Assembly: GCA_036936605.1 (NCBI GenBank)
Contig: JAUPFV010000002.1
Location: forward strand, 255,213,305 to 255,277,304
DNA: 64,000 nucleotides
Reading direction: 5' to 3'
Source: Limnanthes douglasii subsp. nivea
Taxonomy: Eukaryota > Streptophyta > Magnoliopsida > Brassicales > Limnanthaceae
Shown: positions 1 to 64,000 of the stretch, piece after piece
How the letters are laid out: every line of letters starts with the position of its first letter
Position numbering within the stretch: the stretch's first letter is position 1
The notes under the pieces: generated by a model
Database searches by the model: none
What the model was told of the DNA's origin: nothing
What the model saw: only the letters and a program-made list of their open reading frames with translations
Translations under genes and position numbers: made by a program

Positions 1-534
1 CCTTGAAGGAACTGGGGTTGAGTATCTTAGGGTTGATACAAACCACTAATTTTGCCTAATTTGAGTTCAGATTAAAAAAATTACCTTCAATTGTTATTTG
101 AATTGTCAATTTGATGGATCTTTCCTTCTTGAGCTGCTGGATTTCTGCATATAGGGTTTGGGATGCTTCTCTTGAGTCAAAAGGATGAGTTGCTGGAATT
201 TATTTTGGATATCAACCGTTTTGTGGGGATTTTTGTGCTTAAAAGGTTTTGATTAGATTCTGGTTTTGATTTGGATTGAAGAAGAATTTCGGGAGAAGAA
301 GATGAAGAATTTTTATGGTTTTTGACAATTGCAATGGTGAATATTGGGTTTTGTAAGAAATAAATGTAATGTTTCTAAAACGTTGTCGTTTACCATTCTA
401 TAATAAAACAAGTTCGATTAAAAAATATATATATCTAGGAGTCGCGTGAACTTTTTTTTTGCTTTGTTAAATCTCATGCACTATAAGATTAATTTTAAAA
501 TATCCGTTGTGGGTCGATAGATACATCATCCATC

Positions 535-612
535 GATGAAATATGAAGATAGTGGAGTCGAGGTTGCATTGGCGATGAAATGTGAAGACAGTGCAGCCAG
601 GGTTGCATTGGC
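535..612. repeat. Two-copy 39-bp tandem duplication
   Basis: Two adjacent 39-bp units (535-573 and 574-612) both start GATGAAAT and end GGTTGCATTGGC, with a handful of substitutions between them. The divergence indicates an old local duplication. No reading frame is attached to it. Confidence 0.8.
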
Positions 613-821
613 GACGTTAAAAAGATAGATAAATGATATAGTGGTAGAAATTTCATTTATCTAAATTGTCATTTATTTAACTTGCAATATATATGGTAAA
701 ATGTTTTCAATATAAATTAATATTTCGCTGATAGATATATGTCAGTCTTTTTTCAAGAAAATTTCATATATTTATTGGATTTGAAATGGAATTTTATCAA
801 CTAACGACTAAATGCATTACA

Positions 822-960
822 CACTACTAAAAAATATATTTGTTGTGAAAAATATTTTAGTGACCACAGGATTTTGTAGCAACATATTTTATGTAGTGAC
901 AAAATAAAAGAATTGTCACAACATATACGCCAAAATTGTTGTGATGATCCACTGGTGCTT
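822..960 (+). mobile_element. CACTA-type transposon end, remnant
   Basis: The sequence CACTACTAAAAAAT at 822 resembles the terminal inverted repeat of plant CACTA (En/Spm) transposons. Downstream, short motifs of the form TAGTGAC and GTCACAAC recur in both orientations, as subterminal repeats of CACTA elements do. No opposite end ending in TAGTG was found nearby and no transposase is visible, so this is at most one terminus or a deleted element. Confidence 0.4.
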
Positions 961-1409
961 GAGATTGTTCATATATACAAGACACATAGACTGGAGTATG
1001 AGAGAACATATTGATCCTGGACCTAGAAATATGCCATAAGTTAGAGTACTACCTTTGTTGAATCTTTGTAGACATTACAGGAGCCTTTCAACTCGTACTG
1101 CTCACACTCCTAGATATTCACGGCACCTCCTCCACCATAATGTGAGCAGCTCCAAAAAACAAAACGAGGCCTATCTCAAAATTAGCTTTCAACAACGTCA
1201 ACAACACCACGAAAAAATTAAACTATGGTTACCCACTAATCTGATCATAATCATAGGTAAAATCCAATCCTTTTGCTTTGCGCCAGGCTTGGAAACCGTA
1301 AGTAAGGCTCGCCTATCGGAAGCGAGAAAGTGAGCAACAAGCTTCAAACTTTACCCTTTCTCAAATCAAATAAGAAGGCTTTTCTGAAGCCCTTCGGTAC
1401 CAAATCAAG

Positions 1410-1812
1410 GAAAACTCTGAATACTAGATATGACCTCAAAATAACAGGGGTCAAGGTCGGCCAGTGAGACAATGGGGGATAAGCTTCATCGGCGAGAGAG
1501 AAACAACCCGGATCACCAGCTAAGGCTCCTAAATGACCGCTCAGTGATAAAGGAGGTAGGGCTGCAGAGATAGCCATGAGGGTTGCCTAGAAGAAGCCAC
1601 CCTTGAAGAGTGCGGAATAGCTCACTGATCGAGCGCTCTTACGCAAAAAATGCACGGGGCTAAGCGATCTGTTGAAGCTGTGGGATATAAAAATACATCG
1701 GTAGGGGGAGCGTTCAGCCTTAGAGGGAAGCACCCGCGTGAGCAGTGGTGGACGAAGCGGAAGCGAGAATGTCGGCTTGATTAACGCAAACATTGGTGAG
1801 AATCAATGACCC
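1410..1812 (+). pseudogene. rrn26: Organellar large-subunit rRNA fragment (rrn26/23S-like)
   Basis: About 400 bases match the conserved core of organellar large-subunit rRNA. Landmarks are GGTCAAGGTCGGCCAGTGAG near 1450, CCGCTCAGTGATAAAGGAGG near 1537, the stretch around GAGCGCTCTTACGC and the CGGAAGCGAGAATGTCGGCT stretch near 1757. Small deletions and substitutions (for example GTGCGGAATAGC where GTGCGTAATAGC is expected) show it is not a working gene. The mitochondrial rrn26 version is favoured over plastid 23S because mitochondrial rrn18 lies nearby, but the two are similar here. Only the middle of the molecule is present. Confidence 0.85.
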
Positions 1813-2814
1813 CTAACTAACCTTCCCTCTTAGAATCAATCAGACATTTAAAGAACTTAATGAGCCATCTGTCAACTAATACCAGTCAATCTCCTTTTTG
1901 TCTTCAAGAAATCCATTTTTAGCCTTGTGATTAATTACATTGGAAGCACATCGGGAATCATTTAGTTGAGTGCTTCGAAACGCACACGTGCCTAAAAAAA
2001 CTTCTCCCGAAAGAAGAATTCAAATGATTTCTCCAATCCTAGCGCAAAAAATCATCACCTTTTCGGATGACGAACTATCCGTCGAAGGGTGCAATCATGT
2101 CCGGCCTATCAACATCCCTGTCTGATGCAATGAATAGCGTTAAACGCGCCCACACCCTGAACCCTAAGATATCGCAAAGTGCTAATACAAAAAAGCGTGT
2201 GTCGCGCATATACGAATACAGTATAGCGTCAAAGTTTTTGACGACTCTGGGCTCTTTTCTTCTTTTTATTTTAGTTGTTACATCCCTACTTAAGTTTTTA
2301 TCTATCGATCTTATGTGCGATATTCCTCTTGTTTTCACGGTTCTCATGGGAAGCCACCGTTTATTTTTGTCCAATTTACTTATCTTTTTTGTATAACTAA
2401 CTTCATTTTTATTTGTGAGTTTCAAGAATCTCCCCATTCATTGTTCTAAGATCCACATCTATAAATTGAAAGGTCTGAACGATCAACTCTGCAATGCGTA
2501 TATATAAAAAAGAAATGATCCACCAGGTTCATGATTGATCTTTGGTTAGACGTAGGTCATCAATTCAACATGAGAAAAAGGTTTAAGGTTTGAAGTACCA
2601 AAATTTCCAATAAAAACAATACAGGGCGGAAATCATTTTATCGACATGAGTGTTTTATATCAATTTTTTATCTGTATTAACTACAGTAGTCGAAATAGTA
2701 TCGTTCTTCATCTGAACTTCAAACGGTTTAGCTTTAACCCTATTAAAGGCCCCAAATTTTTGGTTTACTATCCCTACTCAGGAATAACTTTGGAATACAG
2801 TTAAAAACATGAGG
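1813..2814. other. Unassigned, probably mitochondrial spacer
   Basis: No recognised gene. Overlapping open frames of about 110-120 codons exist on both strands at 2067-2437, but neither resembles a known protein and two frames open over the same bases is expected by chance. The stretch lies between the rRNA fragment and a LINE fragment. Confidence 0.45.
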
Positions 2815-3155
2815 CTTTGTAGTTCTCCAGGGCCAAATGGATTCAATAGAGTGTTAGATTATGGTTGTTGGCCCATAATAGGAGATGATGTTGTGCAGGC
2901 TGTGCAGGAGTTCGTTATTTAAAGGTGCATGGCTCCATACACCTCTTCTTTGCTCACTTTAATCCCAAAGAAAAAGAACCCCTCCTCTTTTGCTGAACTG
3001 AGACCAATTAGCTTGTGTAATTTCTCCTATAAGATCATGTCCAAGATTTTTAATGACAAATTGGTTGTTGTGCTTCCGAGACTTATAAACCCTGAGCAAT
3101 TTGGCTTTGTGAAAAAAAGAAATATTCATGATTGTATTTCCTTGGCACATTAAAG
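2815..3155 (+). pseudogene. LINE reverse transcriptase fragment
   Basis: A reading frame from about 2821, with one stop before the Met at 2929, carries the start of a plant L1-type reverse transcriptase. It shows SPGPNGF, then LIPKK.NP, RPISLCN, YKI..KI and QFGFV, the order and spacing of RT motifs 0 to 2. It ends in a stop at 3151 before the catalytic motifs, so it is a short dead fragment inserted in or next to organelle-derived DNA. Two longer LINE copies lie at 37430-42200 and 43935-45915. Confidence 0.85.
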
Positions 3156-3366
3156 AGAAGATTTTTCTTTTTACCAAACATCTGGATCCAATCACATTTT
3201 TTTACTTTTTTTTTATTTCTTTTTTATTCCCTTCCATCATTCCTTCATTAAGTCGTATAGGTTTGATCCTATATAATCTTACCTATTTTCACGTTGAGTG
3301 AAGGGTACGAAATAAATTCAAATTAAATCAGATTTCTTTTCCAATAAAAATAACACTATGTGAAAT

Positions 3367-3473
3367 TTTTGTTGTCCATAGGTCAAATTATTTCGTGGAT
3401 TGGATTTCACTTGACTGTCTACGGCTCCATTACGTGTGCTCGGGGTAGAAGTTTTGTATAAATGTATCGCCAT
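3367..3473 (-). pseudogene. rpl2: Plastid rpl2 first-exon start, fragment
   Basis: Read on the minus strand from the ATG at 3473, the translation starts [20 protein letters not shown] and continues to about residue 34, the N-terminus of plastid ribosomal protein L2. It then loses similarity. The rpl23 fragment just upstream on the same strand preserves the plastid operon order rpl23-rpl2. A second, non-adjacent rpl2 piece lies at 8114-8575. Confidence 0.92.
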
Positions 3474-3499
3474 GCTATTAAGTATTTTTATTTAAGTAT

Positions 3500-3739
3500 T
3501 TTTCTAAGAAGTGGAATAGAATAACCCGGTTAAAGCGTAATGATCATACATTTGTAATGCATTTTATATCTCATAATATGTATTATTCTTCTACCCTTTC
3601 TGGGGAGTCGATGGCTATTCATAGCTATTACCTTGAAATCAAAGAAGAGTTCGACCCAATGCTTGATTTCTGTCCTAGTTGATCCTGATTTGACATTATT
3701 TTTCAACAATAACCGAATACTTTTGTCTGTCAATACTGC
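3500..3739 (-). pseudogene. rpl23: Plastid rpl23 pseudogene
   Basis: The minus-strand translation contains [39 protein letters not shown] and MIITL, in the order of plastid ribosomal protein L23. The glutamine codon expected after MIITL is a stop (TAA at 3530-3532), and the frame beyond it still reads PGYSIP as in the native gene. A small deletion removes residues after RLL. The 5' end is cut off and abuts the rrn18 fragment at about 3740. It sits directly upstream of the rpl2 start, as in the plastid S10-type operon. Confidence 0.92.
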
Positions 3740-3741
3740 AT

Positions 3742-3842
3742 GTTTTCTTCTGCCTAGCTCCCCGAGAACAACGTTTGACTTGCATGTGTTATGTATATAG
3801 CTAGCGTTCCTTCTGATCCATGATCAAACTCTTCTTTTGAGT
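3742..3842 (-). pseudogene. rrn18: Mitochondrial rrn18 5' end, fragment
   Basis: On the minus strand this reads like the 5' end of small-subunit rRNA: AGTTTGATC, then GGAACGCTAGCTATAT, ACACATGCAAGTC and CGTTGTTCTCGGGGAGCT. The last part followed by GGCAGAAG is typical of plant mitochondrial rrn18 rather than plastid 16S. Only about 100 bases are present, fused directly to plastid rpl23, so it cannot form a functional rRNA. Confidence 0.88.
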
Positions 3843-4099
3843 ATGATTGTGCCCTATTGTGGTAGAATCCAGTGAACCAGACGTACTACTGAACATTGGT
3901 TCTCTCTCCTGAACTATATATATATATATATATTCTTTCTATCTAGCAACTCAATTTTACCTGAGAATTATGAAAATCTTGTTTTCATGCCCACGAATCT
4001 GTTTGAAGAGGGAAGCCAGGGAGTAGGCACCCGAAGACGCTAAAGATCTATACAAAAATGGAGGACATAAGTAAAAAAAGATAAGAAAACATAGATACA

Positions 4100-4412
4100 G
4101 AAATTGAGGAAACCAGTGATAATTATTTACTTATTCAATTAATAAGGGGTTGCGTCTTAGTAACCCAATCGATTCTTAGAAAATATATTCTATTACCTTT
4201 GTTGATAATAATAAAAAATATTGTTAGTATACTTTTATTGCAAGTTCCCGAATGGTCTGAAGATTTCAAATATTGGAATCGAGAAATACATATTAAATGT
4301 ACATATTATGGTGTTCAAATATCAGAAAAAAAATCCAAAAAATTAGTTAACGGATGGTATTCAAATAAATATTATATTTCCTTTTTTCCTTAAACCGTGG
4401 CACAAATATAAA
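4100..4412 (+). pseudogene. ycf1: Plastid ycf1 (tic214) fragment
   Basis: The plus-strand translation contains [39 protein letters not shown] and GVQISE, a conserved internal stretch of Ycf1, the large plastid protein assigned to the TIC translocon. After GVQISEKK a frameshift separates the rest; the KPWHK part is recognisable in another frame near 4395-4410. Only about 100 of its roughly 1,800 codons are present. Confidence 0.85.
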
Positions 4413-6056
4413 TTACTATCCCCTGATAAATATCCAATGAAAAGTAAAAAAAACAACTAAGAGAAGAAAAAGAATAAACTTTGTTTGTGCAAGACCCTCA
4501 ACAAAATAATGGATTCAGGTTATAGAGTGTTCTTAGGAGACGTTAGGCTTCAATATTTTAAAAAGAGCTCATTTTTTCGTTAGCAGATTTCATTCATCAA
4601 GTTCTTCTTTGATCTGCCGTTGTTAGAACACCACAATATTCGTCCTTTTTGGGTTAATGGTAATGGTCTCAATGATGAATCGATCAATCGATATCCTTTG
4701 ACTTATGAGACAAAGTAATGGAAGAAAAGTAATGAAACTTGTGATGGCTATTGAATAACCTCCTTTTACTTTCTCAATAAAAAATCCTTTGACCTTTGTA
4801 TTCGTTCTCAAATCTTGTTCACTTCTTTCTAAGCTCAGTTTTGTCCGAATCTTCGTGGAAGAAGAAGCAGTTCACCAGCCACCACATCTAGGGATCCCAC
4901 CTTATTCTCAAACCTGGTGGCTCGGTTGATTGGCACTCCTATAAGCTCATTTTGCATACAAATTATGGGGGTCCCAAGTCCTGCATCCACCAACAAAATT
5001 TCTTCCCTTAAGCGTAAAACTTCAGATTGTAAGGCGTTTCCACTACATAAGAAAAACTTGAATTATCTCTTGGAAATGATCGACTCAAATAGATGCTCAT
5101 CGTAAGCTTGTATTTTCCTTCTCTTCCTATTGATCTAAAGCATTCAGCAGCGCCACGCCAACCACCCATTCAGGATCTCCAACTCTGTGAGCGTAGAGAC
5201 CTCTGGACCTTAATCTAGACGAGCCTTGAGATGCAGGGGATGGGATGAGGGATTTGGTATGGGGAATGATGCACATGTGTGCTCGTTCCGTCTTACTAGT
5301 CTCTCGCTCTTTATTTTCTAAAATAACATGCAATTTTATTTCACATTATTTCGAGTGATAAAGCGTTTAGTATCAAAACGTTGGCGGGGTACTTTGGAAA
5401 GTACTCGATGCAGATTTAGAAAGATGAAGGGCTCAAAAGTATAAAGAAGGGATTACAAATTCCCCATCTCATTGGGGGCGGAAAACGAATCGACATCTCG
5501 ATGTGAGACCGTCTTTTCTTTTTTAGTTGGGAAAGAACGACGAAGTCCATCCAAACCGTCCAATGAAGAATAAAAGAGTAGAACAAAGCGCCAATGGCGC
5601 GCGAAGCGCTTTAACTCCTAAAGAAGCACTTCATGAAGCCTCCCGAAATTTAATTAATTAATTTATTCATTTTCTATATACTGAAGAAGAAATGTTCTAT
5701 TTAGAGAACAATCAGCACGAGGTTTCTTTAATCCCTTTTCGTGGTAAGCCATGATTTAAAAAGTGATTGACCTCAACCCTTTTACAGTTCCAGAAGCAGA
5801 TGGAGCGGTTTCAGTAGTTTCATCTCTCTAAGTTCCAGCGGAGGGTTAGGACCCGTATAGAGTGGGATCCAGGGCATCCGTTTTAAGTCGGCTCAGTGGT
5901 GGAGCTAGCAGCAGCAAAGGAAAATGGAAGAATGATCTTCCATCGGCTGTTCTTATGATCTTAAGCATTCCCCAGTCGATCGTTTGATGCCAGCAAACCA
6001 CTTAATCTTGTCTTGCATTTCTATTTATGTAAAGTAAAAGAGAGAAACTCTCATGC
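4413..6056. other. Unassigned organelle-like sequence
   Basis: No gene recognised. Short open frames at 4623-4811 (minus), 4917-5105 (plus) and 5127-5333 (minus) have no convincing family. The stretch around 5570-5620, with GGCGCGCGAAGCGC, looks like mitochondrial spacer. It lies between ycf1 and a tandem repeat. Confidence 0.4.
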
Positions 6057-6180
6057 AAATCAAATTTACAAGATTCCTCTTTATAAGATTCCTCTTCTCA
6101 ATCAAATTTATAAGATTCCTCTTCTGAATCAAATTTAAAAGATTCCTCTTCTGAATCAAATTTAAAAGATTCCTCTTCCT
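6057..6180. repeat. 27-bp tandem repeat, about 4.5 copies
   Basis: A unit that includes AATCAAATTTAAAAGATTCC followed by TCTTCTG (27 bp) repeats about four and a half times, with one shortened unit near 6085. Because 27 is a multiple of three, the minus strand reads as a repeated nine-residue unit of the type KRNLLNLIQ, but the frame has no other protein character. This is a minisatellite inside the organelle-derived block. Confidence 0.85.
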
Positions 6181-8113
6181 ATAAAAAAATGTTTTTTTTA
6201 ACAACAGATGTGTTTCACATTCAACTATAGCACTGAAAAATGTTTTTTTCATTTATAAACGGCAGTTCCAAAAAAACGTAGATCTTTATCCAAAAATCAT
6301 GTTCGTAAACATATTTTTAAAAAGAATGGATATTGGGCAGCCTTAAAAGCTTTGTCATGAGCAAAATCTCTTTCTACAGGGAATTCAAAAACTTTTTTTG
6401 TACCTGAATAGAGTACTTTCCCTACCAAGCCCCAACCAGAACAAACAGACGGGTGGTCGGTCACTTAAAAGCAAAACTAGACCATGCCCAATGAACATTT
6501 TTGCCCTACACAACCTAGGTTTACGCTCTATAAGCCAGACCTAACCGCTCTAGCATTGCCTTTCAACTAACTGGTCTTTTTTTTTATGGTCGGGATGTTG
6601 CGTCCTGATGGTTTGTGAGTAGTTTTTGTGCACTTCTCAATTGCTAACCGCCAGGTGTACGTTGTGTAACTCCAGCATAGCCAACACTCTGAGGAAGAGC
6701 ATTTTAACGTCGATTCGGTTTGCAAAAAGCAAGGGAGTCAGAGGCTCTAATATGAAATCCTGAGGGGGTGATTCCACTTCAAACTATGAGGGAGCGGAAC
6801 ACCCAATAAGAAGGGATCAAGCAACTTATCGATTAGTTGCAATCTACAACAGCTTCTTATCTCGCCGAAGAAGGGTTTAGTCGATCAATCCCCTTAATAT
6901 CTTGATTATTTTTTCCTTCTCATAAGTGCGGGAAATAAAATGGAAATAAATTGTTTCAGGTAATTAAGATTTTACAAAAAAAAAAACTAGAGTAAGAACC
7001 GCCTCATCTACGCTCAATTCGACCTGCCAACACAGTTAGCAATCGGACCAAACAAGCTAGTAGCACTTTCGAGTTAGGGAAGTGCTCGCCTCTTTCATAT
7101 TAAAATGAAAGGTTTTCGGGGCAAAGGTGATCCGGGGAGAATCGAAAGAGACCTAATCGAGGACGATGAGCGATGCGAAGGAGAAAAGGCTTATGATGTG
7201 ATTAAGCACCTTACAGGGGATTTGTCTTAACGCCTATGTTAAGCCTAGTCCTACTACTCTTTCTGAGTTGATATTATCAAACGATATCGACGGTATTTGC
7301 AGTGATTATGGAAATACCGTTTCCCTAGGATTTGTATCTTTAGACTGAAAAGAACTATCAAAATCTTATAATTTACAATCAATTCATTCAATATTTCCTT
7401 TTTAGATGATAAATTATCACATTTAAATTTTGTGTTAGATATACTAATATACCATTTTCCTTGCATAAAGAGCTATAGTAGTTCTTGGTAAGAGGGAACT
7501 AATACTGTAGATAAGGTTCATTGTTATCTGCTCTCCTGCTACGCTAGCACTTAAAAGACTATTTTAGCTAAGGGTGAGGGATCACAATAAGGAGTAACCA
7601 AAGTAGGAAGTACCGCGGTACGAGTTCACGACTACCATTTTTGTAACTTAACTTCCTTGTCAACTCAGTCTTCTTTCGGACTTCAGGAGCATTGAGTAAA
7701 AGGGGGCATGAGGGCAGGAAGATCTACTCATTCAAAGGGAAAGCACACCCCTCTATTTATTATCACAAGAAGAAGAGCTAATGAAATAGACCCTTTCTTC
7801 ATGCCAGTGGAGGGAAGAAAAGAGGCCCACTGCGAGAGGAGAGAGTAATTCAGTTGCTAACAAGCGATGGTTTTTTTTAAAAAGGTTATTCGGGAAAGGT
7901 CAATTGATTTTGTTGGAGTTCGAGTTGAAGACACTTGCCCAGTTCAAGTACGCTAAATGCGATATCAATTATGCATGGCCAACCAACTTCATAACTCGAT
8001 CTTATACTTTTATAGGTAACAAATGTCTACTTACACAAGTTGGAAGATTCCATTCACGAAGGAAGTATTTAAAAAAGAGAATGCGAGACAAAAATTAAAT
8101 AGTTGTCCAGTTT
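6181..8113. other. Unassigned organelle-like sequence
   Basis: No gene recognised. The base composition and short G- and A-rich runs around 6590-6900 and 7080-7200 resemble plant mitochondrial noncoding DNA. Open frames at 7254-7466 (minus) and 7904-8098 (plus) are short and unlike known proteins. Confidence 0.4.
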
Positions 8114-8575
8114 GGCTGCTCTAGCTAATTATCCACCATTTCCAAGTGTGATTTCTATATTATGTATGGGCGTGCCTAAGGGCATATCGGTTGAAATAGA
8201 TTCTTATTTTTTATCAATCAAAACCCGTGCCAAACTGTACAAGCTTCTTCCAAAGCATACAACTTTCTAGATGTGGATGATGAAATCTATACATGATAGA
8301 AGGGAATACAAAAGAAATTAAAAAAGAAAAGAGAAAGAAAAAGGAAATAAGTAAATAAATATGATTGGATCCGGAGATGTTTGGTAGAAAGAAAAATCTT
8401 CTCCCTTGAGAATAACAAAAAAATTGTTCTATTGGAATATGAAAAGGTGACCGGGAGAAAGCTCGGATACTGGGACTCCCTTATATGTCCTACCTTTGTT
8501 GACCTTTCAACCTCTGAAATAATTGCCTCTTTTTTTCTTGGGAGAAAGCTCGGCGTTTTTGCGTTATAGGTCAAA
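8114..8575 (-). pseudogene. rpl2: Plastid rpl2 intron 3' part and exon 2 start
   Basis: On the minus strand, 8191 down to about 8114 reads TDMPLGTPIHNIEITLG, the beginning of rpl2 exon 2, ending soon after in a stop and loss of similarity. The bases upstream (8192 to about 8575) match my recollection of the 3' part of the plastid rpl2 group II intron, including a domain V/VI-like stretch around TATGCTTTGGAAGAAGCTTG. An open frame on the plus strand at 8381-8569 lies inside this intron and is not a gene. The first exon lies 4.6 kb away at 3367-3473, in the wrong order for splicing. Confidence 0.8.
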
Positions 8576-8869
8576 CACTTGGATTTATGGACAACTGATG
8601 ATAGATTAAATTCTCTAGAACACCTGTAATATCCTTTGAGCACCAGGCAAACAAGTGTAGCTTCTGCCTAAGAAAATCAATCAAATTTTTACGAAAGAAG
8701 GGGGATAGGCTTACACCAATCTTCAAAACTTTGCCTTTGGAAAATTCTTAGCTTTCACAATTCTCGTCGGTAAGAAATAACCCTGGGGTCTCTCTAGGAT
8801 CGTCTGTAGGCTCTGATCCATGGGCCGACCCCACTAATTGCTAATCCCTTGCATCAACCATCTCCTTAT

Positions 8870-9454
8870 CTAATTTTTTGCCAAACCTGATCGGTAACAT
8901 TCTCTCGCTGTCTTTTGGCTGCTTCTGACAACACCGACATTGTTCCCAATCACATACTTTAAGCACTGATGAACCGTAGAGGTTACGACATGCATCCTCG
9001 ACAACCAGGATCGACTGAAAATTGCGTTATGTGATGTAGGAGCGTCTACTACTATAAACAGGACAATTACTTCATTTTTGAGAGGCCCTCGCCCGAGCTG
9101 GACCACACCTTTGAACTCACCGACTACCTCTGTCGACGCTCCCGTAAAACCAATAATAGTTCGATCTGACTTCACAATCACTGGTTTATTCCTGAACTCT
9201 GAGAAAGTTGATAAGAAAATAATGTTTACCAAACTACCAGTATCCACCAATATTCTTTGAACCTCATCGCCAGCAATAACCGCTACAATTACGATCGCGT
9301 CTTCATGAGGACCGACAATGTCTCTCATGTCATCATCATCAAAACACATGATGGGAGATGGGTTATGATATAAATGCGGCGAAGTTCTTGCCTCTAACTG
9401 TGTAGCCAGATTAACTACGTGCCTCTTCCGAGAAGAATTGGTGATACCTGCCAT
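8870..9454 (-). pseudogene. Element 1 retropepsin (protease) region
   Basis: An uninterrupted frame of 194 codons holds an aspartic protease with active-site motif LVDTGS near residue 70, followed by IIGFTGAS and the hydrophobic flap/core segments VIVLFIVVDAPTSHNAIF and RSWL typical of gypsy retropepsins. The segment FDDDDMRDIVGPHEDAIVI before it is shared with element 2 (18575-18700), so both belong to one lineage. The frame ends at ARECY..GLAKN where the link to RT would begin; no RT follows. Without the rest of pol it cannot support transposition. Confidence 0.88.
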
Positions 9455-10568
9455 CGAGTCGCCCCCAAAATAGTTAGAAACTCAAAAATTTACACAAGTT
9501 GCTTACCTTTTCTCGTGTCACGGGTACTACTTCCTCAATTACTCTAATCACATTTATGTTTTTGTCCGGGTCCAAATACTCAGTGGACCCATCGAATGAA
9601 TCAGTGATCTCGGAGATCACCAAAGAAATTTCCTGCTTAGGCACTGCTACAATCTGTTTGGCTGCTCCGCTTTGCTGAGTTTGTTCCTTTACGTACTCAA
9701 GAAATTTTCCATTGCCAATTTGCGCTTGCCCCTCTTTCTTTAGCGCAATAAAATCTTTGGTATCATGACTTACATCCTCTTGGTACCTACAATAGCGGTT
9801 GTTTCGGCCCTCTCGGGGAGTTCCGATCGAAAATGGTTTCCTAAAGTGTACAATTTTCCTTGTCTTGTCGGAGATAGTTGCAACACATTCGTCAAATCAA
9901 CGAAGTAATCAGGTCTAACCTATTTATTTGATATGGGTCGGTAATTGTTTCCCTGGTTACTATTTCGTACCCTCTGAGTCTGATTCCCTAATCCTTTCCT
10001 ATGTGACTGTTGTGTTGCTAATGCCACGATAGTTATCGGTTGTGGCTGAGGGATCGTGGCTGTTTTTTGTGGAGTCTTACAGCCGAAGCTTGCGTGGTTT
10101 GCTGGATTTGTGCTGCCAAATCCGACGCTTCGGTTTCTTCAATCAGGATCTGCTTTTCTACCTGAGCTAACAACGCAGAAAAGGTAAAAGTCTGCTTCTT
10201 TGTTACCGATTGTTATATCAGACCAGTCAACAAGCCTAATCTATAACCAATTAGAGCCACACTCTCATCTCAATAATCAAGATCAATCTTTGCATCTATA
10301 AAGCGTCGAGTATAATCCCTCAAACTTTCTTTGAACTTTTGTCGGTAATTCACGATTGTATCTCTGTTAGCTCGGAAGTTCTTACTTCCTACAAACTGTT
10401 GCTTGAACATCATCGAGAACATACCAAAGTTTTTGATGCATCCCTGCAGCAGTCGATTGTACCACTTTGATGCTCGGTCTTTAAATGTCATCGAGAATGC
10501 TCGACATATCAACTTGTCATCGTTGTCGAAGCTTAACATAAAATTCTTGATAGCTTCCATGTGGTTTT
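9455..10568 (-). pseudogene. Element 1 gag, 3' part
   Basis: The minus strand from 10560 reads a retrotransposon-gag domain: MEAIKNFMLSFDNDDKLICR, then AFSMTFKDRASKWY and KQQFVGSK. Further on, around 9800-9740, a degraded zinc-knuckle variant (CRYQEDVSHDTKDF) of the CxYHxxxGHxT type used by Tat/Ogre gags is seen. Stops and frameshifts occur in between. Its first residues join directly in sense to the gag half at 20932, showing that element 2 cut this gag in two. Confidence 0.85.
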
Positions 10569-10569
10569 T

Positions 10570-10946
10570 TGGTTTGGTTTATTTTGGGCTAAGGGTAATT
10601 TTGTAAAGTGTTTTGTAAAATATTTTGAGTATTAAGTGTCTGGTATAAAGTAGTGAGAGATTTGAGCAGCCTGGTTATATTAAATGTTCATTACCTCTAT
10701 TAATGAAAGTGGTTGAGGTATTTATACCCTTAATCAAGGACCCATGCGCTTACGGGTCAAGTTATGAAACCGAGTCGAGTTTAAGGACCCATTAATCTTT
10801 AAGATGATTAGCACATAGCTTAGTCAAAAGATGTTTAAGTGTTTTTTACTTTTAAACTGTCTGAATAGTTCAGTGATACGTTATTTTCCGAATTGCCCTT
10901 GTTCGGATAATACAGCGGGTTGTGACTGGAAAATCTGAACTCATCA
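10570..10946 (-). repeat. Element 2, 3' LTR
   Basis: 377 bp, similar along its whole length to 20558-20931. It shares landmarks such as GAGCAGCCTGG, GGTATTTATA, GGTCAAGTTATGAAACCG and CTGAATAGTTCAGTG. Plus-strand ends are TGGTTTGG and CTCATCA. Related but distinct LTRs occur at 57848, 32194 and 47996. Confidence 0.92.
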
Positions 10947-10963
10947 GTATCCCCTTTTTTAGG
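10947..10963 (-). promoter_or_regulatory. Element 2 polypurine tract
   Basis: On the minus strand the bases directly before the 3' LTR read CCTAAAAAAGGGGATAC, a purine-rich tract placed where plus-strand DNA synthesis is primed. The equivalent in element 5 (CCTAAAAAAGGGGCTCC) is nearly identical. Confidence 0.8.
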
Positions 10964-11313
10964 CCTTGTCAAATATCTTTGGAATGACTAAAAAATCTAC
11001 CCAGCCTGTAGTGACTTTGTCCGATCTGCCTGTGTAATCCGTACTAGGAGGTTTTATTCTCATTATTAACTCAATTCGAAGTCTGTCCGAACTGACTTCT
11101 CTTCCCAGAATTCTAAGAGTTTTATTTTTAGATCGTGGGACACATGTCAAAATCTGGTTTGACCAACTAGTCTTTTTTCTTTCTAGATCGACGCTCCCAC
11201 TAAGTCTAGAAAGTTACCTAAGCATTTAATTCTTCACACGTTTGCGCTGTATTTAATAATTTCCAAACCCTTTTCAACTTATCCTAGGTAACAGTCATTT
11301 TTTTCTACTGTTA

Positions 11314-11321
11314 TATAAATA
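11314..11321 (+). promoter_or_regulatory. TATA box of the element 2 antisense ORF
   Basis: TATAAATA lies 96 bp upstream of the ATG at 11410. The same box occurs at exactly the same distance in element 5. It lies between the LTR and the ORF, so antisense transcription would have its own promoter. Confidence 0.65.
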
Positions 11322-11409
11322 TTTTTTCACTATTTCATTGTCTTCATCACTTAAAAACTTTCTAGAGAAATTTTCACTCGTATCTTCAAACTTGTTCTTG
11401 AAGAGTTTT

Positions 11410-14327
11410 ATGTTCACAGCCAGAAACGCACTTGTTAAAGGCGGCTGATTAAACTTATCAGAGCTAGAAAGAGCGAGAAAAGTTGAAAGGGAGAATCACA
11501 TTGCTGTCGGTCTCTCAGTTTCCCCAAGTGAGAAGTCTGGTGAACCGACCCAATAAGCTGATCAAGGATCATCTTCTTCCAAAAATCCCAAGCCTAGACA
11601 GTTATTCAAACCAACCATATATGCTCTTCCCTCAGGCTCTTATATTCAAGAGTCTCAACCTTCAGTTGTTAAAGAAAAAGCGGTTTCAAGTGTCAGAAAA
11701 CCTCCCCCCTTCGTAGCCATGGGCTCAAACGCTGAGAAGTCCCCAGAGAAGTCCACCTTTCGCCGAACGACTCGCCTAACCAAAGTCCAAACTACTGCTT
11801 CACTGCCAAAGCCCTCCGGATCAGAGACATCTAAAGCAACCTCAAAAGATAAGCCCTTCGGATCGGAGGCATCTAAAGTAGCCCCAAGGGCCAAGTCCTC
11901 TGGATCCCAACCTCAACTGGACACCAGGCCTTCAGAAACAACAGGCGCTCATTCATCCAAACAGCCTTTGGTGCCAGAAGCTGACCCCCACTATCCAAGG
12001 CAACTGATAAACCTTTCATAGTGATGGAAGAAGTAATGGAAGACAGTACCAAAGAGGCTCCCTTTGAAACTGAATCATCAGGTCAAACCGAGGATGCTGC
12101 TTCTGAAAGGAAGGGAAAAGGAAAAGTCAAGGTTTACTTGACCCATCTGGAGCTTCCGGAGTGCCTAGAGGGTAAGGTAGGCCTTTGATTTAAAAATGTC
12201 AGTGTTAAATATCTGTTGGCTTTTCAAAATATCAACTATGTCTACACCCACACTACTGAGTTGGGTCGGATCCTGACAAATTAAGGATCCAAGATTCAAT
12301 GAAGGGAAAGATACTTGTCACTCCGGAGACTCCGATGGACTGTAAACTCAACGACGTGTTTATCTTCACTCATGTGCTAAACTGGGGACTTCGGTTCCCA
12401 TTGGACCCGGAAATTGTTAGATATTTCCACCTGGTTAAGCTCTGCCCAAGCCAGCTAAGCCTAAACGCCTGGTATTCTCTCATTGCTTGCATAATGGCAT
12501 CAAGGTTATCAAAAATCCCACTCCCAATGGAGCAATTTGCCGTTGTGGCAAGTCTGTGCAAGAATCACCATATCCCATTTTACCATCATAACATGGGGAA
12601 CAATTTCAAGGTGGTAGACGACTTGCTAGAGTCTGAGAAGAACTGGAGGACACAGTTCATGTTCATTAGTGGGACATGGGAGAACAGTAGGAAGATCAAG
12701 GCAAACACCAATCCCGACATGTTAACTAGCAGGTAGAAGAGTAGTGGTAAGTTTTTTATCTTTGTTTTTCATGTTTTTCTTTTTAAATCCTAAATACTCC
12801 CTTCCTGATTAATTTGTCATTCCTTTTTCAGTGCTGCCGAAGGAGTTCTCCAGACACCTAGAGGAGGGGAAAACAACCTGTGCCAAGCTTAACGCATGGG
12901 CTGTGGAGCTTTGGAGGAATGCCTTCTACAATTGCTTCACCTCAGGCAATCTTGTGAGGTCTCATATGTGGAACACCACAGGTTGGAGGGACCTCTCATG
13001 GGAAGAGCTAACTACGCCTCCTCCTCCTGGTGTAATTCTCAAGCGAACGGAGGCCAAAGATGATAAATTTGCCTTACCTTCCAAGGCTAAAGCTCCCAAC
13101 AAAATGAAAGGGAAGAAAAAGAAAGTTGCAGCAGAGTCGGTCCAAGCTGCCACAGAGGGGACTGGTTCGGAGAACCAAGGGGGAATGGACGTTGCCTTGC
13201 TCAAAATAGTAGATGCTGAGACTGTTAGGGAGGCGGGAGAGTCACAAAACCCACCAAAGCCTCCCAAAAAGGACCGGAATAGAAGGGCAAGCAGTGACAA
13301 AAAGGCTGCCAAAAAAGGAAAGTCACCTTAGGAGAAGAAATAATTTTTCGCCCTTCGAAGCTTCTACCTCCACCAGCCCCTGTTGATCCCACTCTACAAG
13401 AGAAGATCCCAACAGGACTGCAGTCCGGAGAGGTTGTTGGGGGAAGGATTGAAGGAGTAGACATTAGTGCCCTTCAATATATTTATTTATACTTCAATGA
13501 TTATGAGAAGGATGATTTCACAGGTCCCTATCGCCCTTCGAGCTCTGCTAACATGGTGAACTTTAATGGTAAGTCCTTTTCCGTCTCCAAAGAGCAAGAT
13601 GTTCTAAGTTATTCTCTTCTTGGTCACATCCAGCAAGTGCTTGACTTGGAGAGACACGTGAAAAGCCATACCACTCTCATAAATTCCCTCACCACTGACA
13701 AGGAGTTCTCTGTCAACCAATCTTCTCAATGCCAATCAGAGCATAGAAGAACTGAAGAAAGAGATAGAAGCATTGAAGAAGGACAAGGAAGATTTATCAA
13801 CCAAGCTGGCCACTTTGGAGACTTCCAGTACTGAGCTCCAAACTAAGTACTCGGGTTTGGAAAGGGACCTCACAACATTAAGGGAGGACCTGAAGACCAA
13901 AGATGGTGTCATTCAAACCCCGTCCGGTGTGAAGACTTCCTTAGAAGGTACTGTGTCTAAGATGGCCAAGGAGAAAAAAGACTTGGTGAAGCAGCAGGAG
14001 CAAGCTATTCAGGAAAGCATTGATAAGTATACCAACAAAGTGATAGATTCTCTTGAGAAAAGATACAATGAAGTCAGGTCTAACATGGTGTTGCTCTTCC
14101 ACGAAACCTTTCCGAAGAGGACCTTTGGTATCCTATGAATATATGTGGAATATGAAGACCTTCCTCATCATACCATGGCAACTGGTGACAAGTACAACTA
14201 CTCTAGTGGAATTGATTCCACTACAGATGATAAAGAGGGAACCGATGAGAATTCAAGTGTTAAAATCAAAAGTCCCAAGAAAGGCGATGGTGGTGAGACA
14301 TCCGAAGGAACAAGCCCTAAGGTTTAA
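11410..14327 (+). pseudogene. Element 2 antisense ORF (putative gypsy-type transposon protein), decayed
   Basis: This is the equivalent of the intact ORF at 58776-61736. It begins MFTARNALVKGG, is stopped at once by TGA, and continues in sense with LNLSELERA. A globular domain at 12299-12736 shows ETPMDCK, NWGLRFPLDPEIVRYFHLVK, LCPSQLS, MASRLS and LLESEKNWR. An intron fits at 12747-12831 (GTAAGT...TTTCAG). Exon 2 reads LPKEFS, TTGWRDLSWEE, a lysine-rich stretch, then a coiled coil and an acidic tail ending at 14327. It lies tail to tail with the integrase of the same element. Several stops and frameshifts make it non-functional. The domain resembles Pfam's putative gypsy-type transposon family; its role is unknown. 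Confidence 0.85.
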
Positions 14328-14838
14328 TCATATTTTTTTTATCTTTTCTGAACAGTTAAAGTCCTTGGATGGCCAAGGCATATTTTGTAATGTTATACGG
14401 TCAGAGTCCGGATAAGTCCTTGAAATACTTAAAGTCCTTAGATGGCCAAGACATGTTTTGTTCTTCCTATTCGGTTAAAGTCCGAATAGGTTTATTTATC
14501 AAACCTTTGTTTTACTTAATACTTTTTTTTCCTTTAAATTTTTAATGGCTAATGTTTAAGTAGCCTTTAGTATTTCAGAAGTATTAAAGTGAGAGTGTTT
14601 AATATCTCCGATGACATGTATTTAATGGTCATCACTCAACCAGGTTAATTCGATCTATTAGATTTGTACTTGAATTAAATTGTAGTTAAACCACACCAAA
14701 TGTTTTAAGAAGGCATCACATTTTATTGAATGAAAAAACCAGACACCTCATTAAAACCTCCCCGCGCCACCAGGGTAGGAAAGAGTATGCCCCATAATAT
14801 TTACGTTGATATTTAACAAGTAAATATTCACACAACTT

Positions 14839-16246
14839 TTATTCTAAATATAACCTGAGATGTTCAATATTCCATGGGTGCTTCAAAACCCTTCATTCTA
14901 TGTCCTGAAGCCTATATGTCCCAGGTTTAAGCTTTTCAGAGACCTCATAAGGGCCTTCCCAGTTCGGAAACATCCTTTCTTACCGAATTGCTTCTCCTTC
15001 GTGTGTAGGAAACCTTTTTTAAAACTTTATCTCCCAGTTGAAAATCTTTTCTCTTGACCTTGGAAGCAAACCTGCTCCTCATCAAGCCTTGGTAGTGGGT
15101 TGTTTTTAAGTGAGCTTTTACCCTTCTTTCTTCTATTAAGTCAACCTGATTCCTAATTGCTATCTTATTAGCCTGTTCAGAATAGCTATGAACCCCGTAT
15201 GATAATAGGGTAGCTTCAATGGGGGTAATGACATCCATCTTATACACCAAAGCAAAAGGTGATTCTTATGTATCATCCCGGTGAGTAGTTCAGTATGCCC
15301 ACAATACTTCTTGAAGATATCTTGGCCACTTCCCTTCAGCCCCTCTAGATTCGTTTTCAATCCGGACAAAATAGTCTTGTTGGCAACTTCAACCTGGTCG
15401 TTCGCTTGTGGATGGAAAGGAGAAGAGAAGCAGTGCTGGATGCCTCTAGAGGCACAAAAATTCTTCATATCCTTGTTATCAAACTGTGGCCCGTTATCTG
15501 TGTTAATTTTTTAAGGAATCCTAAATCTGCAACATATATTGGATAAGATGAATTTAATGACAGCTTTCGAAGTGGTTCCTGCCAAATGAGCTGCCTCTAT
15601 CCATTTCAAGAAGTCATCAATAGCAACTATAATAGTCCTGCATCCTCGGGACGCCATTGGCAGAGACCTAACTATATCCAATCCCCAATGACCAAAAGGT
15701 ACCGACTCAGAAATTGAATCCATAGGTAGTGCTGGCACATGAATTTCGTTGCCATACCTTTGGCATGGATCACACTTCTTTATCATTTCTTTGGCATCTG
15801 CCATTATGGATGGCCAATAGTACCCAGCCAACAATACTCTCCGGGTTAGTCTGTAGCCAAAATGTGCTGACCCTTCTCCATCATGTAGTTCAGATAAAAC
15901 AACTTGAGATTCTTTAACCCCCAAAGAACGTAAGAGAGGTCTACTGAAAGATTTTTTTATAGTGAACTTCCCTTATGATAAAAAATCCACGAGCCATGTG
16001 TTTAATTTTTCTTGCTATAACTTTTTCCGGAGGCAAAACCCCATCAAAAATGTATTGAAGAAGGGGAAATCTCCAATCTCTAGGTTGAACTACTTGTATA
16101 CTCAAGCTTTCCTCCTCTTCCTTGTTCTGGCTTGATTGTATGGATGGGAATTCTTGTACATGAATCCAAGGGTAGGACTCATAATATGCTATAGTTGCCA
16201 ATGAATCAGCTAGTGTATTCTCTGATCTAGGAATATGCTCAAACAA
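14839..16246 (-). pseudogene. Element 2 integrase
   Basis: Broken frames together give a gypsy integrase. They show an HHCC zinc finger ending CDPCQRY (near 15760), the core with GHWGLDI, TDNGPQFDN (near 15490) and DQVEVANKTI (near 15390) supplying the D, D and E of the DDE triad, and a C-terminal part ending HPWNIEHLRLYLE before a stop at 14839. A stop interrupts the core after CCRFRIP and others follow. It aligns along its length with the open integrase at 62176-63966. Confidence 0.9.
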
Positions 16247-16797
16247 ATAATTTTGAAGTTGGTTGCCACTTCTTTAAGAACGAGTAAGTATTTGATCAGA
16301 TGTTCCTTCTTGGCCTCAGATTGATCTTGAACATGATTTATAAGAAGTTGGGAATCACTCATCAACCTAACTCTTTTAGCCCCACATAGGAAAGCTAATT
16401 TAAGACCAGCTATAGCTGCTTCATATTCAGACTCATTGTTAGAGGACCTGAACCCAAAACATATAGCTTGGTACATTTTATCACCATACAGAGAGGTTAG
16501 GAAAATTCTAACTCCACAACCCATTATTCTTGATCCACCATCAGTCAGGACTACCCATTCTTTTTTGGTTTTCCCTTCTAAAACTTGTTTAGAACTCCTA
16601 TCCTGATGGAATTCTGCCAGTAAATCAGCTACAGATTGAGCTTTGATAGCAGTTCGTGGGGCAAAATCAATGTCATAATCACCCAACTCTACTGACCACT
16701 TGGTCATCCTGCTTGATATGTTTGCTTTTTGAAGAATATTCTTCAATGGAAAATATGCTCGGACAATCATGGAATGAAACTGAAAATACGACCTCAT
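16210..16797 (-). pseudogene. Element 2 second RNase H (Tat-type)
   Basis: A frame of 195 codons carries an RNase H fold with TDGGSR, NNESEYEAAIAGLKLA, MSDSQLL and, in the overlapping next frame, TLADSLATIA, the D-E-D-D catalytic set. This domain follows the usual RT-linked RNase H and precedes the integrase, the dual RNase H arrangement known for Tat elements. A frameshift near 16240 separates it from the integrase. Confidence 0.88.
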
Positions 16798-17998
16798 TTT
16801 CTTGCAGCAATCACTAAGGCTAGTGCCAAAATTTTAAGCTTAAAGTACATCTTCTCAGCATCTATCAGGCTTTTGCTGATGTAGTACACCGGAGGAGGGT
16901 AATTGTCCATCTCTCTTACCAATACTGCACTTATAGCGCATTCTGACACAACCAAATATACATAAAGTGTTTCCCCTTGTACGAGCTTATAAAGGGTCTT
17001 TGGTGAAAATAAATGTTTCTTTATTTCATCAAACGCTTGGCTGCATTGTGGAGACCAATTAAAGTATTTAGCACTCTTCAAGGATTGGAAAAACGGAGCA
17101 TACTTATCCGAAGATCTTGAGATAAAACGATTCAAGGCAGCCAACCTTCCAGTAAGCCTCTGGACTTCTTTAATATTTCGAGGAGGATCCATTTCTAATA
17201 AGGCATTCAACTGATCCAGATCGGGCTGTATCCCTCTCTCACTTATCACATACCCTAAAAAAATTCCGAATCAAACCCTAAAGACACATTTTTCTGGATT
17301 TAGTTTCAAATTCACAATGGTCAGATTGACAAAAGTTTCTTGAAGGTCAATTATATGCAAATTCTCCTCTAAGATTTTAACTATCATGTCATCTATGTAC
17401 ACCTCCATATTCCTGCCAATCTAATTAGCAAATTTTTTGTTTACTAGCCTCTGGTAAGTAGCCCCATCATTTTTCAGCCCAAAAGGCATCACCCTATAGC
17501 AATGGAGACCACTGTCTGTAACAAATGTAGTATGATTTTGGTCCTTCTGATCCACCTGTATCTGATTGTACCTAGAGAAGGCATCCATAAAGGACAACAA
17601 CTTGTTTCCAGATGTTGAGTCCACCAACTGATCTATCCGGGGGACTGGATAAAGATATATTAGGCAAGCTCTGTTGAGGTCAGTAAAATCAATACACATA
17701 GACATTTTCCGTTCTTTTTCTTGACTAACACCAGATTGGCAGTCCATAAAGGATACTAGGACTCCTTTATGTGCCCCATCTTGGTAAGCTGGTCAACTTC
17801 TTGGACTAATACATCAACTTTCTCCTTAGAGAAAGCCCTTCTTTTCTGCACAATAGGTGAAACATCACTCCGAATTGATAGTTTATGCGAGATAACGCTT
17901 GCAGGTACTCGTGTTACATCATAATTGCAACAAGAAAAAACATGTTGTTGATTGTCTGACAAAAAGGACAACAATTTATTTTTTAACTCTGGCGCCAT
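16794..17998 (-). pseudogene. Element 2 reverse transcriptase and first RNase H
   Basis: Segments in order are KMGHIKES, MCIDFTDLNRAC, PRIDQLVDSTSG, FMDAFSRYNQI, MPFGLKN.ATYQRLVNK and YIDDM (near 17397), followed by GYVISERGIQ, RLTGRLAALNRFI and the connecting/RNase H part with YYISKSL. YIDD is the intact catalytic motif. Stops after KKFAN and around 17250 break the frame. Confidence 0.92.
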
Positions 17999-18187
17999 CT
18001 TGGAGCCAACCTTAATACTTCTACCCTCTGCCAGGGGGTGGGTTTCAACTTATTCCACCGGTATTATAACACTAGGGGCCTCTTTAGGGTCATTAATCTC
18101 ACCCTCCCCCTCAGAAGGCCCCAGTAACTGCTAATCTTCATTAATTCGAACTGCTCCCAAAGTTTTAGGAGCAAGTGCAGTTGCATA

Positions 18188-18799
18188 TCACTCCCTTGGT
18201 ATCTTCTGACTACTTCGAACAACACCTACCTGTCCTTGAACCGCATACTTCAAACACTGATGGAATATTGAGGCTACAACATGCAATCTAGAGAGCAAGG
18301 ACCTCCCAAAGATTGTATTGTAACATGTGGGGAAATCTACCACAACAAATAACACTATGACCAAGTTTTTAGAAGACCCTTTGCCCAACCGCACCTCTTC
18401 CTCAAATTCCCCAATTATATCCGCACAGCTTCCTGTGAAGCCCACAATGGTTCTGTTTGACCGTTAAATAACGGCCGGATTTTTCATCTGCTTGTAAGAA
18501 CTTAAAAAAAGGATGTTTGCCGAACTGCCCGTGTCTATCAGAATTTGTCTGATACCATTGCCCCAAATAGATGCTCATATCACCACAGCATCCTCATGAG
18601 GCCCAATAATATTTCTTAAATCATCCTCATCAAAGACTATAAATGGAAAAGGGGTTTGGGACTGATAAAAAGACATGCCTCCTTCCAACTGAGTAGCTAG
18701 ATAGTGAACATGCCTTTTTCTTGATGAAGGAGTGGGCATTGTCATGATATCCTCTCCGAATATAGTGAGTGACTCAAATAAACTAATGAGTCCGGACAC
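18188..18799 (-). pseudogene. Element 2 protease
   Basis: Two frames (18799-18575 and 18445-18188) carry the FDEDDLRNIIGPHEDAVVI leader, then a region with MGFTGS, VIVLFVVVDFPTCYNTIFGR and LHVVAS. It is homologous to the element 1 protease at 8870-9454. The active-site stretch between the two open pieces reads ILIDTGS in the third frame near 18530. The break shows loss of function. Confidence 0.82.
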
Positions 18800-18811
18800 C
18801 GTTTTAGTTTG

Positions 18812-20485
18812 CTAAATTATGACCCCTATATTATTATGGGTTGGATCAGGATCCAGATACTCCAAATCAACATCAAATCTTTCAAGGATCACCATTGCCC
18901 CCTCGGGAGCAGATGTTCCCGCATTGTTCGTAGGGCCAGTTCGAGGAGCATTGTCACGCCTGTCTCTACTTTTTATTTTGACACAAGCCCCCAAATTAGC
19001 TCTTTCAATGAGATTCTGTACTTCCTGCTTTAGAGCAATGCAATCTTGCGTGTTATGGCCAATATCATTATGATATTGGCAAAAACAAGTATTTTGGTTG
19101 TCTCTGGGAGACTACAGTGCTGCTGGTTTCTGGAAATGGACTTCATCATTGGTTTTGTTATAAATTGTGGTCACACTCTCTTTTGATTATGCAAACCACT
19201 CCGCTTGAACCCAATGACCTCTTTTACTCCTTGATTGTTGACTATGAGTCTGATTCTGGTTGGATTGAGCCTGCTTAGCCCTGTTGGACCATTCTCCGGT
19301 CTCCTTAGTCTTATACCCGGACTGGTTTTGGTTTTGAGCTGCTGGGGTGGACCTCACCTGACGGTGCACCCTGGTTTTCTTGGTTTCATCCACGTTAATC
19401 TGCTTTCCCACCTGATTTAACAAGCCACCCCAAGCCATAGCCTTCTTCTTGGTCACCGAATCAGCCAGATTCATAGGGTTCAACCCTTGTCTCAAAGAAA
19501 CAATTGCCATATGTTCGAAGCAATCTGCTAACCTGTTCTTGGTATTTATGAACTGACTTATTTAGTCTTTTAAGGACTTATTTGGCTCTTGGGTACAATG
19601 GATGATAGTATCTCCATTTCCCTTCACCTCTTTACTTCCCACAAATTGCCTTCGGAAGGCAACCCATAATGTATCAAAATTTCTGATACACCCCTGAGGT
19701 AAGCTGTTGTACCACTTAAGAGAATTTACCTTAAAAGATTGGGAGAAGGCTCAACACAGAAGTTTGTCATCATCATCAAAATTCATCATGAAGTTCTTGA
19801 ACTACTCCAGATGATTATCCGGATCCTTACTCCCATCATACTTCTCCATTTTGGAGCTGTCAAACCTTTTGGGTAGGTTTCCGTACAGTATTTTAGAAGA
19901 CAAAGGAGATTGTCTCCAATTCCTATTACGAAGGAAGATCGTGTCTTCATTAGGTGTTGCAAAAATACCTGGTTCGGTCTGAAAGCAAAAGGATCGATCA
20001 GCAACTAATCTACATGCATGTGACTGTGGCTGTGAGATGACCCTTTGCCCATATGCCTTTTAAGTATCCCATGCATATCTTTATTTCTTGAATATTTTTA
20101 ACTAGTTTTTATTTCTTCCTAGACCTCCCTTCATCACTGCTTGATGACACAGACTCCTCAAGCTCATCCTCGTTCGAAGAGCTGTTGGAGGACTAAGAAT
20201 CTGAACTTTCATCGGGCTTGGACCGGTGGGTCTTCTTAGAACTGACATGGTCTTTTTTTTTTAACTCAAATGAGTCTTTGCTGATGGATCATTCTCCATA
20301 GGATTATCAATATGATGGATGGCTAACGCCCTTAACTTCTCTTTTATACCCATTTATTCTTGTTTTATGACCCGCAATGCCTCTATTTCTGCTCTCAACT
20401 TGTCTCGTTCTTCGATGGTGTATTCCTTCTTTTCCCCAACTACCTCCACCACCGGTGGTGGAGTTGCTTGCTCGTTTGGATCCAT
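18812..20485 (-). pseudogene. Element 2 gag
   Basis: The frame appears to start at the ATG at 20485 (MDPNEQATPPP). It is followed by a charged helical stretch, LPKRFDSSKMEKYDGSKDP, the gag core with KWYNSLPQGCI and RRQFVGSKE, a Q/N-rich stretch and the zinc-knuckle variant CQYHNDIGHNTQDCIALKQE near 19085. It ends near 18812 at the protease boundary. Several stops and frame changes are present. The gag core matches that of element 1. Confidence 0.83.
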
Positions 20486-20540
20486 CCGAACAGGTCTTTT
20501 CTACTGGTTTTGAATACAAGATTCAGACACTATCGCCTCC

Positions 20541-20557
20541 CACTGTGGTCACCAATT
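20541..20557 (-). promoter_or_regulatory. Element 2 primer-binding site, degraded
   Basis: Immediately inside the 5' LTR the minus strand reads AATTGGTGACCACAGTG. It stands where element 1 has TTGGCGCCATCTGTGGG and shares the TTGG and the CTGTGG/CAGTGG part, so it looks like a mutated or divergent PBS of the same type. Confidence 0.55.
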
Positions 20558-20931
20558 TGGTTTGGTTTATTTTAGGTTGGGGTAATATTATAAAGTGTTT
20601 TGTAAAATATTTTGAGTATTAAATATTTGGTATAAAGTAGTGAGAGATTTGAGCAGCCTGGTTGTATTGAATGTTCATTACCTCTATTAATACAAGTGGT
20701 TAGGGTATTTATACCCTTAATCAAAGACTCATGAGCTTACAAGTCAAGTTATGAAACCGGGTCGAGTTTAAGGAACCATTAATCTTTGAAGCTGATTAGC
20801 ACATAACTTAGTCAAAATGTATTCAAGCGTTTACTTTTATCCTGTCTGAATAGTTCAGTGGTACGCCATTGTCCGAATCGCCCTTGTCCGGATAATACAG
20901 TGGGCTGTGACTGGATAATCCGAACTCATCA
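20558..20931 (-). repeat. Element 2, 5' LTR
   Basis: 374 bp matching 10570-10946 with scattered substitutions and small indels. Outer end CTCATCA at 20931, followed at once by element 1 gag in sense (GACCCTGACAA on the minus strand). The minus-strand TATA-like region lies around GTATAAATACCC near 20715. Confidence 0.92.
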
Positions 20932-21771
20932 ATTGTCAGGGTCTTTCTTCCTATCGTATTTTTCGAGCTTCGAGATATCAAAGCGCTTCGGGAGATGTCC
21001 CGACAAGATTTCATTAGAAAGAGAGGACGACCTCCAATTATGTCTGAGGCTGAAAGTTCCGCCTCTTAGACCTTCTACATGACTTGCAAATAACCCTTCC
21101 TTAAGTGGGTTTGCAAATTGGCTTCCGACCCTGTAGCCATAAGACTGGCTCCCTGATGGGAATTGAAACTGGGGGCCATTGTGTTGTTCCCTGTTAACTG
21201 TGACTGCCCACTTTTTCAACAGACGTTGGAGTCACTTTGTCGACGCTGTCACCTTGAGGTTTGGCCTTTGCTCGTTGTGACTTACGCATTCAAAGTTCTC
21301 GCTCTCTGGTCATTCTTTTATCCTTTCTGAAGCCTCGGAAATCCTTGTCCGGGGAAGAAGACTCACACATATCTTCCCAGTTGAGTATTCATACCCATGC
21401 TTGGCTCGGAATCCAAACTTCTTTCTCGCAACCTCGCTGATCCTTCGCACTCGAGTTCTACCTTTGTAAAAGTCCATTTCATCCCGGTCGACAACGCGAT
21501 TGGCCTCTTTTCCTTCCTCACACGATCGTTCGCTTCGACCGTCGAGCCGACACTTCTTTTCAGCTAAATCCATCTTTTTCTCAACATTTAGCTTAGCAAT
21601 GTCATCCAACAACTGTTTCCGGGTCATGATTAGGGTCAACCGCTTGCTTCGGCCCTGATTACCCTGGTCGTCATCACCAAACAGCTCTTCAGAGTACCGA
21701 TCCTCTGAATAAGACATCTCATTGTCAGAATCTCTTTCCTTTGCCTTTCCCTTTCTAGCCTCGGTATTCAT
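20932..21771 (-). pseudogene. Element 1 gag, 5' part
   Basis: The minus strand from the ATG at 21771 (MNTEARKGKAKERD) gives a charged 153-codon frame. A second frame (21219-20929) ends LPKRFDISKLEKYDRKKDPD. The next residues of the gag lie 10.4 kb away at 10560. Compare element 2's own gag, where KMEKYDGSKDPDNH runs on without interruption. This pins the insertion point of element 2. Confidence 0.88.
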
Positions 21772-21838
21772 TCCTCGAATTTTAGGTTTTTGCTAGGGTC
21801 GAGATTTTGGAGAACCTGATCTCCGGGTATCACTTGTT

Positions 21839-21855
21839 CCCACAGATGGCGCCAA
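21839..21855 (-). promoter_or_regulatory. Element 1 primer-binding site
   Basis: Directly after the 5' LTR the minus strand reads TTGGCGCCATCTGTGGG, a typical PBS of Tat/Ogre and related plant gypsy elements, where a host tRNA primes minus-strand DNA synthesis. Confidence 0.85.
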
Positions 21856-22181
21856 TGATAAGTCTCAAAATATCTAGGGTGGATTATCGGGTAACGTGTA
21901 TTGAGGAAGTGTGTCAGGCGAATAAGTACAAAGTTCTAGAGAGAGAGGATAGTCAAAATAAAGTACTAATGATTAGAAAATACCCTTTTGGGAAAAATGT
22001 TCTTTCCTTATATAGTGCCAGTGGTGGGCTCCACTGTCACATGCTATGTTTACCCTAATTACATGTTAGCCCCCGTATTTACATTTATGTCTTACATTTT
22101 CTATCTTTACAAGTAAGTCCTATAGATTTATACATTATAAATTGGACCTCTTATTATCTTTGGCATTTTATGCCCTTATCA
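21856..22181 (-). repeat. Element 1, 5' LTR
   Basis: 326 bp bounded by TGATAAG and CTTATCA, a perfect 7-bp inverted terminal repeat, with the PBS adjoining at 21855. Its first 40 bases are recognisably related to the LTR of element 6 at 55796. No second LTR of element 1 remains in the window. Confidence 0.82.
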
Positions 22182-22619
22182 CAAAGAATGTACCTCCATC
22201 TGAAAAAATATATGGAAAAGTGAGAAAGGATGAACGAATGAGGAGATAGCAACTGTAAACCCTCCCAAACCAATACCGTTGTATACGAAGATAGTATCTC
22301 ATTTGTTAGGTTGGATGAAAGTGAGACATAACAAAAGTATCAACATAACAATACTTTGATTTGTAATCTAACTGTATCAATAAAATTTGTGTGTTCATTA
22401 TACATAAGTTTTGAGTTCTTATAGTTTGTGTTATAATTCATTACTTGTAAAACCATATTGGTTCTTTAGGTTTGAAATATTTTCCCCCATAATTTTGGTT
22501 CAGTTGTCGGGAAACGAAACAACCATATATCCTAACCTACTGAACAAGAAATTGATGGAAGCTTTAAAGAAAGTTGTGCCGCCATGTCCTTATTCAATCT
22601 AAGACGACGACAATATCCC
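22182..22619. other. Intergenic spacer between elements
   Basis: AT-rich sequence with no recognised coding potential between the LTR of element 1 and the coding remains of element 4. It may include the 5' part of element 4, but no LTR end was recognised. Confidence 0.4.
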
Positions 22620-23579
22620 CACAAAAGAAGAATCAGCAGCGACGAGCCTGCTGAAAGCTCCCCCAAGAAAATACGATACGACACTATCGATCTAAGCTAA
22701 GAAAAGCCTAATATCTATTTTATCCCAAAATATTTAGAAGAAGTAACTCATTCCCTTACATATATCATGTTGATAAGAGTCGAGTTAGAAGAACGCGAGG
22801 TGTCCATAATTTTTATGGATCATATGTAAGCGGTGAACTTGTTATTCATCCATCATAAATGACAGTTTCCTTTTGATGTCGTAATCTACCCTGACCCAAA
22901 CTTGGTAATGAGAAATGACGGAAGACCTATGAACCCCATAGGAAAAGCCAAGCTGGAAATCTCGGTTGGGATCAAAAGATGGGCCAAAACTGAGATGACA
23001 AGTTTTTGGTGCTCGATGCACCATCCCTTTACAACCTCATTATAGAGAGACTTTGGCTAATTGAATTTGGCTTCATCCCATTCCCATACCATGAATTTGT
23101 AAAATAAGTTACGGGGGATGAAAAGAGGATTATCAAGAGGTATCACAGATTAAGCTATGAAGACGCTCGAGAAGATCCACAAAGATTAGACCTGCCCATC
23201 ACCTACTGACATTAGAACGAGATAGGATGTGTCGACATAAAGTATCATATACTCTTTTGCGGTGAATAATTTGAGGGAACATCAATCAGAGTTCAAGGAA
23301 ATGGAGTAATTAGATGAGGTGCTCATCGAGGAAGGGGCCGACCGAGTTGTAAACATCAGAACAAACTTAGGAAATGCATTGATGAAAAACTTAATACTCA
23401 ACTAAGGTAGCATGAAGACATATTCACATGGGATAATGCCTCAGTAATAAGTATACCTGGATATTGTTTTAACCCATAAACTCATGATAGACCCCAGGTA
23501 AGTCCGATACAATATAAGAAAAAGAACTTAGCACCAGAACTGTCGAAGGCCATAAAGAGAAGGTCAAACATCTAATGCC

Positions 23580-24590
23580 CATGGGCTATATTAGAGAAGT
23601 TAGTATCTCGAGTCGATTGAAAACTCGTGCTGGTAAAAAAGAAAAATGGAAATAAAGAATGTCCATCGACTTCATGAACCTCAACCGAGCATGTCCAAAG
23701 ACCATTTCCTCTTCCAACAGATAGATCATCTAGTAAACGCTACCGTAGGCCATAATATGCTATCATTTATTGATGCATACTCCGGGTATAACCAGATCAA
23801 AATAGACCTCAATGATCAAGAGAAAAACTATTTTACCACCAACCAAAGGTTGTATTGTTATGTGGTGATGCCCTTCGAGCTAAAAAAATGAAGGCTCCAC
23901 CTACCAGAGGATGGTGAATAAAATGTTTTAAGAGTAGTTGAGTTGGAAAATGAAATCTACATTGACAATATGTTGGTAAAAATGAATACAAGAATTTCTA
24001 CCTAACAAATCTTCGGGAAAACTTATTCTTACTGAAGAAATACAACATGAAACTAAACCCTACTGAAATGTTTCTTTGGCCTCACCTTAGGGAAGTTTAT
24101 CGACTTCATCATTCACAAATAGGGAATCAACGCCGATCCAAACTAAATTACCGCACTGAACGAGGTGAATTATTTTGAAACCATAAAAGAGGTCCAAAGA
24201 CTGAATGAAAGATTAGACATATTCAATAGATTCATATTTAAGGTGGTGGATATGTGCCTCCCTTTATTCAAAACTTTGAGAGGTGTCGGGAAATTTGAAT
24301 GGAATGGGAGTGCGATGCTGTCTTTAATAAATTACATCATATTCCATAAACTATTAGTAGTTCCGATAAAATGATAGATTTTGGTCGCTTATTTCGGGGT
24401 ATCTCAATGGGTCGTGAGTTCCTTGTTGGTAGTAGAAAGAAAAATAATTCAATGTCAAATTTATTACGTTAACAAAACCCTTTTGAGGAATGAGACAATG
24501 TACTGTACCTCAGAGAAGACCATGTTATCTATGGTGACAACCACACAAAAATTAAGAAAATACTTCCAAGCACACACCATCTAAGTACCC
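23580..24590 (+). pseudogene. Element 4 reverse transcriptase/RNase H
   Basis: In order: SIDFMNLNRACPK, QIDHLVNATVG, FIDAYSGYNQIKIDL, YCYVVMPFEL and, at about 23955, EIYIDNMLVK, where the second catalytic aspartate of YIDD is replaced by asparagine. These are followed by TIKEVQRLNERLDIFNRFI and the connection part ending TQKLRKYFQAHTI. A stop after MPFELKK and frameshifts separate the pieces. The lost catalytic residue means no RT activity even without the stops. Confidence 0.85.
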
Positions 24591-25299
24591 ACCACCTTAT
24601 CTATTCGGTAGATCTTAAGTACACATGAGGTCTTGGGTCATTTAGCCAAATGGGCCATCTATTTAGGTGAACTTTATATCAAATTTGTGCTTTGGAGTTC
24701 TATAAAAGGTAGATGATAGCCGATTTATTCCTGAAAAGATCGGAGAAGAAAACACTGACGCAGAATGGTTGGTGTACATGAATGAAGCCTTCAACGTAAG
24801 GGAGTTCGAAGAAGGAATATACATTGTAAAGCTGGAGGAAAAAGTAAAGTTAGCCATTAAGTTCAGTTTTTTAAAGCCTCATACAACGAGGCAGAGTACG
24901 AATCAATGATAACGGGGTTAAAAGTAATCAGATAATTTACTTCGAGAAACATCAAAGTTAAGAGTGGCTCCCAATTAGTTATAAAACATATCCTCATAAA
25001 TATGAGGCAAAATAAGATCCAACGATCCGATACTTAGAACAAATAAAGAATTAAGCATTCAATTTTTCAAGGTGGTCAAGAACATCCGTTGAGAAAATAA
25101 CTCCCGAAGAATGGGCAATTCTAAAAGCAATGAAAGTTATGCCCGACGAAGGAAGTAACAAAATAAATCAGTGTTATTCTAACTAAACCGCTGACATGGA
25201 TTATTGAGGTCACGACACACCTTACCAATAAGGAGCAACTGACTAATAAAGTAGAAATGCATAGGTTAAGGCTGCAAGCCGCACATTTCATCATGGTAG

Positions 25300-25960
25300 A
25301 TGCGAAATTATTTTGAATGTGGTATATTTAACCCCTTCTAAAGTGTTTATCGCTAGAGGAAGCCAATATTATCTCAAGGAAACCACATTGAGGCATGCGG
25401 TGGGCACTTTAGGGCTCAAACTTTAGCTGACAAAGTTCTAACCATGGAATATTATTGGCTCGACATGCTAAACAATACAAAAAACTTAGTCAAAACTTGT
25501 GAAAATTGTCAACGGTGGTCCAAATATCAACACCAACCAGGGGTGGAACTAATATCGATAGTAAGAGCATGCTCGTTCGATCAGGGAAGGCTGGACTTAG
25601 TTGGGCCACTGCCTCCCGGATCGGGCGACGTAAGATTCATAATCATCACGATCGATTACTTTACTAAGTGAATGAAAGTCAAAGCTTTGAATTGAACGTG
25701 GGGAAAGAAATTAGGATATTCATATGGAAGCACATAGTATGTTGCTTTAGCATACCCAGAATCCTTATCTCTGACAACGGTTTACAATTTGACAACAAAA
25801 AAATGAAGGAATTTTATCTCGAGTATGAGATACGACACCATTTTTGTTCGCCTTATCGCCTGCAAGTAAAGAAACAAGTGGAAGTTACTAATCTTAAAAT
25901 CATGGATAACCTAAAAAAGAATGTGAGAAAAAGGAAATTGAATTGACTAGAAATGCTATT
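25300..25960 (+). pseudogene. Element 4 integrase
   Basis: The zinc finger is represented by CGGHFRAQ-like residues and CENCQRW (near 25500). The core shows RLDLVGPLPPGSG, VRFIIITIDYFTK, ISDNGLQFDNKK and KKQVEVTNLKIM, so D, D and E are all still present, spread over two frames with a stop after DYFTK. The C-terminal domain is missing; similarity ends by 25960. Confidence 0.85.
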
Positions 25961-25985
25961 GTAGATAGTCTGGACTTATCGAATT

Positions 25986-27180
25986 TTCGTTGACCACGAA
26001 TATTCCATTTTTAAAGCTTAAGACCTTTAAAATTCATAAACCCTAACCTTTAAATTTACAAATCCTAACCCCAAAATTCATTTATCTAACCACAATTCCA
26101 CAATCACAAACACATTTAAACTACGTATTAACAACTAATTATCTAAATCTAACTAATAAACTAAAAACTAAATAATAAAATAAAAAACAAAACTTTTAAA
26201 AACAACAAAAATTAAGAACAAAATATTTAAATATAAAACTTATTTCGAAAAAAAATGTACATCGAATGTTTTCCTCCGCAGAACAAGGTTAACAAACTTT
26301 TATCGCTTAAAACGATAATAAAAAGTTAAAGTAAAAAAGTTATAAAAAAATGAAATATATTTAAAAAAATATATTTTTGTATAATTTAATGAAAATATTT
26401 TTATCCATAAATAATTAGAATTGAATATTACAACAAAAATATTTTTGTTGATCATAAATGGAGTTGAATTCATGGATATTGCAATACAAATATTTCGGTA
26501 CACAAATAAATGTAGTTGATCGCTTTTTAGATGAAATTATAGCTAAAAATAGCTTCACTCTCTAGCTATATTTACTCATTTTATCATCATCTGTCTCTAA
26601 ATGACATTAATTTATAATCCACCGACGCCTCAGTCCTCACCACACGACCGACAACCCGTTCATTATACTGTCTCTAAACGCGTCATACTCAAATCTAGAT
26701 CCCGGGTTAATAGAAACCCAATTTTCTTGTATGTTATGTGTGTTTAAATTTAATACTAAAATTAGCGCTGTTCATTTAAATTAAAACTGATGTAAGAACA
26801 CGTATAATTAATACATTAATCAACTTTATACACACCAGAAAGACCAGATCTTACATCAGACAACATCTCCGAAGTCACCGTCGTCAACCTCCATTTTCAA
26901 AAACAACGACGCCGACGCCAGATTTCTTTCTTCTTCAACGACGTTGACGATATCGAGCGTTTAATACGGTTTCTCTTTCTCTCTCTCTAAACATTCATTA
27001 TCATGCTATAGTATAATCAATTCCTCTCTTTTCGACATTCAGTTTCAAACATGAACTCATGAAGACTACTAGATTATAATTTGGAACGTGATTTGTAGAT
27101 ACAAATAGGTACCCTATATTCCTCTGAATTGAGTTTCTTTTGTTGAATTTTTTTCTGCAGATTTGTTTATAAGGCTTGAT
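25986..27180 (+). other. Upstream region and 5' UTR of the DUF616 gene
   Basis: 25986-26860 is AT-rich with two telomere-like CCTAACC motifs near 26040-26080. From about 26860 the sequence turns pyrimidine- and ACG-rich like a plant 5' UTR. A possible 5'-UTR intron ends at TTTTCTGCAG (27160), with a donor perhaps near 26970 before the TTTCTCTTTCTC run. The start of transcription cannot be fixed from sequence alone. Confidence 0.45.
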
Positions 27181-27195
27181 ATGATGCTAAAATGA
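27181..27195 (+). promoter_or_regulatory. Minimal upstream ORF overlapping the DUF616 start
   Basis: ATGATGCTAAAATGA encodes M-M-L-K-stop, and its TGA overlaps the main ATG (27192) in the arrangement ATGA. Ribosomes that start here would end one base past the main start codon, which could lower translation of the main ORF or allow reinitiation. Confidence 0.6.
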
Positions 27196-30188
27196 CACTT
27201 TATAAGGGTAATAGTGAGTTATTACCGCAGAAACGAAGCCTCATTGGTTGTGTTCTTAATTACTTTTGTCAAGATGAGCATGTCTTCCCTCTTGCTCGTC
27301 GAGGAAGGAGGTTCAGTCGGATTCTTAAACCTAAGTTTACTCATTGCGTCGTCCTGCTCGCTCTGCTGTTTCTCGTATCTTTCACGCTTTCTGGCATTAA
27401 ATTGTCCTTACATGGTGACTTTCTTAATTCTTTCTTCTTGGAATATTGCTTTTTTAAAGCTCTTATCGTTTAAGTGTCTATTAAAATGTTAAGCGTGAAT
27501 GCGCTGTAGTGTTCTTTTAGGGTCTGCAGCCATCTTTCTTGATAGTACCCCCCTTGACTTAGGCCGGAAATAGTAATAATGGGTACAGAGTTGAGCTTAG
27601 GATATTACTGTAGTTCTTGCTACAATCTTTCGATTTTATCAGTGGAGGTTTTCAGTGACAAGAAAGTGATCTTCATTAGTACATTTATTTGGAGTAGTTC
27701 TTTTCTAAGTTCGTATGTATCCAAACTTGATTGATATTGCGTTACTGTTGTGATAAGCATACTCCTTATGGTGTTGTGTTACCTGAAAGCCTTAACCTTT
27801 TAGTGCATTATTGTTCGGTTTAAGTTCCTCTTCCGCTAAGAAACAGACCTGTTCTTCTGTTATTTTTGAGTTTTGTCTTGGTTATGCTATTTTACATATG
27901 TAACTTGCTGACCGCAGGTGACATAGAAGATCGACTGCCACTGGAAAAAGAGAAAAAGATCTCTTTATTGGATATAAGAACAACCCCTAGCAGCAAGCAT
28001 CGCAAGCAGCGTAAGATATATAAATCGCACTGAGTAGTTTGTGTTTCCTTGTTTAGAAGCCTCTAAGAATCCTTTAGCTCATGTCTTGCTATATTATATA
28101 TATACATATGTGTGTGTGTGTGAAAATTTAAAACTTGGAATAGCCAAGGACAATCATCATAAAAATGGGGACAAATATATTTTTGTTGAATTTTATTGTT
28201 CTACTCACTCAAGTGTATTTCTTTATCTTTCAGATTTTCCTTGTGCAATTACGTTTGCAGAATCCGTTACTGTTGTCCGTGAACCAAGAGACTATCTAAA
28301 CTTCACCGAATTCTCCCTCAATTACCTTGACAAAGAAGAGAGACCTTTAGAGACTCAATTATCTAAACCTCGGTTTGGAGGACATCAGACTCTCGACGAA
28401 AGAGAGAAAACTTTTTATGCAAGAAACCAGACACTCCACTGTGGTTTTGTCAATGGACTACCTGGATCTTCAAGTAGTGGGTTTGAGTTCAATGAACAAG
28501 ACAAGAATTACATGAAAAACTGTGTTGTTGCTGTATCGTCTTGCATATTTGGGAGCTCCGACTTTCTGAGGAGGCCTACCAAAAAAAGGGTATACGCACT
28601 AAACTATTTAAGAAATATTACACATGTCATGATAAGACTGAAAAAGTCGTTAAAATCTTTAATAAACTCGGAACTATAAATGACATATCTTGCTGTGTTA
28701 TTAATAATTCATTTGTTCATGTTTCTTTCAGATTAGTGAATTTTCTAAGAAACATGTATGTTTTGTAATGTTCGTTGATGAGCAAACATTGTCAAAAGTG
28801 TCTTCGGAGGGACACGTTCCTGATGACAGAGGGTTTATTGGTTTGTGGAGAATTGTTGTTGTAAAAAACTTACCATATGCGGATATGCGGAAGACTGGAA
28901 AGGTTCCAAAATTATTATCCCACCGCCTCTTCCCTTCTTCAAGGTGAGGTTAGTTATCTACTAACAAGCTTATCGTTTGCCTCTAAAACCGTTGTGTAAT
29001 GTTTAATGGAAACATAAGATATGTAATATTTGTTTACAGGTATTCAGTCTGGATTGACAGTAAGATGCGTCTTCATACCGACCCTATGTTGATAATTGAA
29101 TACTTTTTATGGCGAACAAAATCAGAGTATGCTATTTCAAACCATTACGATCGTCACTGTGTATGGGACGAGGTGCTTCAGAATAAGCGCCTGAATAAGT
29201 ACAACCATTCTGGCATCGATGAACAGTTCCTAGCTTACCAGTCTGATGGTCTCACCAAGTTCAACCCTCTGGACCCGAATACTCCTCTTCCAAGCTGTGT
29301 GTCTCCATACTCTCTCATTGAAATCTGGTTCTGTTATGCTTAAAGTTGTAACCAGAGGCTGATTTTACATGTCATGTCTTTGTAGATGTACCTGAAGGTT
29401 CCTTCATCATACGTGCACACACACCAATGTCAAATTTATTTTCATGCCTCTGGTTCAACGAAGTTGATCGGTTCACCTCACGGGATCAGTTAAGCTTTGG
29501 CTTTACATTCTTGAAACTAAGAAGAATGAATCCAGATAGACCATTCCATCTACATATGTTTAAGGTGGTGTATACATTTATAGGTTACAACTTTGATGCA
29601 TGCCCTTGTAGTTCTTTGCATTCTTATAGCTAAATGCGATATCTAGATCACAGGCGTAACACTTTCTCGACCTTTGCCTCTGCTTGTAGGATTCTTTTTT
29701 GCTTTCTTATCTGTAACTAGTGCTTGGAGAAAATGTAGCTGTTTTTCTTTTTCTTACAAAAGCAGTTCCTACTTCATGTTGAATTATAACTTTATATTTG
29801 TCGTGATCATAATTGCTCTGCCTAGCTTCAAAAGCGCAGATGAATAAAATTTGTCTTGAGTCTATTATCAAGAGAATCATGCACCAGTCTGGTCATTTGT
29901 GTACATTCGTAATAGTTTAACTTTGTGCAGGACTGTGAGCGTAGAACACTTGCAAAACTGTTTCAGCACCGGACATTGCCTTTACCATCTCCTCCACCAC
30001 CTACTGAATTGATTAGGTAAGTCGATTATCTCTGCTGAATTGATTAGGTAACTCGATCGTCTCACTTTTAACAAGAAATTACGTCCCTTCTTTCTTTCCT
30101 TTCCAATATTGATGCAGTTGTCTCTTACATTCATATTCTTTAATGCACAAACAGGGACACGCTGAGGAAAAGTACAAAGGTATCGTAA
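27192..30188 (+). CDS. DUF616 (TOD1/MUCI70-like) protein, 8 exons
   Basis: Eight exons with GT-AG introns join in frame: 27192-27414, 27918-28010, 28234-28589, 28732-28943, 29040-29296, 29386-29564, 29931-30016 and 30155-30188, giving 479 codons plus TAA. The protein has a short basic N-terminus, one hydrophobic segment (about residues 51-68, a signal-anchor as in type II Golgi proteins) and a DUF616 domain from about residue 107. Landmarks are RFGGHQTLDERE, NQTLHCGFV, CVVAVSSCIFGSSD, DDRGFIGLWRIV, HRLFPSSRYSVWIDSK, CVWDEV, RAHTPMSNLFSCLWFNEVDR and DQLSFG. Related proteins include Arabidopsis MUCI70 (seed mucilage, glycosyltransferase-like) and TOD1 (reported alkaline ceramidase); which subgroup this is cannot be decided here. 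No stops or frameshifts were found, and it is the only gene in the window that looks intact and host-encoded. A tiny uORF overlaps its start. Confidence 0.92.
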
Positions 30189-30893
30189 ATGGAGAAATGT
30201 TTCTCTTCCATAGGAACCATCTCTAAGCTGCTGCATACAACTGATGAAGATTTATTACAAAAGTGAAAGAAAAATAGCACTGACTTGCATATTTAGTTGG
30301 TCTTTGAGCGAAACTTGGTTCCTGAAGATATATAGAGGTTCCTGAAGATATATATAGTTGCACGCTTAGTTCAGCTGTGTTTCAAATAGAATTGTGTAGT
30401 TTAAATACCGTTCATTATTATATGCTAGAACCTAGATTGTAAGCATAGGCATTGTTGTATAACTGTTTTGTTAATAGGCTTTGTGGGGAATATATCCACG
30501 CAATTAACTTTGGGACTGCTTTTTGTGCTGTATTAAAAACAAAGAAAGTTTTCTAAAATTTGATTACAACTAGAGGCTCCTTCAATTACAAAAGTATTCA
30601 TGTTTTGGAGTTTGATTCAAATTTTATGATTTTTTTCCCTGGCGTTATTAGAGCTGGTTTTGGTGGCGGTTGCTTTACCAAAATTCTAAATCATTATAGT
30701 TATTTATTATTTGATATATTCAACCAATGTTTCATTATTATTTGAGAGTTAGTAGATTCGGAAAGTAATTGGAGGATCAATACTTGTAATGTTTCCACTT
30801 GGGAAGTATAGGTTAAATTATTTAGAAGAATTTTGATTCATCCTTTTAGGTGGTTAAAGATTCGCCAACAACAATATAGTTAGTTGGGATTTC
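30189..30893 (+). other. 3' flank of the DUF616 gene
   Basis: 3' UTR probably runs to about 30500; no clear AATAAA was found, so its end is uncertain. From 30555 about 70 bases match another site near 43605, marking a dispersed repeat. Nothing else is recognised up to the LTR at 30894. Confidence 0.4.
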
Positions 30894-31427
30894 TGGTGGC
30901 GGTGATATAAGAGAAAAAACAAAACTGACGGCAAATCACAAGAAAGAAAAAAACGAAACAGAGAATAAAGAAAAAAACGAAACAGAGAATAAATAAGCCA
31001 TAACTTTAAGTTAGAGTGTAAAAAATTTAAAGAAAAATTCGGATTTGATTCAAAAAGTGATGGTAAAAATAGGGTTTGAGAGTTTTTTTTTATAGAAGTG
31101 TTCAAAACCCTACACCAAAATTATAGATGACTCCTCACGAAATGAAATATAGTCCATCCCAATTTAAAAGTGATTGGAGTTGGTTAAGTATTTTAATTAA
31201 ATTTAATAAAAAGAGAAAAATGCAGAAAATTAACAAAAACAGCAAAAGGAGGGCCTAAAAGATAGATTTTCGGGCTTCAATTTATAATGATATCGAAATT
31301 CGTTGGGCTTTTCGACACGTTCGATTTGAATGGTCACAGCACCAATTTGCATAACCGAGCCCCAAATAAAGCCCGTTTCCGTTTGTCCGAAAGGGCCATA
31401 TGGCCATGGGCTTGTGCAACTACATCA
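30894..31427 (-). repeat. Element 3, 3' LTR
   Basis: 534 bp matching 36433-36942. Shared landmarks include AAAACCCTACACCAAAATTA (GAAACCC in the other copy), GGAGTTGGTTAAGTATTTTA and CCGTTTCCGTTTGTCC. It carries an extra duplication of a short AAAAAACGAAACAGAGAATA segment near 30950-30990. Integrase stops at 31433, just inside. Confidence 0.92.
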
Positions 31428-31432
31428 TGCTC

Positions 31433-33198
31433 TCATTCTTCTGAAGAGCTCGCCCACAAATTCTCAGCTTCATCATCCTCAACGACATTGGTAAACGGCA
31501 CCAGGTGCTTCACGTTGAACACGTCATGGGTCTTCATGTTGGTGGGTAGCTTTAACCTGTATGCATTGAGATTAATCTTCTTAACTATTTCAAACAGGCC
31601 CACCTTCCTTGCAGCTAGTTTGTTGTACTCGTGTGCAAGATATCGATCTCGGGTCAAAACTGCCCATACAAAGTCCCCTACTGAAAACTCCACCAGTCGG
31701 CGCTTCCTATATGCGACAACCTTGTATTTTTGAGTTGTTTCTTTCAGGTGTTTGCGCGTGTTCTCATGGATCTCCCATAGATCAGCGATGGTGGTCTCGA
31801 CCCTGGCTGCAACTTTGTCAAGCGTTTTGAAAGACAAATCCATGGGACCCCGTGGGTTATAACCATAGACTACCATGAAGGGACTTTGCTAGTACTGTGT
31901 TTATGATGCATGTTGTAGGCGAACTTAACGTGATAAAGTTGGGAATCCCATGATTTCAAGTTGTCGGAGACCTTTGTACGCAACATGGTGCCTAACGTTC
32001 GATTAGTTACCGCGGTTTGGCCGTCTGTCTGCAGGTGATATGAGCTGCTAAAATTCAGGTTTGTGTTTGTAAGACGCCACAAACTCCTCCAAAAGTTCCC
32101 AACAAACAGCGTATCGCGATCATAAATGATATTCAAGGGTAGGCCATGTAAGCGGTAGACCTCTCAGAAGTATAAATTAGCAATATTCACAACTGATGAG
32201 TCCGAATTCGAAGAGCTCCCCGGAAGGGTAGTCCAAAGTAAATCACCCCGTAAAACCGGACAGACTCCATGACTTCAATTCGAACAGCACTGGTTGAACC
32301 GGACAGATGATTTTGAAACACTGCAAACATAAAGCAGTTCGAACTATGACTAAAGTACTAAGAAAACCTAATCACTATCTGACTAAGCTACCTGTGCATC
32401 TGCTTAAAACTCATGGGTCTTTGAACATGACCCGGGTCCATTAAACTTGACCCGAAAGCCCATAAGGGCCCAAATCTTACACTATAAATGCCCAACCACC
32501 AGCATTAACTATGGGTAAGAAAAATTAACTGCTGCCAGGCTGCTTAATTCTCTCTCTACCCTTGAAACACTTTGAAACACCCTGAAATATCTTAAAACAC
32601 CTTTAAACACCACCACACCACCGTGAAACACCCTTACGCCGCCTTAAAACTCCACTTAAAATTACCAGCCTACCCTCAGGCTACTTTTATCCTCACCAAC
32701 AACAACCGTGTTTTTCTTACAGGAAATAAAGTGGGACATCTTAGAAAACCTGTCAACCACCACAGAAATAGAATTGTTATCTCTCTCTATTCTCCGCAGT
32801 CCAGAGACGAAATCCATGTTGACGCTTCGCCACGGTCCCTCCGGTATAAGGAGTGGTAGGTATAGACCTGCGTTGGAGGATGTGCATTTTGCCATCTATC
32901 AAACCCAACAACCAACTACAAAATGGATAACATCTCTCCTCAAATATGGTCAGAAGAACTGACTGGATATACAATGAAGGGTTTGATCTCTACCACAATG
33001 CCCTTTGTTGTGTTTCTCTTGTACAATCAATAACCTCAAACTGCTATAAAGGATACATAGTAAGTTACCTCTGAAGAGGTAGTCGTTTCTCACTACAAAA
33101 TCTTTTATCAAACATGCCATGATGTCCTCCAGAATGAAACCAATATATGGATCGATAGCCAGTAATTCTTTCATCATCCTGAATCCATAACCTCTCAT
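31433..33198 (-). pseudogene. Element 3 integrase, interrupted
   Basis: The zinc-finger part lies near 33050-32890 and the core start near 32880-32710 (GPWRSVNMDFVSGL, VVVDRFSKMSHFI). After the inserted solo LTR the core resumes with LNIIYDRDTLFVGNFW, YHLQTDGQT and NRTLGTMLR (32150-31990), then the C-terminal part (31876-31433) with HENTRKHL, FSVGDFVWAVL, KVGLFEIVKKIN and THDVFNVKHLVPF. The usual DR.P.F motif reads DRDTLF, and TDGQTAVTNRTLG keeps Q but has A where the catalytic E of QTEVVNR is expected. Confidence 0.9.
32194..32698 (+). mobile_element. Solo LTR of the element 5 family
   Basis: 505 bp starting TGATGAGTCC and ending CTCACCA, flanked by perfect 5-bp duplications ACAAC (32189-32193 and 32699-32703). 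It is the reverse complement of the LTR at 57848-58349 over its full length with few differences, so it is a recent member of that family. A solo LTR arises when recombination between the two LTRs removes the interior. It splits the integrase core of element 3 and therefore landed after element 3 inserted. Confidence 0.95.
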
Positions 33199-34612
33199 TC
33201 CATACGAATCATCATACTGCGTCGGCTTAGTGCATCAACTACGTGTTTAACAGCCCTCGAAGTGTGCTTAATAGAGAATGTAATTTTTTGAGTAAACAGT
33301 GCCCAACGTGCATGGCGTGAAGAAAGCTTCTCCTGACTCTGCAGATGCTTCAGACATCATGATCGGTGTACAATACAAAGTCGTTATAGGCAAAGTAAGA
33401 ACTCTAGTGCTTCAAATCCCGCACCATTTCATAAAAATCCTTGTCATAGGTGATGTAATTGAGTTTTGCTCAATTTTTACTTCTTACTGAAGTAGGCTAC
33501 AAGTAGGCCTCGTGAGCTGAGTACAACTCCAATGCCAAGTCTGGACGGATCACAATGCAGTTCAAAACCTGTAGAAAAATCAGGTAGAACCAGAAAAGGT
33601 GCAGGGGTCAGTCTTATCTTAATCTCTTCAAAGGCAGTTGTTTTCTCAGGGGTCCAGTAAAATGTATTTCCATTCATACAATCTGTTATAGGAGCGGTGA
33701 AAGTACTGAAGTTATAGATGAACTCATGTAGAATAAAACCAGTTCATAAAAATAACAGACTTCTGTGAGAGGAGTAGGTTTAGGCCAGTCTTGCACTGCT
33801 GTTACCTTCGACTTATCCACTGACAAACCATCATTTGAAACAACACACCCAAGTTATATAACTGAATTTATCATAAAATAACACTTGTCGAGTCTTCCAT
33901 AAAACTCATTTTGCCTCAAAATAACCAATAGTTCCCGTAAGTGCTGGATATGCAGCTCATCCGTACTACTATATATCAGAATATCGTCAAAGTACACAAC
34001 AAAAATTTTTCCAATGAAGGGAAGAAATACCTGGTTCATAACCCTCATAAACGTGCTAGGAGCATTGGAAAGGCTAAATTGTATGACCATCCACTCAAAC
34101 AAACATTTTATGATTTGAAAGGTTGTATTCCACTTATCTCCCATGCGAATACGAATTTGGTGATATCCGCTCTTCAAATCCAGTTTCATAAACATTTTAG
34201 CACCACTCAACTGATCCAGTAAATCATCAAGTCGAGGGATATGAAACCGATATCTTATTGTAAATTTTTTGATAGCTTGACTATCCACACACATCCTCAT
34301 TGAGCCATTCTTCTTTGGTGTTAGTAGTGCTAGAATTGCACAAGAATTAAGGCTCTCACGGATGTGTCCTTTACTCAATAGTTCTTCCACCTGTCTGTGG
34401 AGCTCCTCATTCTCCTTTCGACTCATTCGATAGTGTGGCCGGTTTGGCAGACTAGCACCCGATACTAGGTCAATCTGGTGTTGAATGAATCTTAATGGAG
34501 AAAGACTTGTAGGCATAATTTTGGGAAACACAACAACAAATTCTACTAATAGTGGGCGGACACTCTCAAGAATCCGAGAAAACAGATCATTATTACATTC
34601 TTTAACCACCAA
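33199..34612 (-). pseudogene. Element 3 reverse transcriptase and RNase H
   Basis: An open frame of 252 codons (34612-33854) carries KGHIRES, PKKNGSMRMCVDSQAI, IPRLDDLLDQLSGA, LDLKSGYHQIRI, SLSNAPSTFMRVMN and the catalytic YFDDILIYS. RNase H parts follow at 33677-33477 (FYWTPEKTTAFEEIKIRL, FELHCDPSRLGIGVVL) and on to about 33200. Stops lie between the RT and RNase H parts. This RT frame is the longest intact coding stretch of element 3. Confidence 0.93.
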
Positions 34613-34624
34613 TAGATAAACAAT

Positions 34625-35019
34625 TCATGTACCACTAGCATGCTCTATAAATTCTTTACGAGCTAACAAGTTATTACTTGACTTTTGTGATACAACAAGT
34701 ACAGGTTTTGGAGCTACCTCTTTAGATGGTGTTAATATGAATCTAATGTTATTACATATGAAACTATAGCGGTTCTTCCTACCATCGTACATGACACTTC
34801 TATCGCATTGATATGGTTGGCCTAACAATAAGTGACAAATATCCATAGAAATAACATCACACTATGCTTTATCCTTATAGTTACCGATTTTGAAAAAGAC
34901 ACCAGACAACTTTTAGAGATTGTCACCTCACTAACTTTCTTTGACCAAGCGAGTTTGTAAAGGTTATGATGGTCTTCTATTTTCAGGACCAACTTCTGCA
35001 TAACTTCTTCAAAAATCAC
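34625..35019 (-). pseudogene. Element 3 protease region
   Basis: Segments FEEVMQKLVLK, HHNLYKLAWSK, VSEVTISKSCLVSFS and MDICHLLLGQPYQ match the region around and after the retropepsin of plant gypsy polyproteins. The DSG active-site stretch lies just before 35019, in a broken frame. The corresponding piece also occurs at 50240-50420 in the triple-LTR array. Confidence 0.8.
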
Positions 35020-35099
35020 GTTTTTCAGCTCCCTGAATCAATAACGAATTTACATACCTTTCCTCTGATAGTACAAGTCGACTGAAAGTTATTGTTATA

Positions 35100-36400
35100 C
35101 AACCAATAAGCCCTTTTAACTCTCGCGTTAGACGTAAATCAGACACATCTTAAAACCAATGCATGTCCAACATCTCTTCAAGTAATCTGGTCCATCTGAA
35201 CCTCATCAACAACATCCTCCAGTTCCTCATCAAATTGTTGTTCAACTTACAAATCAAATCAGCAGCTCTGATGAACAAACCCCTCAGCTTTTGTGGTTGT
35301 TGTTGTAATTTTGGACACTGCAAAGCAATGTACCCTAGTTCGTGAAAACAGTAGCACCTGACTTGTGAAGAAGTACCTGTGCGACTACAGACGTACGAGT
35401 TACCACCTGCACGAATAGGGGCGGCAGTTGGTACTGTTGAGCTAGAGCTTGGAACTGTCCTTTTTGGAAATTTCATTAGTGATGTCATGGCAATATCTCT
35501 TCCATAATGCCTTGCGAAAGGGCTTTCTCCAAATGCAGTGTACGTTGATATGCTTCAGCTACATTCACAGGTTCGAACATATTCAGCTGGTCTAGAAAGT
35601 GCTGTCTCATCCCACCTATGTAGCAAGAAACTAATTGATCTTTTGAATCAACATTATCCACTCAGTCTTGCAGTTTAAAAAAGTTGTCTGTGTACTCATC
35701 AACAATCCTTGAACCTCGTTTAAGGTTTTGAAACTGCTGGTATATATACGTTCATAATTATAGGGCACAAACACAACTTTTAGGTGCTTCACAAACTTAC
35801 CCCAGGTTATTATGTTTGGCTTACCTTGCCACGATCTGGTCGGTTTTAGCTACTGCCACCAAGATGCAACTCGGCCTCAGAACTTAGTTGCGGACAATTA
35901 TATTCGTTTTTCATCCCGAACCTCCTTGAAATCAAAGACTTATTCAACTGAAACAATCCAATCGAGAAACTCTTCCGGTTCGAGACCCCCTGGAACTCTA
36001 GGATCTCAAGTCTGAATCCAGATTCCCACTGGTTGTTGGCATTTTGATCTGGAATCTCTCAATGTTGGCTGCTCAAAGATCTGTTCACGACAGTCTTTGA
36101 GGTAATACTGACCTCTGATTTTTTCCCTCCAATGAGCAAATAAATTCTATTCTCGGTCGGTCTATCCCTCGGATCCCGACGGTTAGTTGCTCAAACTTGG
36201 AGCTCAAAATCCATTGGTTTGGTTGTTCAACAGTATTTGTATTGCTTCATGTACGTCTCTCATCTGGTTTCGCAACAAATGCATCTGTTCACTCACTTGG
36301 CCAAATCGGTTTTCAAACTCATCCTAATTGATCGGTTCTGCAATTGGAAGAGTGGACTTCCTGCACAAGGATCTCTTAGGCGGCATATCTTCGTACCCAT
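35100..36400 (-). pseudogene. Element 3 gag region
   Basis: Minus-strand frames are short. One (35488-35150) ends a serine/proline-rich linker and enters a degraded zinc knuckle (CYCFHELGYIALQCP, expected CFKCGELGHIALQCP-like). Upstream, around 35560-36050, fragments of a retrotransposon-gag core are seen, for example RQHFLDQLNMFEPV near 35600. The frame is broken many times. Confidence 0.7.
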
Positions 36401-36432
36401 TTTTTAGGAGCTCTGTCGCTCTGGTATCAATA

Positions 36433-36942
36433 TGGTGACGACGAGATAAGATATAGAACAGACAACTACAAAACGCAAGAAAGAAGAAGACAAAACAAAT
36501 AATAAATAAACTATAACCCTAGGTTAGAGTATAAGAGACTTAGAAAAAAACTCAATTTTTATTCAGAAAGTCTGACGGCAAAAATAGGGTTTGCGAGCCT
36601 TTTATAGAAGTGCTTGAAACCCTACACCAAAATTACAGATTTTCCTCAAGAAATAAAATAAATCCCAACCTAATTTCAAAGAGATTGGAGTTGGTTAAGT
36701 ATTTTAATTAAATCTGATAACTGTAGAAAAATGCAGAAAATTAACGATAACAACAAAAAAGGGCATAAACGATAGATTTTCGAGCCTAAAATTCATCACG
36801 AGGCTTTCGAAATTTGTTGGGTTTTGCAACGCGTTCGATTTGAGTGATCGTAACACCAAATTTGGATAACCGAGCTCGAAATAAAGTTTGTTTCCGTTTG
36901 TCCAAAAGAGCCACATAACCATGGTCTTGTACAACTACATCA
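36433..36942 (-). repeat. Element 3, 5' LTR
   Basis: 510 bp matching 30894-31427. Just inside, the minus strand reads TGATACCAGAGC, a two-mismatch version of the initiator-tRNA site TGGTATCAGAGC, two bases after the LTR. The outer end CTACATCA is followed by ATTTA. Confidence 0.9.
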
Positions 36943-37432
36943 ATTTATCAATAAATGCTAGATTGTGAAGTGAAGAAATTTGGCTGTCAATTGAGATTTA
37001 AATCAAGATTTCATTTTTGTGAGACTCAAACATCTCTTTTCCAATCAAGATTTTGGTGTTAACCACTTTCGAGAGAGCTCATGCACTATTTTTATTCCAG
37101 AAATCTTCTCCTTGTTGAATATGGCTCTGTATCACTATTCTTAGTTTATTAATGATCTTTTGTTGAAGAGTTGGCTGTCGAACTATAACCTGAATCTAAA
37201 ACTTAGACAATAGTCATGCAGTATCAACTAATCAAAAGTTAGAAATATTTGAGTAAAGTAAATATATAGTAAGTTTCAAAATGATACTCCCATTAAAACT
37301 AGTTGTTATTTGTTTAAATATAGCATATTTCGAGGATTTTAGAAGAGTAATTTCCGTTCGAGAAGCAGAAGATTGCATGAGGTTGTAGTATAAATTTTTG
37401 TTAGATTTAAGAAACAATTTAGCAATCGAATC

Positions 37433-37939
37433 TTATGCATTGTTTTTTTCTCTAAAAATGTGACGAATCGTCATATTTGATGTAATTAGCTTTCTATAAC
37501 ATGAGAGTAGATGAGCTAGATACCAAATGACCTTATCTTTAACTAAGATTTCAATTAACAGACTTGAGTTGGTCTCAACATCAACTGAATTGATGCCTTT
37601 TTCTTTGTATAAGACAACCATCAAGTAAGGCCATGAATTCTACAATTAAAGGATTTTGTTTCCCATAAATTCAACTAAATGCAACAACCAGACCCCCATT
37701 TAATATTTTATTAATCCACCTCCACAAGCTTCCCTTAAAATGCTACAAGCTCCATCTATATTGAGTTTGTATTTTCTCTTTAGAGACAATTTCCATTTGA
37801 TAAGAAGACAAGACCTAGGTTTATTAAGATGATGAATACAACCTACTTCTAAGGCAGTATTAGGGTCACGAGACCAATGGGATATTTTTAGAAGTTTGGC
37901 AGGATCCAAACAAGACATAATGTATTTAATATGATCCAA
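37433..37939 (-). pseudogene. LINE C-terminal RNase H domain
   Basis: The pieces WKLSLKRKYKLNIDGACS..REACGGGLI (37800-37700) and, in another frame, NSVDVETNSSLLIEIL and RHIFREKNNA (37590-37433) give the order NIDG, E/D, H.FRE.N typical of the plant LINE RNase H domain that follows zf-RVT. The two halves are out of frame. Confidence 0.8.
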
Positions 37940-38399
37940 AATAGAGTTGACATTAGAAGATAGCCTTCATGTTTGCTCTTGTTTCTGGCTTGCCAAAACA
38001 CCCAATATATGATAGATAGAATGATGGTCTTAATATGGACATTTTTTCTAGTTGACCAAAACCAACTTCATATCATGTAAGGGAAATACATTTTCCTATT
38101 GATAATGATGCCAAAAAGGTCTGCAAAATATTTCCATACTTCCTAGGCAGTGTCACACTGAACAAAAATGTGCTGAATTGATTCAGAGTTACCATGACAT
38201 TGACACTTTAAGGCCATATAATAGTTCATTTTTTATAGGATAGAGTCCATTAGAATCAATTTATTAAGTACCCTTCATAATAATAAGGAACACTTCCTAG
38301 GAGTTGAGGAGTTGCAAACTTTTTTGAATAGGTTGGACTTGTTTCCCTTGTGTTTGATTTAATTCTAAGTAACCTTTATGCATAAATCTCCTGTTTTAA

Positions 38400-39096
38400 A
38401 TAGAGACCACTTGAATGAATCTTTATCTTCTTATTTAATATAAATTTTTAATATTTTACTTATGTTTGAACCCAAAATATTTTTCTTGAAAAGCTCTAGA
38501 TTCCAATGGCCAGATAGCCAAAACTTCATTGTACCAAAAGTTGTTTTCTTTATTAGAAAAAGAGATTTGAGGACCAGGTTGACACCATTTCTCAAGTCAA
38601 AAGTCAATGTGACCTTGACCAATTGAGCAAAACATAAAACGTTCAGCAAGATTCCTGATATTTTTCCGAGTCTTGGAACTTCTATTGTTGGCTTAAACTA
38701 GGATAAAATTAAGGGTATGACAATATATTGATTTCATATATATATATATAACCCAAAGTGGCTTCTGCTCTCTAAAATTAAACCATAGTTTACAAGAGTA
38801 AAATGATTGGATATCTTCTAATCTTCTAACATTGAGCCCGCATTCTTCAAAAGGCTTGCACAAGTGTAACAATCTGACCAAGTGATAACTATTTTGGAGC
38901 TTGTTGCTCCTTGAAGAAACTTGTTGCACAACCTTTCAATCCTGTTAATAGTTCCTTTCGAAAGGGAGACACTTTGAATTAATAGGCTGGGATAATGAGT
39001 AGAATAGATTGGATTAATGTAAGCGTTCCTCAAAATAAAAGAAGCTTTCATCCCAATCAGAAATTTTGATCTTAACTTTAGTAACCAAATATTCAA
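38400..39096 (-). pseudogene. LINE post-RT (connection) region
   Basis: The frame at 39096-38818 (NIWLLKLRSKFLIGMKASFI, then SKGTINRIERLCNKFLQG) is the stretch after the RT catalytic core, where plant LINEs read W..K.LS.AG and then I..I...CR.FLWG. Pieces down to 38400 continue towards zf-RVT but are disrupted; a (TA)n run lies near 38740. Confidence 0.75.
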
Positions 39097-39099
39097 ACA

Positions 39100-40300
39100 A
39101 ACGTTAAGTTTATTTTTGTATGAATTGGAATCGCAAGATACTTGAATGGTTATAACCCATAAATAAATGCAGTGGCAACTTTCATCTTCTTAATATTTAT
39201 TAATGGTAGCCTTGATGATGTAATAAACTTGATTTTCTCCTTATTTATTATATGGCCAGAGAGATCTTGATATTTATACAAGAAGCTTGATGCTTGGAAA
39301 ATAACTATTTGTAAATATTACAAAGTCATCAGCATACGCCAGACAAGGTATGATCAAGTCACTCATTGACTTGTATATTTTCTTCAAATAACCTTTTTAA
39401 TCCCCCGATTAATAATTTATCCGCAATAATAAAGAGACTATGGGATAAATGATCCAATTGTCCCACCCTTTTTGTTGCCTTGATATAGCTATGAAGGTCT
39501 GGTTCATAATGAGAAGCATGCAACATTTATACTCTTAAGGATTAGGTCTAAGCATCTATTGTTAAAGCCAAAACCATCTATAAATTTAATTAAAAAGCTA
39601 AAAGAGAGCCTGTCAAAGGCTTTGGACATATCAATCTTTATTAACATGTTACCCCTTCTTCTTTTTCTGTTGAGATCTTGAGCTAATTCATAGATAAGGA
39701 GGATATTGTCATGAATGTTTATGCCTTAAACACATCCTCCCTGCTCAACAGAGATAATTCTAGGAAGAATATATGATATCATATTATTTATAATATTTGA
39801 CTTTATCCTATTAAGCATAATGCATAAGCTAATAAGCTTGTAATATTTCTAGAGTTTAAGTGCTACTAATTTTGGGACGAGGCAAATGAAGTTTTCAAAA
39901 TCCCTTAAGGGACTACATCAACGAAGAAGAAAAAATTGATAGCCTTACATAAGTCAGCTGCTATGATGGGCCAATAATGCTGATAGAATTTGGCTTTAAA
40001 GCCATTCACACATGTAGTGCTGGTAGGGAAAATGATTGAATGACTTCATAGATTTTCTGCTCTGAAGGTGAGGACAAAATTATTTTGTTAAATGTAGTTA
40101 TAGATGTCTTCGACATCTAATAAAGTTGGTTGGCATGTTAGGAAATTTTTAAAATACTCAAAAGCACGTCTTCCCAAATTAGCTTGATAGTGAATCCATT
40201 TACCAGCCCTTATAATTCCTTGAATTGTATTATTCATTCTCTTTCTTTTAACATAGTTTTGATAACAAGTTGAGTTTATATCCCCATCTTTAAACCAGCT
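39100..40300 (-). pseudogene. LINE reverse transcriptase core
   Basis: Recognisable pieces are INIHDNILLIYELAQDLNRK, MLIKIDMSKAFDRLSFSFL (39640-39580) and PCLAYADDFVIFTN near 39345-39310. The catalytic YADD is intact, but the surrounding frames are broken by stops. Confidence 0.85.
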
Positions 40301-40739
40301 TATATTGCTCTTCTGAATCCACTATTATTCTCACTTTGACAATAATTGAAGCAACGCAACTTCAGTTTTAGTAAACTAACTTTCTTCTCATGTTTTTGAG
40401 ATTTTTCAAAACATAGTTTTTTATTTTTTACTTCTCCAGCTTAAGCTATAGCCTCAAATATATTCCCAAATTCTTCCAAATTCCAACATTTTAGTTTTTT
40501 ATTCTTTCTCTTTAACTTGTTCCAAAATATATAGATTGAAGGACACTTCCATATTTTCTATCCAATTTTCCTCCACTAGCTTTAAGAAATTTGGATGTAA
40601 GATCCACATATTCTGAAATTTGAAGAAGGCTTTATATTGCATTTGATTTGAAAGCAATGAGACACTTAAGGGTAAATGTTTCGAGCATGTCCTTGACATA
40701 TGATTCACCCTTATGTTGGCAAAATAATTAGACCAAGAA

Positions 40740-41209
40740 GAGTTACAGAGAACTCGGTCTAAAAGTTTCCATTTCCTGTTGTTGGTCCAAGTGAACTTGA
40801 GACCAATGAAGCCAACATCCTTGATGTGGCAGTCTATAATTGCATGACTGAACTCATCTATACCCCTTTTACAAAGTGTAGAACAAGAGAGTTGCTATTG
40901 AGAATTTAGGATATCATTAAAATCTCATAGCATTGTCCGTTCCTTAACATCCCTAGATAGATCCCTTAGATTTTCCCAAAGTTCCAACCTAAGAGTTTTA
41001 AGGCACTTTGCGTAAACTAACGTAACCCATAATTCTTTGTCGATGGTAACATGTTTAACCTTGAGATGAATAAGCTGGTCTTGATTGAACATAACTTCCA
41101 CATAATAATCTTCATTCAACAATATCCATATTTTATTATTAAAATAGTAGCCTAGTTTCTTAGCAAGAACAAACTTATTCACAAAAACCACTGGCTTTTG
41201 GATATCCAT
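40740..41209 (-). pseudogene. LINE endonuclease domain
   Basis: The frame 41209-40925 has LGYYFNNKIWILLNEDY, LWVTLVYAKC and RLELWENLRDLS. It continues out of frame with DFNDIL, KDVGFIGLKFTWTNN and LLDRVLC at 40900-40750, the order of the C-terminal half of the L1 apurinic endonuclease (WD.W, VYA, GDFN, TW.N..S.I.LDR). The N-terminal catalytic part was not recognised. Confidence 0.82.
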
Positions 41210-42200
41210 AATATTTATTATTATTTTATTTTATTATTGATATTAATCTTCTCATTGTAGCTTCATTACGCAGAACCTTTATATTCTAATTTATAATCTT
41301 AAGTTTCATTTAAATGCTTCATTTAAAGGCTTGCTAGACCCTTTAATGAGAATAGATTTGGAAGAGATAGGACCTATTGTATCATTGACCTTAGATTTCT
41401 TCATTATTTTACTCAACATTTTTTTTAAAGTTCTTACTGAATTTTAATTTTTTCAACAGTGGTGATGAAGAAAAATTATCCTTGTTTAGCAGAATGGATG
41501 ATTCATCCTTACAAACTAAGACATCAAGATCATGTTTATCTAAAAACAAGGTACTTGTCACAATTGTTTGGAGTGCTTCTAATATTTATGAGTCTTTAAT
41601 TTGTGTTTTATCATTGCTTGAGTCTTTAATATTGTGATTTCCAAAGACCTTTATATTCAAATTTGTTTGTTTGGGCTACAAAACTCTTTTCCTGAGAATA
41701 ATTATTGCACTCTATTGTACTTTGATCGTGTTTACTTTAATCCTTTTTTGCATATTCCAGCCTTGCATTAAATGAATAATTGTTTGAACTTGGTTGTTCT
41801 TTCAAATGATCTTCTCTAACAATTCTAGAATTAACTTTAGGCGTCCATACCTAATATTGAGATATTATATTATCAATATCATTATGTTGAGATTGGTATT
41901 TCTTTCTTTTGTGATTACCAATAAAGAGTTTCCTGCAATTTGTTTGTTGATGTCTAAAATGGAGACAATTTGAATAATATTAGAGCTTGTTCTCATAGAT
42001 TATGTTATTCCAAAAGCCCTCATTTTACCAAGTTTATCCAGATTTTGGTGAAAACTGTTGCAATACATCAAGTTCCAACCACACATGGAATAGTTCAGTT
42101 TTTCCATATTCTTGGGAGGAACCCAGACGGTGAGAGGATTACCTAAAGATTTAATCACTAATATTATAATTTCTTCATCAAACATATAATCTCGAAGGTT

Positions 42201-42982
42201 TAATAAAATAAATCCAAACCGAAGTTATCGGGCTCACTCTGTTAGTATTAAAGTTGGTTGTCATTTTAATAGTCTAAGAATTTTATCTTCAATATTTCAA
42301 ACATTCCTCTTCCAGATCAAATTCCAAGAGAACATGTCTTATGTCCTAGTGATAAATACTGACTTTTCTATGGAAACCAAATGAGTCTAAAAATTTCTGG
42401 ATAATAGATGATTGAGGTTTTCCTGACGAGAACTTTTCCATGGCTAACATACATCACGAACTTTCCTTTCATTGAAAATGAGACTCATTAGTCTTCAAAA
42501 CCATACATGGACTTTAAAAAATAACATTCTAAATCAGTAAATAATTATATTTTAGTTTTAATTAAAAATTTATTGATGCAAAATAAGTTTTCGATAACTT
42601 CGACGTTTGTTACGAGAAATATGATAACGTTTTATAGAAATTTTAATTTAATATGATTTTTTTCTCATTTGAAACTACTCATAGATCATTGATGCCATAT
42701 GTGGAACTAAATTTTATAGATTATCAATCAATGCATAATTAAATTTTAAATTGATATAATTTTTTTGATGCAAAATTGGTTCAAATAAATGATTGTTACT
42801 AGAAATATCAAAATTGTGTACAAGTTTTTTTAATATGATAGTTTTACATTAAAAACTTGTTTAATTTTTAACCATGAAAACTATAGCATTCACGAGTGAT
42901 ATATATTTTTTCATTTAGTATAAATTCATTGCATTAAGAAACTTATAATAGTAAAGTTATTTTTAAAATATTATTTGTATAT
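42201..42982. other. AT-rich spacer
   Basis: No gene recognised. It lies between the LINE and the SINE and includes the left copy of the SINE target duplication (42967-42982). Confidence 0.4.
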
Positions 42983-43211
42983 ATTTTTTTTATTTTTTTT
43001 TCGGAGGGAACCCGCAGCCGCTACTCAGAGTGCAATGAGTACGCACAGGGTAAACCCTCAGTCTGACGCGATAGCCTGCAAACCAACGCCAGAAGGTAAA
43101 CCACACAAGGTGACAGGCTCAGCCGAGAAAGCGTATGCAGAGGGACTCGAACTCATGACCTTTTGGTTATAAGAATGCCATGCTCAACCAACTCGGCTAC
43201 CCCTTGGGGGC
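42983..43211 (-). mobile_element. tRNA-derived SINE (Au-like)
   Basis: On the minus strand the element begins CCCCCAAGGGGTAGCCGAGT, containing a Pol III A box (TAGCCGAGTTGGT). About 45 bases on it has a B box (GAGTTCGAGTCCC). It ends GCGGCTGCGGGTTCCC, followed by an A-rich tail read from 43002 to 42983. It is flanked by a perfect 16-bp target duplication, AATATTATTTGTATAT (42967-42982 and 43212-43227). The tRNA-like head and the 3' end resemble the plant Au SINE family. It has no coding capacity and would have used LINE machinery; the perfect duplication suggests a fairly recent insertion. Confidence 0.92.
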
Positions 43212-43227
43212 AATATTATTTGTATAT

Positions 43228-43934
43228 TTATAAATTCAATTATGTGTTCTATGGTACAACATTACAACCCGATTGATATTAAATACTAATGAATTATAAA
43301 AAATAAGCACGATATGATAATTTATAATTGTTTTATAATACTAAAAGTTCGATAGATGTTTTGTACAATTTGATTGTTCACCACGAGCTAAGACAATAAG
43401 ATAACAACTTTCTAGTTTATATATTACCCATTTACTACTGATATTTAGTTATATTTAATTAAAATTACGATATCATCTTAATTTTTTTCACAAATGACAA
43501 AAAAAAATTAAACCATCCAACTCAAAAATACTTATCAATAAAAAAATGAATTTTATTTGGATTTTAAGACTGTTTTTATGTATCAAGAACAAAAAATATT
43601 TATGAAAATTTGATTACAACTAAAGGGTCTTTCAATTAAAAAACAATCATAATTTTGAGTTTTACTTAGTTATTTTTATTAGGTTTTACCCATTTGCTAC
43701 CATACTTAATTAAATTTATTACTATTTAATTAAGTTTAAGATTTAGCTCACTTTTCATAAAACAATAAAACTATACTATCAATTCAGAAAAACATTTTCA
43801 AGATTTGACCTTAACTAAATTTAACTAATGAAAAATAAAACAACGATTTAAGAGTAGAATATATCAGATAACCAATTAACAAAATATATTTGTGGTGCCT
43901 AACAATTTTTAAAACAAAAATTTAAAATTCCAGT
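43228..43934. other. AT-rich spacer with dispersed repeat
   Basis: No gene. From 43605 (AAAATTTGATTACAACTAAA) about 70 bases resemble 30555-30630, so a dispersed repeat of unknown type is present here. Confidence 0.45.
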
Positions 43935-45915
43935 TTTTTTCATTTTGCGAAGTTAACACTGAGCTCATGTCTATTATAGGGAAAGAAGGGGAACTCTCAG
44001 ATTTGGAAGAAATTGTTTAAGGGTCAAAGGGTCTCAGGAAAGGGAGCCAGCTTTCCTCTTTTCTTTTGTCATTGTCATGCAAATCTTCTCGAGTACCCTT
44101 AAGGAAAAGAGTAAAGACAAAAACCTCTAATTTCACGGGAAGTGCCACAAACTCAAAATTACAAATGTCTGATTTGCAGACAATCTTATGATTTTCTGTC
44201 ATGGTGATGTCAACTTTCTTCTCCTAATCAAAGAAGCTTTGGATGATTTCTACTTCTTTTATTGTCTAAAAGTCAAACCCACTAAAAATCATATCTTTCT
44301 ATTATGTATCAATAATCCTCTTCGCACTAACCTCATGTCTATTATGAGTTATTTGGAAGGTTCTCTCCCAGTTAAATATCAGAGGGATGTTCCCCTTCTT
44401 ACTAGTCGTCTTACCCACTCAGATTGTCGTCCTATTGTTCACAAGATTACTACCAAGATCGATTCTTGGACCTCCAAGCATTTGTCCTACGCGGGTAGAC
44501 TCCAACTTATCAAATTTGTCTTATTTTCTGGTCAAGTTTACTGGTATTTCATCTTTATCCTCACATCTAGGATCATTAAATAACTGATCAAGTACCTTCA
44601 TTGTTTCTTTTGGTCGGGTTCCGCTATGGAAATTCATGGGGCCAAAATGACCTGGTCTAATATCACATCTCCCAAAAAGGAGGCCGACCTTGTGATCCTA
44701 GATCTAAAAATCTGGAATCGGGCGGTTGTCCTCAAGAATCTCTGGTCTATTATTAGCAATAAAGATCACTCTATCTGGTGTAATTGGATTAAAATTGAAA
44801 AAATAAAAAATAATAATCTCTGAGATCTTTATATTGGTTCCTCCACTTCTTGGATTTGGAGGAAAATTCTTCGTCTTCGCCCGTTTGCGAGTAATTTGTA
44901 CAGGATGACTATTGGAAATGGTTTGAGTACTTCATTCTGGTACAACCTATGTCTCCTCCTTACCTCTCTAGCTTCGCAATATGATACCAATATCATTAAG
45001 GATTCCCTGATGAGGAATAACCTCAAGGTTTCAGATAACATCCTCGATGGTCATTGGAATTGTCCTCCGAACATCAGATCGTCCAAAGCTAGAATTTATT
45101 CTAATATTTTGGAGATCAACAACCTCATCCTCACCCTGCTCCTTATAACATCAACTCCATTGATGTTCTTTTTTGGATTACGAAGGTTGGCTGCAATAAC
45201 TTCACAATCAAGGATGCCTATAACGTTATTCGTACGCCTTCCCCTGTTGTGGAGTGGGTTTGGTTAGTATGGAATAAATTTAATATTCATCGTCACTCTT
45301 TTATTTAATGGTTTGCTATCATGGGCAAACTTTCTACAAGGGATAAGCTTCTCAGCGGGGGAATCAATACCCCACCCGATTGTGTCTTATGCAACTCTAC
45401 TTCTAAAACTATTGTTCATCTCTTATTTGACTGTAGTTTCACTCAGAGTATTTGGACATATGCCAGTTCTAAACTGGGTTTTCTTTTTTCTGCTTCGTGC
45501 TGGTAATCTTAGGTCTACGAGACATCAAACTGGTCTCACTCTCGAAACTGTCACATTTGGCGCTCTTGCTTTAGGACGGTTGTTTACCACGTCTAGAAGG
45601 GGAGAAACTCAAGAATTTTTGGTTCCCCTCCGGCCAATACCTCTCTAGTTTCTCACCGAATCTTCTCTGATCTTTGGTTCAAATTCCACGGCACCGGATT
45701 TGTTCGCATATGTAACTGCTTGTATTATTATTTTTTATCTACTTTATTTACAGTTCCCCTCCTCCTCGGTTTAGTTCACTGACTTCAATTATTTTGTTTG
45801 ATCTAGCAGTCCTATTTATCGATCTCCTTATGTCGATTTTATATCCTCAGAGTATGTCCTAGGTACTTGTATGAACACTTTTATTTTATTTAATTTTTTT
45901 ATCACACAAAAAAGA
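43935..45915 (+). mobile_element. 5'-truncated L1-type LINE
   Basis: The element starts inside RT. Near 44030-44210 it reads GLRKGSQLSSFLF and, after a stop, FADNLMIFCHGDV, the catalytic FADD changed to FADN. It continues with the RT thumb (44188-44583: KVKPTKNH, HKITTKIDSWTSKHLSYAGR, QVYWYFIFIL), then WNRAVVLKNLWSI (44626-44820), a disrupted region, and zf-RVT at 45321-45506 (LSTRDKLLSGGI, CVLCNSTSKTIVHLLFDCSF, IWTY). Its 3' end is put near 45915, after an A-rich stretch. It has no RNase H domain, unlike the neighbouring LINE. 5' truncation is usual for LINEs. Confidence 0.9.
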
Positions 45916-47990
45916 AGAAGTTAACAGTTGGTCGGATTCCAAAACATTATTTAAAATTAATTGTTTTTTTTATTTAAATTTTATAAAATACAAATAATTT
46001 TAAAAATTCAAACTCATTGCTTTTTTTGAACGTAACTAATTTCGTAATGATATTTTATTAGTTGTTGTTGTTTTGTTTTTCTAAAAAATAAAAACTTAAA
46101 AAAATAACAATTAATTTTAAAATACAATTTTAAAATTAGACGTATCTTAATTGTTTTTTGAATAACAACTAATTTTAAAACACCCTTGCATAATCATTAG
46201 TGTTTTGTAAAATTTTCAAAATAGTAATCCATCCAAGATGTCATTTCGAAATAAATTACATTTAAAAAGAACTACTAAAATTTATTCCAAAAACGGTGTT
46301 TCGGAATTCGTCGTTATTTAAAAAATATTGATTTTGAAACACAATTTCATAATCCAGATATAATTTTACAAAACGAAAAAATTACGATTTTAATTTAATT
46401 TTTGAAAAATTATTAATTTTAACTAAAACACGATAAATATATTTTGTTACTTAGTTATTAAAAACAAAAAACAAACCAAGATAAAATTAAAATTTTGAAA
46501 AGTTGGGAGTTTAAAAATATTATCACGAATTTAACAAAAAAATAATGAGAATTTTCATTAAGGTACAAGCTATAAAAAAACCTCAAAATTACTAAATAAA
46601 GTCTTAAATGTGTGTAATATATATTACTTATTTTGAATGACTATTTTACCTTACGTTTTTAATCAATTTATATTTGATATCACTTGTCTTAAATTTAAGA
46701 AACGCATAATCTAACATTTCAAAATCGAACTATAGTATACATATTATAAATAATTTAAAAAAAACTTTGAAAAACCTTGAAAAATTATACATAAAATATA
46801 CCAGGATCAAAAGAATCAACAATTGAGTTCAAAGAAGAATGTTGAGTCACAAATAGAAGTATATATTTTAACTCTTACATATTTTATAATTAAAATCGAG
46901 TAAACATTATCGTAAATATATGATTTTTTAGGTTTTGAAAATAAGTAAGATTCTATAAAAATATTCAGGAGCGAGAATGCTTAAAATTAGCAAATAATAA
47001 TTTTTTACGAATTTTTTTAAGACTAATTTCCATTTTCGAGAAGTTTTATTTAGTTTGAAGAATGAGAAACCCAGAAACGTATTCAGTATACGTAATATTT
47101 ATATTTAAGATACAAACACCAAAAAAATCATTTGTTTATTCTTTCATGATTATTTTATCGTGTTTATGATTATATTCATTTTTAGGTAACATATATAAAA
47201 ATGGTTGCTAACAATGCTTTTGAGAATATAAATCACTCCTTTTTCGGAAGTCAAAAGACTGGATACATTTGAGTGAATGACTAATGAGAAAAATCATATT
47301 CAACTTGGTCTGTATGAAATTATTTATGGTACTAGTAAAACAAATAGATGAAGAACTGAAAAATGCTATAATACTTTGATAAAATTTTGTGTTTGAAGAA
47401 CTCAATGAAAGTTATCGATATTTGTTTCATAGAGCGTACATTTTCTCTATGTGACTCTTTGACTTTTTTTTACCTCCAAAATGTATTTTACCTCCTTTCA
47501 CAAAAATAAAATTTATTTGTAGTATTCATGTGAACGAAAACTATTTCGTTAATGTAAGAAACTTTATGATTTCAATTGTTTATTACGTTCATTTTTGGAT
47601 TTTGTTTTGTAATATTATTTTTATTCATATCACATGTTATTGTCCATCCGAACGCACGACCACCTCTCGTTCGTATTGGTTGGAAACAATTTTGTAGATG
47701 AGATAGTCTTGGTTGGATGAATCCATTATTCAATCAGATTGGAAAATATATGCAGTGAATAATTAACCTTGTTAACATTAGTTTGTTGTAAATTTAGTTT
47801 ATTTTATTTTTAAACTATGTTTTATCGCTTATTTTTATTTATATTGATGAGATTGTTTAGGTTTCAAAATTTTAAATTAAAAAATAAAATAACATCAACA
47901 AACAAACAAAATACATTCTAAACATAATATTACATATGAATACCTAAATGTTAGTCTAATAAAAAATTAATCCTTATGGTTTTTTACATC
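45916..47990. other. AT-rich intergenic region
   Basis: More than 2 kb of strongly AT-rich DNA with no coding potential or recognisable repeat end. Confidence 0.5.
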
Positions 47991-47995
47991 AATTT

Positions 47996-48348
47996 TGATA
48001 AGGTCGGATTATTTTGATACTGGTCAATGTATATATTCGGAGGGCAGTTCGGACATATCCAGTATCATACCCTTCCGAACGACATAAATTAGTGGAGCAT
48101 GACTCAGCTAGTTATCAGTCACTTCATCACTTAGGCCAATAGGTTTTGAAAGTTGACCAAAGCCCATGATCCGACCCGAAAGGCCCATGGATCAATTAAA
48201 GAGTATAAATATCCCAACTACTCTCATTAATGAGGTTAATCAGAATTTAATGCTAGCACACACCTTAATGATCTCTCTACATCTTACATTAAACATTAAA
48301 TTTTCAAAACTCATTCCAAAACTACCCTTCAATTAGAAATAAACTACA
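47996..48348 (+). mobile_element. Solo LTR, Tat type
   Basis: 353 bp from TGATAAGG to AAACTACA, flanked by perfect 5-bp duplications AATTT (47991-47995 and 48349-48353). The inside shows the layout of the element 2 and 5 LTRs in the opposite strand: GACCCGAAAGGCCCATG, GAGTATAAATATCCCAACTA, then a CTCTCTACATC-like stretch and repeated AAAACT/AACACC-like units. It is a more distant member than the solo LTR at 32194. Confidence 0.82.
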
Positions 48349-48353
48349 AATTT

Positions 48354-48891
48354 TAACCTTCATCACTTTGTGTGGGGCATCTTGGTTTTAGTTTAAAACA
48401 AAATTCTAAATATCGTATGTAACCCCACCTAAAATGATCAATTTTGGAACCCTATAATTTTAAGAAAGAATGTCATTAAACCTTTTAAACGTGTAATATC
48501 CCTCAAAATATAATACACAAAACAATTGATATGTGAACAAGTTAGTTGTGAGTCCAAACGATATAATATCTCTTATGTCTCACCCTATTCATTTGTGCTT
48601 TCAGAGATTTTACATTGCAAAAAACATCTCAAATAAAGAAAAAAATAGAGAATTATGACAATAATCATATAATTATTGACACAAAGATACATCTATGAGC
48701 AACTTCTTTAGAGGAGATGATATTGGCAATAAGTTTAACAATCCACGAGCACACATTTCATGCAATTCTACTATAGGTCTACGCGGTGATTAAAGAATGA
48801 ACAATTCAAATTTTTGGGAGTTCATGCCGATAACATCTTAAAGAAAGAAAAATAGATAACAAATTAACTAAAATATTCAAAATCATAACGA
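48354..48891. other. Intergenic spacer
   Basis: No gene or repeat end recognised between the solo LTR and the triple-LTR array. Confidence 0.4.
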
Positions 48892-49221
48892 TATAGCCCA
48901 GAAAGTCCAACTAAAAACCTTTTTTAATTTTATTTTATTCAAATATCCTAGGTTATTTAAATCAAATCTAATTGTATTAAGATTTGATTTGATTTTATTT
49001 TAATATATTTATTTTATTTCCTTGTATTTTAATTTAGGGTTTTGAGCAGCTCTTATATAAAGCCTCATATACCTTAAGTTATATTAAGTTTTTGGAATAA
49101 TATATTTTTTATTTCTGAAAATTTCAATATTTATTACCGTTAGATTAGGGTTTCATCATGTTACCCTTGAATTAGGGTTTCGTCTATCATTGATTCTTCT
49201 TCTATTTTCGCCGCGTAATCA
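48892..49221 (+). repeat. LTR A of the array
   Basis: 330 bp; starts TATAGCCCAGAAAG (TG changed to TA) and ends GCGTAATCA. Landmarks shared with B are AGGGTTTTGAGCAGCTC, TATAAAGCCTCATATACC and TTAGGGTTTCGTCTAT. TATATAAAGCC near 49055 is a plausible TATA box. PBS TGGTATCAGAGCC lies at 49225-49237. Confidence 0.92.
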
Positions 49222-49750
49222 GTTTGGTATCAGAGCCTCGGTTTTTGCTATGCGGAAATAATGTTTCTGAATCCTGATTTCATCTGATTCAAGATCTAAA
49301 GAAGAGAACAACATTTATGGCCATAAAGATCTCGAAGATCGTTTGGTATGTGGGGACACACCAGGCGTTTCGATAGATGATCGTATTGACCAGTTACAGA
49401 AGGAGTTTAAATTGGCTACCAATCATCGGATCAAGGTAAAACTTGCTTATCGAGATGCTGTCTCACGTTATGAAGAAGTTTTCAAAACCATTTTTTTTCA
49501 TCAACTGAACATGAGGATGTTTTCTTCAGGCTATGAAAAGGTTTTCAAAACCAATTTTTTTCATCAACCGGATGGCTTCAATGTGACTTCGAATAAGGAA
49601 TACTCGAGAAGAACTAATGTTATTACAATAAGGTCAACAATTATAATTCCCAATGCTTCAATTGAAACAATAAAATAAAATAATTTTGGTTGTTAATGGT
49701 AATGGTGTTGTGAATTCGAAGACATATTCTTATCAACCATGAGAGGATAA
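49222..49750 (+). other. Internal region 1 with short gag-like frame
   Basis: 529 bp between LTR A and LTR B. It opens with the initiator-tRNA PBS and ends GAGAGGATAA, a short polypurine tract, right before LTR B. A frame of 111 codons (49343-49678) shows DDRIDQLQKEFKLA and an imperfect 60-bp tandem duplication (FKTIFFHQ and FKTNFFHQ). It may be the N-terminus of a gag; otherwise it is unassigned. The size makes A-B resemble a small non-autonomous (TRIM-like) element. Confidence 0.65.
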
Positions 49751-50089
49751 TGTAGCCCAGAAAGTCCAAATAAAAACGTTTTTAATTTAATTTAATTTTA
49801 TTAAAATATCTCATATTATATAAATGAAATCTAACTACATTAAAATTTAATTTAATTTTATTTTATTTTAAAATATTTATTTTATTTCCTTGTATTTTAA
49901 TTTAGGGTTTTGAGCAGCTCTTATATAAAGCCTCATATACCTTAAGTTATTTTAAGTTTTTGGAATAATATATTTTTTATTTATGAAAATTTCAATCTTT
50001 GTTACCTTTAGATTAGGGTTTCATCATGTTACCCTTGAATTAGGGTTTCGTCTATTGTTGCTTCTTCTTGTTATTCTGCCGCGTCATCA
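49751..50089 (+). repeat. LTR B of the array
   Basis: 339 bp; TGTAGCCCAG to GCGTCATCA, with intact TG and CA ends. Close to LTR A over its whole length. Followed by PBS TGGTATCAGAG (50092-50102). Confidence 0.93.
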
Positions 50090-50740
50090 GTTGGTATCAG
50101 AGACCAACAATTCCTGCTACGCAGATATATGAATCATGCTCTGGGTACTTCTTGATTTGAGGAGTAGAATAGAGAACACCATCTTCCAGTCTACCTGCAC
50201 AATTGGAGGAAGAATTTGCAAGTTTGTAATTGATTCATATAGCTATGGGAATCTGATTTCAGAGGAGGTTGTCCAGAAACTGGCTTTGAAGACTGAAGAG
50301 TAACAGTTTCTAAACGCTGCCAAGTTGCATTTTCAGTTGGAAATTACAAAGATACAACATGGTGTGACTTAGTTCCTATGGACGTTTGCCATCTAGTTTT
50401 AGGACGTCCATGGTGATTTAAGAGAAATTCTACTTATGATAGTAGAATGAATCGATATAGTTTTGTAAAATATAGTTGCAAGTTTATATTGGTTCCATCT
50501 TGATTAGTGTCTCCAAAACCACCACCAGTTAAAGAGTTTAATGCTCAAATTGCGCCGACTGCCGATCTTAATTGTGATGTTAAAACCGTGTCTGAGCCCG
50601 TGTTTGACAAGCCATTCTACGATAAAAATATTTTTGAAGATGTATATGGGTTTCTATTTGAAAAACCAGTCTATGATGAGTATGATGATGACTGGGATGC
50701 GATCAAATTAATATTAAGGAGAAAATTGTAGATAGAGATA
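50090..50740 (+). pseudogene. Internal region 2: gypsy protease-region relic
   Basis: Broken frames show NLISEEVVQKLALKTE (50250-50300), then VPMDVCHLVLGRPW near 50375-50415, matching the protease region of element 3 (34625-35019). A frame at 50507-50731 (SPKPPPVKEFNAQIAP and an acidic tail) continues it. No RT follows, so most of pol has been deleted. Confidence 0.82.
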
Positions 50741-51239
50741 TTATCTTAGGCTTCAGTACACCAGACTACGTCACTTCAGAAGTTCTATTGAAGAACGACT
50801 GCAAAGTAGAAGCTTTTATTGTGGAGATGTATCTTCAAGGTATTATATGTTATCCTAAAATCAAACCTTTGATTCGGTTTTCTGTGGATATATGTTGTCG
50901 TGTTGAAAAAAATGAAAGATGGTATGTTTGTGTTTGAGATTATGAATAGATTGATAGAAGAAAATAATAGTGTTTTAATGGATAAAAGATTAGGTTTTGT
51001 AATAAAACCTGGAGGAGTTTTGGGTGATGGTTGAGGAAATAAAAGAAATAATAACAAGTTAAGAGTAAAAAATTGTAGTATTTAAAATCTGTTGGTAGAA
51101 ATATGCTTTGAAGAACTTGAGAAGCCATCTATTATTAAAATAAGAGGAATTGTTCCTTTCTGCAAGGGTTTTGATGTGATAAAATAAGTACAATCTGAAA
51201 TTGGAAATACGACAATTTTTTACACGCGCAAGGGTGTTG

Positions 51240-51430
51240 ATGTGCTTAGTAAATGGGTTGATAAAGCTGACATAAAACAAGTTGGTGGAATATATCTTGT
51301 TACTGCTGATCACAGTAATGTCGAGGACATGGTAAAGAGGAACAAAGCTGGGAAACCACTTCTTGACAAGAGGTGCACCATTCAAATTCTCACCTCTCAC
51401 GCCCTTATGATGGTACCGGTTGCAATCGAT
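51240..51430 (+). pseudogene. Captured phosphoglycerate mutase (iPGAM) fragment
   Basis: In the frame 51242-51595 residues 5-60 read like an internal exon of plant cofactor-independent phosphoglycerate mutase, a glycolytic enzyme: KQVGGIYLVTADHSNVEDMV, then KRNKAGKPLLDK, IQILTSHAL and PVAI. The family's metal-binding TADHGNAE is changed to TADHSNVE. Similarity ends after PVAI; the rest (GEANVFAVLSMFQ onwards) looks like a retroelement GKANVVADALSR segment, but that is only a guess. A host-gene piece inside an LTR element is best explained by capture. Confidence 0.8.
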
Positions 51431-51655
51431 GGTGAAGCCAATGTTTTTGCAGTTCTTTCAATGTTTCAACGTTTCGAATTCGAGGTCAAATCTTCCCAAC
51501 CGTGGAAGGATGATGTAATGAAGACTGCGGACATACTGGTTTATCGCTCATGTATCAGAATTGGGTCAAACATGAACTCAAATCGAAGATTTTGACGAGT
51601 CCGCCAGATTTTATAAATGTAAATTTGTCACAAAGTTTGATACCCAAATTCGACC

Positions 51656-51908
51656 CGTAAAGCCTTCAAAAACCATTTTTAATATTTTAGCGTTAATTTT
51701 ATTTATTTATTTTGAAACATTTATGTAATTTCCCTTATTTGGAATTAGGATTTTGGGTAGTGTTATATAAAGCATCTTATACCATATTTTATCGTCAGAC
51801 TTTGATTAATTAAATTTTGGGAATTATTTCTGCGACTCTCCTTATTTCTCTAACCTAGGGTTAAATTTTTATCGTTGATTTTTCTTCTAATATTCTGCCA
51901 CGCTATCA
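51656..51908 (+). repeat. LTR C of the array, diverged
   Basis: About 253 bp resembling A and B: CGTAAAGCC at the start, GTTATATAAAGCATCTTATACC in the middle (compare TATAAAGCCTCATATACC) and CTGCCACGCTATCA at the end (compare CTGCCGCGTCATCA in B). It is shorter and clearly older than A and B, and no PBS follows it. Confidence 0.75.
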
Positions 51909-53392
51909 CATAACAAGGGTTAAGAACACATACTTTTATGTAACTGTAACCAATAATAATTTTCACAACGTCATGAAAGTTTTGTAAACCTTCTTTTACT
52001 GAGTTTAGATCTACATGGTATTATATTTAAATACTGGTTTTCAATAAAGATGACACATTTATCAGTTCAAACTTGTAACTTCTTGCAAATACTGAAAATA
52101 ATTTGAGATTATATTTCAAAATCTTGATAAGAGAATCATCATCATTAATCTTGATATTTTCCGTAAACTAATGGAGTCTACACAATTCCTCAAACACGGG
52201 CACCCATTAAATTGTATAGTCAACCCGTCTTTAAAAGTAGCTAAAATAAATGATAAAACCTTGAGGAACAACCAAGAAAAGTAGACATTTGAAGAACTTA
52301 CGAAACAAAGTTTACCAATTTTAAAATTTTTAAATGCGGAGAATGCATGTATATGTGTTGCATATTAAACTTTACAAACTCCTAAAAACATGTAGTTACC
52401 TCATCGACCACATGTATTAAAAATTGAAGCCATTGGGTAAGTTCAAATAACCCACGTAACTAATATCATAGCAAAAATATGAAATCGTAAGAGTTTCAGT
52501 ATATCATAACGAGATATGATAGTCTTGCTCTGTTCAAATTATATTCATGAATATCGACTAATATGAGGACTAAGAGAAACTTCCAACGATAGCTCCATTA
52601 TTGGAACAGTACATTAGTTTTTATGTTGTCTATAGTTGTGGATAAAACGTGAAGATGTGTACGAGTATGAATTTTGGTAAGTTGCATCATGTAAAAACAA
52701 GTCCTTTTAAAGAAAACATAAATATTCAACGAACCAAACTAAATAACCAAAGTCAATAAATAAAATCTGGAAGTGCGGGATTACACTGACATCGACGCGG
52801 TGCGTCAACAGACTAGGTCGACATTAGTGTAATTATATAAAAAAGAAAATCGAAGAACAACTAACCTAAGACCTTGAATGACAAACCTTGTATTTGATAC
52901 TAAATTCAACGAAATAACTTTATAAATTCGGTATACGTGCTTAACTAACAATCTTTTATAACATAGAGCTAATTTAAACCATTAAAATTAAAATTATTTC
53001 TTTATTTTTTTTAATAGTAAAAAAATTGTTTTGAATGAAAATAAGTGTAATTAAAAAAACTACAAAAACTATTTAAAAGTTTAATAAACATTTGTTTACC
53101 TTCGATTTAAACGAAAATGAAAATTTAGAATTGGTTTAAAAAAATTATTTTCCAAAAAAAGTATTTGTTATTTATCATTTTTTTAGTTTAAAAAATAAAA
53201 AAAATAAAAAATTACAACATATATAATAATTTGAAATAATTTAAGACCATATTTAATAAATGATGATCTACAAATTACCATTCAACATCAAACTTATTTA
53301 CTAACAAACATCTAAAGTTTGATAAGGTACATATAATCACTAAGTTTTGAATTAAAAGTGATGATAACCAACTGGTAGTCCAAAATATCCAT
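51909..53392. other. AT-rich intergenic region
   Basis: No coding frame of note and no recognised repeat. A GC-richer patch around 52770-52830 (ACATCGACGCGGTGCG) has no obvious identity. Confidence 0.45.
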
Positions 53393-53399
53393 AACTATT

Positions 53400-54300
53400 T
53401 TTCTATTTTTTTTTGTTTTTTTAAAATTCCAATCTCTTAAACCATAGCTCCAAAACAAATCCAAAAATATCATTGGTTTTATTTTTTAAGACGAACAAAA
53501 ATAGATCAATGAAAGATATTTTTAATATAGTTTGATTTTTTAGTTGTGTAATTACGTGTAATTTGGTTGCAAAATAAGTTTGAAAATAAATTGTGTTCTA
53601 GTTATGTAATTATGTGTAATTTGGTTGCTAAAAAGCAATTGTATTCAGTTGCACGACTATGTGCAAAATTGAGTTGCAAATTTTTTTTATGTTCAATTAA
53701 GGAATTACGTGCAAATAAGTTGCATAAATAAAAAGAAAAGAGTTGCGTGAATAGAACTTTGGTTGCTAAATAAGTCTGATTGTATAAAAAAACAAAATGC
53801 AAAGTTTTTTTTTGTGAAAATAAATGTTAAATGAGTGTAAAACAATTAAATTTTGTGTATTTGCAAAAATATGTGTATTTGTATCTTATAAAAACTTTTA
53901 TTAAAATATAAAAATAAAAAATTGGAGTGTTTTCTAGTTGTGTAAATACATGCAATCTGGTTGTGAAAAAAAATACGTTCGAGTTACGAAATTAGGTGCT
54001 ACTATGTTTCGTAAATAAGAATAAATTAGTTGCATAAATAGGATTTTGGTTGCAAAACAAGCTTGGAAAAAACAATTGTCTTCCAGTTGCGGAATTATGT
54101 GTAATTTGGTTGCAAAAAAATCATGTTCCAGTTGCGTAATTAAGTGTATTTTGGTTGCGAAAATAAGAACAAAAAATCTCAAAAAATATCATTCATAGAT
54201 TTCATTTTGTTCGTCCTTACTAAATAAAAATATATATGTGTTTTTGGATTTTTTAGTTAAGGTTTGAAGAATACAACGTTTTGAAGATTAAAAATAATTA
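53400..54300. mobile_element. Fold-back/MULE-like element with internal minisatellite
   Basis: The flanks 53430-53530 and 54175-54285 are imperfect inverted copies of each other; for example GACGAACAAAAATAGATC at 53490 pairs with GATTTCATTTTGTTCGTC at 54198. The space between them is filled with degenerate tandem repeats. No transposase is present. Long terminal inverted repeats around non-coding DNA suggest a non-autonomous Mutator-like or fold-back transposon. The exact ends and the target duplication were not found. Confidence 0.6.
53535..54172. repeat. Degenerate ~45-65 bp tandem repeats
   Basis: The unit is roughly AGTTGTGTAATTACGTGTAA followed by TTTGGTTGC and a variable A-rich part ending in TTC. 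At least seven units are seen in two clusters, 53535-53790 and 53930-54172. Units differ in length and sequence. Coding frames on the minus strand through them simply reflect the repeat. Confidence 0.75.
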
Positions 54301-54640
54301 GTTGGTAAAACTATACGTATTTGTGTGCTTAAAGGTATTATTGGAAGCATTTATGTTTCATATGGTTTTTTTAATAAATTTTAAAATCTTAATAATTATC
54401 AATTTTTAATTTTTTTTAATACTTATAGATATTTCTCTATAGAATATAGAATAATTTTAAAACCATATATAATATTTTTGCTTATATTGAAGCATAACAA
54501 TTATAGTGTGTTAGTAAAAGAATAAGTCATATAATTAGAGTAGTATTTGTTCAGTCATAATTATAATCGAGCATTTAAGTTTCCATCTTGATTATATATT
54601 TCTAATTAAATTAATATTCAAAAGAAGAAAAGAGACACAT

Positions 54641-55002
54641 AGACTATTAAATTTAGTGACATATAGTCTATGGAGTTTCAAAAATCCGGTGGTAGTACAT
54701 GTACTATTTATTTTGGTGACATATAGTCCATGGATTTTCAAAAGTTCGGTGATATTCCTTGGACTATCCATTTTGGATAAAGTTAGTCCTATGCGCATAT
54801 TTGTTAAGGAGACTACGTTTATAAAAAAATAGAAAGTCAAATAACTAACTATATCGAAAATAAATAGTTAATCAGCTATTTGTTACAAAAATTTATAGTA
54901 TACACACGCATGAGACTAAACTTTATCCAAACTGGATAGTCCTGAGACTACCATCGGACTTTTGAAAATCCATGAACTATCTGTCATTAAATTTGATAGT
55001 CT
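54641..55002. mobile_element. Fold-back MITE-like element
   Basis: Left arm 54641-54802 and right arm about 54900-55002 are inverted copies: AGACTATTAAATTTAGTGAC at the left end pairs with GTCATTAAATTTGATAGTCT at the right. TGGATTTTCAAAAG and GGACTATCC.TTTTGGATAAAG also pair inside. The left arm is longer because it holds an internal duplication of a unit of about 60 bp. There is no coding capacity. It is probably a MITE or a Mutator-like remnant; no target duplication was identified. Confidence 0.75.
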
Positions 55003-55511
55003 AGGGATGAGTTACTGTTCAAAACCCCAACGTACAAAAATTATGGAAAGGTTTGACTATTCTATTGGTGAAAAACTATAAATTACTCTAAAAAATAATT
55101 TTTTAGTATTTTATTTCTTTTAGCCTTTGATAAAAAATAAATATTTTGATTTTTATAAATTTTAAGAGAATTTAGTAAAACTTGTATTTAGTATTTTACT
55201 AACACATGATATTTTATAAAAAAAATTATATATAAACTTCCATTTTTTATATAAAATTTCAAAAAACATTTGTTGAGCAAAAAAAAAACTTCATATTTCT
55301 ATAGAAAATATCTACCTCATACCTTAACAAAAAAAAACTAAAATGGAAATCAAGAACTTTGTTGATGAAGTTGAAACTCTAAATGAGATAATATTTTGAA
55401 TTTACGAGATATAAAGTTAGTATTTTCATTAATATATCCATTCCCGTCTTGGAAACCTTTGGCCAGTAGAAAACCTACAGTGCAAAGCTCTGACACTATA
55501 GGTAGGAAAAT
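55003..55511. other. AT-rich spacer
   Basis: No gene or repeat end recognised. Confidence 0.4.
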
Positions 55512-55690
55512 TTGGCGTCGACGGTGGTTTATAGGGTTAGATTTGTACATTTTAACTTTGTCACGGACGGTATAACCCGGCCCACACTCCGAGTGTTCAA
55601 CCTTGGCGCTGGAAGTGGTAAAATGTAGGCTTAGATTTTTGCATTATAATTTTATCACCGACGGTGTAACTAAGAATATCCTCATGACAA
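55512..55690. repeat. Two-copy ~91-bp tandem repeat
   Basis: Units starting TTGGCGTCGACGGTGG (55512) and TTGGCGCTGGAAGTGG (55603) share GG.TTAGATTT.T.CATT.TAA and TTTGTCACGGACGGTATAAC against TTTATCACCGACGGTGTAAC. A weaker ACGGT-containing continuation runs to about 55735. Function unknown. Confidence 0.7.
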
Positions 55691-55795
55691 GCCACGATTT
55701 AGTCATCTACGGTATATCTTAGTGGACACCAACGGTTCGACCGACCACCGCTGCCGATGTAAGGGTCTAAATATAGTAAGGATGCTAGTTATTGG

Positions 55796-56207
55796 TGATA
55801 GTTCCAAAGATTTCTTAGTGGGGTTATCTGTCACAATGATGTTCGTCAATTACAACAATATCCCTGTGAGAGCATTTTAGAAAGAGAAACAAGATAAGTA
55901 TAGAGAGAAAGAGAAAAATAGAATAATGAGATAATGATTGACTCATGATATGGACCCTTTTCCTAAAATAGGGTGATCTTTTATATTATGCAAGTCGGAA
56001 GTCTTTATTTTACATATTTACCCCTTCTTATGTGAGTCTTTACACCCCACCACTTTACATATTCTAAATATAAATATTAGTTATTACATAAAGTACCCTC
56101 AATATTACATACTTGTTGAATTTCCGCCAAATACTTTATTATACTAAATTAATGTTTTTATTCATCTAATTTTGATTATTCTTCACAAGATTTTACTTAC
56201 CTTATCA
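55796..56207 (-). repeat. Element 6, 3' LTR
   Basis: 412 bp from TGATAGTTCC to CCTTATCA. Its start is related to the element 1 LTR (TGATAAGTCTCAAAATATCT against TGATAGTTCCAAAGATTTCT). The bases after it, read on the minus strand, give GGAGGGCTAC directly before the LTR, placed like the polypurine tracts of elements 2 and 5. An antisense-ORF relic follows at 57060, so this is the 3' LTR of an older Tat-type element. Confidence 0.7.
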
Positions 56208-57059
56208 GTAGCCCTCCAGTCATTGTGAAGCTATTTGAACAAGGACTAATACATGGAATCAATTTTTTATTTCTCATATATCTCATCAGACTATTATTCT
56301 GCAAGGTCACCTCAGACTATTCTTTCCCACACACCTCATCGAATTATTCTTCCACAAGTTCCTCCTCGAACTCACAACTTCACTATTGGCGATGATAACT
56401 TCATATTCATGCATCATTAGTTTTAGGTTACGTTTTAAGGATATTTCTGATATGTGGAGCACATGCTACACCCTATCTATGTGTCATAATATTTTTACAT
56501 CGGTGATATCATTTGATCCACGTGTCGATTACTTCCGGACATAAACATGCACGCCTTCCATAAGGATTTGTAGGTGAAGATGTGTGTCAGAAAACTTTTA
56601 CACTTCTCGATACACATGTATTCCAAATCATAGGTAGAGTAGCTATCTCCTAATAAACTGTTCATTTTCCTATGTACCTGTTATCTAATAAAAACCTTCC
56701 ACCTGGATGGGCCTTAACACCTATTGGAAGACCATATCTTCCCTTATAATACTCCACTCTTCTTACCATTCCAATGCTACTTAGTTTTCACCACTTATAG
56801 AGATATAAAGTAAGCCTTTGCTTAGATAGATAAACAACTTACTTCACTAAACACTTTCTTCCACCTTTCATGCCTAGACAAAACGAAGGTCTTGAGAGAT
56901 ATAATATTTAGGATTGGTTTAACATCACAAACAAGGTTCAAGAAATAAAATCTGTTGGTATTGAAGAGGAACCTATGCCTTTGTAAATTCTTCAAACAAC
57001 GTATTACAGTCAATGACCTCTTATAAAGAAGCATTCTGAGGCAGCATGAACTTCAGGTA
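56208..57059 (+). other. Element 6 leader between LTR and antisense ORF
   Basis: No coding frame stands out. By analogy with elements 2 and 5 it should hold the antisense promoter; a TATA-like CTTATAATACTCCACTC lies near 56733. The beginning of the antisense ORF is too decayed to place. Confidence 0.4.
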
Positions 57060-57847
57060 CTAAAATTTTATCTGACCCTCCTATTGCTCAGTCACCCGGC
57101 CATACTTGTCCGAAGCGAAAAAAAATGTGACCTTGATATTTCTAAAAAATCTAGCAAGACTTCTCTATTTCTTTCGATAGGCGATAAACGTCAAGTAATT
57201 GAGAAAGCTAAAGGCGACCGTACAAAAAGAAAGAAATGTTCGGAGTCGACGACCAAAATAATTTGATTGTCTACATAGAGATTTTGAAATGGGATGTTCG
57301 ACTCTGTCTAGACCATGCTCTAGTAGAATAATTTGATTTGATAAAGCTATATTTGGCCCAAGTCGACCCTAATATGTGGTTCACATTGATGGCCTGTATT
57401 TTAGCTTCTCGGATTGCCAAAATGGAACAATTCGTTGAGCTGATAAATGTTGCCAACAACTCTCGTTTTCCCTTTTACTCGTTAAATCTTTGCAGAAAAT
57501 GCATGATTTTAAACGACCTTTTAGAGGCTGATAGAAAGTGGAAGCATAGATTCATCTTCATCTCCAGCTTATGAGAAAAAACCCTTTGAAAACTCTGCTG
57601 AGATACCCCATCATCTTACGTTGAAATGGAGCAGTCAAGGTATTTATTTACACTTTTGCTTTATCTTTATTTACTCAATTTATCTGCTATACTAAATTTT
57701 TCTATGGGGGAAACAATGAACGGAATCTCCAAACCGTTCGAGAACCAGGTTAAATCATCTAGTCGGATTTGTGCATAGTTGAGCTATTGAGAAAGCAGTT
57801 CTTGGTCCCATCAATTCCATAGATGTTTTACTCCTTTGAATATGGCC
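57060..57847 (+). pseudogene. Element 6 antisense ORF, interrupted relic
   Basis: A frame at 57338-57574, with the codons just before it, aligns with the globular domain of the element 5 antisense ORF: KLYLAQVDPNMWFTLMACIL against KLCPSQLSPNGWYTLMSCIM, then ASRIAKMEQFVELINVANNS, FPFYS and LLEADRKWKHRFIFIS. A donor-like site (CAAGGTATTT) follows at about 57637, the same relative intron position as in elements 2 and 5. The sequence is cut at 57848 by the LTR of element 5. It is more divergent than the other copies. Confidence 0.8.
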
Positions 57848-58349
57848 TGGTGTGGATAAAAGTAGCCTGGGGGTAGGCTGGTAATTTTAAGTAGAGTTTT
57901 AAGGCAGCGTAAGGGTGTTTCACGGTGGTGTGGTGGTGTTTAAAGGTGTTTTAAGATATTTCAGGGTGTTACAAAGTGTTTCAAGGGTGGAGAGAGAATT
58001 AAGCAGCCTGGCAGCAGTTAATTTTTCTTACCCATAGTTAATGCTGGTGGTTGGGTATTTATAGTGTGAAATTTGGGCCCTTATGGGCTTTCGAGTCGGG
58101 TTTAGTGGACCCGGGTCATGTTTAAAGACCCACAAGTTTTAAGTAAGTGAATAGACAGCTTAGTCAGATAGTGTTTAGGTTTTTTAGTACTTTAGTCATA
58201 GTTCGAACGGCCTTATGCTTGCAGTGTTCAAAATCACCTGTCCGGATCAATCAGTCCTGTTCGGATCATAGTCTTGGAGTCTGTCCGATTTTCGGGGAGT
58301 TTTACTTTGGACTACCCTTCCGGGGAGCTCTTCGAATTCGGACTCATCA
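57848..58349 (-). repeat. Element 5, 3' LTR
   Basis: 502 bp, plus-strand ends TGGTGTGG and GACTCATCA. Repeated short units of the kind AAGGTGTTT/CAGGGTGTT mark 57900-57990. TATTTATAGTGTG near 58058 read on the minus strand gives a TATA-like CACTATAAATA. It is nearly identical in layout to 32194-32698 reversed. Confidence 0.95.
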
Positions 58350-58366
58350 GGAGCCCCTTTTTTAGG
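58350..58366 (-). promoter_or_regulatory. Element 5 polypurine tract
   Basis: Minus strand CCTAAAAAAGGGGCTCC directly before the 3' LTR; matches the tract of element 2 apart from two bases. Confidence 0.85.
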
Positions 58367-58679
58367 TATTTGAACAAGTGTCCTTGTTAAAGAACTGAAA
58401 AACAGTCCGATTTCGGAAGTGGTTTTCCGATTCGAAGAGAGTTGAGACAGGCCCGGACAGCCCAACCGTTACGAATTCCAAACGGTTCTTTGTCAGGAGT
58501 AGTGGGACACGTGTCACCCTCTGGTTGGCCACTCCAGCCGTTTTTCTACCTCGAAAATTACACCACTTTATTGAATAGGTAACTTCTTTAAATGGTTTTG
58601 ATGACGTCAGCGCCGTCTTTTAATCATTGCCCAACTTTTCGGATTCTCCTAGGAATCAAACCCCCTTTTTTACATTTAC

Positions 58680-58687
58680 TATAAATA
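58680..58687 (+). promoter_or_regulatory. TATA box of the element 5 antisense ORF
   Basis: TATAAATA is 96 bp upstream of the ATG at 58776, the same spacing as in element 2. The region between the box and ATG is pyrimidine-rich (TTCATCTTTCACAGTCTC), like a plant leader. Confidence 0.7.
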
Positions 58688-58775
58688 CTATTCATCTTTC
58701 ACAGTCTCATTTTCACTTTGCCATTTTACTCAAAACTTCATCTCTCTAAAACCTTAAGATTTCCTTAATCGTTTT

Positions 58776-61736
58776 ATGTTCACAGCAAGAACAGCTTTAA
58801 TCAAGGGTGGCTGGCTCAATCTTTCAGAACTAGAGAGAGCTCAAAGAGTTGAAAAAGAGAAAAGGATTGCAGCAGGGCTTCCAGCATCGCCAGTTGAGAG
58901 ACCAGCCACTTCAATCGAAGAATCTGATAGAGGTTCATCTTCTTCGAAAGGTACAAAACCTAGAAAACTCTTTCGAACGACACTCTCCCCCATCGTTTCA
59001 GACTCTTCAGTTCAAGAGTCAATTCCTGTCGTCGAACCAGGAGTTACTGTTACGAGTGTCAAGAAGAAATCTACTTTTATTGCCATGGGCTCCGACTCCG
59101 ATCATTCCCCAGACAAGCTGATCATGAAAAGACCAAGCAGGTTGGTCAAAGGACTCTCCTCAAAGAATACTAGTGAGTCAGGGTCCGGGACAACTGTTAG
59201 GACCCTCCGGGAGAGGCCGGTCGGTCCGGAAGCTAGTAGTCCACTGCCTCCAAAGGAAACTTCGACCTCAGAGACTCAAGCTGAGGTGAAAACCCAAAAA
59301 CATTCAACGAGCCGCCAGTCCGGAGGATCAGCTGTACCAAGCTTCATCCCTCCCCGGGCCGTTTCTGCAGAAGCTCCCCCAACAGTAATGGAGGAGAGGA
59401 TGGAAGACTCCATAGAGGAGGCTAGGTTTGAGTCCGAGTCTTCCGGACAAGCTGACACTGCCATAGTTGTTGCCAAGAAAGGCAAAGAGGACTTATACCT
59501 GAGCCGTCCGGATCTGCCGGAGAGCCTTGAAGGGAAAGTTGGTCCCTGCTTTCACAAGGTAGAATTTAAGTACCTTTTGTCTTTGTTAAAAACCAAGTAC
59601 ATGTTTATTCACACTAGGGATTTGGGACGGCTTCGCACTAAGTGGGGGATCCCTGAAAATGTAAAGATTCGAATTCCCATCGACCCGGAGACCCCGATGG
59701 ATTGCAAGAGAAACGAGATTGTCTTTTTTACAGAGCTGTTTAATTGGGGACTCAGGTTCCCATTGGATCCGGAGATAGTGCGCTATTTCCATTTGGTCAA
59801 GCTATGTCCATCGCAGCTGAGTCCCAACGGATGGTACACCTTGATGTCATGCATAATGGCGTCCAGGCTGTCCGGAATCCCTTTTCCCATGGAAGAGTTT
59901 GCTGCTGTGGCAAGTCTATGCAAACATCACCAGTTCCCCTTTTATCACTTTAATATGGGGAACAATCTGAAAGCCGTTGACGATCTCCTGGAATCGGAGA
60001 ATAAATGGAGGAGCCAGTTCTTGTTTATAAGTGGCTCATGGGAGAATGGGAAGAAGATTAAGATTGGGGAGAATCCTAGCCTTCTTCGAAGTAGATGGAG
60101 AAGTGATCGTAAGTTCTTTCTTTAAGTTTCTATTCGAATCTTCCCTTCTTTAAGCTTTCACTAACTTAATTATTCTTTTGTTTTGCTAGAACTGCCAAAA
60201 GAGTTCGGAGACTATGCAAAAGCCGGACAGGTTACCTGTGGCAAAATAAACACATGGGCCGCAGAGAACTGGGAGAACCGGTTTCACAAGGCTTTCACTC
60301 CGGGAAACTTAGCCAGATCTCACCTGTGGAACACCACAGGTCGAAGGGATTTAACCTGGGAGGAGTTTTCCACCCCTCCTGATGATGACGTTGTGCTGAG
60401 AAGGTCTCATGAGCTAGATGGGACCCTTTTCCTCCCTCTCCGGGCCAAAGCCCCGAGTAAAATGAAGGGCCAAAAGAAGAAAGGGAGGAAAACAGCAGCG
60501 GATACAGAGAAAAAGACTCCAACTGACACAGAGGCGCCAGTCCCAGATCAAGTCGATGCAAACCTTCTACAGGTGGTAGAAGTGGAAAGTAAGAAACACG
60601 GAGAGACTCCCTCAAAACCTCTAAGGGCCTCCAAACGAACTCGCAAGCAAGCAAGCGATAGTGCTGACAGAGAAGTAAAAAAGAAGAAGACTTCTCAAGA
60701 AGAAGAGTTCGCTGTCCGGGATCCGGAGCCCACTTTCCCAATTGACCCAACGTTGGCTGAAGCGATCCCAGAGAATCTTAACGAAGGAATTCCAGGGGAG
60801 CTCCATACTGATGAGATTGAAAAGGGAGAGATCAATATGGACGAAGTGGATGTCACCGGCCTGGGTCCTCTAGGTGATTACTTTCTTGGTTTGCCAAGAG
60901 ATGAGTTTGCTGGGCCATACGTTCCTCCAAGTAGTTCCAACACAGTGAACTTTAATGGCCAGACTTTCTTGGTTTCCAGCGAAAGGGACATTATAGCTCA
61001 CTCCCTCCTTAGCAACGTGCAACCTGTGCTCACCCTGGAAAGGCAAGTCCGGAGTCAGGCAGAAACCATTAAGGAGCTTAAGTCTGAGAAGGAGAAACTG
61101 TCCGGTGACCTCCGGGGTGCCACTACCCAGATTGACTTGCTTAAGGAGTCGAACGAACAGCTGAAGAGGAGTAAAGATGAAAGCAACACAAAAGTTGCCT
61201 CTTTGGAGAAAACCCTAGAAGATCTCCGGGCTAAGCTGTCCGAGTTGGAGAAAGACTTGAAAACCTCAAAAGATGAGACTGCAGCAAAAGAAAAGATTGT
61301 CACCAATCTGACTACTGACAAACTTACTTTGGAGAATGCAGTGACTCAGGCTGTTGGTGAGAAAGCTGCCCTGGTGAAGGATCAAGAGGCCATGATCAAG
61401 GCCAAAATCAATGCTTATGCCAAGGAGATGCTACGGAGTGAGGAATTATTGATTGAGAAGGTGAAGTCCGACATGGTCCTCCTATTTCACGAGAAGTTCC
61501 CGAAGAGGAGACTTGGGGACTTATGGCGTTATGTGGATGATGATGATCTTCCATATTGGACCATGGTTGATGAAGGGTATACTGATATATCCTCATCTGG
61601 TGACGAGGAGGAAACCGGAGAGAGTCCGGGTGAAGAAGAGGCTGACCCCAAAGGCAAGAAGGTCATTGAGGAACAAAGTGATATCAAGACCAAGGGAATA
61701 GATGAGGGTGAGCCATCTTCAAAGGCTCCCCCTTAG
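58776..61736 (+). CDS. Antisense ORF of element 5, two exons, 959 codons
   Basis: Exon 1 (58776-60108) and exon 2 (60190-61736) join in frame across an 81-bp intron (donor GTAAGTTC, acceptor TTTTGCTAG), giving 959 residues. Residues 1 to about 240 are low-complexity, rich in Ser, Glu and Lys. Residues about 245-445 form a compact domain with ESLEGKVGP, ETPMDCK, NWGLRFPLDPEIVRYFHLVK, LCPSQLS, MASRLSGIPFPMEEFAAVAS and LLESENKWR. It resembles the family named putative gypsy-type transposon. A conserved part follows (LPKEFGDYAK, NTTGRRDLTWEEF), then a lysine-rich basic region, a long coiled coil (about 725-850) and an acidic tail. The gene is antisense to gag-pol, ends 439 bp from the integrase stop, and has its own TATA box. 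Additional antisense ORFs are known in some Tat elements; the function is unknown. Confidence 0.9.
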
Positions 61737-62175
61737 ATGGTAATTTATTCTGCTTACTTTTTGTTCGAACCAAAGTCCTTGGAAGGCCAAGGCACCTTTT
61801 TTGTGATGCTGTCCGTTTTGACCGGACAGATTTTTGTATTGTGTTTAAACTTGTTTAAAAAGTCCTTGGAAGGCCAAGGCAACTTTAAGTTTATTGAATG
61901 GATGTTTTATTTTGCACAACCTTTCTCTTATTCCATAGTTTGTTTAAGTATTTCGTATTGTGAGAGTGTTTAATTTCTCTGGCTAGGATTTAAATAGCCC
62001 TTAGAACTTTCAGTCCGGGTAGCATGGTAATCAACAGAATTTTGCAAAAACTTAGAAAATTTATTCAAAAAAGCTCCAAGTTTCATTTAAAGCTCTCCGT
62101 GGCGCCAGAGAGGGGTAGTGGTATGCCCCCAAATATTTACATGGATGTTTAAACAAGTAAATATTTACATAAGTT
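61737..62175. other. Spacer between convergent ORFs of element 5
   Basis: 439 bp between the two stop codons. It contains a near-repeat, AGTCCTTGGAAGGCCAAGGC, at about 61772 and again at about 61860, also found in element 2 (AAAGTCCTTGGATGGCCAAG near 14357 and AAAGTCCTTAGATGGCCAAG near 14430). This could hold transcript-end signals for either ORF. Confidence 0.6.
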
Positions 62176-64000
62176 TCATTCCAAATACATTCGAAGGTGT
62201 TCAATGTTCCAAGGGTGAGTTAAAACCCTGCCATCTTTGTCTTCCAGCCAGTATGTGCCAGGCTTGATTCTTTCAACCACAGTATACGGACCCTCCCAGG
62301 TTGGGGCCAGCTTTCCGAAGAGCTTTTCCTTGGTGTGCAAGAAAACTTTCCTCAATACTTTATCTCCTGGTTGAAAGTCCCTTCTTTTAACCTTGGAAGC
62401 AAACCTGCTTCTCATCAAGCCCTGATAGTGTGCTATTCTAAGATGAGCTTTTACTCGCCTTTCTTCAATCAAATCAAGCTGATTTCTGATTGCTACTTCA
62501 TTAGCCTGTCCGGAGAAGTTATGAACACGAAAAGAGGGGAGTGTCTTCTCTATGGGAGCTACTGCATCCATCCCATAGACCAAGGCAAAAGGTGATTCTT
62601 GTGTGGCAGCCCCAGGCGTTGTCCGGTATGCCCACAAGACTTCTTGTAAATAACTAGGCCACTTCCCAGCAGCCCCTTCCAGATTTTTCTTTAAGCCGGA
62701 CAGTATTGTTCTATTAGCCACCTCAACTTGCCCATTGGCTTGTGGGTGGAATGGTGAAGAAAAGCAGTGCTGAATACCCCTTGAGGCACAGAAGCTCTCC
62801 ATTTCTCGGTTGTCAAACTGTGGCCCATTATCTGTTGTTATTCTCTGAGGGACACCAAATCTGCAACATATGTTGGATAGAATGAATTTTATAACAGCCT
62901 TTGATGTTGTTCCTGCTAAGGGGGCTGCTTCTATCCACTTCGAAAAGTAGTCGATGGCTACAATCATGGTTTTACGCCCTCCGGACGCCATAGGGAGAGG
63001 CCCAACTAAGTCCAATCCCCATCGAGCAAAAGGGATAGGCTCAGAAATTGATTCCAAAGGGATGGCTGGTACATGAATTTCATTGCTGTACCTTTGGCAT
63101 GGGTCACACCTTCTTACCAGTTCCTTGGCATCTTTCATTATTGAAGGCCAATAATATCCGGAGAGAAGCACTCTTCTTGTTAACGCTCTAAATCCACAAT
63201 GGGCTGATCCCTCACCATCATGTAATTTGGAGAGAACAATTTGTGACTCATGATCTCCTAAACAGCGTAGGAGAGGTTTGCTGTAGGATTTCTTGTACAA
63301 GACCTCTCTAATCATGATGAAACCATGAGCCTTGTGTTTTAACGTTCTGGCTTGTGATTTAACCAAGGGTACGACGCCATCGGACAGATATTGTATAAGT
63401 GGAGACCTCCAATCTTGAGGTTTATTTACTTGTATTTCAAAAACTTCCTCTTTCTCCCCTTCATCAAGTTGAATAGAAGGACTTTCAAGCACATGGATCC
63501 ATGGATAGGACTCCGTATATGCTATTGTTGCCAATGAGTCTGCCAGTTCATTCTCTGCTCGGGGAATGTGCTCATAGACAACAGCTTTAAACTTCATTGC
63601 CTCATTTTTCAAGAGAAGTAAATACTTGATTAACTGTTCTTTTCTAGCTTCTGATAGGCCCAAGGCATGGTGAACAAGCAATTGGGAGTCGCTTAACAGC
63701 TTGACCCTTTTTGCTCCACAAATGTAAGCCAATTTTAATCCCGCTATAGCTGCTTCGTATTCGGACTCGTTATTGGACGCCCTAAAAGCAAAACAAATAG
63801 CTTGAAACATGTTGTCCCCATAAGGAGAGGTAAGACATATTCCTGCCCCAGATCCTATGGCACTAGATCCTCCATCTGTTCGGAAAATCCACACTTTTTT
63901 GTCTTTTGAATCAGCAGGTTGTTCTGAGTCCCTATCAGAATGGAATTCGACGAGAAAATCTGCCACAGCTTGAGCCTTTACTGCTGTTCGAGGAGCAAAG
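62176..64000 (-). CDS. Element 5 pol: second RNase H and integrase, partial
   Basis: The frame is open from the window edge (FAPRTAVKAQAVADFL across 63999-63950) to the stop at 62176. Counting from the Met at 63966, the Tat-type RNase H occupies about residues 25-150 with catalytic D31 (TDGGSS), E69 (NNESEYEAAI), D93 (SDSQLL) and D143 (LADSLA). The integrase zinc finger has H249, H256, C287 and C290 (CDPCQRY); the core has D319 (GLDLVGPLP), D379 (TDNGPQFD) and E415 (QVEVANRT), with 35 residues between the last two. The C-terminal domain ends HPWNIEHLRMYLE. Every expected catalytic residue is present and no stop or frameshift occurs. Integrase inserts the element's cDNA into chromosomes in the nucleus. 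gag, protease and RT lie outside the window. Confidence 0.95.
   Translation of the reverse strand, partial: FAPRTAVKAQAVADFLVEFHSDRDSEQPADSKDKKVWIFRTDGGSSAIGSGAGICLTSPYGDNMFQAICFAFRASNNESEYEAAIAGLKLAYICGAKRVKLLSDSQLLVHHALGLSEARKEQLIKYLLLLKNEAMKFKAVVYEHIPRAENELADSLATIAYTESYPWIHVLESPSIQLDEGEKEEVFEIQVNKPQDWRSPLIQYLSDGVVPLVKSQARTLKHKAHGFIMIREVLYKKSYSKPLLRCLGDHESQIVLSKLHDGEGSAHCGFRALTRRVLLSGYYWPSIMKDAKELVRRCDPCQRYSNEIHVPAIPLESISEPIPFARWGLDLVGPLPMASGGRKTMIVAIDYFSKWIEAAPLAGTTSKAVIKFILSNICCRFGVPQRITTDNGPQFDNREMESFCASRGIQHCFSSPFHPQANGQVEVANRTILSGLKKNLEGAAGKWPSYLQEVLWAYRTTPGAATQESPFALVYGMDAVAPIEKTLPSFRVHNFSGQANEVAIRNQLDLIEERRVKAHLRIAHYQGLMRSRFASKVKRRDFQPGDKVLRKVFLHTKEKLFGKLAPTWEGPYTVVERIKPGTYWLEDKDGRVLTHPWNIEHLRMYLE

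What the first reader, a model, noticed from the sequence alone, without database searches (positions are those of the whole stretch)
58680..61736. Antisense gene in a Tat retrotransposon with its own TATA box at a fixed distance
Elements 2 and 5 each have TATAAATA exactly 96 bp upstream of the antisense ATG (11314 to 11410, 58680 to 58776), outside the LTR, although the two elements have diverged and element 2 is full of stops. In element 5 the ORF is open for 959 codons. That points to a dedicated antisense promoter driving a selected protein, not a chance ORF. Additional ORFs in Tat elements are known in general; the conserved promoter geometry is the part I have not seen described.
Basis: partly seen in the sequence, partly recalled or inferred. 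Interest (0 to 1): 0.75.

Follow-up and report, generated by a model that had tools for sequence, protein, structure and literature searches.

The report
Retrotransposon's backward gene with own promoter
A plant jumping gene carries a second, backward-facing gene with its own start signal and intron that is kept under selection, and the element is also studded with one short DNA word that could be what this little-understood protein recognises.

Summary
In detail: TATAAATA lies 96 bp before the antisense ATG in both elements, outside the LTR. The 959 codons need removal of an 81-nt intron, matched in element 2. In the 39 best-matching other copies of element 5, spacing is 96 bp in 39 and the box is TATAAATA in 38. 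Of 26 element-2-like loci with an aligned ATG, 24 keep TATAAA, level with the best-kept 6-mers upstream (median 4 of 26); spacing there is 93-98 bp. dN/dS is 0.09-0.18 between groups of open copies and 0.07 in 30 element-2-like loci. So it is a selected gene with its own core promoter. The kind is known (antisense TRP28 ORFs of Retand; own promoter of maize Grande gene23). New: both elements are enriched for TYCGRA (31 vs 5.9, 34 vs 6.6; rest of window 34 vs 41.5). I suggest, unproven, that these are the antisense protein's target sites. No transcript was seen, and other LTR lineages could not be tested.

The parts
57848..58349 (-). Element 5, 3' LTR (element lies on the minus strand)
   Evidence: 92% match to 32193-32698; end read at ...CTCATCA next to the pyrimidine-rich PPT complement
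58504..58516 (+). GGGACACGTGTCA, G-box-like word (label recalled), aligned with GGGACACATGTCA at 11137-11149 in element 2
   Evidence: upstream alignment
58647..58653 (+). TCCTAGG block, 33 bp before the box (32 bp in element 2, 11282-11288)
58680..58687 (+). TATAAATA, antisense TATA box of element 5
   Evidence: TATAAATA in 38 of 39 near copies, 96 bp in 39 of 39
58710..58775 (+). Predicted 5' UTR if transcription starts about 30 bp after the box; no upstream ATG in either element
   Evidence: the start point is inferred
58776..60108 (+). Antisense gene exon 1 (N-terminal S/P/T-rich part, then the TRP28-like region)
60109..60189 (+). Intron, 81 nt, GTAAGT...TGCTAG, phase 1 (predicted from sequence)
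   Evidence: GT and AG in 39 of 39 near copies
60190..61736 (+). Antisense gene exon 2 (basic NLS-like run, predicted coiled coil about aa 725-850, acidic tail)
61777..61792 (.). CCTTGG-AAGG-CCAAGG palindrome after the antisense stop, repeated at 61864-61879; element 2 has one at 14363-14378
62176..63810 (-). pol part of element 5: aRH-type RNase H (RVT_3), then integrase
57848..64000 (.). Element 5 part in the window: 31 TYCGRA words against 5.9 +- 2.4 expected
   Evidence: also 73
10568..20934 (-). Element 2, both LTRs present (10568-10949, 20556-20934): 34 TYCGRA words against 6.6 +- 2.5 expected
   Evidence: also 73
11314..11321 (+). TATAAATA, antisense TATA box of element 2
   Evidence: core kept in 24 of 26 related loci with an aligned ATG
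11410..12746 (+). Element 2 antisense exon 1 (broken)
12747..12831 (+). Element 2 intron, 85 nt, same place and, in the local frame, same phase
   Evidence: frames
12832..14327 (+). Element 2 antisense exon 2 (broken; end approximate)
57254..57847 (+). Third, old remnant of a TRP28-type antisense gene, ending at element 5's LTR
   Evidence: tblastn 29% over 202 columns, E about 4e-23
32193..32698 (+). LTR of the element-5 family, opposite orientation
   Evidence: 4 TYCGRA against 0.3 expected

Best explanation
Between pol and the 3' LTR this Tat (Retand-type) retrotransposon carries a second gene on the opposite strand. SHOWN from sequence: a TATA core promoter outside the LTR, about 96 bp before a conserved ATG; a short phase-1 intron with conserved ends; a protein of 959 aa (107 kDa) under strong purifying selection. 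INFERRED: RNA polymerase II starts about 30 bp after the box, independently of the LTR, and makes a spliced mRNA for a nuclear protein with a TRP28-like region, an NLS-like run and a coiled coil. INFERRED AND LESS SURE (about 0.3): the protein acts as a dimer on DNA of its own family, binding the dispersed palindromic CpG word TYCGRA (core CCGGA in element 5), and so regulates or protects the element's chromatin, as VANC and TnpA proteins do for DNA transposons. A promoter separate from the LTR would let the regulator be made before or without genomic RNA. The confidence given is for the gene with its own TATA promoter and a selected protein, not for the last step.
For: Box and spacing: two elements; 38 and 39 of 39 near copies; TATAAA core in 25 of 30 element-2-like loci; TATATA, ATATAA and TATAAA kept in 24 of 26; next best 21; median 4. 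Low promoter and 5' UTR divergence. Selection on the protein: dN/dS 0.09-0.18 between groups of open copies, 0.07 for the 149-aa piece in 30 element-2-like loci, pN/pS 0.22 in the TRP28 core between elements 2 and 5 with synonymous sites saturated, against 0.195 for pol pieces. Spliced frame open to the end in 25 of 39 near copies. Intron at the same place and phase, GT and AG in 39 of 39. Motif.
Against: No transcript, start site, splicing or protein was seen. The copies are the best-scoring hits, so they are biased towards similarity and share history. The intron is also less diverged than four-fold sites, so part of the low promoter divergence may come from recombination or a raised synonymous rate. 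The Pfam TRP28 match is below the curated cut-off (16.5-19.7 against 26.2 bits) and the element-2 piece gives none. Nothing ties the protein to TYCGRA directly. In a ranking of single hexamers the element-2 interior is led by CACCGG, with TCCGGA only 55th. The test of whether motif CpGs are better kept than other CpGs was inconclusive (p 0.14 and 0.08). The structure prediction was too poor to use.
Confidence: 0.85

Rival explanations
1. The gene and promoter are real, but TYCGRA has nothing to do with the antisense protein: it is the site of a host factor, or reflects sequence-context mutation or methylation in this lineage.
For: No binding evidence. Another CpG palindrome, GYCGRC, is in excess in the middle of the window (15 vs 5.3), so repeats can carry their own word excesses; ACCGGT is somewhat high in element 2 (3 vs 0.7). 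Motif CpGs are not significantly better kept than other CpGs. Other LTR lineages were not tested.
Against: The excess is absolute, not seen in the rest of the window, found in LTR, promoter, coding and intergenic parts and, for the antisense gene and pol of element 5, beyond 1,000 synonymous shuffles. Four matched CpG palindromes are not enriched in elements 2 and 5.
Confidence: 0.5
2. The antisense RNA, not the protein, is the product under selection (dsRNA or siRNA regulation of the sense transcript).
For: Raised as a possibility in PMC7264820 (passages).
Against: dN/dS 0.07-0.18 and kept splice-site dinucleotides mean that the protein is selected; an RNA role could exist besides.
Confidence: 0.05
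3. The box is kept by descent or for a sense-strand role in the 3' untranslated region, not as an antisense TATA box.
For: The same DNA is part of the sense transcript's 3' region; much of the upstream region is well kept (column identity 0.71-0.88 in 20-base bins).
Against: The TATA 6-mers lead all 6-mers from -300 to -6, they lie 93-98 bp from the antisense ATG, and in elements 2 and 5 no ATG lies between the predicted start and that ATG.
Confidence: 0.06
4. Chance: an AT-rich window yields TATAAATA often, and two coincide.
For: TATAAATA occurs 14 times in the window on both strands.
Against: Box kept in 38 of 39 further copies and its core in 24 of 26.
Confidence: 0.01

Closest known systems
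Retand elements with antisense TRP28 (PF04195) ORFs (Vicient 2025, PMC11963269; abstract, section 11 part 1 of 2, discussion and passages seen)
   Same: Antisense ORF between pol and 3' LTR with a TRP28-like region; Smc-like matches in some members; protein of unknown function, predicted there to bind DNA.
   Different: The words TATA and intron do not occur in its text, and promoter occurs only in its reference list. Here: TATA geometry, a conserved intron joining two ORFs, dN/dS, and an element-wide motif.
Maize Grande gene23 (Gomez-Orte 2013; not held, known from its title and from passages of PMC7264820)
   Same: Antisense accessory gene in the 3' internal region, nuclear protein, transcription from a promoter upstream of the gene.
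   Different: There transcription was measured. Whether gene23 has a TATA box at this spacing, or an intron, I could not read.
VANC proteins of VANDAL transposons (PMC5735166, PMC10398659; passages seen)
   Same: Short motif enriched in the element's own family and rare in other elements; motifs differ between families.
   Different: VANC motifs are non-palindromic, in same-orientation tandem arrays mainly in non-coding DNA of a DNA transposon. TYCGRA is palindromic, dispersed and also within genes of a retrotransposon. Binding is not shown here.
TnpA of Spm/En (one passage in PMC10398659; the rest recalled)
   Same: Transposon-encoded protein linked to demethylation of its own element.
   Different: DNA transposon; no sequence relation tested.

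Membership tests
Tat clade, Ogre/Retand type | Extra RNase H (aRH) between RH and integrase (stated in PMC6317226, passages) | tested here: met
   RVT_3 directly before integrase in element 5. In element 2, pieces in the order RVT_1, RT_RNaseH_2, RVT_3, then integrase by homology.
Retand (against Ogre) | Antisense ORF between pol and 3' LTR | tested here: met
   58776-61736 on + while pol 62176-63810 is on -.
Retand (against Ogre) | Place in the reverse-transcriptase tree | not tested
   Element 5's RT lies outside the window; no tree was built.
TRP28 / Transposase_28 (PF04195) | Pfam match above the curated cut-off | tested here: inconclusive
   Best match 19.7 bits, E 0.00099, cut-off 26.2; element-2 piece no match. 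An earlier survey reports PF04195 in 23% of Retand elements (PMC6317226, passages).
Antisense gene with its own promoter (Grande gene23 type) | Core promoter upstream of the ORF, outside the LTR | tested here: met
   Sequence level only.
Antisense gene with its own promoter (Grande gene23 type) | Antisense transcript starting there | not testable with these tools
   No RNA data.
VANC-type anti-silencing | Motif enriched in own family, not elsewhere | tested here: inconclusive
   Enriched in elements 2 and 5 and above expectation in 29 of 29 related loci, not in the rest of the window. Other LTR lineages of the genome could not be tested because the machine was busy.
VANC-type anti-silencing | Motif in tandem arrays in non-coding DNA | tested here: not met
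   TYCGRA is dispersed, also within coding sequence. So it is not filed as VANC.
VANC-type anti-silencing | Protein binds the motif and removes methylation | not testable with these tools
   Needs binding and methylation data.

The most novel reading that the evidence does not exclude
The antisense TRP28 gene of Tat/Retand retrotransposons encodes a sequence-specific regulator of its own family: a dimer made from a private TATA promoter that binds a dispersed palindromic CpG word, TYCGRA, across LTR, promoter and genes, and keeps the element active or hypomethylated. That would be a VANC-like self-recognition system in an LTR retrotransposon, with the preferred word differing between families because protein and sites change together.
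Probability: 0.28. Interest if true: 0.85.

Novelty: new variant of a known kind. Interest (0 to 1): 0.55.

Why it matters
Antisense TRP28 genes were found in 97% of recently active Retand clusters, and their role is called unknown (PMC11963269, abstract). Strong selection, a promoter of its own and a predicted spliced mRNA argue that the protein does something for the element. The TYCGRA excess gives that open question a concrete target: one binding assay on one hexamer could say whether an LTR retrotransposon has its own self-recognition factor. It also warns annotators that such genes can contain introns, so ORF-length filters may split them.

Tried and rejected
Relatives outside the host genome: none in the protein collection (7,996 candidates scored, none at E <= 0.001), none confirmed in viral contigs or genome contigs, none among solved structures at E <= 1. 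Judging by their descriptions these collections hold few plant sequences, so this says little.

Fold of the TRP28 region: mean pLDDT 35.6 with two sequences; not searched further.

Complete turnover of motif sites: in the stretches compared, 2 of 29 element-5 sites coincide with one of 17 element-2 sites (2 of the 31 element-5 sites, in the intron and after the stop, were not compared). Within the element-2-like family several positions are kept in up to 22 of 29 loci. So turnover holds between families, not within.

Selective keeping of motif CpGs: trend only, p 0.14 (14 motif CpGs against 74 others) and 0.08 (9 against 52).

The third remnant at 57254-57847 was considered as a third test of the geometry and left out: its 5' end cannot be aligned with confidence.

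Two paper searches returned nothing because of their wording.

Not achieved: TYCGRA in copia elements, and distant TRP28 families of this genome; the search machine stayed busy.

Full report
What was checked. The window holds two Tat-type retrotransposons on the minus strand with an antisense gene on the plus strand: element 5 (57848 to beyond 64000) and element 2 (10568-20934, LTRs 88% identical). TATAAATA is at 58680 and 11314, the ATGs at 58776 and 11410: 96 bp in both. Both boxes lie beyond the LTR and polypurine-tract junction (my reading).

The gene. Element 5's genomic frame is 449 codons. An 81-nt intron with GTAAGT and TGCTAG lies at its end; removing it gives 959 codons and a terminal stop. 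Element 2 has an 85-nt intron at the same place and, in its local frame, the same phase (my reading). The protein is 107 kDa with an S/P/T-rich N-terminal part, a region weakly matching PF04195, an NLS-like run, a coiled coil (Pfam coiled-coil matches, all below cut-off) and an acidic tail. Between elements 2 and 5 the TRP28 core is 69% identical with pN/pS 0.22; exon-1 pieces together give 0.38 (bootstrap 0.33-0.43), and synonymous sites are saturated. The pol yardstick is 0.195 (0.154-0.238), so exon 1 as a whole is less constrained than pol and the TRP28 core about as much. Element 2 has since decayed, so these values are upper bounds for the selected period.

Host genome. After eleven unanswered tries the window's own genome was searched: 1.78 Gb, 633 contigs, 12,250 first-look candidates for element-5 DNA, of which 40 were scored. 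All 39 hits other than the window's own were fetched. TATAAATA is in 38 of 39 (one TATATATA); 96 bp spacing, ATG, GT and AG are in 39 of 39. The spliced frame is open to the end in 25 of 39; 11 have an earlier stop (one of these, L035, was also fetched short) and 3 a length not divisible by three. Between four groups made of the 25 open copies and the window's own, dN/dS is 0.09-0.18. Choosing open copies leaves out nonsense changes, which by itself would hardly give so low a ratio (my judgement).

Is the promoter itself kept? Over 40 sequences, mean pairwise difference is 0.017 for -200..-97, 0.006 for the box, 0.015 for the 5' UTR and 0.023 for the intron, against pS 0.109 for codons 1-235 and 0.151 for the first 100 codons. 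At A/T sites it is 0.014 upstream and 0.004 in the 5' UTR, against 0.079 at four-fold A/T sites of the first 150 codons and 0.042 over all of exon 1; non-CpG G/C sites give 0.021 and 0.040 against 0.169 and 0.087. The intron is low too (0.015 at A/T sites), so recombination or a raised synonymous rate may contribute.

Second family. The element-2 piece found 70,856 first-look candidates, of which 150 were scored and 30 given as loci. In these 30 (element 2 itself included) the TATAAA core is found in 25, at 93-98 bp from the ATG. The five others are one with a mutated box, one without a box, and three whose 5' part did not align to an ATG. Of the 29 other loci 26 have an aligned ATG. In these, TATATA, ATATAA and TATAAA at -98 to -96 are kept in 24 of 26, more than any other 6-mer from -300 to -6 (next 21, median 4). 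dN/dS of the 149-aa piece over 30 loci is 0.07. So the box is a conserved feature of at least two families whose synonymous sites are saturated against each other, with a spacing near 96 rather than strictly 96.

An unexpected feature. Element 5 looked rich in CCGGA words. Counting showed CCGGAC 19 against 1.4 and TCCGGA 12 against 1.2 in element 5, TCCGGA 10 against 1.3 in element 2, and TCCGGA 2 against 5.2 in the rest. Grouped as the palindrome TYCGRA: 31 against 5.9 +- 2.4 (element 5), 34 against 6.6 +- 2.5 (element 2), 34 against 41.5 +- 5.9 (rest). The word was picked after seeing the data, so it was tested further. Among 1,300 degenerate palindromic hexamers it ranks 2 in element 5 (after YCCGGR, same core), 1 in element 2, 1 in the element-2 interior that has no counterpart of element 5 in the window (12 against 2.2), and 1,224 and 1,075 in two control stretches. 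Among single hexamers TCCGGA ranks 1 in element 2's antisense-gene stretch but only 55 in the element-2 interior, which is led by CACCGG. Four matched CpG palindromes are not enriched in either element. Synonymous-codon shuffles give 4.2 +- 1.8 against 13 seen in the element-5 antisense gene (maximum 11 in 1,000) and 2.1 +- 1.3 against 7 in pol (maximum 6). It is densest in LTR, antisense promoter and exon 1 of element 5 (10.0, 7.0 and 7.5 per kb; exon 2 only 1.9). The non-palindromic CCGGACAG lies 4 and 5 times on the two strands, CCGGAC 6 and 13 times. In 29 element-2-like loci the total is 357 against 82.5, every locus above its expectation, but AYCGRT is also somewhat high there (73 against 42), and these loci are related, so they are not 29 independent tests. 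Between the two elements 2 of 29 compared element-5 sites coincide. One literature search, for TCCGGA with retrotransposon and motif, listed 5 papers, which I saw as a listing only; one concerns a plant solo LTR (PMC2898664) and was not opened. So I cannot say more than that I did not meet the motif in print.

Reading. The antisense gene with its own TATA promoter is well supported. The kind is known: 97% of recently active Retand clusters have antisense TRP28 ORFs (PMC11963269, abstract), and Grande gene23 is said to be transcribed from a promoter upstream of it (PMC7264820, passages; part 1 of 3 of its text). The function is called unknown, with DNA binding predicted (PMC11963269, section 11). 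VANC proteins bind a short motif enriched in their own VANDAL family (PMC5735166, passages). In sunflower, Retand elements show locally reduced CG methylation while CHG stays high (PMC12844716, passages). I therefore propose, at about 0.3, that TYCGRA marks the target of this protein. Against it: no binding data, no tandem arrays, motif CpGs not significantly better kept, and no test of other LTR lineages. Passages only were seen of PMC6317226, PMC3091746, PMC10398659, PMC12859917 and PMC11728184. Gomez-Orte 2013 and Steinbauerova 2011 are not held.

Noticed in passing
57848-64000 and 10568-20934: TYCGRA hexamer enrichment in both Tat elements and not in the rest of the window; used in the report as a candidate protein target.
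   Followed up: partly
61777-61792, 61864-61879, 14363-14378: CCTTGG-NNGG-CCAAGG palindromes after the antisense stop, between the convergent antisense gene and pol; beside them a CTGTCCG...CGGACAG hairpin at 61809-61829. Possible termination, processing or binding sites.
   Followed up: no
57254-57847: Old remnant of a third TRP28-type antisense gene into which element 5 seems to have inserted.
   Followed up: partly
24870-25982: Degenerate pol remnant (aRH and integrase-like, 27-45% identity) on the plus strand; no significant antisense-gene match nearby.
   Followed up: no
20935-57847: Another CpG palindrome, GYCGRC, is in excess in the middle of the window (15 against 5.3); its source was not looked for.
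   Followed up: no
16667-20555: CACCGG is the most enriched single hexamer of the element-2 interior (5 seen, z 6.2); not explained.
   Followed up: no
L009-L047: Open copies fall into groups whose divergence differs sharply by domain (TRP28 dS 0.02 against 0.19 for the N-terminal part in one pair), which suggests recombination between subfamilies.
   Followed up: no
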